Assembly: GCA_039881145.1 (NCBI GenBank)
Contig: JAYKKI010000088.1
Span: 2,643,501 to 2,707,500 of the forward strand
DNA length: 64,000 bases
DNA from: Druceiella hillmani
Lineage: Eukaryota > Arthropoda > Insecta > Lepidoptera > Hepialidae
Direction of reading: 5' to 3'
Of the stretch, positions 1 through 64,000 are shown piece after piece (the first letter of the stretch is position 1; every line of letters starts with the position of its first letter). The notes under the pieces are model-generated. The model was not told the origin of the DNA, made no database searches, and saw nothing but the letters and a program-made list of their open reading frames with translations. The position numbers were made by a program, and so were the translations under genes.

Positions 1-189
1 TTAGAAATATTATGTTGTGTCTGAATTATTTTGAACTATGTGTGTTTATGTATCCTTAAATATATAATTTGGTTTTATTGGGTGTATACTGAAACAAGAA
101 CCAAGACCTACAAGTTCTGTTCATACTTTATGGATTTTGTTTAGTATTCCAAGTTTTTTTAACCGTATGGAAAAATGTTAACTTCATCT

Positions 190-905
190 GACATATTTTA
201 CTTTCTTTAAACGACTTTACCATTTTTAGAGCAAAGGAAAATTTTAGCTTCGTCTGTCAAATTTTACTTTTTTCTTTAATCGACGCGACCATGAATGGAA
301 ATTTTAGTCGACGCGGCCGTTTTTTAATCTACGTAGCCGACATGGACATGAAATCGATTTGGCCGTATTTTAGATTTTTATATCGACATTGCCACTTTTT
401 ATCGACTTGATCAAGAATGGAAATTTTAATCATCGTGGCCACTTTTAATTCGAGAGGCCGACGTGGTCATGAAATCAACTTGACCCTATTTCAGTTTTTG
501 CATCTACCAACTATTTTTAATTGACTTGACGTAGAATGGAATATTAATTGACGTGGCCATATTTTACTTTTTTTAATCGATGTAGCCGTGAATGGAAAAT
601 TTAATCGATGTGGCCATTTTTAATAGAAGTGTCTGACGTGGTCATGAAATCGACGTGGCCATATTTCACTTCTTTTAATCGACGTAACCATGAATGAAAA
701 ATTTAATCGATGTTGCCATTTTTAATAGAAGTGGCCGGAGTGATCGTGAAATCGACGTGGCCATATTTCACTTTTTTTAGTCGACATAGCCATGAATGGA
801 AAATTAAATCAATGTGGCCATTTTTAATAAAAGTGGTTGACATGGTCATGAAATCGACGTGGCCATATTTTACTTCTTCTTAATCGACTTGGCCATGAAT
901 GGAAT
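190..905. repeat. Degenerate tandem repeat, about 101-bp unit
   Basis: Blocks of the type 'tcgacgtggccatattt', 'catgaatggaaaattt' and 'tagaagtggccgacgtgg' recur. The 'catgaatgga' landmark falls near 290, 412, 531, 588, 690, 791 and 892, so the last units are regularly about 101 bp apart and the earlier ones are more diverged. The array is richer in CpG (tcgacg, gccgacg) than its surroundings. No coding frame runs through it. Confidence 0.85.
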
Positions 906-2827
906 ATAATGTGGAGTAGTTTTCTGGTTCTATTGTTATCCTTTAGACGTTAATGTTCTGTTCATTTCATTCCATTAGTTTTGATAAATTGGTTTATATC
1001 TGATTTCAAATCAAGCATTTAGAAGTACATAATTAAATGTTTCTTTATCATCCATTAACTCCTGATATACTAGATCAACATTGTATTCTAGTTTGAATCC
1101 TACGTTCCTTCCGACCGCAAATAGGTCACTGAGTATTCATATCACAAGCTCCTTTTTTCCGCGATTTTCTTCCATTATTTTCAATCTTACTTTTCATTCC
1201 CAAATTTAACGTCAAATAAAGGACACATAAATTTATGATTCTTCTCGAGCTTGAAAACCTTCTCAAGTTTAGTGAAAAGTTAATTTTTTCAATTTCTTTT
1301 TCTCTAAACACGGTATATTCACAACGAGCAACATATTTAAGAAACACGATTGATCTAGTAAAAAAAAATATTTCAAATAACTTTCACTACTGACACATTT
1401 GATTACCTCAACTGCCAAATTTCAGACGTCCTTTTATGCAGTTTTTCTATTTTTGTCACTTTTCTTGGTTTTTTTTCATATTTTTGACAATAATACATTT
1501 GCAAATTTAAGTTTCTATTTATATATCAAGTACCAAAAATGTAAATTATGTCAACAATAATATAACAAATAATTCGAGGCAAAAGCATATTTGGTCCGAA
1601 AAACATTTTTATATAATTACGGTTTACGTAAGTGGTCTTTATAAATATCCGAAATAAAATTTAATATAAACTTTCGTAACATGAATAAAAAAAATTTTAA
1701 AAAAATACTTCCGCCAAAGTGCACTCTTTTGTCTTGTAGTTTTTCGGCTGGTATTGAAAATGTTAAGGCCCTTGAATTGTAGCAGAAACTAATTTCCCGT
1801 TTTCACGACTGATATCCTCGGAAATACAAGAATTTCAGCAACTAAAATTGTCGAGCGAACTGTAATTCTGGAAACACGTAAATTAAAAGAAAAAAATCAA
1901 ATATAGGTCCTCTTTATATTGTTTCTTCATTGACGAGATATTCTTCTTTAAACAGGAGTTTTTTATAAATCTTTCTAAGTATTTTGTGCTGAACTTTGAG
2001 TTCTTAGAGGGTTGAAGGTTTGATGTAGGGGTACATTGTATTAATATCGAAATTGTTTAGATCGCTCTTTTCTATTTTACTTGAACTCGTTTATGTGATC
2101 AATTTTCTATATGAGAAATTGGATGTTAGGATGAAACAGCAATTACCATTGTTTTTCGGACCCACAGTAAATGGGAAAATTGGTGTAGTTTATCTGCTTG
2201 TTATGTCTTCAGGACCATACTAAAAAACAAATTTTAATAAAACTTAGCATAAAAATAACTTGAAATCCAAAAAAGGATATCTATATCCTATATATGTGAT
2301 ATTATCTATTATTCTATCTATTTAATATGGCGGAAATAAGCCAGGATTTTTTTTCTTTTATTTGAGACTTCCCTTAGGTTTGATCCTTGAGTTATATACG
2401 GGTACTTCCATTGTACTATGTTAAGAAAGAATTTAAATCGAAATCTACACCAAGTTCCTTTCAGATAATTAAGCTTTCGTATCACTAAACTTTCATAGAA
2501 CTTTATCTTTTTTTCTTTAACTTAATCTTTATCGAATTTTATCTTTTGGGTTTGAACAGAAAAGGTCGTCTTTACCAATTTCCAAGCTGAAATTAATTTT
2601 TCGTCTGAGAAAAATCAATCTTTCTTTTCCATTAAACTTTGTACATCTAGAAATATATAACTGTTGTATTATTGTATATAGCCTTATCGACATACTTTAA
2701 TGGAAAGCATAGTTATGGGATTGTTAATAGCTGTCTAGTTTTATGAAAGGTAAAATTATTAGGGAGATTAATAAAGTCTATTTTTAACTGTTTTTAACAA
2801 CAGTTAAAACGTTCTGATAGTACGTCG
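906..2827. other. AT-rich sequence with nothing recognisable
   Basis: No exon-like GC-rich island, splice-flanked frame or repeat array was seen here. The 73-codon minus-strand open frame at 1126-1347 has low-complexity AT-driven composition and no splice or family support. Confidence 0.5.
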
Positions 2828-3061
2828 CGACATGCCATTCGGCCAACTTCGCGTCTTATCGGCTCTTTCCGACTTAATTTGGCTACTTTGGCGTCTTATC
2901 GGTCTTTTCCGACTTAATACGGATAGCTTCATCTCTAGCCGGTTCTCTTCGACTTAATTCAGCCAGTTTCGCGTCTTATCGGCTCTTTCCGACTTAATTC
3001 GACCAGCTTCGCGTCTTGTCGGCTCTTTTCGACTTAATTCGGCGAGCTTTGCGTCCAGTCG
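2828..3061. repeat. 41-bp tandem repeat
   Basis: About 5.7 copies of a unit containing 'cttcgcgtcttatcggctc' and 'tttccgacttaattcgg'. The 'gacttaat' landmark recurs every 40-41 bp. The unit contains several CpG and is clearly less AT-rich than its flanks. It has no conserved reading frame. Confidence 0.88.
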
Positions 3062-4288
3062 TTTAACAGTATTATAAAATTAAAAACACATTTTGTACAG
3101 ATTGTCAAAAAATATTTCTGTGATATATTATTTCATGAAAAAATAATGAATTTAAATTTATATTTTATTATTAACAACTCTATGAATATTGATTTTTCGT
3201 TTTTAATTCACTCAAACAAAAATATTTCAATATAAAAAATTTCAATATAAACATATTAGATGTTTCACATCTACCAAGACCCTGACGTCAATTTTTTTTA
3301 GTAAGCTTGTTCCTTTCGTTGTTATCGACCGTTTATACAATAATTATACTGTCAGGTAATTAATTTTAAATTTTTTGCAAAATCATTAATGTATATTTCA
3401 CATTAAAAACTGTATATTACATTTCATTATCTGTACTGGAAATATAAAAAATATTTAAGAAAAATGTTTCATGAAATTTCTTCGCATTTATACATAAATT
3501 CCACAGCGTTTCGCCGATATATAACGTAACGCTAGCTACATCTATCGGTCAACTTAATATTTTATAATGGTGCCTATAATAGTCTTAAAAATAAATGTTG
3601 AGATTTGAACTAGATGGCGCTGCACATTATTGTTATAATTATTCAGAATTAATTTTTGAGGTAATATTTCAAAATAATTATTTTTTGTCTGTGTAATATA
3701 AATTACAAAACCGTATAAATTCACATGACATGATTTTAATAATGTATCATTATTTTATATAGAGTTTACAACAAATAAACGTATAAATAAATTAATGTTA
3801 TAGTGATTTTTTTATTTTAAGTAAATCATTGACAACCAAATAATTCACTGCAAACGCTCAGTTTCCACGCACACGTTCAAATGTTTTTTGCGGTTAAAAA
3901 AATAGATTTTAGAAGGTACCTATAGATATAATTTTTTTTTACCATTTGTCACATCATTTTCAAAACAGAGTTACGCAAAACCATTTTTTACCATTTGACA
4001 CATATCATTTTCAAAACGGAATTGTGCCTGCAAATAGTTTGTGCAATTTAATTTTTCAAGAAACATATTTCTTAAATGTTTACATAAAGAAAACCCTTTT
4101 CTCTCTGCTCCGAAAAAATGACCTCTTACTTTAAAAAATGACTTTTAAATTACCTCTGACTTTTCCAAACCTTTTTTTCATTTCTAATCCCCTGTGATAA
4201 TTCAAGAAAAATTTCAATTTTGATTATCTTTGTCACTTTGTCAAGTATTGTATTAAAACTGTACTTAGAGTTTGATTAAAGACAATTC
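3062..4288. other. AT-rich spacer with small repeat relics
   Basis: Short fragments around 3500-3640 ('agatggcgctgcac') resemble the ends of dispersed insect repeats. Around 3940-4025 a piece containing 'accatttg...catcattttcaaaac' occurs twice about 62 bp apart. No gene is seen. The 62-codon plus-strand frame at 3946 lies in this duplicated piece and is probably not coding. Confidence 0.4.
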
Positions 4289-4446
4289 CGACTGCAAAAC
4301 TGTTTGACGGTGCAGTAGTTTCATTTCAATTTTCATCCAGTAATATTTCGTAATGTGTAGATGAATTCTAATATTTACGCATTACGAAATATTACTGGGT
4401 GAAAATTCAAAATAAACTATTACACCGTCAAACAGTTTTGCAGTCG
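4289..4446. repeat. Inverted repeat, two 71-bp arms with a 16-bp loop
   Basis: The arm 4289-4359 begins 'cgactgcaaaactgtttgac' and returns as its reverse complement at 4376-4446, ending 'gtcaaacagttttgcagtcg', with a few mismatches. The right arm and the sequence after it are duplicated again directly downstream. The structure looks like a palindromic MITE or a foldback insertion at the end of a larger element. Confidence 0.85.
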
Positions 4447-4700
4447 TAAATTCTTTATACGGATATTGAAAATATTTTGCCAAATAAGCGTATCTCATCC
4501 GAAGTGTATTTTCTTTTACGTAAAAACAATTCTAATATTTACACATTACGAAACATTACTGGATGAAAATTTAAAATAAACTACTGCGCCGTCAAACAGT
4601 TTTGCAGTCGTAAATTCTTTATAGCGATATTGAAAATATTTTGCCAAATAAGCATTTCTATGTTCACGTATCTCATCCAAAGTGTATTTTCTTATACGTT
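4367..4700. repeat. Direct duplication, about 164-bp unit
   Basis: The block starting 'tctaatatttacgcattacg' at 4367 recurs at 4531 as 'tctaatatttacacattacg'. It carries with it 'tttgcagtcgtaaattcttt', 'atattgaaaatattttgcca' and 'tctcatccaaagtgtatttt'. The second copy has a small insertion ('catttctatgttca'). Together with the inverted arm at 4289, three copies of one sequence sit in two orientations. Confidence 0.8.
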
Positions 4701-4890
4701 GAACATTTTTCCGCCTTGGATCATAAAATAACGCAGGATACCGGGCAAAAGCTAAGCGAAGGCATTTAAAAAATGTAAGGACTATATAACGGTACATATC
4801 GATAATCTGTATATAGAGTGAGTCTTGAAATATGACTATATACAACGTTCTTATGTATATAAAAACGCTATTATGAAGGTGTATAACCAT
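4546..4890 (-). CDS. Unrecognised 114-codon open frame, partly inside repeat
   Basis: The longest minus-strand frame in this part of the window; I do not recognise it. The first 35 residues are hydrophobic and isoleucine/tyrosine-rich. The middle is basic and has a more protein-like composition ('RYPALFYDPRRKNVQRIRKY', then an acidic/basic stretch up to about residue 80). The last 30 residues or so are encoded by the duplicated repeat unit, which argues for a transposon-derived or chance frame rather than a host gene. No splice sites or start context support it. It may be a fragment of a mobile-element protein. Confidence 0.2.
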   Translation of the reverse strand: MVIHLHNSVFIYIRTLYIVIFQDSLYIQIIDMYRYIVLTFFKCLRLAFARYPALFYDPRRKNVQRIRKYTLDEIREHRNAYLAKYFQYRYKEFTTAKLFDGAVVYFKFSSSNVS

Positions 4891-6194
4891 CAGAACGTAA
4901 CATAATTTTTTTTTTAAATGTTAACCAATGTATTTCGCCCTAAATACGAGAGGCAGAAAATTTTTCGTATAAACTTTTAATACATTCAGCGTAATTTGTA
5001 TTGCCTGTGTTTCAAATGCTTGGGACCTCGATGTTTTTGTAAATAAATATCTCACATTACTTATTCTTGTTAGAGTACCTTACATATATTCAGATTTGCT
5101 CCCGAGAATTTATAATTATAATAAAGCTTTACTCAATACCCTCGTTCATAGTAAATTGAAAGCTCATTGAATTCCACTTGAAGTAATTCACATTCTTGCG
5201 CCGGAGATGTAAAAAAGATTTATTCGATTTCTTCCTTAATAAGCTCAGGTAATACGTTTTCCATTAAGCAACGTATTTTTACTAGGAGTGACATTTACAT
5301 GGCGAATCACAAGAGAGTAGCGACGAAGATATTTCATTTCTTTAATAAGTGACTCAGAATCCCAGCGTTTAAATAACATTTATATATATTTAAAAGGTTA
5401 TTATATGAAACCAAGAATAAAATGTACAATTATGAAGTTGTGAACCCGCCCTCTAACACAGAAGCCAAAGTAATTTTCAGGGTGGGCTGCGGAAACTAAT
5501 ACTTTTTATCACTTCGCTTTGTAAAATACAACTAATTCGAAATTTAAATAACTGTTGTCAGTTGTTTTCTTATCCACGCCTGTATAAAGAGAGATATCAA
5601 GAACGAGACAGGCTATTATCTTTTCCGCTCCCCGCTAATTTCATCTTCCCCTTAAGCTGCATTCGTGGTACCCATATAAATTAATATCGATGGCATATCC
5701 AGTAAGCTTGCCGTACGCTGACGAGACGGCCATGTTCACAATAGACTTTTCCAATTACCTTATTGCAAGAATAATTAAGATCATCTCTTCGTCAAACAGA
5801 CTCTTGACGCTTTGAAATTTTAAATATACGGTCTATCTAACCTAAAAAAAATTAAAATTTTTCATACAGATCTTCTTTTGTATTAGGAGTTGAAACGCTG
5901 GAAGGGTAATTTTATGTTGTTTCACCGACAGATGTCGTATTTATTTCAGCGCCATCTATCGATCGATTTATTGTCAGAACATTAATATTTTTAAATAACG
6001 AACTTAACGAGTTACGAGTTACGTACTTACGAGTTTTTAACGAGTTACGTACTGCATCACATATTTGTACATTTATTATTTTCTATTTAAACGCCTTAAA
6101 TGATGACTTTGTGGCAAACATTATTCGAACATAAAATATAATGTAAAATTAACAAAAGTTAATATTTAAATAATAACCTATAATTAATGAATGT
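4891..6194. other. Spacer, no gene seen
   Basis: It is somewhat less AT-rich at 5420-5760, but no frame there has splice signals. A fragment 'cagcgccatctatcgatcg' near 5950 resembles the end of a dispersed insect repeat. At 6000-6055 'acgagttacg' recurs several times as a short degenerate repeat. Confidence 0.4.
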
Positions 6195-6415
6195 TAGTAA
6201 AGCGTTAATGCAGTGTAACTGTAATAATGCGTGTGCAACTGTAATATAATTTGCATAACTGTAATGATGTGTGTGCAACTGTAATATAATAATGCGTGTG
6301 CAACTGTAATATAATAATGCGTGTGCAACTGTAATATAATTTTGCGTGTGTGTTAATGCAGTGTAACTGTAATAATGCGTGTGCAACTGTAATATAATAA
6401 TTCATGTGCAACTTT
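6195..6415. repeat. 25-bp minisatellite
   Basis: About nine copies of 'gtgtgcaactgtaatataat' plus 'aatgc', with some truncated units. The two overlapping minus-strand frames here, rich in histidine, threonine and tyrosine, are translations of the repeat and not genes. Confidence 0.88.
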
Positions 6416-7235
6416 TTTAACAAATCGATTGTTTTTAATTATTTTTTTTTAGTAAAGTGAAATAAAACTATCGCATCATTATTTCTTCCACTGTGCGATT
6501 GTTGTTTTATTGGCAGATTCGATTATTTTATTTTTATTTGTAAAGTATTTCCTAATAGAAATTCACTACAATTTTTTTTATTTTTCTTCCTATAACAAAT
6601 CAATTCATAAAGTATTAAGCTCCGGAAACTATCTGGCCATGGTAGAAAACCTCGAGATTACATACTTACAGCCCGACCCTACAGAAAGTTTATATCGAGT
6701 CAACACACTATCACTCGTGATGTCGTGTCGATTTGCCCCTTTGAATATTGTTATTTTTCTTATTTAATATAAAATAATCAAACAAATTGATAATTTGGTA
6801 TATTATAGATATAAAGAAAATATGTTAATTATAATTTCATTGCAACATTCCACTCTGACCAAAAACGTTTAATTGAACAAACAAGTTAAATTTAAAACTT
6901 ATAAAAAGACAATAGAAAACACATGTGAATAGCAATACATTTAATTTTTGTCAATGAGAGAGCAAAATCAACAATCCACGTAAAAAAAGAGGTTGGTAAT
7001 TTCTTTGAAGACAGTAAACGTCCAACAACTACCAAATCAAGGTTCTGGTGCAAAACAAAATCTCATTTTCTACGTTATCCAACTTATTTTCATCTGAATA
7101 CTACATTTGAGTCACCAAATAACGTTAAACTACTTCTCAATAGTCAACAAAAAAAATAGCTTTAAAAAGCACACGTCCCACGTCAAAAAGGACAAAAGGT
7201 CGTTCATCAGGACCTGTCCTTGACGCGCTATTATC
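6416..7235. other. Spacer with a possible repeat relic at about 6600-6740
   Basis: The segment 6600-6740 contains 'tgatgtcgtgtcgatttgcc' and reads like an interspersed element relic. An 85-codon plus-strand frame at 6510-6767 spans it without any family match I recognise. The rest is AT-rich with no gene seen. Confidence 0.3.
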
Positions 7236-7451
7236 TTAAATTGGAAACGGCGGGCCAACTAAAATACTGTCGAAAACGTATTCCTTTAGCTTATATTTAA
7301 AAGCAGTCATTTTACCCACGTCAATGTCAACATCTGCTGGTTTAAATTTACCTTGTGGGTAGAATACAGAAATACCTATTGTTCCCGGGGATAAATTGTA
7401 GCGAAAATTAGAAAGAAGTGATAATTTTTTTCTTTCGTCACATGCAAAAAC
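7236..7451 (-). pseudogene. Unrecognised 71-residue open stretch, possibly a gene or transposon relic
   Basis: A minus-strand frame without an initiating ATG runs 72 codons to a TAA at 7236-7238. It then stays open for another 32 codons after that single stop. Its composition is balanced and protein-like ('SNFRYNLSPGTIGISVFYP', 'KFKPADVDIDVGKM'), unlike the isoleucine/lysine/asparagine-rich noise elsewhere. I could not assign a family. It could be an exon of an unknown gene or part of a decayed mobile element; a transposon-like segment begins a few hundred bases to the right. Confidence 0.25.
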
Positions 7452-10400
7452 TCATTGATTAGGTTCAAATCTCGCCTATATTTCGTAAGATTTTGGCTCC
7501 CAATTTTTGGATTAAAGTGATGGAGTTTTTTTCTAGTAATTATCAATTTAGACGCAATATATTTTAATCGTATTTAAAGCAAAGAAAGAATAACAAATTA
7601 TTAATTAGGCCAAAGTATCTTAGTGGACAGTATATTTAGATTTATTATATATAGGCTACTGATTCCCAAAGTGGGCTACACGAAGCCCAATGGTTGAATT
7701 TCGACTGTCTGGAGGTCACATCAACAAGAAAAATATATGGGAGTCCATGTGAGTAGACCCTGTTTAAGATATCTCATTATGAATTAGATAGTTCGTAAAA
7801 AAATTTATTAGTCATCTGACTTCAGAAAGATATACCTGTTGGTTATCCTGCAATACGAATTATAACAAGACAGTCTTTAATAGTTTTTCCATCATTACCT
7901 CATGCAATGTGATTTAAGTGCGGTTGACAATTTTCTTAAGAAACAATCATCGGACGTGGAAAATTGAGGCTGTACAATCAGAGCATCAGGCTCATTCCTC
8001 TCATTAACAACATAATTTGTGTAATAATTTGATGTAAGAATTTTAGTAGTTTCTGAATTATTGCCTTCTGTAAATCCAAATATTTCTCATACTACAACAA
8101 ACAAATATTTTGGGTCTTTTCAATAAAGATTTGAGTAAAAAATTGTCTTTCTTTGTGAAATAATTGTCCACTCTACAAAAAACTATATTATAATAAACGG
8201 CATTCTATCAGCTGTAACAAACTTATTTCATGTTAATATATTGAAGAAATTAAACAGGTAGAAGTTCTACGGAAAAAAGTAAATCAGCAAGTAGGCTAGA
8301 GCCCAAAAAGTTTGTTAACCTCTGTGTGGAGATTATTTATGCGTGAGCCATTTTTTTGTTTTAAACGTATCCTTACCCGGTATAAAAGTAGTTATGTCTT
8401 AACTTTATCTTTATGTTATTGTGATCGTCTTAGTTCCCGTTGCGTGTCCAATTTTGTTAAGGAATATTCCGTCCAGATAAATGATATGGATGAAATATCA
8501 AGCCTGATAGCCATTGTAAAACACCCCGAAAGATATTTACAAAACATTGTATTTACAAATGCGTGTTGTAAGAAGACAATGAAAATAGTTTTTGAATTTT
8601 GACTTCAGCCGCTCTTGAAATAATAAAAAAATGCATTTGTGGAATGGTCTTTCAAGCATTCACTAAAATAAAATATCACCTTCCCTAAAACTTTCTACAT
8701 TTTAATACATATTTCTCTGACATAAAATATTGGTGCAGGTTCCTATCTTACATAATTCATGAGGAAATGGATTCAAAAAACGCCGACATAAAGCACATTT
8801 TTAATTATTTCAATGTAGTTCTAGGTCAACGTCTATAAACTGTTTCAATTATCTTTTCATGATAGGTCCCTCTAACTAGAAATAATATTTGGGAAATATC
8901 TCTCAGAGGCCATTAATTATAGGCTTATCATGCTGGACTCTTTAAAGTCAAGCATAACCGAAAAGTCTAGCGTCCTCTTGAAAATACTTGTTTTAATGTA
9001 ATAAATACTATAACAAACAAACACAAAGAAAGACAAAAGTTTTTTTGTGTGAAAAAAATTATTTTGTGTATACTCGGACATATATTTATTTATTACAATT
9101 GCCACTTACTACGCCCCGTTTTATATCCGTATCAAATTCAAAGAGCAATACCTTATTTTTGTGATTTTTAACCTTAGTTGTAACATAAAAAAAATTCCGG
9201 TTTTTTTTTGTAAAAAAGCAAATTGTTAGTGAAGACGTTAAACATAAAAAATAAATCGGTCATTTATAACCGACAAGCGTCAAGATTGTTAAAATAATAT
9301 TTAAAACTAGAATAAAATTCGTTTTATTTCTGAAATTAACACATACATATATATAGACAGATAAATGCAGTAGAAAACTTTGTTTTAAACTATGGATTAA
9401 CTTGTAATGTAACATAATATTCGCGTAAAGAAAAGTTAAACTTGAAATGACGTTTTATCAAATCGTTATTTTGGTGTCAAGTCCATCTAAGCATTTATAC
9501 CAACGCAAAAAAGGCTGATGAGGTATATTTTAATGGAAAGAGTTGCAGGAGTCCTCGAAAAGTATGCCACATTGCAATGTGTACATTTTAACCTCTCATT
9601 ATATTACTTGCGCAAAATATCAAGGAAATATATCTCTGAAAAGTAGAGAGATCAATATAGGAGTTTGAAGTAGTGCTCGCATGTCTTATGATATATCTTA
9701 CAATAGCTGGTACTTGAAATCTGCTCAGCGGTGGATCAGATTAGAATTCATTCTTGATTGCAAAGTAGAACAAGTTTTTTTATTAACCGAAAGGATCCGA
9801 ACCGAATCCTGTTATTGTCACTACTAGTCGTCCGTTCATCTCTCGTCAGAGGGGCTATTAAACGAAAACAATTACATATTTCTAATGCGAGCACATCGTG
9901 ACAATTTGACCCAAAATAGAATAATATTTATAAAATTATTTAAAATTTGCAAAACTCATTCCTAGAGGGTTACCATTAGGTGGTACCTTTTACAATGTAT
10001 TAATATTATTTTTCTAGTAAATATTTCACAAGCGCAAACATATTGTTTCCAAAAGGCTAAGAGAGTTAGAACCTTCGGAAAACTGTAGCAGTAGTATTCC
10101 GATAAACTTTTGGTAATATTCTAGTTACGCTGTTTTTCTTAACTTTAAGAGTATTTTGAGCAGTTTTATATTTCGGAAAGACGACGATATGTTTGCAGAA
10201 ATATTTCTAGAAATATCTTGATTTAAAATCAACCATCATCTTCGCCCTTCCAATTAACACCCCGCACTGACGAACGTAAAACCATTTTGTGAAATCAAAG
10301 ATATAATTTCCAAAATTTTCAGAAAAAAAACTTTTAAGGCTTATTAAATATTTATTAAGACAATACGCCCACATTTTGTAGGATAATAAGCTCTATTACA

Positions 10401-10583
10401 GAACCAGTTTTCAAACCTCTGCGTCCAATTTATTTTTTTTAGAATAACAACTATGGCAGACAAATACACAGATGCCCAAAAGGCTCTGTAATAGTTCCAT
10501 CTTGTTTCTCCTTTTGGAGAGTCAATAATTTTTTTTAAACAAAGAGTTTGATTAAAAACAACAAAATGTGTTCAATGGCTCAC
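7452..10583. other. AT-rich sequence with suspected transposon relic, no gene seen
   Basis: Near 7655-7690 there is 'ctgattcccaaagtgggc', which resembles a hAT-type terminal inverted repeat, but no partner end was found. A 96-codon plus-strand frame at 8312-8602 lies within the same relic. From 8900 to 10570 I see nothing that can be supported. Confidence 0.3.
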
Positions 10584-10670
10584 CAAGGAAATCTGCTCTT
10601 GAGCCGAGCAGTAAATCATCTCCAGCACCAGATAAATTAAAATTTTGGAACTCATCTTAATACTTCGCAT
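10584..10670 (-). CDS. First coding exon with signal peptide, secreted or membrane protein
   Basis: On the minus strand an ATG at 10670 (or the in-frame ATG five codons later, at 10655) opens a frame of 29 (24) codons. It ends at a good splice donor, TTG followed by GTGAGC, in phase 0. The peptide has a basic N-terminus, a hydrophobic core ('ILIYLVLEMIYCSA') and a signal-peptidase-like CSA/QEQ junction. It therefore looks like the exon that delivers a protein to the secretory pathway. The 5' flank up to about 10790 is GC-richer than the surroundings and is probably 5'UTR. The following exons should lie at lower coordinates, but I could not identify them, so the product is unknown. Without a donor the frame would stop three codons later (VSH, stop). 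Confidence 0.5.
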
Positions 10671-10800
10671 CTTCTTTAGATCTACCTGTCTCTGGGAGAC
10701 AGCAATTGACGCGACGGCGTCTGTTGATCTCGAACAGCGCACTTCATCTGGCTGACGTGGCGTTTTCATCAATCATGTACTATTATCGTGCATGTTTTCA
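10671..10800 (-). other. Probable 5'UTR of the 10.6-kb signal-peptide exon
   Basis: A GC-rich stretch immediately upstream of the ATG on the minus strand, containing 'gcgacggcgtctgttgatct' on the plus strand. No TATA box is evident and the transcription start cannot be placed. Confidence 0.3.
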
Positions 10801-11036
10801 TTTTTGTGAGGAAGTTTGACTAATCGATTTGGATACGGCGATCGGTTAAGAATTAGAGAAATGTCGTCCAATTTTATTTAATTAAAAGCTTTGGAATGGT
10901 GTGACGAGTGCGTGTGTTGATTGATTCGAATTAATATCGCATTTTAAATAATTTACTGTTGAAATAAATTTCCATATGAAAGCATTTAATCAGTTACATA
11001 TTTATTGCAAGGAATATGTCTTATGCTCCTTTTTAG

Positions 11037-11107
11037 GGTTATCTAGCCAAATGACAAAAACCGAACCTTTACAATTGCGTCATATCGGTCTGATCATCTG
11101 TCTCTCC
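11037..11107 (+). CDS. Weak candidate exon with ATG
   Basis: A 71-bp segment is preceded by a good acceptor ('tgctcctttttag') and followed by a GTAAGT donor. Only one phase is open. It reads L-S-S-Q then 'MTKTEPLQLRHIGLIICLS', which ends in a hydrophobic run. If not spliced, the frame continues 14 more codons as a hydrophobic segment before TGA. It lies about 240 bp from the divergent 10.6-kb exon, so a head-to-head pair is conceivable. I do not recognise the peptide, and a chance coincidence of splice-like sites is likely enough that this stays tentative. Confidence 0.2.
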
Positions 11108-11639
11108 GTAAGTTACAGCAGCATAGCTCTTTTCGTTTACGGCTGGCTGTGATGGTTTACAGCAAAATGTAGTTGCATCACATGATACAGAGAAATTAAG
11201 AAAACATATTTTCAAATAACTTAGCATTACATTTGTGTGAATACATAAATTGAAAAGTCCTTAGCCGGCTTCCGATCTCGAAGCCAATATGTTGGTTTAG
11301 AATCAATTGTTGGTTCGTGAGCTCTATCTGTGTAAGAGAAATTTTTGCTCAATACAAATCAAGTTGTTGGTTTCTTAGATTTACCTTAATTTGTTTCAAC
11401 CATTGTTTATGAAACTAAAGCTCTCACCAAGCAACAAATTTTTAAGATAAAAAAGCTTTCTCAAAGCTCTATTGAGTATTAATAGATTTAGCACATTTAC
11501 AGCAAATTTCAAGTAGATAACTCGTAAAACCTTTGAAACGCTCATTTTGGTGTTATTATATCATCATTATCATATCGTAATGATGTTATCATCTCAGAAG
11601 TAACTACATCGAAATAAAAATCACTGACACCTTGGTTTC

Positions 11640-11805
11640 AATAACGTCTGCCTCTCGAAAGGATTGAGCGTCTGACGATGTATGCCGGGCACTATTAGGA
11701 GACTTTCAAAGGTCCCCTCTTTTGTATGAGTTGCCAAGAGAGTCCCCACCACCCGGGTGGAATGGCGGGGATAGTGCCTCTTGAAGGTAACCTTGACTGA
11801 GACAA
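11640..11805. repeat. GC-rich island, probable interspersed-repeat relic
   Basis: A sharply GC-rich block ('ccccaccacccgggtggaat', 'ggcggggatagtgcctcttg') in AT-rich surroundings, with stops in all frames. It contains the perfect 12-bp palindrome CCACCCGGGTGG. I take it as the remains of a retroelement or SINE rather than a host exon because no splice-flanked frame fits. Confidence 0.4.
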
Positions 11806-11934
11806 AATATGTTTAATTTAGTTTTAACATTAAGTTGAATTACTATAATTGTCTGGACAATTTCAATTCTACTCTTTCAGGCTTTCGCATTCAATCTTAC
11901 TGCTTCGGTGATTTTGAAGTTTAATTCATACCGA

Positions 11935-12262
11935 TCAAATAGTTTTATGTGATTCTTAAACAAGCACATAAATGTATACAAAAGCAAGCAGACAAATAGA
12001 TAAACAAATAAGCAGAGAAACAGATTCACAAATAGGCATACAAATAGATACGCGTACAAGCAGACAAATAGATACACAAATAAGTAGGCAAATGGATACT
12101 CAAACAAGCAGAAAAATAAATACACAAATAAGCATACAAATAAATACGTAAACAAGCAGACAAATAGATACACAAACAAGTAGGCATATTGATATACAAA
12201 GAAACAGACAAATAGATACACAATCAAGCAACAAATAGATACGCAAACAAACAGATAAATCC
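11935..12262. repeat. Minisatellite, about 32-bp compound unit
   Basis: Alternating 'acaaatagatacacaaa' and 'acaagcagacaaatagat' variants are repeated about ten times. The 130-codon minus-strand frame rich in phenylalanine, leucine, valine and tyrosine, and its overlapping partner, are translations of this repeat and not a membrane protein gene. Confidence 0.88.
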
Positions 12263-12949
12263 TTAACACCCATTGACAAATATTTGAAAGAGAAAACAGA
12301 TAGCCAAGATTTTAATTTGGTACCTCGAAGATTTTTGCAGTGGGCGTTCTATTGAAAACGGTCCAGTAATTGTAATTAAGAAAAACTGACTGGCAGATAA
12401 AAGTTTTGAAAAAATACGCTTTGGATTCAGAGAAACCTTTTTCAAAAATGTCAATAGGTACATTATATGTACAAGTACACTTATATTACAATTTTATAAT
12501 AACATAAACTTTAATGTAGTTATAATGGGTCAAAAGTTCTACTCAAAAATGCACCTCACGTATTCCGATTCCCTTTACTTAAATCGTTGTTATTGAAAGT
12601 TGCATGCCAATCGGATAAACTTTTTCCCAAAGTCCAAAATTTTCCTCTTCATAAAATCAATATTAAAAAATTGAATATTTCATTTAACTTTACAATAACT
12701 TAATCCATGTCCAATCCCCTAGGATAATCATTTACCGTCATTAACGAAATGTCCTTTTCGAAATCGAAATGTGTTTTAAATCTTAGGGATTACTTATTCA
12801 CTTCAAAACAATAAATTGAAGGTTGATAATCTCACAAAACTTTTTTATAATAAATTTTAATGAAGTTTATGTAACACTGAGCAGATAAGTGTTTGAGATC
12901 AAATATTTTAATTACATATTTGAAGTTAAAAATAAAAGGCGGTACGCAG

Positions 12950-13090
12950 CGGGATCGACGATATACCTTTCGATCACCCGATCGACTGAATTTCCTTTTT
13001 CCGGCGAGGGGGGATGTTACGGGTTCTAGGAGGGACCCTAAGACAACCCGGGAGGAAAAGGCGGGTGTAGATTCACGAAATATCCTGCCT
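12950..13090 (+). mobile_element. Possible 3' end of an LTR retrotransposon (polypurine tract and LTR start)
   Basis: A GC-rich block includes the purine run 'ggcgaggggggA' followed directly by 'TGTTACGGGTTCTAGGAGGG' from about 13014. That is the arrangement expected at a polypurine tract/3' LTR junction (LTRs begin TG). Upstream, a frame with 'RSPDRLNFLFPARGDV' is open but short. No second LTR or terminal CA was identified in the window, so this is an isolated relic at best. A GC-rich unclassified repeat is the alternative. Confidence 0.3.
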
Positions 13091-14251
13091 AGATTTCCAT
13101 CTTAAGAATATAAGCTTGCTTCACATGCCTAAACATTGTTTGTGCTTTTATGAACATTTCCTTACTTTTTATGCTACCGAGTTGATAAAATAATATTAAA
13201 AACACAACAATAATAATTAAGTTTTTATTCCAATAATACCATTTTACGGCTTACGAACATGCAGGTTCATAATACAATATTATTGGACTTCACATTTCTT
13301 CAGTATCTCCCTTGCTTTTGTTGGAATAAAATTCAAGAAAATTGATATTATACAATTAAAAATATAATTCATATTTTAAGAATAGTCAATTACTTGTATT
13401 ATTAAAAGTTGATTTTTTTTTAATTAATGTAATTTAATACTACTATTAATACTACTGTCTGTATTATATAATTACTGTCCACTCAAGTAATTAATTACAT
13501 TCCCTGGATGTGGAAAAAAATGGTCTTTTAGCAATAAGTTCATCAGACGTACATATATTACATTAAAGGTGAAATAAATTAATGTTTGTAGCTATAGGCT
13601 ATATTGAATGTAACTATAATTTGTGAAAATATAAACTTAACTAGCAAGCCAAAATTGATCAGATGAAGTTTAGTTTTTATTTCAATATCAAAAATATATA
13701 TACCAAGTTATTTTTCCACACACATATCTACACTGATACTCTTCAGATTTTCTGATTTTCCAATTTAAAAGAAAATTAAACAAGGTCATGTTGGAAAATT
13801 CTAAAAGTGTCAGAATCTTAGTAACGTTTTAATTAAAACTAGTAATATCTTAACTAAAACTAGAATAAAAGGTATCAAAGTAAAGTATTTTTAACGTATT
13901 CGTAAAGAGATATGACGGAAAACACTGTAGCAAGAAATACGTAACCCTCATTATTTCCAGGAAAATCTTAATAATAATATGAATTGTGTTAAGCAATGAC
14001 GTAAATCCTATTATGAAAAATAGTAAGTGGATTCAGATAGTTAGGTCGATTAAATATTAGCTCGATATATATAAAAATTAATAAAACATCAACGGCTTCA
14101 ATTGACTTTGAGTGCACTATTGCGTCATCTATAATATGGAGTGAGACGAAATGCTTCAAGGCGAAGCGAATAGAGGCCAGTTGAGAGGTTTTATTGATAG
14201 GCGTTACTAACTAAACATCTAGCGAAAACAATAACAAAATGAATTTACTAC
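13091..14251. other. AT-rich spacer, nothing recognised
   Basis: No array, element end or splice-supported frame was seen between the GC-rich block at 13.0 kb and the small candidate exon at 14.25 kb. Confidence 0.5.
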
Positions 14252-14288
14252 CTGGGCGAATGGCGTGCAGCACGCTTTTCAGTTTTCT
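14252..14288 (-). CDS. Very short candidate exon (37 bp)
   Basis: On the minus strand a polypyrimidine-like acceptor ('attttcttttaatgtcag') precedes 37 bp ending CCCAG at a GTAGTA donor. Two phases are open, reading RKLKSVLHAIRP or KTEKRAARHSP. The surrounding 14.08-14.4 kb is less AT-rich than average. It lies downstream, in transcript direction, of the 23.5-kb terminal exon, so it would have to belong to another transcript. A chance match is quite possible. Confidence 0.15.
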
Positions 14289-15369
14289 CTGACATTAAAA
14301 GAAAATATTTAAGTGTATTGCGGGCAAGTGGATTTTAACGAGCGTCGTTGCCCAGATTTGCTAGGGTGGGGACTTTCCATTTCCAATATTTGAACTTTGG
14401 GAATATTTTTTTCTTAATGGGTAAAAATTTGAACTTATCAAATGTTTCTAAATAAAAACGCAACAAAGAAATGAAAAGATCAATTTGATCTTTGGAAAAA
14501 TTCTGAAAGTGCCCATATTATTCATATTAATAAAATCGGTATTGGCGCTATTAAAAAGCTGAGATTTATAAAAGAAATTTAAAACGAAAGAAAATGAATA
14601 TTAAAATGCAAGCAATTACATGATTTCATTGTAATTAAAGTAGCAACATAGACTTGAAGAAAATTTAAAAATGACCTGAAGTTTCTTTTCCAGCTTTATT
14701 AACATAACACATTCACAAAGTAAATATTTTTATTTTAAAGTTTTAATCAAATAATTAACAACAAAATATTTTAAAATATCAGTGGTCCTCCAATGGTCAA
14801 AATTCGACCGTAAATAATTAAATTTTTAAGTTTGATCGTTATTGAAAGTATACCTCTATAATCATTACGTATACTTTTTTTAAAACTTCTATTACGTCAG
14901 CTGAGAACGTATAAAAATACGTCATTCGCATATGTTTTTGCCTTAATTCCTTGCGATATCTATGAAATTTAAAAATCGGTATTAGTAACAGTTTAAAAAT
15001 CGGTATTAGTAACAGTTTAAAAAAATACTATTACAGCTTGTATTCATATTTATTTTTTGATACAATTGTCAGTTTTAATTTTTTCATGTTTTTATTTAAT
15101 CAAATAAACACTGATCACAAAGGACACTTGACATTCATACATGTATAAGATACATTGTTTAATCTCACACTCCTCCGTGCGCGCAATATGTTTAACGAGG
15201 GGTACATAATTTTCTCTTCATTTATTAATATGCAGATATAATTTTCTATCAAGTTGTCGAAGGTCAATTTTTTGCATCATCGTTAATTTTATCCAATGAA
15301 TATGATGATGAGGTTGCACTACTGCTCTTACGCTTTTCCCTTATATCTGTCGATGGGATAGACCATCAA
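14289..15369. other. AT-rich spacer with one short duplication
   Basis: Nothing gene-like. At 14968-15020 the 24-bp string 'aaaaatcggtattagtaaca' plus 'gttt' occurs twice in tandem. Elsewhere I see no array or element. Confidence 0.45.
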
Positions 15370-15560
15370 GATGTCGATGGTTTGGGGTTCCTTAACTCAA
15401 AAAGAAAAACCCTTACAAGATCTCTCATGTATGTTTGTCCCCCTGTAGCAGCCAATTTTCTCAGAAACTACACGACGTAGAAACTTGACTTTGCAGACAA
15501 TGCACCTTATTAACTCACTTTTTTGCAGTAGAAAACTTTTTAAAAATTTTGTATGTAAAA
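15370..15560 (+). mobile_element. Degenerate dispersed repeat of the 'ggttcc...gtctgtcc' type
   Basis: 'ggggttccttaactcaaaaa', 'aagatctctcatgtatgttt' and 'ctcagaaactacacgacgta' match in order the landmarks of a non-autonomous repeat that is very common in lepidopteran genomes. Better copies of the same family occur at 39.8 and 41.7 kb. It has no coding capacity. Confidence 0.5.
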
Positions 15561-16370
15561 ATTAAAGAGGAGGTAATTAAAGTACTAATTTTTTTTTAAC
15601 TTTATATTGTTATTATGGGGAATATAATTTTTTTTTATTTTAAATTGTACATTAAAAAATATTTCCTAAAAAATATGCGAAGATAGAGCATTCCCCCGCC
15701 CACTTATTTTCGAAACTACTAAACCAAAAAGTGTGTAATAAACGGGTCGATAAAGTCTAACTAGAAGTTTACAGGAAAACTATTATCCTATATCATTCGA
15801 AATGTCCCAAACTTTATAATTTTGACACATACACCGTGGTTTTACCATGTAAAAGGTACAATTAAAAATATATTTACGTTACGAAAAATTAATTTTTTTA
15901 AATATTGTAACGGAAATACTACTCTCATTTAACAGGTTTTATTATAAATATATTTGGCGTCAATTTTGCAGAAATTCGTTATTCACTATTAAATTCAACA
16001 AGATAGATAGAATCTTTACTAACAGCCCACCTGAAGATGTTGTAATACGACGAAACCTAGGTCGTGGTAAAGAACTTAAAGAAAGTAGAAATAATACTAC
16101 ATCACGTAGTTTCATTTAATTGTGAGGTTTTATTTTTTTTAACTGACTTAATTATAAGGGTGAAAAAACTAATAAATTAAACCGGTAAAATTCGAAGGGT
16201 TACGTTTTTGCTATTTCATCTACGGAATACTTATATTTTTATCATGTTCCTATTATCTTCTGTCCATTGGTAAGTCACAACATCAAGGCTCTTCCAAATG
16301 AAGACCAATTCTAATGAAATTTTATAGAGAGACGTAGTTGAATTACAAGAAAGCAGAGAAAAATATTTCT

Positions 16371-17345
16371 TAACTATTTTAAAGTATCGTATGTCGAACC
16401 TGGAATAAATATTTCTTTTACTCGTATTTCTCATCAATCTTAACTATTTTAAAGTATTGTATGTCGAACCTGGAATAAATATTTCTTTTACTCGTATTTC
16501 TCATCAATCTTAATTATTTTAAAGTATTGTATGTCGAACCTGGAATAAATATTTCTTTTACTCGTATTTCTCATCAATCTTAACTATGTTAAAGTATTAT
16601 ATGTCGAACCTGGAATAAATATTTCTTTTACTCGTATTTCTCATCAATCTTAATTATTTTAAAGTATTTTATGTCGAACCTGGAATAAATATTTCTTTTA
16701 CTCGTATTTCTCATCAATCTTAATTATTTTAAAGTATTGTATGTCGAACCTGGAATAAATATTTCTTTTACTCGTATTTCTCATCAATCTTAACTATGTT
16801 AAAGTATTGTATGTCGAACCTGGAATAAATATTTCTTTTACTCGTATTTCTCATCAATCTTAACTATGTTAAAGTATTATATGTCGAACCTGGAATAAAT
16901 ATTTCTTTTACTCGTATTTCTCATCAATCTTAATTATTTTAAAGTATTTTATGTCGAACCTGGAATAAATATTTCTTTTACTCGTATTTCTCATCAATCT
17001 TAATTATTTTAAAGTATTGTATGTCGAACCTGGAATAAATATTTCTTTTACTCGTATTTCTCATCAATCTTAACTATGTTAAAGTATTATATGTCGAACC
17101 TGGAATAAATATTTCTTTTACTCGTATTTTTCATCAATCTTAACTATTTTGAAGTATTATAAATCGATCCTGGAATAAATATTTTTACTTGTACTTCTCA
17201 TCTATCTTAACTATTTTAAAGTATTATATATCGAACTTAGAATAAATATTTCTGTTACCCGTATTTCTCATCAATCTTAAATATTTTGAAGTATTATAAA
17301 TCGATCCTGGAATAAATATTTCTTTTACTCCTATTTCTCATCGAG
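16371..17345. repeat. 70-bp tandem repeat with higher-order structure
   Basis: About 14 units of 70 bp, each with 'atgtcgaacctggaataaat' and 'tttactcgtatttctcatc'. Unit starts fall at 16441, 16511, 16581 and so on to 17141, then the array degrades. Diagnostic variants (taactatgtt/taattatttt and tattat/tatttt/tattgt) recur every four units, giving a 280-bp higher-order period between 16581 and about 17140. Minus-strand frames here are repeat translations. Confidence 0.92.
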
Positions 17346-17459
17346 ATGAAGATTCAATGAGTGGAGAGGTCTTTTAAAATGCAATACAAAATTAAATGTC
17401 TCATAATATGAGTCTCCAAAGTGACCTATTTTGGAAATTAGTAACGTAAGAAATATTTG

Positions 17460-18440
17460 CATCTGCATTCATAAATATTCGCATATTTTCAATATTCGCA
17501 TTCGCATACGCAAAAACAAAGCGAATATTTTGCGAATGTGATTGCACAAAATGTTCGTGTTGAATTCATTAAAACAGAAAAATAAGTCAAAACACGATAA
17601 CTTAAATGTTAAAAACTATTTATTGTAAAAAACGTGATATCTCGTGCAAACAAAAGGGAATCGAGTTTTTTTTTCTAAATTAATACTAACTCTCTCGTTG
17701 CTAAAATATATCTTATATATATAAAAGTTTGGAAGAAAAACTAAATCATTTCTTTTTTTAAAACAAAAACTTCTTTAAATTGTTCATCATGACAACAAAT
17801 TATAACATAAGTTAAATATTTAAAATATCAACTTTTAATAATAAAAACAAATAGTATTTTAAACACAAATATAGCTCGTACTTGAGTTTTTCTTATTAAA
17901 AATAAATAACAGTTTTTTTTAATATTCCTTCTATTACTAACTGAATTAAAAATTAAATGTTAATATCGAATTGGAGTAGCGGAATATAAAATTTAAAAAA
18001 CATTGGCTTTGTTGCGTTTCTCCTTACAGACTATTTTGCTGTGGTGCGTAGAGAGGCCAGCTCCACAAAACATTCGTTCGCTAGGTATACTCGTGTTGTC
18101 ATAGTCAAACGAAATCAGATTTTAGCAAGCAGTATTCGCAATGATATATCGGCATTCGCGAATACCGATGTCGTATATTCACACGAAATACAAAATTTTA
18201 AAATAGAAGCTATGAAGCTTTTTTTCCGCTTACAGTCTGTTTTGTTGAAGTACATAAAGAGAACAGATTGGCTAAATATTCGCTAGCTATGAATACCGTG
18301 TTGTTATAGTCAAACGAATTCAGATTTTAGCAAGCTGTATTCGCATTGGCATTCGTGAATACTAATCACCGAATATTAGCATTTGTGAATACCGATGCCG
18401 TATATCATATTCTTATTCGCGAATGTGTAATAAACTATAT
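17460..18440. mobile_element. Interspersed element with internal duplication
   Basis: The sequence is rich in 'attcgcat', 'ttcgcgaat' and 'gaataccgatg' motifs. A stretch at 18070-18180 ('catagtcaaacgaaatcaga', 'ttttagcaagcagtattcgc') is repeated at 18270-18420 with divergence. The half-palindromic 'attcgcgaat' words suggest a DNA-transposon or MITE family. The 81-codon frame at 18041 lies inside it and is not supported as a gene. Confidence 0.45.
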
Positions 18441-18626
18441 TCGTTAAATCACTGGTAGGAATACGAGTCTTGTGTACGAGTCGAGACTGTAAAAGTGTTT
18501 TACAGTACGTGTTTTTCCTCTAACTGTTAAATGATACGTGACGTAAAAATAAAAAATCAGTACGACGGAATTTAGCAACTCTTTCCGTCCAAAATTTTAA
18601 ATTCGGTTATCGCATATGTTTCGTAT

Positions 18627-18628
<2 letters not shown>

Positions 18629-18673
<45 letters not shown>

Positions 18674-18692
18674 TATATATACATATATATAT
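18629..18692. repeat. (TA)n microsatellite
   Basis: An almost uninterrupted run of TA dinucleotides with a few 'gcatatatacat' interruptions at the end. Confidence 0.95.
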
Positions 18693-19914
18693 GCATATTG
18701 TTTTTTTTGTAATAGCATATTTATTTTATTTCAAAATTAGGTATTTTATTTTATACTTTTCATCGTTTTTCTTATTCAGTGATTGTGTAAAATTCATTCA
18801 CTTTTAATCATGTTTTATTTTTCCATTTTCTGAGCTTACCGTGATATCCTATGTTAACGAAAATGCTTCATAAAGAATTCAATAATATCGAAAACGAAAC
18901 AGATATTTGCGATGTTAAATAAACATGACCCTATTCATTTACTACATGCATGAAAGCATATATACATTAATGGATAATACTACCATGCCAATAATATTGC
19001 CCTTTTTTGCTATTACGGCAGTCGATGCTCATGCCTTTGTATGTAATTGTACAATATTACCTACTAATTTCCTAGTTGCTTCATGCCTTTGTATAAAAAT
19101 GTACATACTTAACTACTTTGTCACTTTCTTTCTTATATCAAGACAAGTTGAATGAACCAAATTCAATAGATTTACTCCTCACCATTAAGAAATTTCTTGC
19201 ACAATCTTTCATCTCCATCATAATACTCTGACCACCATTTATAATAAAATAACTTATCAAAGTATAAGTTGCAGTTAAATGAACTCAAAGTCCTTCTTGC
19301 GATTGAAACTACTTCTTGCGATTGAAGGGTAGCACAAGGGTTGAAGGGACTCCGATTATCATCTTTGACTAAAGTACTTATAGAGACAAAACAGATGAAT
19401 TCAAACATTATCTCATTTTTTCCAAAGCATTGTATCCTCAACTGTTGAAGATTTCCTCAGGCTATCTCTGTAATGTTTCTTTAGTTCCTTACAATATTTA
19501 TAACGGACTACCTGCCCAACCATTTAAAAAATGAATTTTCAAAATCTGTCTACCCACCAAAATATGAGCTGACATCTACAAATAATAAAAAAATATACAA
19601 GTCGGATAAAAAATCTCCTCATTTTTGAAGTCGGCAAAAAAAACAAGGAACTGTTTATAGTCAGCCAATTATTTTGTGCGGAAGATATGTCATAGTTTTA
19701 CAGATTATAGGATTACAGAGACATATCTTTATAAGTCCTGATACGTTTACAATAATTGTATCGACATTTAATATAAATATTCACAGTTCAACAGTTCTTT
19801 TGTTTCACAACTTTACTACATGCAAATACGATTTTATTGTCTCTAACTATGTACGTATTGTTCGTGATAGTTGTTAAATGATACACTACCTATATTTCTT
19901 TAACATATTTAATA
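18693..19914. other. Spacer, no supported gene
   Basis: A minus-strand frame at 19172-19441 ends with a fairly protein-like 'YYKWWSEYYDGDERLCKKFL', but it has no splice support and no family I can name. It could be a transposon relic. The remainder is AT-rich with chance frames only. Confidence 0.35.
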
Positions 19915-20175
19915 GGTTTATGAACAAATAGGTAAATATTGTACAAAAGTTATATTATTTGTTTATAAAAAAGTAGGTAAATATTATACAAAAGTTATAT
20001 TATTTGTTTATAAGCAAGTAGGTAAATATTACACAAAAGTTATATTATTTGTTTATAAACAAGTAGGTAAATATTATACAAAAGTTATATTATTTGTTTA
20101 TAAAAAAGTCGGTAAATATTATACAAAAGTTATATTATTTGTTTATAAAAAAGTAGGTAAATATTATACAAAAGT
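19915..20175. repeat. 45-bp tandem repeat
   Basis: Six copies of a unit containing 'taggtaaatattatacaaaa' and 'gttatattatttgtttataa', starting at 19929, 19974, 20019, 20064, 20109 and 20154. Copies are nearly identical, which suggests recent expansion. Confidence 0.93.
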
Positions 20176-21049
20176 AATTTTTTTTCACATCTACTTAATG
20201 TAAAATCATGTCATAAATATTTTTTCAACATCTTATTTTATATGAATTGATAAATTTCTTTATTTGAAATGAGAACATCAAAATCCAAAGTTTCACGATT
20301 AAAATAAATATTTTAATGATTATTACGAGTTGATTGAAACATTTTACTGATATGTCGCTTGATTTCGAAGCTAAAATGGAGCTGACTTTTTTTAGTTTGT
20401 GAAATTTTACGATGCGCGCACAAGATACAACAAAAATAGACAGGATGAAGTTCCTCACTAAACATGCGTGTAGTGAATGTTACTATATTCATGATAGGTA
20501 TTGAGGTATTTGTAAATACACAACACGTGTTTTATATTCATACAAATCTAAGTTACATGTTTGATTTTAAAACATATTTAAGAAATTGAAATTTTATGGT
20601 ATTTTACAGTCCATATAATAATAAAAAACATTTATTTACTACGATTATTCGTGACAGAAATAGTGCTTATAAGCTTTTTAAAATATATTTTAAATGTATT
20701 TCTCCGAGTCAAAATTTTGGTATGTAATTATTTGCATTATAAATTTAATTATTTTATTAAATTTAGATCTTAGCAACCGTATTTACAATCACACTCCAGT
20801 CTTTTTATTTCCATTAATTTTTTGTGTGCTGAATAAAGTTATTCTTGTATTACGCCAAAGAATATAACTTACATGGGCGCGTATATGAGTTTTTTGTAAA
20901 CGCACATTTTTTTGTAAAAAGTGATATGTTCCTTTATCTTGCCATATTTTTCATAATTTAATTAATGTTTGCAGCATAGCATGCTTGCAGCATACTCAAA
21001 ACTTTAACCAAAATATGAAAGATATCGACGAAACTCTTATTCTTAGTTA
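20176..21049. other. AT-rich spacer, nothing recognised
   Basis: No array or element end was seen. The 77-codon minus-strand frame at 20225 is low-complexity and has no splice support. Confidence 0.5.
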
Positions 21050-21960
21050 TTTTTAACCAGCTTCAAAAAAGGAGGAGGATGTCAATTCTTCGGTATATTT
21101 TTTATATATGTTCAGCGACAATTCTTTATCTAGTTGATCGATTTCAATGATTCTTTTTTTATTTGGAAGAGGGTGCTATAGGTGTAGTTCCATATAAATA
21201 TGATGATGATCTGATGATGAGGTCCGGAAATTAACGATAGAACTCCTTAACAAATGGCAGTAAATCACTATTATTTAAGATATTTACTACGGGTAGTCGT
21301 TATTTTGTTAAAATAATTACACCACTTACCAAGTCAGGGTCTGATGAGAAGTTATGGGTATGAATAATGCGATTCCTTAACGGATATTAGTAAATGAACC
21401 GCAATTAAAGATATTCACTACTAGCAGATGTTGCTTTGCAAAATGACTACACCGTCGATCAGGTCGAGTCTGATGATGAGTTCTGGGGATGAACAATAGA
21501 ACTCCTTAAAGGATGGTAGTAAATTGAAAGTGATCCAAGATAGTTGCTATTGGTAGTCGTTACTTTGCAAAATAACCACAGTATCGATCATATTAGGGTC
21601 TGATGATGCGTTCTGGAGATGGACAATGGAACTTCTTATTGAGTGGTGGTAAATTAAGAGCAAATCAAGATACTACTGGTAGTTTTTACTTTGCAAAATA
21701 AATGCACCATCGACCGGATGAGTGTGTAATGATCAGTTCTAAAAATGAATAATGTGACTCTTTAACGGATGGTAGTAAATTGGTCGTAATTCAATAAATA
21801 TGCTACTGGTTAGTTGTTACTTTAGTTATTACTTTGCAAAACCTTATATTAGATTTCAGATATGGAAAAGGGAATTCGCCAAGTGGTAGTTTTTAATTTG
21901 CAAAATCTGATATTGGACTTCACATATGGAAAACTGAACTCCTGAACGGCCAACAGCTAA
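21050..21960 (+). mobile_element. Lepidopteran-type 'gacttcaaaaaaggagg' repeat with 129-bp internal tandem units
   Basis: It begins 'cagcttcaaaaaaggaggag', followed by 'tcaattcttcggtatatttt' and 'gatttcaatgattcttt'. These are the ordered landmarks of a widespread lepidopteran dispersed repeat. It is followed by five or six diverged units of about 129 bp marked by 'gtctgatgatga', 'aactcctta..ggatggtagt' and 'actttgcaaaata'; landmarks fall near 21211, 21341, 21470, 21600 and 21727. A reverse-oriented 'cccttttttgaagtcag' end lies at 22505, so 21050-22535 may be one composite element with inverted ends. Confidence 0.6.
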
Positions 21961-22140
21961 ACATTGGCAGCTACTACTATCACTTCATTTCTATGTGTTG
22001 TTGATAATCAACTTTAGACAAGGACGAAATTATCTGTAAACTAGCTTTAGTCTGTGACTTTTAATAATTATAATTAATATTCCAAGAAAGAAAATAATTG
22101 TGACGATTGATATTAATATATCAGTCAATAAAAATTGTGA

Positions 22141-22535
22141 AAAAAAATATCTGTAAAAGCAGACTTCAAAAAATGAAGGTACTTAAAAGTAAAAAATTCT
22201 TAACTCAAAATAAGTACCTACTTGTTTGCAATAAATAACTAAGTTGAAGTCGGCACCAGCACCGCCGATCAACTTAAACAAATATAAATTTTTATGTTAT
22301 GAATACGCCATTTATGAATCTATTTAGTATCGTGAGTACATTAGAAGCTAAAGTTTTAATTTTATGTTATTAATTAAATTAATTTATAAATTTGTTTAAG
22401 TTGCTCGACCCTGCTGACACCGACTTCAAAAATAAGTAACTTAGTTATTTATTGCAAATAAGTAGGTACCTATTTTGAGTTGATTATTTTAACTTTTTGT
22501 GCCTCCCTTTTTTGAAGTCAGTTTTTAAAAAGATA
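22141..22535. repeat. Long inverted repeat, arms about 155 bp
   Basis: The left arm 22141-22292 (with 'caaaataagtacctacttg', 'gcaataaataactaag' and 'gaagtcgg') is the imperfect reverse complement of the right arm 22381-22535 ('ccgacttc', 'cttagttatttattgc', 'aagtaggtacctattttg'). About 90 bp separate the arms. It looks like a palindromic MITE or the inverted end of the element to its left. Transcribed, it would fold into a long hairpin. Confidence 0.8.
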
Positions 22536-22559
22536 TTTTATTGATGAATGTTGAATCAG

Positions 22560-23463
22560 AGTTTCGTTCTATATGATTGAACACACACAATCATACGCAG
22601 TCAAACAGATAAATCTGCATTGAATCTATCTAACAAACAATCGTTCTATATGATTGAACACACACAAACAATCATACGCAGTCAAACAGATAAATCTGCA
22701 TTGAAGGATACAGTAGGGTAAAAATATACAAGACAACCAAAGTTCAATGTTTATTTATTTTTTTATCTTTGTCATCTCTACTAAACACACACAAACAATC
22801 GTTCTATATGATTGAACACACACAAACAATCATACGCAGTCAAACAGATAAATCTGCATTGAAGGATACAGTAGGGTAAAAATATGCAAGACAACCAAAG
22901 TTCAATGTTCATTTATTTTTTTATCTTTGTCATCTCTACTAAAAACCAAAGCTCAATGTTTATTTATTTTTTTATCTTTGTCATCTCTACTAAACACACA
23001 CAAACAATCGTTCTATATGATTGAACACACACAAACAATCATACGCAGTCAAACAGATAAATCTGCATTGAAGGATACAGTAGGGTAAAAATATACAAGA
23101 CAACCAAAGTTCAATGTTTATTTATTTGTTTATCTTTGTCATCTCTACTAAACACACACAAACAATCGTTCTATATGATTGAACACACACAAACAATCAT
23201 ACGCAGTCAAACAGATAAATCTGCATTGAAGGATACAGTAGGGTAAAAATATACAAGACAACCAAAGTTCAATGTTTATTTATTTGTTTATCTTTGTCAT
23301 CTCTACTAAATACACACAAAGAATCGTTCTATATGATTGAACACACACAAACAATCATACGCAGTCAAACAGATAAATCTGCATTGAAGGATACAGTAGG
23401 GTAAAAATAAACAAGACAACCAAAGTTCAATGTTTATTTGTTTTTTTATCTTTGTCATCTCTA
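22560..23463. repeat. 158-bp tandem array beginning next to a stop codon, carrying poly(A)-signal motifs
   Basis: Copies marked by 'tcgttctatatgattgaac' start at 22564, 22641, 22799, 23008, 23166 and 23324. The regular spacing is 158 bp, with one truncated unit and one unit carrying a 51-bp internal duplication. Each full unit contains 'ttcaatgtttatttatt', which is AATAAA on the minus strand. The array abuts the minus-strand terminal exon at 23464-23619, so its first unit would serve as the 3'UTR of that gene. Confidence 0.9.
23433..23438 (-). promoter_or_regulatory. Candidate poly(A) signal AATAAA
   Basis: On the minus strand AATAAA lies about 26 nt after the TAG stop at 23464-23466. It is followed by the T/G-rich stretch 'cattgaactttggttgtctt'. 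The same motif recurs in each 158-bp array unit further downstream, so several alternative poly(A) sites are possible. Confidence 0.4.
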
Positions 23464-23619
23464 CTATGATCTTCCTCCTGACCTTTTATGGTCGTACATA
23501 TACGAAACGGCTTCAACAATACCCGAGATAACGATAGCAATGACGGTGGTAATTCGGCTTACCTGACGCAGCATCACATTTACCATTTCCCCTTGACGAC
23601 GGCTAGGTCCGACGCTTTG
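23464..23619 (-). CDS. Exon 4 (terminal) of a small type I membrane protein: membrane span and basic tail
   Basis: A minus-strand acceptor in a pyrimidine/C-rich context ('caacccaccccacag') opens a 52-codon phase-0 frame ending in TAG. The first 19 residues are polar ('SVGPSRRQGEMVNVMLRQ'). Then comes one hydrophobic segment ('ITTVIAIVISGIVEAV') and a basic tail ('DHKRSGGRS'), the classic layout of a single-pass protein ending in the cytoplasm. GC content is far above the AT-rich flanks. Only this phase is open. A strong internal donor, CAG followed by GTAAGC after residue 19 (exon 23563-23619, 57 nt, phase 0), offers an alternative form lacking the membrane span; no further exon was found for it. 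It joins in frame to the exons at 30.5, 34.6 and 40.2 kb. The protein family is not recognised. Confidence 0.6.
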   Translation of the reverse strand, partial: QSVGPSRRQGEMVNVMLRQVSRITTVIAIVISGIVEAVSYMYDHKRSGGRS

Positions 23620-24449
23620 CTGTGGGGTGGGTTGTTTAAATTTGTTTATTAATTATATACCTGTTGCTGATAACATTTAGTATATTTTCATTGAGTGAAA
23701 TTGTTTGTTTCGTTGAGCAAATAAAAAAAAATCTTGCAGAAAGCAAATAACTAACGTATTTAATGGGAAAGATGGTGTCAAGTACATGTCACATACAAAG
23801 TAGCTCTTGATATGGTTAATAAAATTTAACCGAATAATTTAACTTGAAAATTCAAACCATATAATAGCATCTAGACTTTTTTTTCAATTCGAAAACCCAT
23901 GATTGAAAATTAGATGAGAGCACGTTGCAAGTCAGTTTGAGGTTCAAAAATTATAAAAATAGTAAATAAAGCCTAAATGCTATTTCAAAAGATCTTTCCA
24001 GCTATATCTCACTTAATGGAAAATAATTTGACCCAATTTTAATTGTATGAGAAAACGCATTATATTTTTTTGTATTTTTTATCTGAAAGCACGCAGATTT
24101 TCATATGAAGCACGTTGGTCTAAAACTGGAGAAACTATACGATTGTGACAAACAGATAAAACGATATTATAAGGTTTCATTAGTATTTCCATGTAAAATA
24201 CACAAAGATTTTCATTTTATAAAAACTGAATCATTTTTAGAACTAAATGTTAAAAATGAAAGCTCTTGGGGAACATTTCAGACGTCAGTTTATTACTTAC
24301 CCTTCTATGTCTTTACATATTTAATCTTGAAATATCAATATTTACTATGTCAAACCTTTATTTCATCATAGAATAGGTACAATATATGTGCTATTATGAA
24401 CAGCCTGCAATTTCTCTGGTTTCAATCCACTTAGTTTTTCTTTCATTTT
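23620..24449. other. Intron 3 of the minus-strand gene, AT-rich
   Basis: No repeat array. The 88-codon plus-strand frame at 24105-24371 is AT-driven and has no splice or family support. Confidence 0.4.
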
Positions 24450-24780
24450 TATAGGACATCGGGGAACTTCCTAATTTCCCTAATAAGGAAAAATCCTTCT
24501 TTTGCAACTTCGACAATTTTTCGATTCGCAATGTTTTTCGTCTACAGTCATTCTCTCATTCCTGAGAATGGTGAGAATGTGAGGAGCAAATCTTTTAGAA
24601 TATTGATGCAATCTGGTATCATAACATTCGGCACTAGCATCACATCTTGAACGCGTCAATTTTTTTCATCTCTGTAGTATTTAGGGTCTAGTGCTTGAGA
24701 CCCTAAAGACACTTTTCATTAGGGTAACCTGAGGGTGGAACGGATATTTGAGCTGGGAAACTTATCGTTACCTATTACTC
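24450..24780. repeat. Probable interspersed-element relic
   Basis: It is less AT-rich than its flanks, with short internal symmetry ('cattctctcattcctgagaa', 'agggtctagtgcttgagacc'). No frame is preserved. It is probably an old transposon piece inside the intron. Confidence 0.25.
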
Positions 24781-25689
24781 CGCTAAATGATCGTTTTGTT
24801 CGCTCTGCATAGTAAAAAAAATCTGTAGTCAATCGAATGTTCCCTTCAGATTTTTGAAGTCCAATGTAATTCATGTTTTTCTAGTAACATTTTTTTTCAA
24901 ACCACTCTTTTTCCTTACTTTCATTATCTCCCTCTTGGATGCTATCGCAATACCATGTTGGTGAAATTATAGTTTGGGATATTACCTTTGTACTTGATGT
25001 TTACAGTTTTTAAAAAATATATAAAAACCACCTGCCACATCAAAAGCCTAATTCAAAAACATCTTAATTTTGAAGAAATTTAATTTTTAAAAATTCGTGG
25101 AAATTGATGGAATAATTTGAATATAATTTCTCAACCTTCGCCTTTCCATTTTTTGACAGTCTTAATTTAATTTTCTGAAATATGCGTACTTCCAATGTTA
25201 TAAATTTAACATTAATGAATACATTTAACCAAAATTAATCCAAATATTTAAATTCAAACATAAATAAAAGATACACTAGACCCTCATACGTCCACGTACA
25301 TACTCATTACTGTAACCTTCCATCGAAAATAAGTTAAGTTAAAGTTACCTTATTTGAGACACTTCTTTTATCACGGCTACTCTGAAATATATAAAGAATA
25401 CATTAATACATCAGTCGATGTTCATTACTTATTTGTTCGTTACATTTAAAGCTTCGACCATTCATATATATGATCGTTAAGTCATATATAACAGTTCATA
25501 ATATATTAATGAAACTTAAGACTTCTTTAGACAGTTGTACTAAAGAAGTGTACAGGCTAGAAAAGAACACATAACTATACTGGTATTAATACCTAGTATT
25601 TTTATATAGTTATTATACGAACTTTAATCAGGAATCCAATCACTGGATACTGTAGAACTGGTAGTTATTGCGTTACATGATAACATTGG

Positions 25690-25890
25690 AATGACCATTT
25701 CCGGCATCGTAGTGTGTTGCGTTGATTGGCTTACGACCTTCGACGGTGTGGCCCACCGCGGGGTCCAGGTTCTATTCACAATCTCTCGTGGAGCAAGTCT
25801 GGAGCGGTGTTCGTAATCATGCAGCTAAATGCAACAGATTAGCCACGGTCAACAACCCCAATAGTTGGAGAAGCTGTTATGAGCATTTCT
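25690..25890 (+). pseudogene. Possible Tc1/pogo-type transposase C-terminal relic
   Basis: A plus-strand frame reads 'SLVEQVWSGVRNHAAKCNRL' and, a few residues on, 'SWRSCYEHFL' then stop. This resembles the C-terminal part of IS630/Tc1/pogo-type transposases, where 'P-x-E-x-x-W...V..hv.....' is followed some 20 residues later by 'W..c..hv'. The catalytic part is missing. The block is GC-richer than its flanks. Assignment rests on this short pattern only. Confidence 0.3.
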
Positions 25891-26073
25891 TGTAATGATA
25901 TGCGCATTGACCTATGTCAGTAGATTGGGACATAATTTTAATGATGATGACTCTGATGATCTTTTAGAAAGATTGCCTTTTGAATTAAACCAACTTAAAC
26001 CTAGTTTTAAACAAATGGTAAAACTATTCGCTTTAACCCCACTTTTATCTAACGAGGTTGACGTTTGAGAATT

Positions 26074-26560
26074 TGGTGATTGTAATATTGGAGTAATGCT
26101 TTCGATATTGCAATCTTTTAAGGGTTCAGTTAGTAACTGTATAGTTACTATTTACCAAAAGGACTACAATGCAATATACTAGTTATGGTAAAAAATCTGT
26201 GTGTTCATATATTTCATGAGTTCAGGAAACTTAAAATAGGATACTGAAAAGAACAAAACACTTTTTAACATGTTTGTATGTAGGTCTGTTTTAGAATTAA
26301 ACGGATTGATATCAGTGTATATGGTCATTGTGATATTGGAGTATAGCTTTCTATATTGTTACCTATTGATGATTTTGTTAGTAACGGATTAGTTACTATT
26401 TACCAACAGGGCTATAATTCAATATAGTAATTGTGGTTAAAAATCAGCATTTTTAAATATTTTATAAGTAATTAGTTCAGAAAATTACAAATATACTGTA
26501 GACAAGAATAAAACACTTTTTAAAATGTCTGTACGTAGGTCTGTTTGTCAGTTTTTTTGC
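26074..26560. repeat. Tandem duplication, about 248-bp unit
   Basis: The piece starting 'tgtaatattggagtaatgct' at 26081 recurs at 26329 as 'tgtgatattggagtatagct'. 'agttactatttaccaa' and 'acaaaacactttttaa' are also duplicated in order. The copies are strongly diverged, so the duplication is old. Confidence 0.7.
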
Positions 26561-28000
26561 TTACTTACTGTTGAATTACTTTAAAAATTTCATTCAAGTT
26601 TCATCACACTTTAAACAAAAGAGTGTGTAAAAATAGTTTAGTTCGCGTTTAAAAAGTAAAAAAATGCCAAAAAGTTATCGCTTTGGTCCTCAGAAAAGAC
26701 TAAATAACAATTATTCTATCCAGAAATGATGAGATTTTTTTAGAATATGGAAAACGTCAGATATTATTAAAAGGTTTTGAGTTAGTTACACTTACAGTAC
26801 AAAACTTCTTGAGTATTGTAACTTACTTCACATGTTACGATTATAATATAACAACACTTTTGTGTCAATGAAACACATGCCCTAATGAAAAGATTAAAAT
26901 AGTCTCACTGCGCACCGCATGGTGCCGTGTAGAGGTCTGCAATCCTAGTATTTTTCATACTAAGTACACTGTGACGAGTACGTAAAAATAACAGGTACGT
27001 ATACTTCTTACAAAATACTAGGACCGCATCCTCGCTTGTCAAATGTTCAGTTAGAAATACGCAATATATACACTTGACGTAAAGTATTCAATATTTTTTG
27101 GCTTGTTAAATGCCGGGATTTACAGAATTGTCTATCTATACAAATTAATACAATATACTCGTATGTTATTGGAAACTTTACTTCATAGTTTATATGAGCT
27201 TTAGACTGTCTCCTATAGATGATATTGTCTACAAATTCAGTTAGTTAAAATGAAGGTCAAAATGTAAATAAGCAATATACTGGCGGCATATTTTTACGGC
27301 TGGCGTATTTTAAAGTTTTCTATTGCAATATGGACATTAATTAATATGTGCAATCTCTCTTTTAATTTTATATCACTATTTAATCACTATACATAATGTA
27401 CTCGCACACATTTTGGTCTCTGACTTATTTGAATCAAACTGAATAAAAAAATAGAAAAATAAAATCTAATGGTTATTGTATAAAATGCAAGTTGAAAGCT
27501 AAAAATCACAACAAATATAACACATTTATTAACAATTTTTCTGAAAAAAAAAATTATTTTTTTACATGTACTAATTATTTCTATTCTTATAAAACCTTTT
27601 ATCACGGACATTCAGAGAATATGATTGGAACATATGCGCGCAAAATATCGACATATAATGGAGTTTAGACGGACTTCCGAATATCTAGTATGAGACAAGC
27701 ACAAAATGCAACTATATTGAATCTAGCCTGCTGAAGAATATATGTTTCGAATACGAAACTATTACATGGAAATATTCTGTTTCTTTCTTTCTTAAGATGG
27801 TATTTATACGATGAACGACATAATTTTCATAAACCATAATAGCTTTGTTAATTTTGCTCTTATAATAGTTGAGTCATTACGAACAGCGACAGAATGCTTG
27901 CATATTTTGTAGATACCTGCGGAGTATCATAAGTTAATATGCCCGTTCCAAGCAAATACTTTGTACTCATGCGATTTACAGTATATTCGCCCCATATCTA
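26561..28000. other. Intronic AT-rich sequence
   Basis: The only structure noted is a short inverted pair at about 26943/27016 ('tcctagtatttt' and 'aaaatactagga'). No supported gene; the 74-codon minus-strand frame at 27387 is low-complexity. Confidence 0.4.
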
Positions 28001-28780
28001 ATGCCGTATACATACTATCGCCCACATTGTGGCACGTTCACATATTCGCCGAGGCTAGCCAAACGCGATTGTGTGAACAGTGTGTTTGTGCTCAGCCAAT
28101 CTCATCTCAGGCGCTCGCCTCGATGTTGATTTTTTGAATCCGAGTGAAAGAAATGTGATAGACGTTGAAATCGATATGGTATTCATGTTGGGTTTAATGA
28201 ACTTATGCAATTATTTTGAATTTATAAGTGCATTGTTTCGACCCACCCTTTTACATAAGGGTGAAAATGGTTTTGGAACATTTGAAGTACAGCTTAGTGC
28301 AAAGTGAGAACAAAAACGTGTTGACAACAACAGGGTTCCATTTGAATCTTTTGGATAGGGAACCTTAAAAAGGGATTCTCTCATGTGCATGGTTCCGTAA
28401 CAAAATATTTTTAAAAATTGGTGCAGAATTAGAATACCTATATCAACCGATTTGTTTACAAATCGACATTATAAAAAAGCTTCACAGGCGGATAATTTTA
28501 AATTAATTAGGTACTCTGTAATTATGAAAGCTATCTCGTTCTATCCCAGTGATAAACTATCACTGAACGTCTTCCTTTCTTTATTTTCCTTATATATAAG
28601 ATTCATATAATTATTTAAGTTCATTGAGACACGTGGATGTGGCATCTATTTCAAAGTTTTTCTTGTTCATCGAACATGTGAATAGACACTCGTGGTCGTA
28701 TTCGTGCCCAAAATTCATATCGAATGTTCATCGAAACTCTCGCGTGAGTATGTGAACTAGGCGTCAGCATTTAAAAGTGA
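28001..28780. mobile_element. Relic of a dispersed element
   Basis: The 28020-28160 block ('gttcacatattcgccgaggc', 'cgcgattgtgtgaacagtgt') and the 28680-28760 block ('gaatgttcatcgaaactctc', 'gcgtgagtatgtgaactagg') share an attenuated motif in opposite orientation, as element ends would. Between them, 'cagggttccatttgaatc' and 'ggttccgtaacaaaat' match the ggttcc family seen at 15.4 and 39.8 kb. A 75-codon plus-strand frame at 28080 is not supported. Confidence 0.35.
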
Positions 28781-30469
28781 CGAGAATAAATCGGGCACGA
28801 TGTGGCTTAAACATTTCTTTAGTATTTGAAGCCTCTTTTAATATATAAAGGAATAAATAAGGAAAATGATACATCGTAGAAATTCGTCTAAATAGAAGTC
28901 TATACAAATACACTATTTATATAGAGACATATAATAAAACTACAAACTTCGTTTGACAAAATATTTGCCAAAAATATAATTGGCGGAAGGAAGGACATGA
29001 AGGATACGCGATAGAATGCAATAAAATATTTTTTTCGAGTTTTTGTCTGTTTGCCTGAATGTACAAAATGCACAATGATTGAAATTTTGACCAATTTTTT
29101 TTCAATTTGACCAAATTTTTGAAATTTTGGCCCATAAAAACTACTAACTTAATTTTAATGTAGTATAAGTCATAGAAAATAATAATATAGTCATAGAAAT
29201 AATCTTGAAGTAATATTTAATTTTTATTTCATCCCAATCGGTTCACTCAATCAGAAGATACGTAAATTATTTTTTTCAAAGATTCATATACTTTACCTTA
29301 GTTCAACATTAAAGTGCCTAGCTACTCGATGATAAGTTGTGTTATGCACATATGTATATCAATAGGTGAGATAACGTGTATTTTTAGATTTTATTTATAT
29401 TTTAGCAAAACTGCTAAATATTTTATTTTTGCATTTTAATATATTTATAAAGTTATAGATACTTCGTTTAGAAAGTCGCGGGCACAACTATGGTCTAGCC
29501 TTTTTCAGCGTTAAAATTTCGAGTATATTTACGAAATTTTTCAAACGTGTGACTCCGTCTGACTTTTCCGTAATTGAAATGGAGGTTGTCAATTTTTATC
29601 CTGCAAATTTGACATTTCCTATTAGTAAAATAATGGTGTATACTAGTATTTACAACATTATTTATGGCGAAAGTTTCTTAAGTTAATGTTTTGATTATAT
29701 GTATAGTTTAATAATATTGTGGGTATAATAATAATGAGCTTTGAGTCTGATTTTGAGTCTGTTTTGATTTTGGGTCGTGAAGTGATCGAATGTATATTTA
29801 TGTCAATCATATTTTAACTGTCAAATTTTTTTTCACAAAAATTCTCTAATGAAATGGAATCGAGTAGAGTTTCTAAATTTGAGACGTTATAAAAATACTC
29901 CCATAATTTCCCGGAGAAATGTTTGTTTTAACAGCCTATTGAGGAGCCAAGCGATAACTTTTTGAGGTTTTTTTTTATTTTTCGCGTTGAGAACAAATTT
30001 AATTTTTTTAAACACCCTCATTAAAATTAAGTTTTCATTAATGTATTTATTACAGTGCAGAAAAGAAAAGTTCATCTGAAAAGAAAAGCTTATCAGAAAA
30101 GTTCTTTTCTATATTGTATTTAAACTGCTTTATCAACAGTTCTAACTTTAGTTTTAAATTTGAAACTCTTGGAAGTAAATTTTCGCGGTCGGAAAAGTCC
30201 TTTCGTTTTAACTCACTACAATCCATCAAAAATTAATTTTAGCCAAAACATACTTCCGTAGTATCGTCATTTCTTGAAAATAGTGGGTATTGTTAGTCAT
30301 TGCGATGTTGAGGAAAATTTGTACGAGCTACAGCTAACGTGTTCCCTCAGTTACTTAAACAGCATTTTTACTAACATCCTCCTGAAAAAGCTGCTGATTG
30401 TTCTTTGCTAATATTTTTGAAAATTTGTTTGATTAAGCAAAGGTTAAAGTAATTTATTAATGGATTACC
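28781..30469. other. Intron 3 continued, AT-rich, nothing recognised
   Basis: Frames at 28900, 28917 and 29887 on the minus strand are AT-driven. A weak dispersed-repeat phrase ('catcccaatcggttcactca') is present at 29230. Confidence 0.4.
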
Positions 30470-30556
30470 ACGACCACATCGTCGTAAGGAGAGCTACTGA
30501 AGGAGAACGCGGTGTCCACTTTCTTCTGCCTCACGGGCTTAGGCCGCTCTATGTCC
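30470..30556 (-). CDS. Exon 3 of the small type I membrane protein: extracellular, basic then serine-rich
   Basis: On the minus strand the acceptor 'gttctaacag' precedes 29 codons in the only open phase. They read 'DIERPKPVRQKKVDTAFSF' followed by three serines and 'PYDDVVV'. The exon ends GTG at a GTAATC donor, phase 0. If that donor is not used, the frame adds V-I-H and stops at TAA (30458-30460), which would give a secreted 81-residue form. The paired basic residues (KK) and the P-rich start suggest a flexible, possibly processed, extracellular stretch. GC content is about twice that of the flanks. The donor is weaker than at the other exons, so the two alternative ends are both open. Confidence 0.6.
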
Positions 30557-30919
30557 TGTTAGAACAAATTTATCATGCAATTATTCCTTGTTTGTATAAT
30601 ATTTTGTCTTGAATTAAGTATAAATTATAATAATGTACGAGCTACCTAAACGAGTTCATTAAATCCATCAAAGGTGAAAGTTTCATTAATATAGTCTGTT
30701 TTAACACATCCACTAAGTGGTCAAATTTAAAATATCAGCGATACTCAACGTGTTAAATAATTAGTATTATAAATTACTAATTATGTATCAGCTTTTAATA
30801 TTGTTGATAAATGTGTATATATTATGACTATTTCTTATTTCCCCAAGAAATATCCGTTACTTACCCTAAATTACTTACCCGTCCGTTACTTACCCTATTA
30901 CTAGTAAAAAAACGTTTTG
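30557..30919. other. Intron 2, proximal part
   Basis: AT-rich. At 30855-30900 'cgttacttaccctaaatt' recurs as a short imperfect repeat. No gene. Confidence 0.4.
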
Positions 30920-31175
30920 GCGACGAATATTCGATCTCAAAGATGAATATTCGATCTCAAAAAAGAATATTCGATCTTAAAGATGAATATTCAATCTTGA
31001 AGATGAATATTCTGTGCCGAATTTTTATCTTCGAGATCGAATAATGAATATTCGATCTCGAAGATAAAAATTCGGTCTCAAAAAAAATATACGATCCTAA
31101 AGACGAATATTCGATCTTGACGATGAATATTCTGTGTTTCGCTCTCAAAGATGAATATTCGATCTCAAGAATTTT
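30920..31175. repeat. Short-unit repeat of 'gaatattcgatctcaaagat', direct and inverted
   Basis: About ten 20-21-bp units of the type 'gaatattcgatctcaaagat' occur in both orientations. The frames on both strands rich in serine, isoleucine, phenylalanine, glutamate and arginine are repeat translations. The array contains the perfect hairpin at 31017-31075. Confidence 0.85.
31017..31075. repeat. Perfect 27-bp hairpin with 5-nt loop
   Basis: The arm 31017-31043 ('ccgaatttttatcttcgaga' plus 'tcgaata') is followed by the loop 'atgaa' and its exact reverse complement at 31049-31075. It arose within the inverted units of the surrounding repeat. As RNA from either strand it would form a stable stem. 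Confidence 0.93.
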
Positions 31176-31850
31176 ATTGCTATCTGTACTCAATGACAAT
31201 ATATTCAGAATATATTAAAAACACAGACAGGTTCAGCACTAAAGGTAATGTAAACCGATAGAGATTAAAGCGTTTGTATGTGTTCTGATTCTCGGGTAAC
31301 TTTTGACTAGTGACTTTCGAGACATTGTTTAGTCTAGTTGTCCTCGTACTACTTGATATTTTTCTCAATATTTCTTCTAATTAGTTATTTATTAACGCTC
31401 TGGATACTGCTTGCTCCATAAGGGAGATAGAGAAAGTGAAGAAAAAAGGAAAATGCAATAGAGTTGAAGATAGAAGTCATTTATTTAGGGTGCACATAAT
31501 TCATTATTTAATGCTTTGGTTAAAAATTGTTGGGAATCCTCTATCAAACACCCTATTTATTAAAAATAAATTAAAGAGACATTTTGCTTTTTACAAAAAG
31601 CCATCTGGTCATGTCTATCAGTTTGATATTGTTTATTTGTTGCATGTATATTTTTTATTTCTACTGAAGACCACCTAAACTCGCAAATGTCAAAATATTG
31701 ATATCTTCGTCATACTACGCAAAGAAATAAAAAAAAATAATTTTGTTTCTCGTAGCATATAATTACGGTTCTGCTTCTAACTACAGTGCTGAAACTATAT
31801 GAATGAAAATATTCAAGATTCTTTACAGCATTTAAATTATTATAATACTA

Positions 31851-32480
31851 ATGACTAACAGCACCAAGACTCCGATATTAGTTCAGAATGAACCGCTAAA
31901 ATATACAGAAACATATACATACCGTGGCAAACAAATAGGATTTGATCGAAATTGCAACTACCTGGAAGTAACTAGTAGAGTACAACTTACTTGGAACAAA
32001 TACTGGAGTTTAAAGGACATATTCAAGAGCAATATATCTACTAAGCTCAAAACTAAAGTTTTAAACTCCAGTCTACTACCTTGCCTATGGATGTCAAACA
32101 TTGAAATTCAACAACCATATAAAAAGTAGGATAATCACATGCCAGAGAGGAATAAAGCGCAGTTTGCTACAGATAAGGAAATTACAAAACTTAGACACTC
32201 TAAAATTAGACAAACTACCAAAGCAATTGCAAATTGCAAAGCAAAATGGAAATGGGTTGGACTTATAGCACGCCTTCAAGAACAGAGATGGATGAAAAAA
32301 GTAACAACATGGAAGGGCCCTCAAGGAAAAAGGAAGAGGGGAGACCTCATATTAGATGGGAGGAAGACATTACAAAAATAGCAGACTCAAATTGGATTAG
32401 TTTAGTCCAATGACTAGAGACGATTGGTTATCTTTGGAGGAGGCCTTGACCTGTCGAGAGGTTCTTGCAAATATGTAAAT
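31851..32480 (+). pseudogene. RTE-type LINE reverse transcriptase, C-terminal fragment
   Basis: The first frame (31851-32129) reads 'YTETYTYRGKQIGFDRN', 'WNKYWSLKDIFKSNISTKLK' and 'LNSSLLPCLWM', matching the thumb/C-terminal part of RTE/BovB-like endonuclease-reverse transcriptases ('YLG..I...', 'W..fWsLk.i.k...', 'lPcl.yG'). After a frameshift, 32139-32381 continues 'KWKWVGLIARLQEQRWMKKV' and 'WKGPQGKRKRG', the conserved 'W.W.GHi.R....RW...v..W.prggkR.rGrP' region. A third frame then gives 'DDWLSLEEALTCREV', equivalent to the final 'W..leea'. The element is 5'-truncated and has several frameshifts, so it is dead. It sits in intron 2 of the minus-strand gene. Confidence 0.85.
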
Positions 32481-32867
32481 AACGCATACTTAAATTACAT
32501 TATACATATTATTTAATTTACTATGTATATAATATCCACATTTGTGTAAAAAATCGATTTTGTAAACTTAGCTATTTGCGAGAAATTAAAAGGCTTTTTT
32601 ATTTTTATTAATTTATAATACAGTTGGGGTTTAAATATAGAAAGTTGGGAAAACTATAAACATGCAACAACGATGATGAAGTCATGCGTTAACTTCTTGC
32701 AGTTTGACGTGTTTTCTAATAACACTTTTACAAATATGCTTATTCAAACACCAGAACAAAAACTGAAACGGAGATTTTTTATTTACACACGCCATTATAA
32801 AAACGGAAAAACCCAATTTAAAAGTAATGAAATTTTATTCTTTCCTGGTTAATAAATAAATTTGCAT
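32481..32867. other. Intronic AT-rich sequence
   Basis: Nothing recognised between the LINE fragment and the palindrome. Confidence 0.4.
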
Positions 32868-33102
32868 ATTCAGTATTTAGTGTTACTAAGAACGTAAATA
32901 AAAATTCATTTTGTTTTTAAACTATTGTACAAATCAATTTTTTATCGAAAACTATTTTTTATTAAATACATTGTATGTAATGTATATTATTACATACGAT
33001 GTATTTAACAAAAATAATTTTCGGTAAAAAATTTAATTCAAAAATAGTTTCCAAACAAAATGAATTTTTATTTATATTCTTGGTAACACTAAATACTGAA
33101 TA
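32868..33102. mobile_element. Palindromic MITE-like element, 112-bp arms
   Basis: The left arm 32868-32979 begins 'tattcagtatttagtgttac' and the right arm 32991-33102 ends 'gtaacactaaatactgaata'. The arms are imperfect reverse complements throughout and are separated by 11 bp. The size and near-total palindromy fit a foldback or MITE insertion. No target-site duplication could be fixed by eye. Confidence 0.85.
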
Positions 33103-33694
33103 CGCAAGTGAAAACATGAAATGATATTTAAAAAAACATACCAAGAAAACCGAAAACATTAAATAAGAACTAAGGATCGTGTAAAAAAAGGTTAAACATT
33201 TTAACGCTTTTCATAGCTGTGGCATTTTTCAAATCGATTTTTCTTATTAAAATAATCACGACTGGATATTTGTTTATTAAATACTGTTATTTTTATATAT
33301 ATTCTTTAACTTAAAAAAAGAAAAGTAGTGAAATTATCATTGATTCTTAACTGTATTTATACCATAGTAATATTACAGTAAAAAACAATCAATTATATGT
33401 ACATAGTAATACTATAGTCAAAAACAAAAAATATAATAACGACAAAAAGACAATTAATATATTCAATGACACAAGAGTATATAACGCTGCCACACTTCAA
33501 TAAGCTTAGTCTTTAAATCAAACTCTCTTACAAACGTGGTCATTCGCTTCAGCAATTGAATATCATGCAAAGTAGAGAATACCGACATAAAAACAACTCT
33601 GTTCTATATGCTGATATTAGATAAAAGTATGACTATACGAGAGCGAGAAGTAAGAACATGGGAGCAAGAGAAAGAAGTCTTCGTATCTAGTATA
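33103..33694. other. Intronic AT-rich sequence
   Basis: No gene or array. Fragments such as 'catagtaatattacagt' are repeated loosely around 33360-33420. Confidence 0.35.
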
Positions 33695-34437
33695 CGAAGA
33701 GTGAGAGTTTTCCCAACAAAATAGAGTTCAAAACTTTTCCAATTATAAAAAGAAAATAAATCTTGTCAATTAAATTTCACTACTCTGCTCAAAAATATGG
33801 TAGCAGTGAGAGTTTTCCAAACAAAATAGAGTTCAAAACTTTTCCATTTATAAAAAAGGAAATAAATCTTGTCAATTAAATTTCACTACTCTGCTCAAAA
33901 ATATGGTAGCAGTGAGAATTTTTCCAACAAAATAGAGTTCAAAACTTTTCCATTTATAAAAAAGAAAATAAATCTTGTCAATTAAATTTCACTACTCTGC
34001 TCAAAAATATGGTAGCAGTGAGAATTTTTCCAACAAAATAGAGTTCAAAACTTTTCCATTTATAAAAAAGAAAATAAATCTTGTCAATTAAATTTCACTA
34101 CTCTGCTCAAAAATATGGTAGCAGTGAGAGTTTTCCAAATAAAATAGAGTCCAAAACTTTTCCATTTATAAAAAAGGAAATAAATCTTCTCAATTAAATT
34201 TCACTACTCTGCTCAAAAATATGGTAGCAGTGAGAGTTTTTCAAACAAAATAGAGTCCAAAACTTTTCCATTTATACAAAAGGAAATAAATCTTGTCAAT
34301 TAAATTTCTCTTCTCTGTTCAAAAATATGGTAGCAGTGAGAGTTTACCCAACAAAATAGAGTCCAAAACTTTTCCATTTATAAAAAAGAAAATAAATCTT
34401 GTCAATTAAATTTCTCTTCTCTGTTCAAAAATTTGGC
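33695..34437. repeat. 106-bp tandem repeat
   Basis: Seven units, each with 'ggtagcagtgagagttttcc', 'aaaatagagttcaaaactt' and 'cttgtcaattaaatttc'. Landmarks fall exactly 106 bp apart at 33801, 33907, 34013, 34119, 34225 and 34331. High identity implies recent expansion. It lies 160 bp downstream of exon 2 in intron 2 of the minus-strand gene. Confidence 0.95.
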
Positions 34438-34594
34438 AACAAAACATAGCCAGGAAAAAACCTTGTAACGAAAAAATAGCGTTTTTGAGAAATAATTCTT
34501 TCACTGGTAGAAATATTTATAGACTCTTGGCAACTAAATGAAAATAATACCCATGCTAATCCCTAACTAAACATGTAGGTTTTTAAAATCTCAC

Positions 34595-34675
34595 CCGCGG
34601 ATAACCAGAGTTCGGAAGCGGGATGAAAATATTGGCGCTGCTTCCCATTGTATCATCGTATTCAGCTTCGAATAC
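34595..34675 (-). CDS. Exon 2 of the small type I membrane protein: ectodomain start
   Basis: On the minus strand an acceptor ('acttatggtttccag') opens 27 codons in phase 0. They read 'VFEAEYDDTMGSSANIFIP' then 'LPNSGYPR', ending CGG at a GTGAGA donor, also phase 0. The exon is acidic at the start and has a G/S/N/P-rich linker-like second half, with no cysteine. Its GC content is far higher than the flanking intron and it has exactly 81 nt between good splice sites. It follows the signal-peptide exon at 40.2 kb, so it encodes the mature N-terminus. If unspliced, the frame would end four codons later. Confidence 0.65.
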
Positions 34676-35999
34676 CTGGAAACCATAAGTGAGTTGTATG
34701 TTGTAGCATAAATATAATAAAATATTTTATTTATTACCTTTTATGTATAGTACATATGGCGGACTTATTGCTACATGAGTGAACTCTACCAGTCAACCAA
34801 AAACATTTAGTCAATAAAACATTTTAGTCAATTATGTACTTTTAAAGTCAGGAAAATTGTAATTAATATTACAAATACATCATTCGAAATTGTTAACATT
34901 TCTTTCTACAAATTATTATGTTCTCGCATCAGTGATTTATTTAGATTTATCATGAATTTTTCTGCTTTTAAATTCTTAGAAGTCGTAATGTTAAAAATTA
35001 TTATAAATATCAAACAATATAAAATTTCTAGACATTTTATAACGACAATAAAAAGCAATAAGCATAATCACAAACGCACTGAAATTATATTATTATGTTT
35101 AAATCTAAGGAAAATAATGGAAAAAATTATTAAGTAGGTTTAGAGCTCCCATTAAGAGGGTTCCATTTTCAACATGTAAAGACATTGCCTAAAGTTCGCG
35201 ATATTTTGTATAAATATCGCGAGCCTCTCAAAAACTATGCAATTTTAATTGATTGCTACAGCTCTCCACTAAATTTCAGATATGCATGATTTTGACTACA
35301 GTAGTACTGTGTATAGAAAAAAGGGCACAATTTTATGGACGAAATCTCTTTATGTTAAAAAAATTCTATGAAAATATTTTTGACAGGAATACGTCTATAA
35401 ATTTGCTACCATACGGGGGCAATCCAAAAAACCTAATGATAACAAAATCGGGAGATATAGTTTGGCATTGCAGTTTCGAATCTATCCTCTACATCAAAAA
35501 TTAAATTAACCACTGGATAGCTAAAGGATCAATGAATTCATTACGATAAGCGAGAATAGTGACCCATTGCGCGCGGTGGAGGGGGAAGCGCCGCCATTTG
35601 AGGTTATTTTGCTGCGTATCGAGATTTGCAATTAGTATAACTTTTGATTCGGAAAAGCTACAATGTTTGTTTAAGTTTTAATCGTCAGCTGTCGTCAAAA
35701 TCTATCAATTGTATATAAAACATTAGTTTAATGTAGTGACAGTGAATATAATAAGGTGTTAGAATAAAAAAATATTATCAAAAATATATAATGTCGGCCT
35801 ATACGCTATTGTAACACGATAATTATTTGTTTCCTTGCTTTTATCCTAAATACATAAATAAAAATATTTTATTTACAAAATATAACCCGTTACATAGAAG
35901 TATTCACGTACAACACACGGCCGTGCCCATGACACAGTCACACCCAATTTTTTTTTACATCTTCGTAGCTCTTTTAATTGATATCCCTCACGACAAATA
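34676..35999. other. Intron 1, distal part, with a GC-rich speck
   Basis: A short GC-rich block at 35560-35610 ('ccattgcgcgcggtggaggg', 'ggaagcgccgccatttgagg') looks like the end of a dispersed element. The 83-codon frame at 35253 and the 61-codon frame at 34952 are not supported. Confidence 0.35.
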
Positions 36000-37490
36000 A
36001 AAACGTAAAAAATTGCTACATTTTTCACTTCTCAAATTTCCACATAAATATTTTTGAGTGCTGATAATTGCGATATATGAAATTTGACATGTTCTATCAC
36101 CATGTCTAATTTCAAGTTCCTGTATAAAATTTTTGTTGTGAACCAATTGAGAATTTTAATCTGGAGAAATTTTTCATTCGCCTACTTTAAAATTTCCATA
36201 TAAATATTTTAAGTACTGACTATTGAAATATATTATGTTTAATATACATTATCACTATGGAAAAATTTCAAATTATAATTTTAATTTTCAATTAAAATTG
36301 CAAATTATAATTATAATTGGGAAATTATAATTTTTGCGTTGTGTGAATTGAGATCCTTAACTGGAGGAATTTTAATTAATTCATTTGCCTCTTTTAGTAT
36401 TCCAGTATAAATATTTTTGAGCACGGACTATTGAAATATGCGAAGGTTAATATGCTCTATCACTATGCCGAATTTCAAATTCCCATATATAATTTTTGCT
36501 GTGAATTAACTGAGATCCTCATATGGAGAAATTTTGATTAATTCATTTGCCTCCTTTAATATTTCCATATGAATATTTTTGAGTACTAACTATTGAAGTA
36601 TATGAAAGTTAATATGCTCTATCACTATGCCGAATTTCAAATTCCCGTACATAATTTTTGCTGTGAATTAACTGAGATCCTCATATGGAGAAATTTTGAT
36701 TAATTAATTTGCCTCCTTTAATATTTCCATATGAATATTTTTGAGTACTAACTATTGAACTATATGAAAGTTAATTTGCTCTATCACTGTGCCGAATTTC
36801 AAATTCCCGTATATAATTTTTGCTGTGAATTAATCGAGATCCTAATCTGGAAAAATTTTGATTAATTCATTTGCCTCCTTTAATATTTCCATATGAATAT
36901 TTTTGAGTACTAACTATTGAAATATATGAAAGTTAATATGCTCTATCACTATGCCGAATTTCAAATTCCCGTATATAATTTTTGCTGTGAATTAATTGAA
37001 ACCTTTATCTGGAGAAATTCTTCATTTGGCTCCTTTAATATTTCCTTATAAATATTATTGAGTACTAACTATTAAAATATGCGAGGGTTAATATGCTCTA
37101 TCACTACGCTGAATTTCAAATTCCAGTATATAATTTTTGTTCTGATTAATTAAAATCCTCATTTTCCTCCTTTAAAATTTCATAATAAATATATTTGAGT
37201 TCTGACTATTGAAATATTTGAGAATATACATTTTATATGTTCTATGCATTTTATATTCCTGCATATAATGCTCTATACATTTTATATTCCTGCATATAAT
37301 TTTTGTTGTGAAATAAATTAGATCTGTAGAAATTTCTATAACTTCATTTGTCCCCTCTAAAATTTCTACATATATAATTTTGTGCGCTGTGTTTTGAAAT
37401 ATATGGAAGCTAATACCCTTTATTATTATGTCGAATTTCAAGTTTCTTTATATAAATTCTACTCTGTATTCATTAAGGTTTCATCTTGGA
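36000..37490. repeat. 162-bp tandem repeat, degrading at both ends
   Basis: Units carry 'gctctatcactatgccgaat', 'ttcaaattcccgtatataat', 'tttttgagtactaactattg' and 'ttcatttgcctcctttaata'. The 'ctatcac' landmark falls at 36457, 36619, 36781 and 36943 (162 bp apart), then 37098. More diverged copies extend to about 36000 and 37490. It lies within intron 1. Confidence 0.9.
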
Positions 37491-39814
37491 AATGTATATA
37501 GTTCAGCTAATAGGTTTTAAATTCTAAAAACTGTGATAAAAGAAAGCACGAGTGAATACCGACAGTGAGAATTAAAAATATAAAACTATTATTAAAATTG
37601 AAATAAATAATGTAATAACAATTCTGTAAATTAATTCTTATTTTATACTTATTAGATAATAATAATAAAACTGTATAATAAGTTTTTACTGATAAGAGTT
37701 CTTTTGCATACTATTTTAGGAGTTAGTCTTTAAACTAATACGACACAGACTTTTTTGCTTTCATAAAATGGATTTAAACCAGCACTCTTTTAGTTTCATT
37801 TCAAGTGGCAACATTAAGCTAAGATGCCAATGAATTTCCATTTAGCAATGTCCAGTTTAGGTGTTATGTTATCTATTTCCTTCTTCTACTAAATATTTCT
37901 TGTCCATTTTACTCAAAGAAATTGTTTTGTCACCGCGTTTGTGACTCACGCTTCACGTGTCTATATATAACTATGTCCAGATATTCCACACATGATACAT
38001 ACGACAATCAAATTTAACACCAATAATTGAAAACAACGCAGACTTCTTGTCCTTCGGTGTCCGATTGAACGAAAATTATTAGTTACTACATTATTTTTGA
38101 AAAAACAAATTTAATTCGAAATGGTGAAAGAAAGAACGCCAAAATGATGAAAGAACATTCGATAGAAATTGAAATGTTTTTTTAAAGACACGAGGCACAT
38201 AAGTAAAGGGATAAAATGAAAAACCGGTAAATAGATGCGCACTGGCAAACCGGTAAATAGAACACATAAGTAAAGCAATAAAATGTAAAATCGGTAAATA
38301 GATGCTATTATTTTATGACTAAGGACTCAAATGTTAGTCCAATATTATTAATATAGTGGGAGGTCGTACACTCTGGTCATTGCGTGTGAGTGGCTGTGGT
38401 GGTGTGGGATATGGTGGTTAAAAGTGAATGACTGAATATTTTCCACCAATCACTAAACTCCTTTAATTGAATGTACTAGAATGAGTGAGATTATACTAGA
38501 ATATCCTCAAATGTATAAAATTAATCAGATCATAAAAATCGAGGATGCTCTGGAAAGTTAGAGAAACATTGTGTATAAGTATAATAGAATTAGTGAGAAT
38601 GTACTAGAATATGTGCTAGAATAAACTGAACCTGAAGAACCGAGAATGTTCTCAAATATTCGAAGATATTCTCAGCTAGTCAGTAATATGAACGGTTTAG
38701 AGAATCTTTAATTTTGTGTCTAATAAAATAGGTCATATTTGACTTCCGACATGTTAGATAACGATCATACGCATGATCGTTAACGGCAAGAGATGAATAT
38801 GACCAAATGTAATATCCTTTCATGAAAATCTGGTATATTTGAAAAACAAGCATAGAATTGAGTAACACATTTATAGTTTTATTTATTTATGTTTTTGACT
38901 ATTAACCGATCGATAGACCTCAGAATGAAAACATATGGAGTTTTAATGCTAGGAACAGAGGCCTTTAAAACATTCGGGAAAGAGAAATGCTAAGGATTTT
39001 TCTTGGAATATTCTGTGGGAATAGACAATGAAGAAAAGAACAAATACACTAATGTTTAAAAATTTGTTGAACATAAAAAAATTCATTGTCACAGAAATTA
39101 CAAGAAACAGAATTGAATAGTTGCAGTATGTTCAAGAAATGATCCAGAGTGGAATGATTCAGAGACTACTTCAAGGGAAATCAGGAAACTTACGATTCAT
39201 GGTCACACCCGAGATACACAGGCTATTCAAAGTAACTTAAAAGGCTAAAAACCTAAGGAAAAATCCAAAAACAGACGGAGAAATAAAAAAAATCTTTAAA
39301 AACTGGGAGTTTCCACTTGAAAAAGTAACCAACAGAAACGGATGGCCTAAAATATCAAGGAATGTCAGGGCTCTATAAGTACTGTAGCATTAGAAAACTT
39401 ATTATTTTCTTCTAGGTAATTAGTTACATTAAATATGACTTTAAACGCGCAAAGTTAATCTGGTTTTAATATTTTGTAAGAAATTTATAGGCGTCGACAG
39501 TGAAAAAAACCAATGTTTCAATAACCCGTTCAATCAATTCAACGAATATAAAGTTTAATTCAAAATAGATATAATCCGAGATTCATCCACGTCTTTATGT
39601 GCCGAAAACAATTTCACTAGAACGGAAAACTTGACACGTTTAAATTTTCCAATGTGAAGTTTCATCACGAACCGGAAATATGGATTAGGTGAGACGTTAT
39701 GAAAAAATATGAACAGGCGGAAAATCGTAATTCTACAAGTGAAAAATTCTTATTCAATTTTTCATCTTTGTTAAAATAAAGAATTGGATTTTGATTTAGT
39801 AGCGTTTTATAGTT
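37491..39814. other. Intron 1 sequence with minor repeats
   Basis: At 38220-38310 'aaaccggtaaatagatgc' recurs three times about 30-70 bp apart. At 38460-38620 'agaatgagtgagattatact'-like pieces recur. The 39100-39380 segment is less AT-rich, but every frame is interrupted. No gene seen. Confidence 0.35.
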
Positions 39815-40010
39815 CGTACCTCAAAAGGAAAAAAAATGGAGTCCTTAAAAGATCATTCGCCCGTCTGTCCGTCTCTCTGTAATACTCATCTTTCTCAGAA
39901 ACCGTTTAACGTAGAAACTTGAAAGTCGCCATTGTTATAAAATATATTAAACCCCATATGATTAATACTACTGCCGGGTCGCTTTTAATATTAAAAAAAA
40001 AATTTTAAAA
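39815..40010 (+). mobile_element. Dispersed repeat of the 'gtacctcaaaagg...gtctgtccgtct' type
   Basis: 'tcgtacctcaaaaggaaaaa', 'ggagtccttaaaagatcatt', 'cgcccgtctgtccgtctctc' and 'ctcagaaaccgtttaacgta' follow in the order of a very common lepidopteran non-autonomous repeat. It is the best copy of the family also seen at 15.4 and 41.7 kb. Confidence 0.65.
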
Positions 40011-40137
40011 ACTTTCCAGAGTCTTGGGTGAAACTTGAAAGTATGTATATACGTATAGAGAATAATAATTGGCCAAAGTGAACAAAAACACTAAGTTTGA
40101 AGATATGTTGAAATAGGATTAAAAATGATCAACTCAC

Positions 40138-40203
40138 GTGACCCTGTCCAATTACAAAGACCGATACGAAGGTCAAAGTACAGAACTCCACTATGAACGA
40201 CAT
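40138..40203 (-). CDS. Exon 1 (coding) of the small type I membrane protein: signal peptide
   Basis: On the minus strand ATG at 40203 opens 22 codons, 'MSFIVEFCTLTFVSVFVIGQ' then G-H, ending CAC at a strong GTGAGT donor in phase 0. The peptide is a typical eukaryotic signal sequence: a short polar N-terminus, a hydrophobic core of about 14 residues and a small-residue end, with cleavage likely near G-Q-G. Seven bases before the ATG there is an acceptor-like 'aaattattccag', so an untranslated exon further upstream is likely (the 59.7-kb segment is a candidate). Exons 2 to 4 at 34.6, 30.5 and 23.5 kb continue in phase 0, giving a predicted 129-residue protein. I do not recognise the family. Confidence 0.6.
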
Positions 40204-41269
40204 TTTGGACCTGGAATAATTTAGTATTGGTATATTTGTATTTGGAGCTATCAAACTTGAGCTGTGTTTTGCAAGTCAGAGCGATAAGAACCGACTTTCA
40301 AACGTCAATAAAGTGGATTACAGTTGTGATCGTTAAAAATATGTTGCTTTTTTATTTCAAAAAGTGTTGGCATGTATTTTGTAATCTGGACGAATAAGGC
40401 AGTAGTAAAGATTATAGGTTTCCAAGTTATTATTTTAGATTTGATAGTAAGCAGGGCAATTCTTTTTTCTTTCGTTACATGATAAATTTTAGAGATAATG
40501 TTGCTAACACAATTATGTTGCTAAGTAGAGTAAGTCATGATTCGCTACTCGATATATTAGAATTTCTTGAAAGAATATTGAATATTTATAATTTGATAGT
40601 GTCCACCTGTTTGTCAATATTTCACAGCATCATGGCTCTTCAGTTTAAAAGCGATTGTGATGAAATCTTACGGAAAGATTAAAAATTTAATTTTTGGAGT
40701 TACATTTCCACTTATTAAACTTGAAATTGTATTTTTTTTATTTTTTCACACCTATCGACTGGAATATCATTGAAAAGGTCTTTCAAAACACAATAAAAAG
40801 GACTAGTAATATTTTTCCATACGGCTCTCCTTGTCGAGATATAAAGTCAAATCTCTAAAACATTTTGCAATTTGCTATAACTCTCTCTCACCAGTTTTCC
40901 TCCAAGTTTTTACCTATGAATATCAAAATGAAGACAAACCCTTCTTTTTGCTTCATAAAAGAAGAACTCAATTACTTATTTAAATGTAAAGAACATGAGT
41001 AAACAGAAAAGTTTCGAATGTCACCAAGAAGACACTTTCTCGAACTTTGCTCTTCCCAATTTTCTTTGACTATATGTGACAGAAAGAAAACTGATGCCGT
41101 AAGTGCCGAATGCTCCGCGCATCATAGATATTTAACAGAACTAATGAGATAATCCTGGATCAACTTGGCATTAAGACCAGACCGTCAATAATTAGGTACC
41201 AACAAGTACATAGGTACTTTAGGTTATGTGTTCTTTACTTGTCTGCGGGTAATGTAAGCATAGTGCCTT
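40204..41269. other. 5' flank or intron of the minus-strand gene, AT-rich
   Basis: The first 110 bp upstream of exon 1 (40210-40320) are less AT-rich and could be promoter or 5'UTR. The 67-codon plus-strand frame at 40479 has no support. Confidence 0.35.
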
Positions 41270-41430
41270 CCAAAACCTTGAAAAACTGATATAGTTGGTA
41301 AGATTAAAGAAAAACGTCGTAAGGTGAGCAATTATCACCGAGGACGAGAACGAGGCTCACCGAGGACAGCTAGTGGTCGATGCCATGGGCACCTTTTGAG
41401 ATGGATTCGATCTCCTGTAATTAACTGGGC
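41270..41430 (-). mobile_element. SINE-like lepidopteran repeat relic
   Basis: On the minus strand 'aaaggtgcccatggcatcga', 'ccactagctgtcctcggtga' and 'gcctcgttctcg' follow in order. This matches a dispersed repeat common in Lepidoptera, which reads like 'gcccatgggcgtcgaccact...caggtgagcc'. The apparent splice sites inside (ttacag, CGgtgagc) and the end of the 78-codon minus frame at 41357-41593 come from this repeat and should not be taken as an exon. Confidence 0.55.
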
Positions 41431-41734
41431 ATATATAAATGAAGACATGATAATTTAAATAGGGTAATCTATCGTTCTTAGGTCTCATTTTTACCATTCC
41501 AAAATATGTTACACTACAGTCATGGTATTCCACTCTCGCCAGCACTTTCACATTTGTCGCATTGATTCGGTGCGCTGTTTTAAATTTGTACATTCTTCTG
41601 TTTATATGGTGAAAAATAATTATTGATATTTGTGAATAATATAGCCAAAATATTTTATATTTTTTAATGTTTAAGCTTTGATTTCTACCTGAGTAGGTAC
41701 AGAAATTTACTGAAACATAACAGGTGTTTTAGGG

Positions 41735-41870
41735 TTCCAAACCTGAAAAGGAAAACCAGAACCCTAATAAAATAACGCTTGTATCAGTCTGTCCGTCCAC
41801 AACAACCGTTTTGTTCAGAGACTGTTTGACGTAGAAGCTTTTTATTTAACATAACAATAAAGTATATTAA
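41735..41870 (+). mobile_element. Second copy of the 'ggttcc...gtctgtccgtcc' repeat
   Basis: 'tttagggttccaaacctgaa', 'agaaccctaataaaataacg', 'cagtctgtccgtccacaac' and 'cagagactgtttgacgtaga' match the copy at 39.8 kb in order and orientation. Confidence 0.6.
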
Positions 41871-42076
41871 ATAACCTGCACATATCTTAAAAGTCAACAA
41901 TTGAAAATATTAATACGAAACTTATATAAATAATTTTAATTGTTACTTTTATGTACTGCCCACACAATAAGTAGTCAAAAAAATCTTATTGTTCCATTTA
42001 CAATGTGAGGTTATTGAAAGGGCTTGTTAGAAAAGTCTTCAAAATACTTTTTCATAAATTTAGATAGCATATATTT

Positions 42077-42640
42077 AGAGACAAAATAGAAAATACGTAA
42101 AACTAAATGTACGCCTTCCCAATTTTCAAGACTGTAAACCTAAAATTACGAAGAAAACAGAATATTTAGAAGCCTACACAACGGTTGTAGGAAAACTAAT
42201 TCTAGATATCGTAGGTTTTGAAATTTTCATGATAATGTATGTGTATGTAACCCTAACTTAATTATATTAATATTATTAAATATTGCACTAGGAAGTTCAT
42301 ATTGGTGACAACTGATGGTAAATAAAGTAATTTCCCTTATTTATATCTTTGTTTCTTCAGAGACAAACTAGAAAATACGTAAGAATAAATATACCCCTTC
42401 CCTATTTCCAAAACTGGAAAACCTGAAATTATGAAGAAAACAGAATATTTAAAAGCCTATCCGAAGTTGTGGGAAAACTAATTCTAGATGTCATAGTTCT
42501 TGAAATTTTCACGATAACGTATTTATATGTGACCTATACTTAATTATATTAATATTATTAAATATTGCACTAGAAAATCCGTATTAGCAACAACTTATAG
42601 TAAATAAAGTAATTTCATTTTTATACCTTTTTTTAGACCG
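42077..42640. repeat. Tandem duplication, 282-bp unit
   Basis: The block from 'agagacaaaatagaaaatac' at 42077 is repeated from 42359 with moderate divergence, including 'gaagaaaacagaatattt', 'aaaactaattctagat' and 'attgcactag'. Only two copies are present. Confidence 0.85.
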
Positions 42641-43246
42641 TTTTTTTAAATCTTTAGTCATATAGTTCAAATATCGTTTTCAGAGTTACGTAAAAGAGTT
42701 ATCACAAGGTTCAAACTGAATCATTAATTTTCCATTTATCCATCTGCCACTACACTCTATTTCTCAGATTATAAAGGTTATTTGATAAAATTTTAATGAG
42801 TTATTGAGAATTTGTAGGGAGCTGCATACATGCATAAGTTGGTATAAAAGAAATTAACGTATAAAAGGGTTAACGGCATACCACATATAATTAAAAAGCA
42901 TATTAAGTTTAGTTTGAATATTTCTTTTGAACTTGTTTTTTTTTATTTGTTATATAATCTCACCGTAGCCGGAAGTCATAGAAAATTTCAAATCAATATT
43001 TACTTCCTGTTAAAAGAAAATCAATCACAGTTACTGTGAACGGATGGGAAACAATTTTTATTTTTTGTTTTAAAAAATGTTTGATCGAATATCACCAGGG
43101 TGTATTTACTGCCAAGCAATATTTACGATTGTCGTAAACAATGAAAAGAGAGGAGGTACTAAAGGGTAAATAATAAACATTTAAACAATTTGTGCACAGT
43201 TTTTTGAGAAATACAATGCAATAATATTTATATCGCAACTTCAGAA
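42641..43246. other. AT-rich spacer
   Basis: No gene, element or array recognised before the 38-bp minisatellite. Confidence 0.4.
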
Positions 43247-44975
43247 TGAAACAAATTTATCTCGAAAAAATTGGAAACTGTTTCAATAGAAATAAGAGAC
43301 TCAAAAAATTGGAAAATGTTTCAATAGAAATAATAGGCTCAAAAAATTGAAAATTGTTTCAATAGAAATAATAGACTCAAAAAATTGGAAACTGTTTCAA
43401 TAGAAATAATAGGCACAAAAAATTGGAAACTGTTTCAATAGAAATGATAGGCTCAAAAAATTGGAAACTGTTTCAATAGAAATAATAGGCACAAAAAATT
43501 GGAAACTGTTTCAATAGAAATGATAGGCTCAAAAAATTGGAAACTGTTTCAATAGAAATAATAGGCTCAAAAAACTGGAAACTGTTTCAATAGAAATAAG
43601 AGGCTCAAAAAATTGAAAACTGTTTCAATAGAAATAATAGGCTCAAAAAATTGGAAACTGTTTCAATAGAAATAATAGGCACAAAAAATTGGAAACTGTT
43701 TCAATAGAAATAATAGACTCAAAAAATTGGAAACTGTTTCAATAGAAATAATAGGCACAAAAAATTGGAAACTGTTTCAATAGAAATGATAGGCTCAAAA
43801 AATTGGAAACTGTTTCAATAGAAATAATAGGCTCAAAAAATTGGAAACTGTTTCAATAGAAATAAGAGGCTCAAAAAATTGGAAACTGTTTCAATAGAAA
43901 TAATAGGCTCAAAAAATTGGAAACTGTTTCAATAGAAATAAGAGGCTCAAAAAATTGAAAATTGTTTCAATAGAAATAATAGACTCAAAAAATTGGAAAC
44001 TGTTTCAATAGAAATAATAGGCACAAAAATTGGAAACTATTTCAATAGAAATGATAGGCTCAAAAAATTGGAAACTGTTTCAATAGAAATAAGAGGCTCA
44101 AAAAATTGGAAACTGTTTCAATAGAAATAATAGGCTCAAAAAATTGGAAACTGTTTCAATAGAAATAAGAGGCTCAAAAAATTGAAAATTGTTTCAATAG
44201 AAATAATAGACTCAAAAAATTGGAAACTGTTTCAATAGAAATAATAGGCACAAAAAATTGGAAACTGTTTCAATAGAAATGATAGGCTCAAAAAATTGGA
44301 AACTGTTTCAATAGAAATAATAGGCTCAAAAAATTGGAAACTGTTTCAATAGAAATAAGAGGCTCAAAAAATTGGAAACTGTTTCAATAGAAATAATAGG
44401 CTCAAAAAATTGGAAACTGTTTCAATAGAAATAAGAGGCTCAAAAAATTGGAAACTGTTTCAGTTGAAATAATTGGCTCAAAAAATTGGAAACTGTTTCA
44501 ATAGAAATAATAGGCTCAAAAAATTGAAAACTATTTCAATAGAAATAATAGGCTAAAAAAATTGGAAACTGTTTCAATAGAAATAATAGGCTCAAACAAT
44601 TGGAAACTGTTTCAATAGAAATGATAGGCTCAACAAATTGGAAACTGTTTCAATAGAAATAATAGGCTCAAAAAATTGGAAATTGTTTCAATAGAAATAA
44701 GAGGCTCAAAAAATTGGAAACTGTTTCAATAGAAATGACAGGCTCAAAAAATTGGAAAATGTTTCAATAGAAATAAGAATCTCAAAAAATTGGAAACTGT
44801 TTCAATAGAAATGATAGACACAAAAAAGTGGACACTGTTTCAATAGAAATGATAGGCTCAAAAAATTGGAGACTGTTTCAATAGAAATAATAGGCTCAAA
44901 AAGTTGGAAACTGTTTCAATAGAAATAATAGGCTCAAAAAATTGGAAACTTTTTCAATAGAAATAAGAGGCTCTC
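43247..44975. repeat. 38-bp minisatellite, about 45 copies, with higher-order pattern
   Basis: The unit is 'ctcaaaaaattggaaactgt' followed by 'ttcaatagaaataatagg'. Copies are nearly identical. Variants (aggcac, agactc, agaggctc, aatgatagg, ttgaaaattg) recur in the same order, giving a block of about seven units (266 bp) repeated between about 43700 and 44450, one copy lacking a unit. There are no spacers of unrelated sequence. It lies about 1.1 kb upstream of the igloo-like exon. Confidence 0.95.
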
Positions 44976-45539
44976 TGAACCTAACTGCCATCACTCCGAC
45001 TATTAAATTTTAAACATTTAAACGAGGTCTACGAGGAATAGCTCAATTTTGAATTGAGTTACTTTCATTTTGAAAGTGCGACATTTGAAAAAATACATTT
45101 TGTTTAAAAAGTAAGGAAATTTTCTCCCCAAAACCAATTTTCTGATTCTCCGCCTGTATCAATTAAATTAATTGAAAAATTATTTCCTCTTTATATATTT
45201 AATTATTTCTGTATATTATTGGTTTACTAAAAATGATATATAACATTATGATTATTCCATAATGGTTAATAAATATTCCCTAGCCTAAGTTAAAAACAGA
45301 AATCATACTAACCATATGTTTGAATGTACGTATACCTTTCGCGTCGCGTTTCTTCAATAAGAGTCTAAAATATTTTTAAAAAATAGAATTTATTCACAGA
45401 CGCATCTTTTACTTCTGTTTATGAATAATTGTAATACTTATAATGTAGAAACTAGAAAACTATGAATCGAAATGACAGAGGAACAGAATGAAAAGAATGT
45501 TCATTTAGTTGGATTTATCAAGTAATGAAACATCTTAAT
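44976..45539. other. AT-rich spacer
   Basis: Nothing recognised; no exon with splice sites was found upstream of the igloo-like exon in this stretch. Confidence 0.4.
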
Positions 45540-45985
45540 CCTAACTAATAATATTAAAAACGGAAAGTGTATTTATTTGTCTTTCTTTCACGTCGCAACG
45601 GATCGACCCGATTTTTGCATAGTGATAAATGATGGACCGGGAAATTATATGTGCTACTTTTGATTGCAGGAAATCTATTTTTAATCTTATAAAAATGTGT
45701 TTGTTTGCCCTTTTCCACGTCTCAGAAAAACAATGGGTCGATGTGATTTTTTTAAACGCTAGTATTTAGCGTTTACAAAAATCAATATCACGGAACAACA
45801 GAATTATATTCCTTATCCCTATTTAGAAAATTAATATTTTTTTTTCGATTTCATTTGTATTATAAAGTAAATAAAATAAAGACTTAATATTAAATTTCCC
45901 TTCATAATTCTAGATATCGCTGCATGTTTTTGCTTCCCCTGTGAGCCCTAAATCGCGGGTGACAACTATTGAAAAATAAGCGTAT
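45540..45985 (+). mobile_element. Non-autonomous Helitron-like or similar dispersed repeat
   Basis: It begins 'ctaactaataatattaaaaa' and contains 'cacgtcgcaacggatcgacc' and 'cgatttttgcatagtgataa'. It ends 'taaatcgcgggtgacaacta'. The start (actaatattataaa), the middle (a queried 'cggattttgatgaaa' motif) and the end (gtcgcgggcaacagctagt) of a very common lepidopteran repeat are present in order, though diverged. No protein frame is present. Confidence 0.5.
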
Positions 45986-46114
45986 TAAACATACAAAAGA
46001 CAGACTGTAATGAAACCGATACCACTAAAAACACTTTAGTTTACAATTTTCTCTTGCCTTCGTCACTTATTTATTAAATTAATTTCTAATTCAAAAATTT
46101 TCCATATTTTCCAG

Positions 46115-46222
46115 GAAGAAGAGCTAGATATAGATCTGACTGATCCAGATCTCAACAAGGCTGCGACTAAGATTCAAGCTTCGTTCAGGGGTCACAAAGT
46201 GCGCAAGGAGGTCGAGAACTAA
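46115..46222 (+). CDS. Last coding exon of an IQ-motif calmodulin-binding protein (igloo/neuromodulin-like)
   Basis: After the acceptor 'aattttccatattttccag', 35 codons run to TAA. They start 'EEELDIDLTDPDLNKA' and contain 'ATKIQASFRGHKVRKE', a textbook IQ motif (I-Q-x-x-x-R-G-x-x-x-R). This is the signature of neuromodulin (GAP-43), neurogranin and insect igloo, small mostly disordered proteins that bind apo-calmodulin, are often membrane-associated and occur in neurons. The acidic lead-in before the IQ helix is also usual for the group. The exon starts in phase 0 if read from the first base. The earlier exons lie outside what I could find and may be upstream of the window or hidden in repeats. 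Family assignment is firm; the exact orthologue (igl) is likely but rests on one exon. Confidence 0.85.
   Translation, partial: EEELDIDLTDPDLNKAATKIQASFRGHKVRKEVEN
46115..46222 (+). other. igl: Gene-symbol note for the igloo-like exon
   Basis: In insects the single neuromodulin/neurogranin-type gene is igloo (igl), which carries one or more IQ motifs of the type seen here. The symbol is proposed from the motif and its acidic context, not from an alignment, and other single-IQ insect proteins cannot be excluded. Confidence 0.5.
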
Positions 46223-46890
46223 ACCAACCCATCGATATCGACCACTTATGTAAATTACACCTCAAAAACAAACACAAAACAACAATATTGAGGCTAAAGA
46301 ATGTGATTTTTCGGAATCTTCATAACAATATTTGGATACCCATCGACACCCATTGAGAAGGGTTAAATTTTTATTTGTAATTAACTAGCCTAGTTTCTAG
46401 TCAAGCGGGTTTTGATGCTGATGGTAAAACAGGCAAATGGATAACTGTTCGGTAACGCTTTTTGAGTAATAATTAACTCGTTAATTAACTAATATTGTTA
46501 GATAACCGAGGATTGACAAGGGCATTCAAATTATTTTTCGCTGTAAGTCGCATTTTACTGTTTAGACTATAAAGTTAAGCAATGTTATACATAGTTAAAT
46601 GTATTATTTGTTCCATGTTTTTAATTGTATGTGTACAAGTAATGAGACGTGTTTGGTAGGGAAGTTTCGTAACGAGTGCTGGATATTTGTATTCTTGTAT
46701 CTTTTTCATTACAAATTTTCCAAAAATTATTGGTCCTTTGAAAATATTTTTGCCAAGCGATTTTAATTTGGCAAGTATTCAAAATACTAAAACAAACATA
46801 TTCTATATCTAAACGTCAACAAGTTAATAGCTTAAATCTGTAAATTATTTTAATATCATTAAAGCAATAAAATGTAATAATTTTTAAACA
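46223..46890 (+). other. 3'UTR of the igloo-like gene (extent inferred)
   Basis: There is no open frame after the TAA at 46220-46222. The sequence becomes gradually more AT-rich up to the first AATAAA at 46866. The true end could be earlier (variant signals) or later. Confidence 0.4.
46866..46871 (+). promoter_or_regulatory. Candidate poly(A) signal AATAAA
   Basis: AATAAA in 'aaagcaataaaatgtaataa', about 645 nt after the igloo-like stop. It is followed by T- and A-rich sequence, and a cleavage site cannot be fixed. Confidence 0.4.
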
Positions 46891-47784
46891 ATTAAAAAAG
46901 TAGTTCATATATTATTATCACAGCCGATGGAATAGCTTCATACGTACGTACCTAAAAATTTAGATATGAACATCGTTATCGAAAAACAATGTTAAAACTA
47001 AATGCTATTTTCTTAATGAATTTTCTTTTCTTTAAAATATGGTCTCTAAAATATTCTTTTTTCATATCACGTTACAACTTCATGTAATGTCATTTTTTGT
47101 AGTTAAATTTTATGTAATGTCAAGTGAAACTTTATGCAACTTCAAGTAATACAGAAACATCTTATAAACAGGAACATGAAAGCGATTCTGTCCCTGTGAC
47201 GGCTTCAACCCCAACAAACTAAATTAGGTTCGCTAAGTAATTCCTAACAACTTGATCAAATTATAGCCCATGTACGTCAATCATATTTGCCACAACCATG
47301 GGTCAATAATTTGGTTTATTCTACAGTGTAAGTACGTTTGCGTCTTTTCAAACTCACTTGACAAACCCCTTAATTAGTAATAACCAAAGACAAATAACGG
47401 ATATATACTGACTATGATGATTAATATTGTAATGGACAAGTCTGTGAAAACTTTTTAGAATAAATATTTTAGTTTTCCGATAATACATAAGACGTCAGAA
47501 TATTTATATTGTGAGGAAAAAGGTGTAAAAATGTAACTTTAAAAAAATTACTTCACTGTTCAGTGTTTCTAAAAAACATAAGCTATTTTTAATTTTGTTA
47601 CCATTTTATTTCTTAATTTTGAAGATACCTTTACTTACATTACTGCCACAAAAGACTCAGTCCATTTTGTTGGTAAATTTTACAACAAATAGATTACGAC
47701 TCAAACGTAACGCATGTTTTTTAGAGATATACAACTTTAAAATATAAAAAAAACAAATATAAATCATGATAAGGGTCATTGTAT
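46891..47784. other. Intergenic AT-rich sequence
   Basis: A phrase 'tttatgtaatgtca' and variants recur around 47085-47135. No gene seen. Confidence 0.4.
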
Positions 47785-48430
47785 TGATTTTATTGAAAAG
47801 GTAATATTATACAATTTTCATTTAAGCACGATTTCAGGCATATTGGTTCTGCGGTTGGTTCAAATGAAGCGTAATCTGGAAGTTCAATACTCGACCGCTT
47901 TCTCGAGCGTTTGGGGTCGTATTATGGTAGTAACGTAGCAAATGTAGTCTTCTAAGTGGTCCAACGTCTGTGGTTTATCAACCTAGACTAACAACTTCAC
48001 TTATCCCCACAGAGAATAATCCAGAGGCGTGATATCACACGATCGTGGAAGCCAATTCATAAGGGCATTACGCGAAATTAGGCACTCATCAAATTTTCAC
48101 GGCAACATGGCACGCTGTTGTGGTTGTTGCATCGTCTTGCTGAAACAAAAGCTGTTGCTTAATGTTGAAGATTAATGCAATTCAATTAGAGAATAAAAAG
48201 TCAGTAATAAAGTATTTAAGTTACTCTTCATTGAATGTAATATTCGCGCTGCCATCATTTTTGAAGAAATATGGGTCAATGATTCCACCAGTCCATAAAT
48301 CACACCAAACAGAGACTTTTTGTGGATATAACGATATCTCGATAATTATACACGAATTTTCTTTACTCCAAATCGAACAATTTTGTTCATTAACGTAGTC
48401 ATTCAACCAAAAATGAGCTACATTTCACTG
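47785..48430 (-). pseudogene. Mariner/Tc1-superfamily transposase, C-terminal half, decayed
   Basis: On the minus strand 'AHFWLNDYVNEQNCSIWS', 'KVSVWCDLWTGGIIDPYFF' and 'QQLLFQQDDATTTTACH' follow in order, then pieces such as 'LASTIV', 'ASGLFSVGISEVVS' and 'NMPEIV'. They correspond to the catalytic domain of an insect mariner-like transposase ('AHFWLNG.VNKQN.R.W', 'VWC.l...GIIGPYFF', 'FQQDGATCHTA', 'cDLTPLDYFLWG', 'MPEI'). Stops and frameshifts interrupt it repeatedly and the N-terminal DNA-binding part is absent. The end near 47790 reads 'attttattgaaaaggtaata', probably the terminal repeat region. Confidence 0.85.
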
Positions 48431-48439
48431 AACAAATTA

Positions 48440-48575
48440 TTGCTCGAAAAAGTGGTTTAGAATTGGACTTTAAAATTACGCTTCATTCGAGCTAGCCACG
48501 GCACCCATATGCCTGAAATCGTATTTAAATACAAATGGCATATAATACCTTTTCAATAAAGCCTCTACCATCGCC
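48440..48575 (+). mobile_element. Second mariner-type end in opposite orientation
   Basis: On the plus strand 'LRFIRASHGTHMPEIVFKY' is the C-terminus of the same transposase family. It is followed by 'cataataccttttcaataaa', the reverse complement of the left end near 47800. So two C-terminal ends face outward in inverted orientation around one partial coding region, pointing to a rearranged or nested insertion. Confidence 0.75.
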
Positions 48576-50214
48576 ATTATGATGATTTTTACGTTTTTTT
48601 TTTGATATAATGTTACACTTCTTTGCTAGTGTAGATAAGTATTTCTTTTATGTAAATTAATTCCTAACTTTACTAGGTTTTTAATTATCTTAAAGCAGAG
48701 AACCAGATAAAGATTCCTAAAAAACAATATTTCTTTCTGTTGCGAGACCCCCATAGCCAATTTAGAATACCTTTTCAAATATATCTTCAATGTATAGACA
48801 CATACTTTATAATTTTATTAAGTTATACATATTTGATTTTAATATCGAATAAACATACTGAGCACATGAATGTTTATTAAATATTGAAATTTTCATTTCA
48901 TTTAGTTAGTGGGATTCCACCCCATTATTAGCGACCATTATTTTAATTCACAGTTTATTTCGGGACTACCTCATTACAAAAACTTATTGTGATTAAATTT
49001 CTTTAATCTACAATATAGCAGCAAACAATATATTCCTTGAAATCAATTACCCCATTATATTCCCTGGGTTAATAACAGTGATGCTATCGTTTATGTCGAG
49101 CGACAGTTAACTAAATAGTTAAACTAAACTCATAACTAATGACGCTCACTAAGCGATTTAGTTTGGCGCTCAGCAAGTTGGAACATTTATTAAATGTCGC
49201 GTTTAACCATGAAATTACAGTTAAAAATTGCTTTGGCAGTTTGCCTAAAGTACATAGTATATTGTATCTTTTAAGACACTTTTCAAACGAAGTATCTGAT
49301 ATACTTTGTATGATATATTAACCTAATATTAAAGACTTGAAAAAAATTATAATTTTGGTTAACTAAGCAATATCGTAACATTAATTTTATGTCAACGTTT
49401 AGCACATCAAATTTCAATTCAATTAAATAAATTCTTATTAATAAATCTTTCATATGAAACTAAGGAATGGTTAGTTCGTGATTATATTAAACAGAATGAT
49501 GTCCATTACAATTAGAGTTTCATATAATTTTTTGTGAAAAAAAATGACACCACATTGATAGTTTCCAATATGAATCATTGGCTTGAATAATATGAATTGC
49601 TTCATGATATGCGTACGTTGGAAATTCACCAGAGTGCCCATAAAAGTCACGAGAAATGTAATATATCAGAATTGTGTATTTCCTAAAATTTCCATACATT
49701 GCAATAATTCGAATTTAGTACGCATACTGTGGCTTTAACATCTTTTTACGTGCTATGTTTTAAATACGAAATTAACAATATAACCTTTCAAAACTTCTGA
49801 AAATATTTTCTTCGATCCTCGGGTGTTTGAAACGCTGACAAGGACATTAAATATGTTTGTACGATACTTATTAAAATAATGGGAGATATTATTTACTGAA
49901 AATATTTTATCTTAATTATACCTTAACACTAGCAAAAAAAGAAGAAAAATAACATTTAGAAAGAAGATAAAGTACAAATATTTGCATCAATGTAAATTAA
50001 GAAAATAAAATGAGAAGAGAGCAGAAGAACTGGAGTTTATTGGACATATGCACTTATAAAAGTAATAATTCCTCGTGCAAGTTTCAAAGTGTCACATCTT
50101 AAAAGAAAAAGTCATATTTAAAACAAAGGAAAATCGATATATTTCCAGAATTTTTCTTCCAAAGATAAGTATTCATTTAAACTAATATTTTTACTTCTTC
50201 TTTGTCAGCACGCA
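48576..50214. other. Intergenic AT-rich sequence
   Basis: No supported gene. The 60-codon frame at 49139 lies in a slightly GC-richer patch ('gcgatttagtttggcgctca') but lacks splice or family support. Confidence 0.4.
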
Positions 50215-50445
50215 CTACAGCCTGATGCAGGCCAAGGCTTTCCCAATCTGCTTCCTCCAGGCAGTACGACTTGTTGCAAGGTTTCTCCACCAGTTGACTC
50301 CCAAAATTTTTAAGTCCTTTTCGAAACTGTCCAACCACCTTGTAGGTGGTCTTCCTCTGCTCCTTGTACCTTCAATCTTCGCGAACGTCAATTTTTAACT
50401 GGGTCCAGATTTCCCGTCGAAAAAGTATCCCAACCATCTGATTCT
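50215..50445 (-). pseudogene. LINE (RTE-type endonuclease-reverse transcriptase) C-terminal tail
   Basis: The minus strand reads 'KIEGTRSRGRPPTRWLDSF', 'EKDLKILGVNWWRNLATSRT' and 'AWRKQIGKALACIRL' then TAG. This matches the end of insect RTE-like polyproteins ('..G.RsRGRPp.RW.D.i..Dl..lg..nWr.lA.dR..Wr....'). Upstream in the transcript, 'IRMVGILFRREIWTQLKI' is in another frame. It is 5'-truncated to the last 75 codons or so. Confidence 0.85.
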
Positions 50446-51082
50446 GTATATATATAAAATATGATTGAATTAATATCTCCCACAATTTTCCAATCAAAAT
50501 CAGTTTGTTCGCCTGTTTAGTTATTCAATAATAGCTCAAACACTACTAAACTAATTAAACGAACATTTAAAGTCACATTATGAAGATTTTAGAGACCATT
50601 TGCCTTTTGAATGGAGACATTCATTTTTTAAGTTTAAAATTTCTTTATAATATACATTTTTGTGTTTTCATTTCTGAAAATTACTTCTTCAGACCATAAT
50701 TTGTTTGTCATTTGTATATATTTACCTTTAATATTATTATTATTATCATAAACCTGCACCTTTACGTTTGAACCAATGACTCGTTCAATAATCTCTATTC
50801 AGTTATGTCTATCATAACGTCACGCATGAAATGTCACGCAAGGAAGACAACGTTAATGTTACACGGCGTGACGTGGATAAGGAGCGTGACGTTGGAAAAT
50901 TCGTCTTCAAATTATAAGGTTGTGTTCAGACTAGTGTGACGAAATTTCACAAAGAGGATCGGTAGACGTTAAGATAAAGGATATTGTACTGTTCAACATC
51001 TGCATTAAATTACTGTTTGGTGTGTACAATTCTTAAATAATTTTTGTTTTCCCCTGACGTTAACGTAATGAATATTTTACAG
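50446..51082. other. Spacer with a 'gtgacg' patch
   Basis: At 50810-50950 'aacgtcacgcatgaaatgtc', 'acacggcgtgacgtggataa' and 'ggagcgtgacgttggaaaat' repeat a GTGACG/CGTCAC word in both orientations. It may be a dispersed-repeat relic. No gene. Confidence 0.3.
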
Positions 51083-51199
51083 CTCGTTAAAAGGCAGACC
51101 AAGCATAACAACTCAAAGACTTTACTCGTGTTATCCTATACAGCCTTTTTGCAGCGATCCCCGCATTTAACAAACGTATACTGCCTTAAACTGTCATAA
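51083..51199 (+). CDS. Weak candidate terminal exon
   Basis: After an acceptor-like 'atgaatattttacag' a 38-codon phase-0 frame runs to TAA, starting 'LVKRQTKHNNSKTLLVLSYT' and ending 'NVYCLKLS'. The piece is a little GC-richer than its flanks. No family is recognised and no partner exon was found. A repeat relic is an equal alternative. Confidence 0.15.
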   Translation, partial: LVKRQTKHNNSKTLLVLSYTAFLQRSPHLTNVYCLKLS

Positions 51200-52069
51200 G
51201 TCTTTTCTTAGCCTTTTTTATTACACTTTGTAAAGGAGTTAATGAAATTCTTAGAATGTTTTTAATTAATTAATTAAAAAATTTAGACGAGAGGACAGAA
51301 ATGCAAAATGTTATTGGTAATAAAACGTGAAAAGCGACGAGAGTAATTGACGTGATATTGAAGGAATTAATTTATTTTCTCGTAGGGTTTTCCTCTTCTC
51401 TCGCTATTGAAATAATTTAGATTTGTAATTTTGAAATGTGTGACTTAAATACAACGTGTTAGTAACTAAGATTGGTTAGTTGTTTAATAAAGCGAATTTC
51501 TTCGAGCAACAGGGTGAAAATAGGTTCAGCTATCGTAACGAAAATGGGTAACGGAATTAATGCGACGAAAATAAGAGGGGAGGGATATACAGTCTAGGAT
51601 TAGGATAAAAATTTGTCAAATGGCATTTAATACTTGTAGTCACATACTATATTTCCCTATATTGAAATTAAGCAGTGGTATTGTATGTGTACAGTTAATA
51701 TTACATTCAGAACAAATGGTTCACTTCCAGTCGGTAGATTTACAGTCGCGTATTTTACTATTAAATATCTAAAAAGGATCGCGAAATACTCGGAAAAAGG
51801 TGGAAAATGTTTTGGCAAGAAAAGAATGAGAAAATTCAAATTCTGATATATTTTACTAGAACCGGAAATATTTAGGAGAAAACAAATATTTAAAATTAGC
51901 ATGTCTAAATTAACAAAGTTTTTCGTGAAGCATCTTTAAAATTATCAAAGTAAGACTTGTGAAAATCCTGATATTTTCAATTTTTCTTTACGAAGTCGAG
52001 ACATGAACTGTAAAAACAGTTTAAAGGTCGACGTATTCAAAATGTGGTGGTAAAACAGAAGGCACCGGA
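51200..52069. other. AT-rich spacer
   Basis: Nothing recognised. The 81-codon minus-strand frame at 51657-51902 lacks support. Confidence 0.4.
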
Positions 52070-52425
52070 TACCCTAAGCTGCTAAAGGAACCGATTTGTC
52101 TATATCCCAAGAGCTGAAAGTAAAAACAAGACTGTTCATCATCTCCTTACCAAGAATACGCGCATACTGTGACCACATAGTTTGACGCGTGATGTAAGCT
52201 TAGCAAAACTATTAACAGTGGAGTAAAGTTGCGAAAAAGGGCCCAAGAGACCATCTTCCGGCTAGATGGTCGGACCAGACTTAAAATTTTTCTGATATAA
52301 TTTCAACAACGCCGTAAAATATGTCCAAACCAGGACGAGCAGAAAGGATTAATGAAATTCTGCGAGGCGGCAACTCCAAGTGAATACACCTCTCAGTCAT
52401 GAGAAGATGACGAATGTGAAGAAAT
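52070..52425 (+). pseudogene. LINE 3' end relic (RTE-like)
   Basis: The plus strand contains 'KVAKKGPRDHLPARWSDQT', matching the 'gkRp.GRPPaRWsDqi' signature near the C-terminus of RTE-like polyproteins. About 140 bp later 'cctctcagtcatgagaagat' resembles the usual 3' tail of such elements (gaccctcagtcatgagga...). Frames are broken on either side. It is a third 5'-truncated LINE end in the window. Confidence 0.6.
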
Positions 52426-52519
52426 AAGTAGAAAAGTGTAAATCTATGGTACGCCTAAACATTCCCAGGCAGTACGAAGGATGTCTGTGCGTTGTGTAGA
52501 CAGTAGTCGAAAGCCGCTT

Positions 52520-52941
52520 CGAACATTATCATGTGTGCGTATGTGTTGTGTGTCTTTAATTAAATACGTATAAATTTTGTCCGTGTTAATGTTTGGGTGT
52601 GTTAGCGCGTGAGTGGGTGTGTTTGTGTGCGTGTGTGTTCGCTTGCTTTTGTGTATGTGTATGTGTGTGTGTGCATGCGTGTTTGTAAATGTCATATACA
52701 TGTAGATGTTTATGTGTATGCGTATGTGCGAATGTGAGCGTATGTGTGTTGTCGAGTACGTGTATGTGTTTATGCATGGACAAACATGCGAGTGCACGCG
52801 TAGATGCGAACATTTGCTTATGTGTTTGTTCGTATGTGCTTATGAATAACTGTTAATGTCAAGCGTCTGTATGTTTGCGCACGTGCCTATGTGTAAGTGT
52901 GTGCGCGCACTCTTGTGTATGTGTATGTGCGTGCGTAAACG

Positions 52942-52984
<43 letters not shown>

Positions 52985-53235
52985 AGTGTATGTGTGTGGT
53001 ATGTGTTTGTGTGTGCTTTTGTGTGTGTATTTACGTAAATATACGCCCTTATATGTGGACGTAAAAGTGCGTACGTGCGTGTGTGCGAATGCAAATGCGT
53101 CCGTGCTTATGCAATGTAGCATGAAAATGTGTACGCGCACATTTTTTGCTTGTAAATGTGTAAACGAGTGTTTGTGCAAACCTGTCAAGTTTTGTATACA
53201 TATGCGTGCCTGTGTATATGTTTGTCTATTGCAGC
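52520..53235. repeat. GT-rich microsatellite and minisatellite
   Basis: Long stretches of (TG)n, (TGTA)n and (TATG)n, with a core (TA)n(TG)n at 52941-52983. All of the overlapping frames on both strands, rich in histidine and threonine or in cysteine and valine, are translations of this low-complexity tract. Confidence 0.95.
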
Positions 53236-53409
53236 TACATTGTTTGCTGACATTGTATTTGTAACTTTATGAATCACATTTCCGAAATCTTAATCAAATT
53301 TAAATTCTAATTCCTAATTGTTGCCAAAGATTTTTTGAAATGGGTCTTCTCACTTATTACGGGGTATAATAAAAAACAGTTAAGAGAGCGTAATAATTAT
53401 CTGACGAGA

Positions 53410-53712
53410 ATAACATGGCGAGGATGACAACAGCGCGAGAACTACTGTCAAAATAACATAGCGAGGATGACAACAGCGCGAGAGCTACTGTCAAAATAAC
53501 ATAGCGAGGATGACAACAGCGCGAGAGCTACTGTCAAAATAACATAGCGAGGTTGGCAACAGTGCGCGAACTACTGTCAAAATAACGTGGCGTGGATAGC
53601 AACAGTGCGCGAACTACTGTCAAAATAACATGGCGAAGGTAGCAACAGCGCGCGAACTACTGTCAAAATAACATAGCGAGGATGGCAACAGCGCGCGAAC
53701 TACTATCAAGCC
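53410..53712. repeat. 43-bp tandem repeat
   Basis: Seven copies of a unit with 'aacatagcgaggatgacaac' and 'agcgcgagagctactgtc', spaced 43 bp (53414, 53457 and on). Units are unusually GC-rich for the window. The start of the 104-codon frame at 53682 is inside the last unit, and that frame is not supported. Confidence 0.93.
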
Positions 53713-55929
53713 TCCACAATATCCACACTTGTCGAATAGAGTGTACAGTGACGTATAAACTTTATGAGACAGAGAACAATAACAATTTGCGTCTTCAATT
53801 TCAAGTCACACAAAAACATTTTGTACCTACGTTTAATATAACTAATTTACTCTATCGCATTTTATTTAAAGCTGCTGTCAAACCACATGCTTTAAAAATT
53901 AAAACCAATTTCTTTTGGAATATGACTAGTTTACATATACAAGCGATTCAAATTAATATAACATACTTCGTTGACAATAGCAATAGTGATAAATAAAATA
54001 ACGATCGATTCAAAATTATACTTTTTGTTATGATATAAAAAATGATTTTTATTATAAGATTAACCGACGAGAAAGAAAATCTTAAATAAAAATGTTTATA
54101 TGATGTCCAGGTCAGATTTCGGGTATTATAATCTTTATAAGGAAACTTACTAACACGTTGTATACATAGTGTGAATGATACCTAATAATTATGTGAATAT
54201 TATTATAAACAAATATACATATTTATTTAAAATAAAATAAATTATTGTTTATTCACCATCCCAATTCTAGCAATACATTTATATTATCATTATTATTATT
54301 CTTATTATAGAAAATAAAAAAATACGCTTTAAAAGAACGCTGTGCAATTTTTTTTTATTTATATTTTTTTCTTCCTTTAATTGTTTAGTATATAGAATTC
54401 AAAATATGTTTTTGGGACGACAAAATGTCGTCTGTATTTAAGATTTTAAGTAAATTAAAATAATAAAAAAAAACAATTACACTTATGAAACCTCTAGTGC
54501 ACTTTAGAAATTAAGATGATTAAATTGTATAATTTAGTAAATACAATTTTTGTGTCGCATTCATTTTCATTTTAATTTTTTTTTTGAGCCTCTGAAATAT
54601 ATAAAGTATAACGGAGGCTTTAATAAAGTTAATATTTTTATTTATTAGTTCTCCGTGTTACTTATAAATTATACAATAATAGAATTATAATTAAATTACA
54701 TACCTATTATTAAAGGTCTCTTTTTTAAATATACGCTAAAAATAATGAATATGGGGGCAAGTGCGAGAGGGAGACAGGGGAGGGAAAGTGTCTCCCTGTG
54801 TAATGAAAATATAATTTGTCAATATAGCTTAAGCAATAATTTAAAAAAAAAGGCGACTTTTTATTTTTTTATTTAACTAGAGTAAAAGTTAATTAAACTA
54901 ACAAAGACATCGTTTATGTTAACAAGGGAGATCACGGTCTGGTAAATTTAGTTTGCGGTCAGCCTTAAAGTGGTGATCAGCGATCATCGGTATTGCACAT
55001 TTATAATGTAAATATATACTGTTTGATCGCAGCTTAACATTTCTAAATTAAAAGTTACTAAGAAAACTTTTGGCTGAATAGTTCGCCTCAAAACTTGCAT
55101 ATAATTTCACCTTTAAACTCACTTCGTAAACAGGCTGATACCCAATTAAAATTCCCAGAAATAGACCCCCTCGTTGGAGATTTATTATTTGTCAAATATA
55201 AATTAATTACAACATAAGTTAAAATACTTTGATTTTTAATTGATTTTATATGTATATTTTCTATAAGATATTCTATTCCAGTGTTTTTTTTAAATATTGC
55301 AGTACATGTGAGGGCGTACTTGTCCTGTCGAAAATTGAATAATTTTAGGAGGCTATTCTTCAAAATAGTAAAGTAGAGTCAAAAGTCCTTATTTTTTTTA
55401 AACGACCTCCTGAAGCGAAGGTCGGGAACTAGGATAAGCGCGCCCAGACATTGTTCAGAATAACATTCTGTTAACTTTTTATATTGCATTACAAAGAAAT
55501 ACTGAATGTCAATTTCGATAAGGTGACTTTGTTTCATTTGAGTGGTGGTGTGAATATGCATCACGAATTTTTCAAAACAAATTCAAACAAAAATTCTGAA
55601 TATTCTCGTCAACAACAAAATATACTGAAAGCTAAATAAATATTATATTGAAATTATACCTTAATACTAAAATTTATAAACTGATAATAATATTAGTCAA
55701 TATATAAAATCTAAAATATTAATAAGTTCGTTTGTACATCTATAAATCAGAGGCTGGCTAAATTTTTGTATTAAAGCAGTTTTATTTACTTTTTACGGTT
55801 TTTTGCACATGTAATGGTAAACGTGCAAGAAACACAGATGTCAATAAAAAATGTTCACAGCACTATATTAAAATAATTCGATAACGTATATTTTAATGTC
55901 AGTGTATTTTTGCCCTTGCGAAATGAATA
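53713..55929. other. AT-rich spacer, nothing recognised
   Basis: Frames at 55088 and 55379 on the minus strand have no splice or family support. A purine-rich patch 'gtgcgagagggagacagggg' is at 54762. Confidence 0.4.
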
Positions 55930-56210
55930 TAAATATTTAAAAAAAGGTTCCGGCCAAGAAATATTAGCGGTTTAAAAAAGAGTGCAACTGAAAATTATGT
56001 TGCCAGCTTTTCCTGCGAAATTTGGAATAAGAAAAGTTATTAGATATTTTTTTTGTAATTCGTTGGCTTAGGTATAAACTATTACATAGCAAAATTCATA
56101 AAAATCCATCTATTAGATTTCGTGCGAATTACGAACAAATTAACATACGGACAGACAGACAACAATTCTAAAAACAGATTTTCTGGTTTCTGTTATCATT
56201 CTTGCTTCTA
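55930..56210 (+). mobile_element. Dispersed-repeat relic ending 'acggacagacagacaa'
   Basis: 'aaggttccggccaagaaat', 'aaaatccatctattagattt', 'cgtgcgaattacgaaca' and 'catacggacagacagacaac' have the order of a lepidopteran non-autonomous repeat 3' part ('...atcggtccagccgttt...acagacagacaaa'). It is strongly diverged. Confidence 0.35.
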
Positions 56211-56551
56211 AATCAATCACTCTTTTTAAAATGTTTTCCATGTACAAAATTCACTCGTTACATTTATATATACATATGTATAGATTAATGTGACAGTATT
56301 TAATTATCAGATGGGAATTAAAATTACCGGTAAATAATTACACAAACACAATTTCCTGTCAAGTTCTATGTAAAATTGTAGATAAATAATGTTCTGACTG
56401 TAATAGTTACGTCTTTACACATGAAATAAGCATAATAGGTGAAAACCGCGTAATTTGGTAACGCGTTTTTCATTTCAATAAAAAGAAAACTTAAACTTTG
56501 TTTTGTATAGTAGCAATTGATAGCAGCGTAATCGAAAGTTACAAGATGATA

Positions 56552-56621
56552 CATGCAAGATGATATCATAGGCCATGAGTCATCACAAGATGACGCATGG
56601 CCTATGATATCATCTTGCATG
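56552..56621. ncRNA. Near-perfect 70-nt hairpin; candidate small-RNA precursor or MITE core
   Basis: The arm 56552-56577 ('catgcaagatgatatcatag' plus 'gccatg') pairs perfectly, 26 bp, with 56596-56621. After one A/G mismatch the inner 6-bp stem gtcatc/gatgac closes on the loop 'acaa'. Either strand would fold into a hairpin of about 32 pairs and one mismatch. The length suits an animal microRNA precursor, but such perfect pairing is more typical of young MITEs or hairpin-siRNA loci. A copy-number check would separate these. Confidence 0.4.
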
Positions 56622-56784
56622 GTCCCCATAAAACTGTGGTGATTGTAAAAGAAATCAAATAAAATTACGTACCCACATGTCAAAAATCTTCATAAATCTT
56701 TTCAATTTGTTTGTGTTCTGTTGGATGCATTAAACTAATTCAATCGGTCACAATATCAATTTTATGTATAATTAAACGTACCTA

Positions 56785-57330
56785 TGGGTCTTCTCGCGCT
56801 TTTAATTATAATAAAAGAAACGAAATAAAAGGAATGAAAATAAAGGAACGAAATAAAAGAAGCGGAAAAAAGTTACTTCTTTTATAATTAAACGAACGAG
56901 TCTTCTCGTACGTTGAATTGTAATAGAAAAGAAATAAAAGAAACGAAAAGAAAGAAATGATTATAGAAGAAACGAAAACAAAGTTACTTCTTTTATGATT
57001 AAACGAACGTGTCTTCTCGTACGTTGAAATGTAATAGAAACGAAATAAATGAAACGAAATGAAAGAAACGATTATAAAAGAAACGAAAACGAAGATGCTT
57101 CTTTTATGATTAAACGAACGAGTATTCTTGTAGGTTTAATTGTAATAGAAACGAAATGAAAGAAACGATTATAAAAGAAGCGAAAACAAAGTTATTTCCT
57201 TTATGATTAAACGAATGAGTATTCTCGTAGCTTTAATTGGAATAGAAAAAAAAATAAAAGAAACGAAAAGAAAGAAACTATTATAAAAGAAACGAAAACA
57301 AAGTTATTTCTTTTACAATTAATCGTTGTA
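56785..57330. repeat. 110-bp tandem repeat, purine-rich
   Basis: Five units with 'cgaacgagtcttctcgtacg', 'ttgaattgtaatagaa', 'aagaaacgaaaacaaagtta' and 'cttcttttatgattaaa'. Landmarks 'ttctcg' or 'ttcttg' fall near 56790, 56901, 57012, 57122 and 57230. Confidence 0.9.
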
Positions 57331-59713
57331 AAATATTAAGTTAAAAAATGAACATTTCGTAGTGCAATATAGTTTATTTTCGTTGCGACCTGAATATATT
57401 CCACCATAAAGACTCGCTGTTAGTAATAATGAAATATTAATGCCTACAGAATTATCGAACTTTATGATATGATTTTAATTTCAAATTGACATTATACCCG
57501 TTTTAGGCGAACTAATAATAACATTATTATTATTGGACTTAATAATAATTAATAATCTGAATTTCATGCTATACAAATTAATTAATTTGATAAGTTTCAG
57601 AAAGTTTCCAAATTGAACTATAAATGAAATGTTAAGAAACCAACACTTGGATTGGCGTAAATTAAAGACTATTTTCAATAAATGTCTCAGATGAGATTTA
57701 CATTTAAGTCCTGTTAAATCTCTCCAAAATAATTTGTTTATAAGAACCAAATTTTTCACACCTAAAATTTAAGCGTAGCCAAATTCAAAATGTTTAGTAA
57801 TGATTAACGCCGGTTAATGATTAACTATAAAATCGTAAAGAAATATATTAAAATATGATTTTCAATGAGTTAAAAACATATCTTGTTTTATGATTTAATT
57901 AGATTAAGCACTGATTTTTCAATCCTGAGATAAAAACTTATTCAGAGATTAATTGTTACGTCTTGACAGTTTCTCTATGGAGTATCTGTCAAAATGTCAA
58001 AGTTTTCCGAAGGATAAAATTTATCTGAGTAATAATAAATTAGCCCTAAGCCATATACTTAATCTTGGAAATTTCGGAGTACAAAAATTTTATCTTTTAA
58101 AATAAACAAGCATATGATAAATATATAAACTAATATAATCCATAGAATATCAAACGCTAAAAATGTTTTTCATGAGAAGGAAAATAGAGCGTAAACAGAG
58201 AAAATCTTGGATCAATGAAATGAAAAAAAAATGTTGGATTTCGGTTAAAAATCAAATCGAAAAAGGTTATCAGAAACCACTATTATCTACTGAAATCGAA
58301 TCCATTCAATCATCACTTACGAAACACAGTCGCCTTACATACATATATAAAAATATATATAAAACCTGAAAATGAATACGACACAAGTAAATGTTGTAAT
58401 TATTTAATAAAATAATAATTATAACAATAAAAAACCTTACTATTATTATTATTATAAATAAAAAAAAACAATTTCTTACCTTATAGCCCTACGTACGATG
58501 GAGAGATGTGAAAAAACAAATGATAGAAAAACCTCTGTGAAGATTGTTTGATTTCAAGTGAATTAAAAATATTATGAGATAATAAAATAATAATAAATGA
58601 AAGTAAATATTATCTTGTTTTATTTCAATTATTTTTATTTATGTTATATAAAAAAATAAAATAAAACAAGAAAACCACACTGGAGTAATCATTAGTAATC
58701 ATTTATGGGGTTGATAAATATTTCTAGGACTTACATTCAATCGACAATTTTGATATTTTTTTTTAATTTTTCATATCCATAGTCCAGAATTTCAGGATGT
58801 CAATTTAACGTTTTTCAAATACTTTCTCGATATTACTCCTATTTCGAAGATATAATATTCTGTTTCTCTTGTTTAAACAAGAGGAAAAAGGTGTCTAAAT
58901 TAGTAATTTTTACTTTGAAATAAATAAAACATTCTTTTTTATTTACTCCAATATGACGATTTTTTTCTTGTATAGTAGCCTGATAAAAAACATTATTAAA
59001 AATCTTATTCAATTTGTAGGCATTTTACTTTCCTATGATGAAAAATTAAGTCGTGTTTGACACATAAACCATATGACTTAACTAGCACTTTTTTTTCTCG
59101 CATTAAACATGAATAAAATCATTAGGTATTATAAAAAGAGGAAAGTAACTGAACAAAAGTAACCCATTGTTTAGTTACTATTTTTGTAAGTTTTCTTTTC
59201 ATTTAAGTTTTAATATTAAAGCAAATAAATAAATTATCACGAAAATCAGTCGAGGCATCATATGGTAATAAACATATTACTTGTGTTGTCAGACCAGATT
59301 CTGACATGAACAGAGCTGTAAATGAACTCAAATCGCGTCCTAAGTAGTTCTGCGTCAAAAATATGATCTAAAGTATTGTTTACATTTTAAATTTTGACTG
59401 TATCAATACAATATTTCTCAAGTTATATCACGGACAGACAGTCTAAAAAAAGTGCTCCACCAACAGGTTTAGAAACAGTTGGACACTGGGTAAGTTTAAT
59501 GTTAACTCAGTGTATCTCAATTGTAGAGTAAATATTGGACACTTCTCATGTCTACTGCAATGAGCTTCACTGTAATTAATGCTAATAAATAATACCTTCA
59601 GGATTTGAAATATTACTGAAGTAAAATTTGTAATTGCATGATAGGCTATATCGGTCAACGTCATAAAAATGTGTGACGAAAGTTAAGTCGCGAGAGTGGG
59701 GTAGCGTACTTAC
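57331..59713. other. AT-rich spacer
   Basis: No array. At 57900-58030 phrases such as 'ctgagataaaaacttattca' and 'aggataaaatttatctgagt' form a loose inverted pair, perhaps a MITE relic. The lysine-rich 68-codon frame at 58163 (with 'KIERKQRKSWINEMKKKC') is unassigned and without splice support. Confidence 0.35.
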
Positions 59714-59785
59714 GTTATGGACGATTGTTGATCCATACATTTGTCAAGTGGCACTTCTGGTAGTGCATGGTGGGTATGGCTTCTT
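59714..59785 (-). CDS. Candidate exon (72 bp) with strong splice sites
   Basis: On the minus strand the acceptor 'gaaaattttcaattccag' precedes 72 bp ending AAC at a GTAAGT donor, among the best splice pairs in the window. With one leading base the whole exon is open ('RSHTHHALPEVPLDKCMDQQ' then SSI) and would join in frame to the signal-peptide exon at 40.2 kb. With two leading bases, as required by the 60.5-kb exon, it gives 'EAIPTMHYQKCHLTNVWI' then NNRP and a TAA one base before the donor. It may be a 5' untranslated exon of the 40.2-kb gene, an internal exon, or the end of a 34-codon reading frame. The family is unknown. Confidence 0.45.
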
Positions 59786-60012
59786 CTGGAATTGAAAATT
59801 TTCAACGGTGACTTTATTTAATTGTGTGTATAATCTAAATAATTTGTTTCTATTTTATAAATATATGTGTGAAAAAGAAAATGAGTTTGTGTTAGCTCGC
59901 CCAACACAGATTAGTAGATTGTTAATTTGGTATTCAGTCTGTCAGAGTTTTAAAATCCTCTAACTTGGCTATACAACTGCTGCTAGATGGAGCACTCAGA
60001 TCGTCTACGCGC
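59786..60012. other. Between candidate exon and promoter-like site
   Basis: A moderately AT-rich stretch. Nothing else recognised. Confidence 0.4.
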
Positions 60013-60048
60013 TATTTAAGGCAACGGTTAAAACAAGTCTCATCAGAT
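60013..60048 (+). promoter_or_regulatory. TATA plus initiator core promoter candidate
   Basis: TATTTAAG at 60013-60020 lies 32 bp before an insect-type initiator, ATCAGA (A at 60045), which is the canonical spacing. Downstream the 5' leader is GC-richer and an ATG at 60084 opens a 17-codon frame ('MIHSDMLDGSLICLTHF') without a convincing donor. If functional it would start a plus-strand transcript, opposite to the candidate exons at 59.7 and 60.5 kb. Confidence 0.35.
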
Positions 60049-60493
60049 CAGACGCAACCTTACATTCCCCAACCGACCTCGATATGATTCACTCAGATAT
60101 GCTTGACGGCTCGTTAATATGCTTAACTCACTTTTAACTTATTTTTAGCTACACTGATATTACAACGTGATTAATTAATGTTAATTAACTTTTTGCCATT
60201 TTACTTTCCTCCATCTTCATTTAAATTGCATACTTCAAGGCATTTCATGAAATAAATGTTTAAAATAAAAATTAACTGCTAATTAAGTAAGCCCTAGAAA
60301 GTGTTTTATTTACTGCTCATTTGACCCTTTGTTTAACGATGGAAAGGTTCTGAGAAAGATATTAATATCCGGTACTTATTTCTTTTTTATTTTGTAATAA
60401 TATATATAACCGAATTAAGTTAAAATGGGTACTTTAGTACTTATATGTACTTCTAAGTAATTCCACGTATATAAAATTGCGGAAAGCACTTAC

Positions 60494-60527
60494 CTATTTT
60501 TTTCAGCATACTTGCAAGGGGGGCCAT
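60494..60527 (-). CDS. Candidate first coding exon, 'MAPLASMLKKI'
   Basis: On the minus strand 'aacATGGCC' (a good start context) opens 11 codons plus one base, ending ATAG at a GTAAGT donor. Upstream is AT-rich leader without an in-frame start. Spliced to the acceptor at 59785 it would give a 34-residue peptide across a 708-bp intron. Neither the peptide nor a longer continuation is recognised. It could equally be a short upstream reading frame in the 5' leader of the gene whose signal-peptide exon is at 40.2 kb. Note that on the plus strand the same bases contain an acceptor-like 'ttttttcag', so the strand is not certain. Confidence 0.35.
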
Positions 60528-60567
60528 GTTAATGAGCAGTAATAGTCGCACTTACTATGAGAGATAG

Positions 60568-62247
60568 AAGATAACTTAAGCATAGATTCAGCTGTATTAC
60601 ATGTTTGAGTTCAAACGTAAATACAGGCAAAGTAATCAAAAACCCGACTTCCAGTCGACACTGCCATAAAAACTAACTTAAACCAAGCTTTTGAAGTTGC
60701 ATATTCAAAGTACGCTTTTTATTTATATATCGTATACTTTCAACATGAATACGTCTTTAAGTTCGTTATCGGATATATTGCATATTTGAAACATCAGACG
60801 TTACGAAAGTGATAGTAATTTGATTTGGAAAAATTTGCATGATGTAGTTATTCGATTCAGATGCATTTGGTGTGGTTCAATAAAGTAAAAGCAAAAGTTT
60901 GATATGCGCTTTATAACATCCGCTCTCTACCTATCCGTGCCTCGAGCAACGCATTAATACTTAATTCCAAAATCTCGCCAATATTGCGTTTTAAGCAGTC
61001 ATAATGTGAAAATATAGGGAAACATTGTGAATATTAATAACAAATGATCTGAAATCTGCAAAATGTTATCCACAAATGGGTAAAAAATATAAGTTTCCGT
61101 TCTGGTTTAACTTTTTAAATTTTATGTGAAAAAAGTAGACAAATCTTCGTGATGTCTCGTCATATGCACAAAATATATAATTAAAACTCAAGAAAATGTG
61201 CATAATCCGCCAGCTCAGATACTTCTCCAAACTACAACTCAAAATAACTTCTGAATCCTCCTGGGACCTGTAAGAACCACAAGCAAAAGAGGAGACATCG
61301 AAAGAACCCAAATAGTGCCGCATATCTATCAATAAACTCTTCCAGCCAGAAAGGTTAAGGGTTATCCCTTTTTAACGAATCATTTAAGATTGACCAATCC
61401 AAAAATGTGCCACTTCCACCAGATAAAAGATCTAGGGATTACAGGAAAAGAGAAAGAAGGTCAATTGAATACAGCAAAACTCTAACAATGACTGAAAAAA
61501 TTATAAACTCGTTTATATTTTTCACCACTAAAGACTTAGTCTAGTAAAAGAAAACTAGCAATGATGTTGCAATACAGCCTACCCCACTTTTTGAGTATAG
61601 TTAAGTGTAAATCTTCCCTCTTTATCCGGTTTTATTGATTAAAGACAACCGAGTGGACTTATCATAAACTTCAGTGTTTTTCTTTAATTATTTTCATTGA
61701 TATAAAAGATATGAATAACGCATTTCCCTCATTTTCCACCTGTATTTGTTTTTTTATGTAAGTCCAATATCTAAGCTACTTTCATTATATTTGTAACAGT
61801 TCTAAAAGCAAAATTAAAAATTTTGAAAAACCTACAACGGATGTAGTAGTTGTTGTAATTGAAAAATGATTAAATACTTTTTTGAATTCACGACTAACAT
61901 AAAGTAAGAACCTATTAATATAATTACAAACCCAAGAAAATCCGTCGTGGCTTTGCCATTCCCATTCCCAATATCAATTACATTTTAGCGGCAAAGAAAA
62001 GCTATTTGCGCACCTAAGAGAATTTCAATCAGTCACAAACTGATAAAATTGCAAAATTTTAGGCATAGACATTGCAACCCAAACTGATTTTCATGGGTTT
62101 CTAATTATATTGATTTCTTACTGTGTTTTAGTCGGAAAGTTTTAAAAAAAAATTAATCGTTTATCAATTGCGACGACTACATCCACTGTGGGTTTTATTT
62201 TTCAAAACTTTTAATTTTGCTTTTTATTTCATACTTTTTCGAATAAA
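60568..62247. other. Spacer with possible element fragments
   Basis: At 61400-61500 the plus strand reads 'LPPDKRSRDYRKRERRSIEY' in an interrupted frame with protein-like composition, perhaps a piece of the mobile element whose helicase end lies at 62.25 kb. The 88-codon minus-strand frame at 61066 is not supported. Confidence 0.3.
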
Positions 62248-62574
62248 ATGTGTACATCTGTCGTGGGCTTAATCAAAATTTTACTTTTTATTATTAGTAT
62301 AAATAACGCAGCTTCCAAAAAAACTTTCGGCAAAGGGCAAGCTTATGTGGCTCTTAGTAGAATACGATCTTTAGACGGCCTAGTAATAACTGATCTAAAT
62401 CAAAGGAAACTCTTCAACAATCCACACAATAGCATAGCGTTGGAAGTATTAGAGCGCTTGAGAAACATGATACGTGGATCACATATCTACGAAGCTGAAG
62501 AAAACCGCAAAGTAGTTAATGTAAATCAATTAAAAATGTTTATTGCAAAGCCTCCTGACGAGTTAACAACATAA
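62248..62574 (+). pseudogene. PIF1-like helicase C-terminal fragment, probably from a Helitron
   Basis: From about residue 24 the 108-codon frame reads 'KKTFGKGQAYVALSRIRSLD', 'GLVITDLNQRKLFNNPHN' and 'ALEVLERLRNM'. This is the last helicase motif of PIF1/Helitron helicases ('...GQ.YVALSRv.s.dGL.i...d..ki...p...l.e..rl'). The first 22 residues are unrelated hydrophobic sequence, so the true homology starts inside the frame and the upstream helicase motifs are missing. The frame itself is intact to its stop. The tandem block to its right resembles a Helitron-type 3' region, which favours Helitron over the cellular PIF1 gene. Confidence 0.75.
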
Positions 62575-62599
62575 CACCTGACTAATAACCTTTACCGTT

Positions 62600-63180
62600 A
62601 AATCACAATTTTTATACCGAAAACTTTATCTAAATTGGTCAAATGGTTTTGCAGAAAAATGGTAGCATTCGTTTGCAACAAAATATTGCAGCGTTCCTGG
62701 CCAGCTAACACCATGATACCTATCTAAGAACTATCGCCGATTGGTCCCGAATATTTTGCAGAAAACCCCATCCAAATTGGTCAAACCATTTTGGAGATCA
62801 ATGGGAACATTCATTTGCAATAAAATATTACAGCGCCCCCTGGTGAGCTAACACAATAACACTTGTCTAAGAACCATCGCCGATTAGTCCCAAATATTTC
62901 ACAGAAAACCGTATCTAAGTCGGTCTAACCGTTTGGTAGATAAATGGGAATATTCGTTTACAACAATGTTTTTATTGCGGCGGCCCCTGATGAATAATCA
63001 CCGTAAAACTATCTAAGAACCACTCCCAATCAATCATAAACAGTTTACAGAATACCTTATCTAAATCGGTCAAACCGTTTTGGAGATAAATGGGAACATT
63101 GGATTGCACACACAAACAAACAAACAACCTCTCACCCTGAAAGCATATACCCCCACCGTTCCGTCATAAAGATTAAAAAT
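62600..63180. repeat. Tandem repeat, about 145-bp unit, next to the helicase fragment
   Basis: Four diverged units carry 'tctaagaaccatcgccgatt', 'aaccgtatctaagtcggtct' and 'gataaatgggaacattc'. Landmarks 'tctaagaa' fall near 62725, 62871 and 63010. The end 'attggattgcacacacaaac', 'ctctcaccctgaaagc' and 'accgttccgtcataaag' is a phrase found at the ends of dispersed insect elements. It is probably part of the same mobile element as the helicase frame. Confidence 0.7.
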
Positions 63181-64000
63181 TCAGCCCAAGATGTAACCTC
63201 ATTAAGTTTCCAAATCATAACCATCGTTTTAAAAACTTCGATGGTGGTATTACGCGTATTAGAAATATTTTAGTTGTTTCGTTGTATAATTTTGGCCCCA
63301 GAATATCCTTGCCCATATTTAGTTCTAGTTTAACAGTTAGCAACGGCAGCGACTCGCGATTCACACGAAGTACTGCATTACGTACTGACCGGTATTGGAT
63401 GATTTCCTTTCGTCTTCGTTCGTATTTATATGCGAGATTAAGGTGAAAAGTTCTTAGTTGAAAAGAGATGGCATCGCTGTTAATGGAATTTTGTTTTTAT
63501 TGCGTGATGTCACAATAAAGTGCATCGAATTTTAGTTTTATCTACAACAAAAATTTCCTTTGCAATGCTTTATAAAGCAGACATGTTTCGTGAATTTCGG
63601 CGAAATTTATAAACTGAAATAATCGTACCGACATAAAATTCCTCATTTTGCACACTTTATCATCGATATAAATTCATCCCAAGTTGGTAAATACTTGGAA
63701 AAAATTGATTCCTTCATTGCTAATAAAAGAAATAGGGGTGGCTGAAACTACACACAGCTATCTCTACACCATTCAGCTACCCCTATCTCATTGTCGTACT
63801 TCACTTGAAGAAAATCCACATGAAGGACGGCCAAAAACTTGAATCACAACGAGAACTATTTTTATACGATTGGCAATTAAAGATGCATGCGATAGCTGAA
63901 ACAATAATCATGTTTTAAAAAAAAATACGGTATATTTCATATCTTAATTTAATATGAAGAAGCTTTGTACAAAGACAGTGCAGCATTTATTAAATACTGG
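63181..64000. other. GC-richer flank with a weak promoter-like site
   Basis: TATTTATA at 63423 stands 33 bp before 'cttAgttg' (63456), a weak TATA/initiator pair, and an ATG at 63468 follows with a 16-codon hydrophobic frame. Around 63734-63790 'ataggggtggctgaa' and 'ttcagctacccctat' form a 15-bp stem. A 57-codon frame there ('IHMKDGQKLESQRELFLYDW') is unassigned. Confidence 0.25.

Follow-up and report, generated by a model that had tools for sequence, protein, structure and literature searches.

In a 64,000-nucleotide stretch of the genome of the ghost moth Druceiella hillmani (contig JAYKKI010000088.1, positions 2,643,501 to 2,707,500; hereafter the window), four minus-strand segments join into an open frame of 129 residues. 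The gene they appear to form spans about 17 kb, its introns measuring about 5.5, 4.0 and 6.8 kb; its parts and neighbours are listed in Table 1. The four segments are, in our judgement rather than by computation, very probably exons of one real protein-coding gene. Exons with IQ motifs and matching phases are found on the opposite strand at both ends of a host intron. They belong to a neighbour that we take to be igloo/neurogranin-like, and the orphan gene apparently lies antisense within the last intron of this igloo-like gene, an intron of about 114 kb that ends at the IQ exon given in Table 1. The titles and opening parts of abstracts in the literature on genes nested in igloo held nothing relevant. 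For another neighbouring gene with a signal peptide (gene B), a protein search yielded 270 candidates, none at E values up to 1.

Table 1. Features of the four-exon gene and its surroundings (positions in the window; a slash marks a splice boundary)
Feature	Position	Strand	Content
Exon 1, coding part	40138..40203	-	MSFIVEFCTLTFVSVFVIGQGH, signal-peptide-like; donor CAC/gtgagt
Exon 2	34595..34675	-	VFEAEYDDTMGSSANIFIPLPNSGYPR; phase 0 to 0; internal-exon score 16.1
Exon 3	30469..30555	-	DIERPKPVRQKKVDTAFSFSSSPYDDVVV; phase 0 to 0; internal-exon score 16.8
Exon 4, proximal part	23563..23619	-	QSVGPSRRQGEMVNVMLRQ; ends at strong donor-like site CGTCAG/gtaagc; GC 54%
Exon 4, distal part	23464..23562	-	VSRITTVIAIVISGIVEAVSYMYDHKRSGGRS, then stop; basic tail after a marginal membrane span
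Tandem array	22633..23466	-	158-bp unit and variants; begins at the stop codon; contains AATAAA motifs
Terminal exon of neighbouring gene (not part of the gene)	46115..46222	+	IQ motif, PF00612, E 2.2e-07

All four segments of the original prediction are present, with the position of exon 3 wrong by one base: as first drawn (30470-30556), the exon includes the final base of the acceptor AG, and two stops fall in the joined frame. With the corrected exon, the frame contains no internal stop or frameshift, and phase 0 holds at all three junctions, as had been proposed. The segments had also been said to have only one open phase each, yet two are open in exon 1 (0 and 2) and two in exon 2 (0 and 1). 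The start codon of exon 1 is in good context and its initial-exon score is 8.8; a possible acceptor, ttccag/GTCCAAAATG, would put the start of the exon at 40210, implying an intron in the 5′ UTR. Splice and coding scores were obtained with a generic splice matrix and generic amino-acid frequencies, not trained on this genome. By these scores the splice sites, described earlier as good, are uneven; the donor of exon 3 (GTG/gtaatc, 0.5) and the acceptor of exon 4 (-0.03) are weak. The GC content of exons 1–4 (44, 48, 56 and 47%) is above that of the 200 nt on each side (26–34%), in line with the prediction, except that exon 1 is unremarkable: windows of equal length with GC as high make up 6.2% of the surrounding 264 kb for exon 1, 1.9% for exon 2 and 0.2% for exon 3. 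An excess of GC at third codon positions is seen in exons 1 and 3 and is absent from exon 2, from the proximal part of exon 4 and from the sequence beyond the internal donor.

Exons 3, 2 and 4 are the top minus-strand internal-exon candidates of the window, and the highest score in 30 order-2 simulated windows was 14.0. For exon 4 the score of 14.6 depends on a later donor (23483); taking the one at 23563 instead gives about 12.6, below the simulated maximum. As a chain, with exon 1 as initial exon, exons 2 and 3 as internal exons and exon 4 as terminal exon (11.9), the gene totals 53.6, whereas the best of 300 order-3 simulated windows reached 37.3. An open, phase-consistent chain with splice sites thus scores above simulated sequence, as looked for in protein-coding DNA. 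Real DNA fails to separate the chain from its surroundings: four of eight controls (both strands of four 50-kb flank segments; all eight between 44.9 and 102.4) scored higher, two of these four chains owing their scores to a retrotransposon frame and a Q-rich coding-like exon. The best chain on the plus strand of the window scores 47.9, and the best on the minus strand (55.5) is a different one, with its end in a patch of high GC near 11.7 kb.

Chance, with the four segments being unrelated patches of repeat-rich non-coding DNA that happen to be GC-rich, free of stops and bounded by splice-like edges, would account for the equal or better performance of real flanking DNA and for several weak junction scores. 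We consider it improbable, since strand, order and phase all agree, exons 2–4 exceed the maximum of the simulated windows (for exon 4, when scored to the later donor), and the segments searched are not repeat copies, unlike the patch at 11027-11119 discussed below. A search of the 2.586-Gb genome with residues 1–97 at E values up to 10 gave four candidates; all four were scored, and they are the four exons themselves. At the DNA level, the whole 156-nt exon 4 and exon 3 with its flanks each have a single match in the genome, and every exon has one match in the 264 kb. The many copies of a transposable element fragment were not found for the segments searched. It is very unlikely that the segments are the remnant of a gene no longer making protein or part of a longer gene with exons missed; one phase-0 candidate of 30 codons (25735-25824) might be an additional cassette exon, but the uninterrupted corrected frame runs from a well-placed start and a signal-like exon at one end to a stop at the other. 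The existence of a four-exon gene, as originally predicted, is therefore reasonably supported by exon ranking, matching phases, GC content and the lack of other copies found; the type I topology ascribed to its product is not established.

The N-terminus resembles a signal peptide, with a best 10-residue hydropathy of 2.46 in residues 1–30 and small residues at a possible cleavage point (VIGQG/H), but it lacks a basic n-region and has a glutamate at position 6. The candidate span near the C-terminus, ITTVIAIVISGIVEAVSYM, has a Kyte–Doolittle value of 1.93 over 19 residues. Its apparent insertion energy, unweighted, is about +2.7 kcal/mol over the 19 residues, positive largely because of the glutamate inside, and on the same unweighted basis the 13-residue core gives an apparent dG of -1.2. 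Read to its stop, the frame would have the signal-like start, hydrophobic segment and basic tail of the predicted topology; the span is marginal and lies entirely downstream of the strongest donor-like site of the gene, and membrane anchoring is unproven. The orderly topology had also been put forward as an independent argument against chance. Its weight is modest, because shuffling the mature part gave an equally hydrophobic stretch in 62 of 5000 cases, and hydrophobic runs tend to arise from T-rich DNA.

The donor-like site inside exon 4 scores 5.84 and is in phase 0. The distal part of the exon is either the true 3′ end of the gene or the first stretch of an intron; a real stop at 23464 would make the tandem array the probable 3′ UTR. 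Given this very strong donor just ahead of a marginal span, a secreted form is possible. In our judgement, and not from computation, the membrane-tethered end is somewhat favoured as a product of at least some transcripts, while use of the internal donor is evenly balanced with its disuse. Exon 4 might simply end at 23563, the apparent span being intron read-through and the product secreted and processed, with its last exon missed; this is a minority possibility. The rarity of such donors speaks for it, with only nine sites scoring at least 5.8 on both strands of the 264 kb, and random sequence of 47% GC containing 0.046 per kb, or about 0.7% for a 156-nt exon. So do the fall in GC from 54% to 43% across the donor and the loss beyond it of the third-position GC excess of exons 1 and 3, although upstream of the donor both exon 2 and proximal exon 4 also lack it. 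Were an acceptor in the tandem array used, the protein would terminate within a few residues (for example IYLFDCV and stop; acceptor 1.9), and dibasic sites (RQKK/V, SRR/Q) could make the product a propeptide. Against this ending, the 99 nt past the donor are open, coding-like (log-odds 4.9) and GC-rich (4.9% of equal-length windows have GC as high), and no convincing phase-0 exon turns up from 23562 as far as the next candidate gene, at ~10.7 kb.

Among 32 phase-0 candidates between 23562 and 11147 there is no exon for a membrane span; two of them are hydrophobic, but these lie over tandem repeats, with scores of -10.3 and -14.4. Starting from the exon 4 donor, a mini-intron (80, 85 or 102 nt) is unlikely, the acceptors scoring -2.4, -1.2 and -3.3, respectively. 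The best downstream candidate was a terminal exon at 11069-11146 (PAVNEKSYAAVTYGETDDQTDMTQL, then stop), which has a plausible acceptor, phase 0, an AATAAA motif 63 nt past the stop and a single match in the 264 kb; its score was reached in 4 of 300 simulated 12.4-kb gaps and by 26 phase-0 terminal candidates on both strands of the 200-kb flanks. It was rejected on account of those 26 candidates and because it is mostly dispersed repeat: the region around 11027-11119 had 158 first-look candidates in the genome, of which 40 were scored and all 40 match, 39 of them non-self at 74–86% identity. The 122-residue secreted model built on it was dropped with it. The case is a warning that a plausible exon with a single local match may be exposed only by a whole-genome copy check.

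The product had been called unrecognised, and no convincing relative was found in protein, Pfam or PDB searches; the protein-search negatives are weak because the coverage of insect nuclear genes in the protein database is uncalibrated. In Pfam, at E values up to 10, the only match was sub-threshold (Maf_C, 0.048), and the PDB search by sequence gave nothing convincing. Type I single-pass proteins with a short ectodomain, which form a topological class and not a family, likewise have a signal-like N-terminus and one hydrophobic segment near the C-terminus followed by basic residues, whereas the segment here carries a glutamate and is marginal. With insect propeptide (neuropeptide-like) precursors the product shares shortness, a signal-like start, a cysteine-free mature part and the dibasic pairs KK and RR; it differs in having no amidation site and no recognised named peptide, and by hand count residues 23–97 contain nine K/R in 75, from which about one dibasic pair is expected by composition. 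Short exons, a secretory signal and the lack of a second copy or homologue found recall lineage-restricted insect orphan genes, orphan status here referring to the databases searched, in which D. hillmani was the sole insect genome. Among other hepialids, genomes of Thitarodes have been sequenced (PMC11258902).

Taken as a whole, the evidence is best explained, with some confidence, by one real ghost moth gene of this length, antisense in the igloo-like intron and with a secretory product that most likely serves as a secreted or surface protein restricted to its lineage. Transcription would run antisense to the igloo-like gene, within its intron, and exon 1 would encode a signal peptide directing the product into the ER; once mature, the protein would be short, free of cysteine and probably disordered. 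Translation most likely continues through the last exon to the stop at 23464, which would yield a short hydrophobic segment tethering the protein, with the basic tail inside. Splicing at CGTCAG/GTAAGC instead would remove this segment and release the protein. That the last exon of the nested orphan gene is such a switch, between a tethered read-through form and a secreted form spliced at the internal phase-0 donor, is doubtful. Regulation by last exons that give either a secreted or a membrane form is already known, so the general interest of such a choice is modest. If real, it is one more small gene of the secretory pathway, probably lineage-restricted, in a moth family that branched early. 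Its longest exon has at most 52 codons, as predicted; it would escape ATG-to-stop scans, and gene predictors working without RNA data may also miss it.

The four segments are probably a real, ordinary small gene, perhaps lineage-restricted. When residues 1–97 of the product were searched against the 2,586,002,920 bases (181 contigs) of the genome, the sole matches were the gene's own four exons; the DNA of exon 4, and of exon 3 with its flanks, likewise gave one genome match each. The original prediction placed exon 3 at 30470–30556, where translation meets two stops because the G of the acceptor AG was taken in. With exon 3 at 30469–30555, the joined frame is open over 129 residues and phase 0 at every junction, as proposed; the claim of only one open phase is untrue for exons 1 and 2. 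GC content is indeed raised in exons 1–4 (44, 48, 56 and 47%, against 26–34% in the adjoining 200 nt on each side and 30.2% in the window), but the exon 1 level is unremarkable, being matched by 6.2% of same-length windows.

Exons were scored over all acceptor–donor pairs above loose cut-offs, using generic splice matrices and codon log-odds against window composition. Exons 3 (16.8), 2 (16.1) and 4 (14.6) are the top three minus-strand internal candidates in the window; the maximum over 30 simulated windows was 14.0. The exon 4 value rests on a later donor at 23483 and drops to about 12.6 if the 23563 donor is used instead; as a terminal exon it scores 11.9, and exon 1, as a signal-type first exon, 8.8. 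The chain totals 53.6, against at most 37.3 in 300 simulated windows. In the real-DNA control (four 50-kb flank segments, both strands), chains scored 44.9–102.4 and four of eight exceeded 53.6; among the flank candidates are a frame for reverse transcriptase and a coding-like exon rich in Q. In the window itself, the minus strand's top chain scores 55.5 and is not this one: its end lies near 11.7 kb. Since real flank DNA scores as high, copy number separates better than chain score.

The product may be either tethered or secreted. Residues 98–129, including the proposed span, are encoded by the distal part of exon 4, immediately downstream of the donor-like sequence CGTCAG/GTAAGC. The span of the predicted type I topology is marginal in energy and lies behind this strong donor. 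Its 19-residue hydropathy is 1.93 and its unweighted apparent insertion energy +2.7 kcal/mol; a 13-residue core alone is favourable (−1.2 kcal/mol). The donor scores 5.84; only nine sites of at least 5.8 occur on both strands of the 264-kb region, and the chance of such a donor in a 156-nt exon is about 0.7% (random 47%-GC sequence). GC falls from 54% before it to 43% after, a distal level matched by 4.9% of windows. The 99 nt past the donor keep an open frame with a coding-like score of 4.9 log units, and right after the stop begins a tandem array of 158-bp units in which AATAAA motifs occur. A downstream exon was sought across the 12.4-kb gap, with nothing convincing found; a terminal exon candidate there, once favoured, is mostly dispersed repeat. 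Splicing at the donor has about an even chance, and production of the read-through end in at least some transcripts is somewhat more likely; the membrane end is unproven. The putative topology resembles that of small type I membrane proteins and the dibasic sites those of propeptides; the product is a candidate member of either class.

Between exons 3 and 4, a 30-codon minus-strand candidate (25735–25824, phase 0 to phase 0, weak splice sites) is possibly a cassette exon or mobile-element relic.

The product was called unrecognised, and it gave no Pfam family over threshold, no matching PDB chain and no protein-database candidate with three shared words. The insect nuclear gene content of that database is not established; the missing matches are therefore weak evidence of novelty.

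Features in and around the window (negative positions, left flank; above 64,000, right flank)
Feature	Position	Strand	Remarks
Exon 1	40138–40203	minus	
Exon 2	34595–34675	minus	
Exon 3	30469–30555	minus	
Exon 4	23464–23619	minus	proximal 23563–23619, distal 23464–23562
IQ-motif exon	46115–46222	plus	PF00612, E 2.2e-07
IQ-motif exon	−68061 to −67958	plus	PF00612, E 1.5e-06
Signal-like first exon, phase-0 donor	10584–10670	minus	one genome match with surroundings
Signal-like first exon, phase-0 donor	124412–124483	minus	right flank
Dispersed repeat, frame mimicking terminal exon (acceptor, stop, AATAAA)	11027–11119		158 first-look candidates; 40/40 scored ones match
38-bp tandem repeat	43265–44973		45 copies, 93% matches
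Further large tandem arrays	16368–17342, 33700–34436, 36326–37162		

The two IQ exons, which we take to resemble igloo/neurogranin, match in phase, and we infer that they are adjacent within one gene; the four-exon gene sits antisense within the approximately 114 kb separating them. The minus-strand stretch 10584–10747 holds the signal-like first exon MRSIKMSSKILIYLVLEMIYCSAQEQISL. This exon may connect with an acidic segment of coding-like character that lies 16 kb downstream (−5972 to −5544); a homologue search with this gene's product found none at E ≤ 1. A third such exon, MTSIITFGLFTCALLASALGNQQS, lies in the right flank (96218–124483, minus), as do the phase-0 exon KPAWLDEEWDNPDAPKPVPIP and another exon that is long and Q-rich. 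These genes perhaps form a same-strand cluster encoding secreted proteins.

A plus-strand frame at 62215–62574 contains a helicase-like stretch, GKGQAYVALSRIRSLDGLVITDL, and is presumably a Helitron remnant. Donor-like sites of at least 5.8 in the 264-kb region are skewed by strand (one plus, eight minus). Those at −38926, −40897 and −41130, three of the minus-strand set, are alike in the sequence upstream of them and appear to be copies of a repeat.
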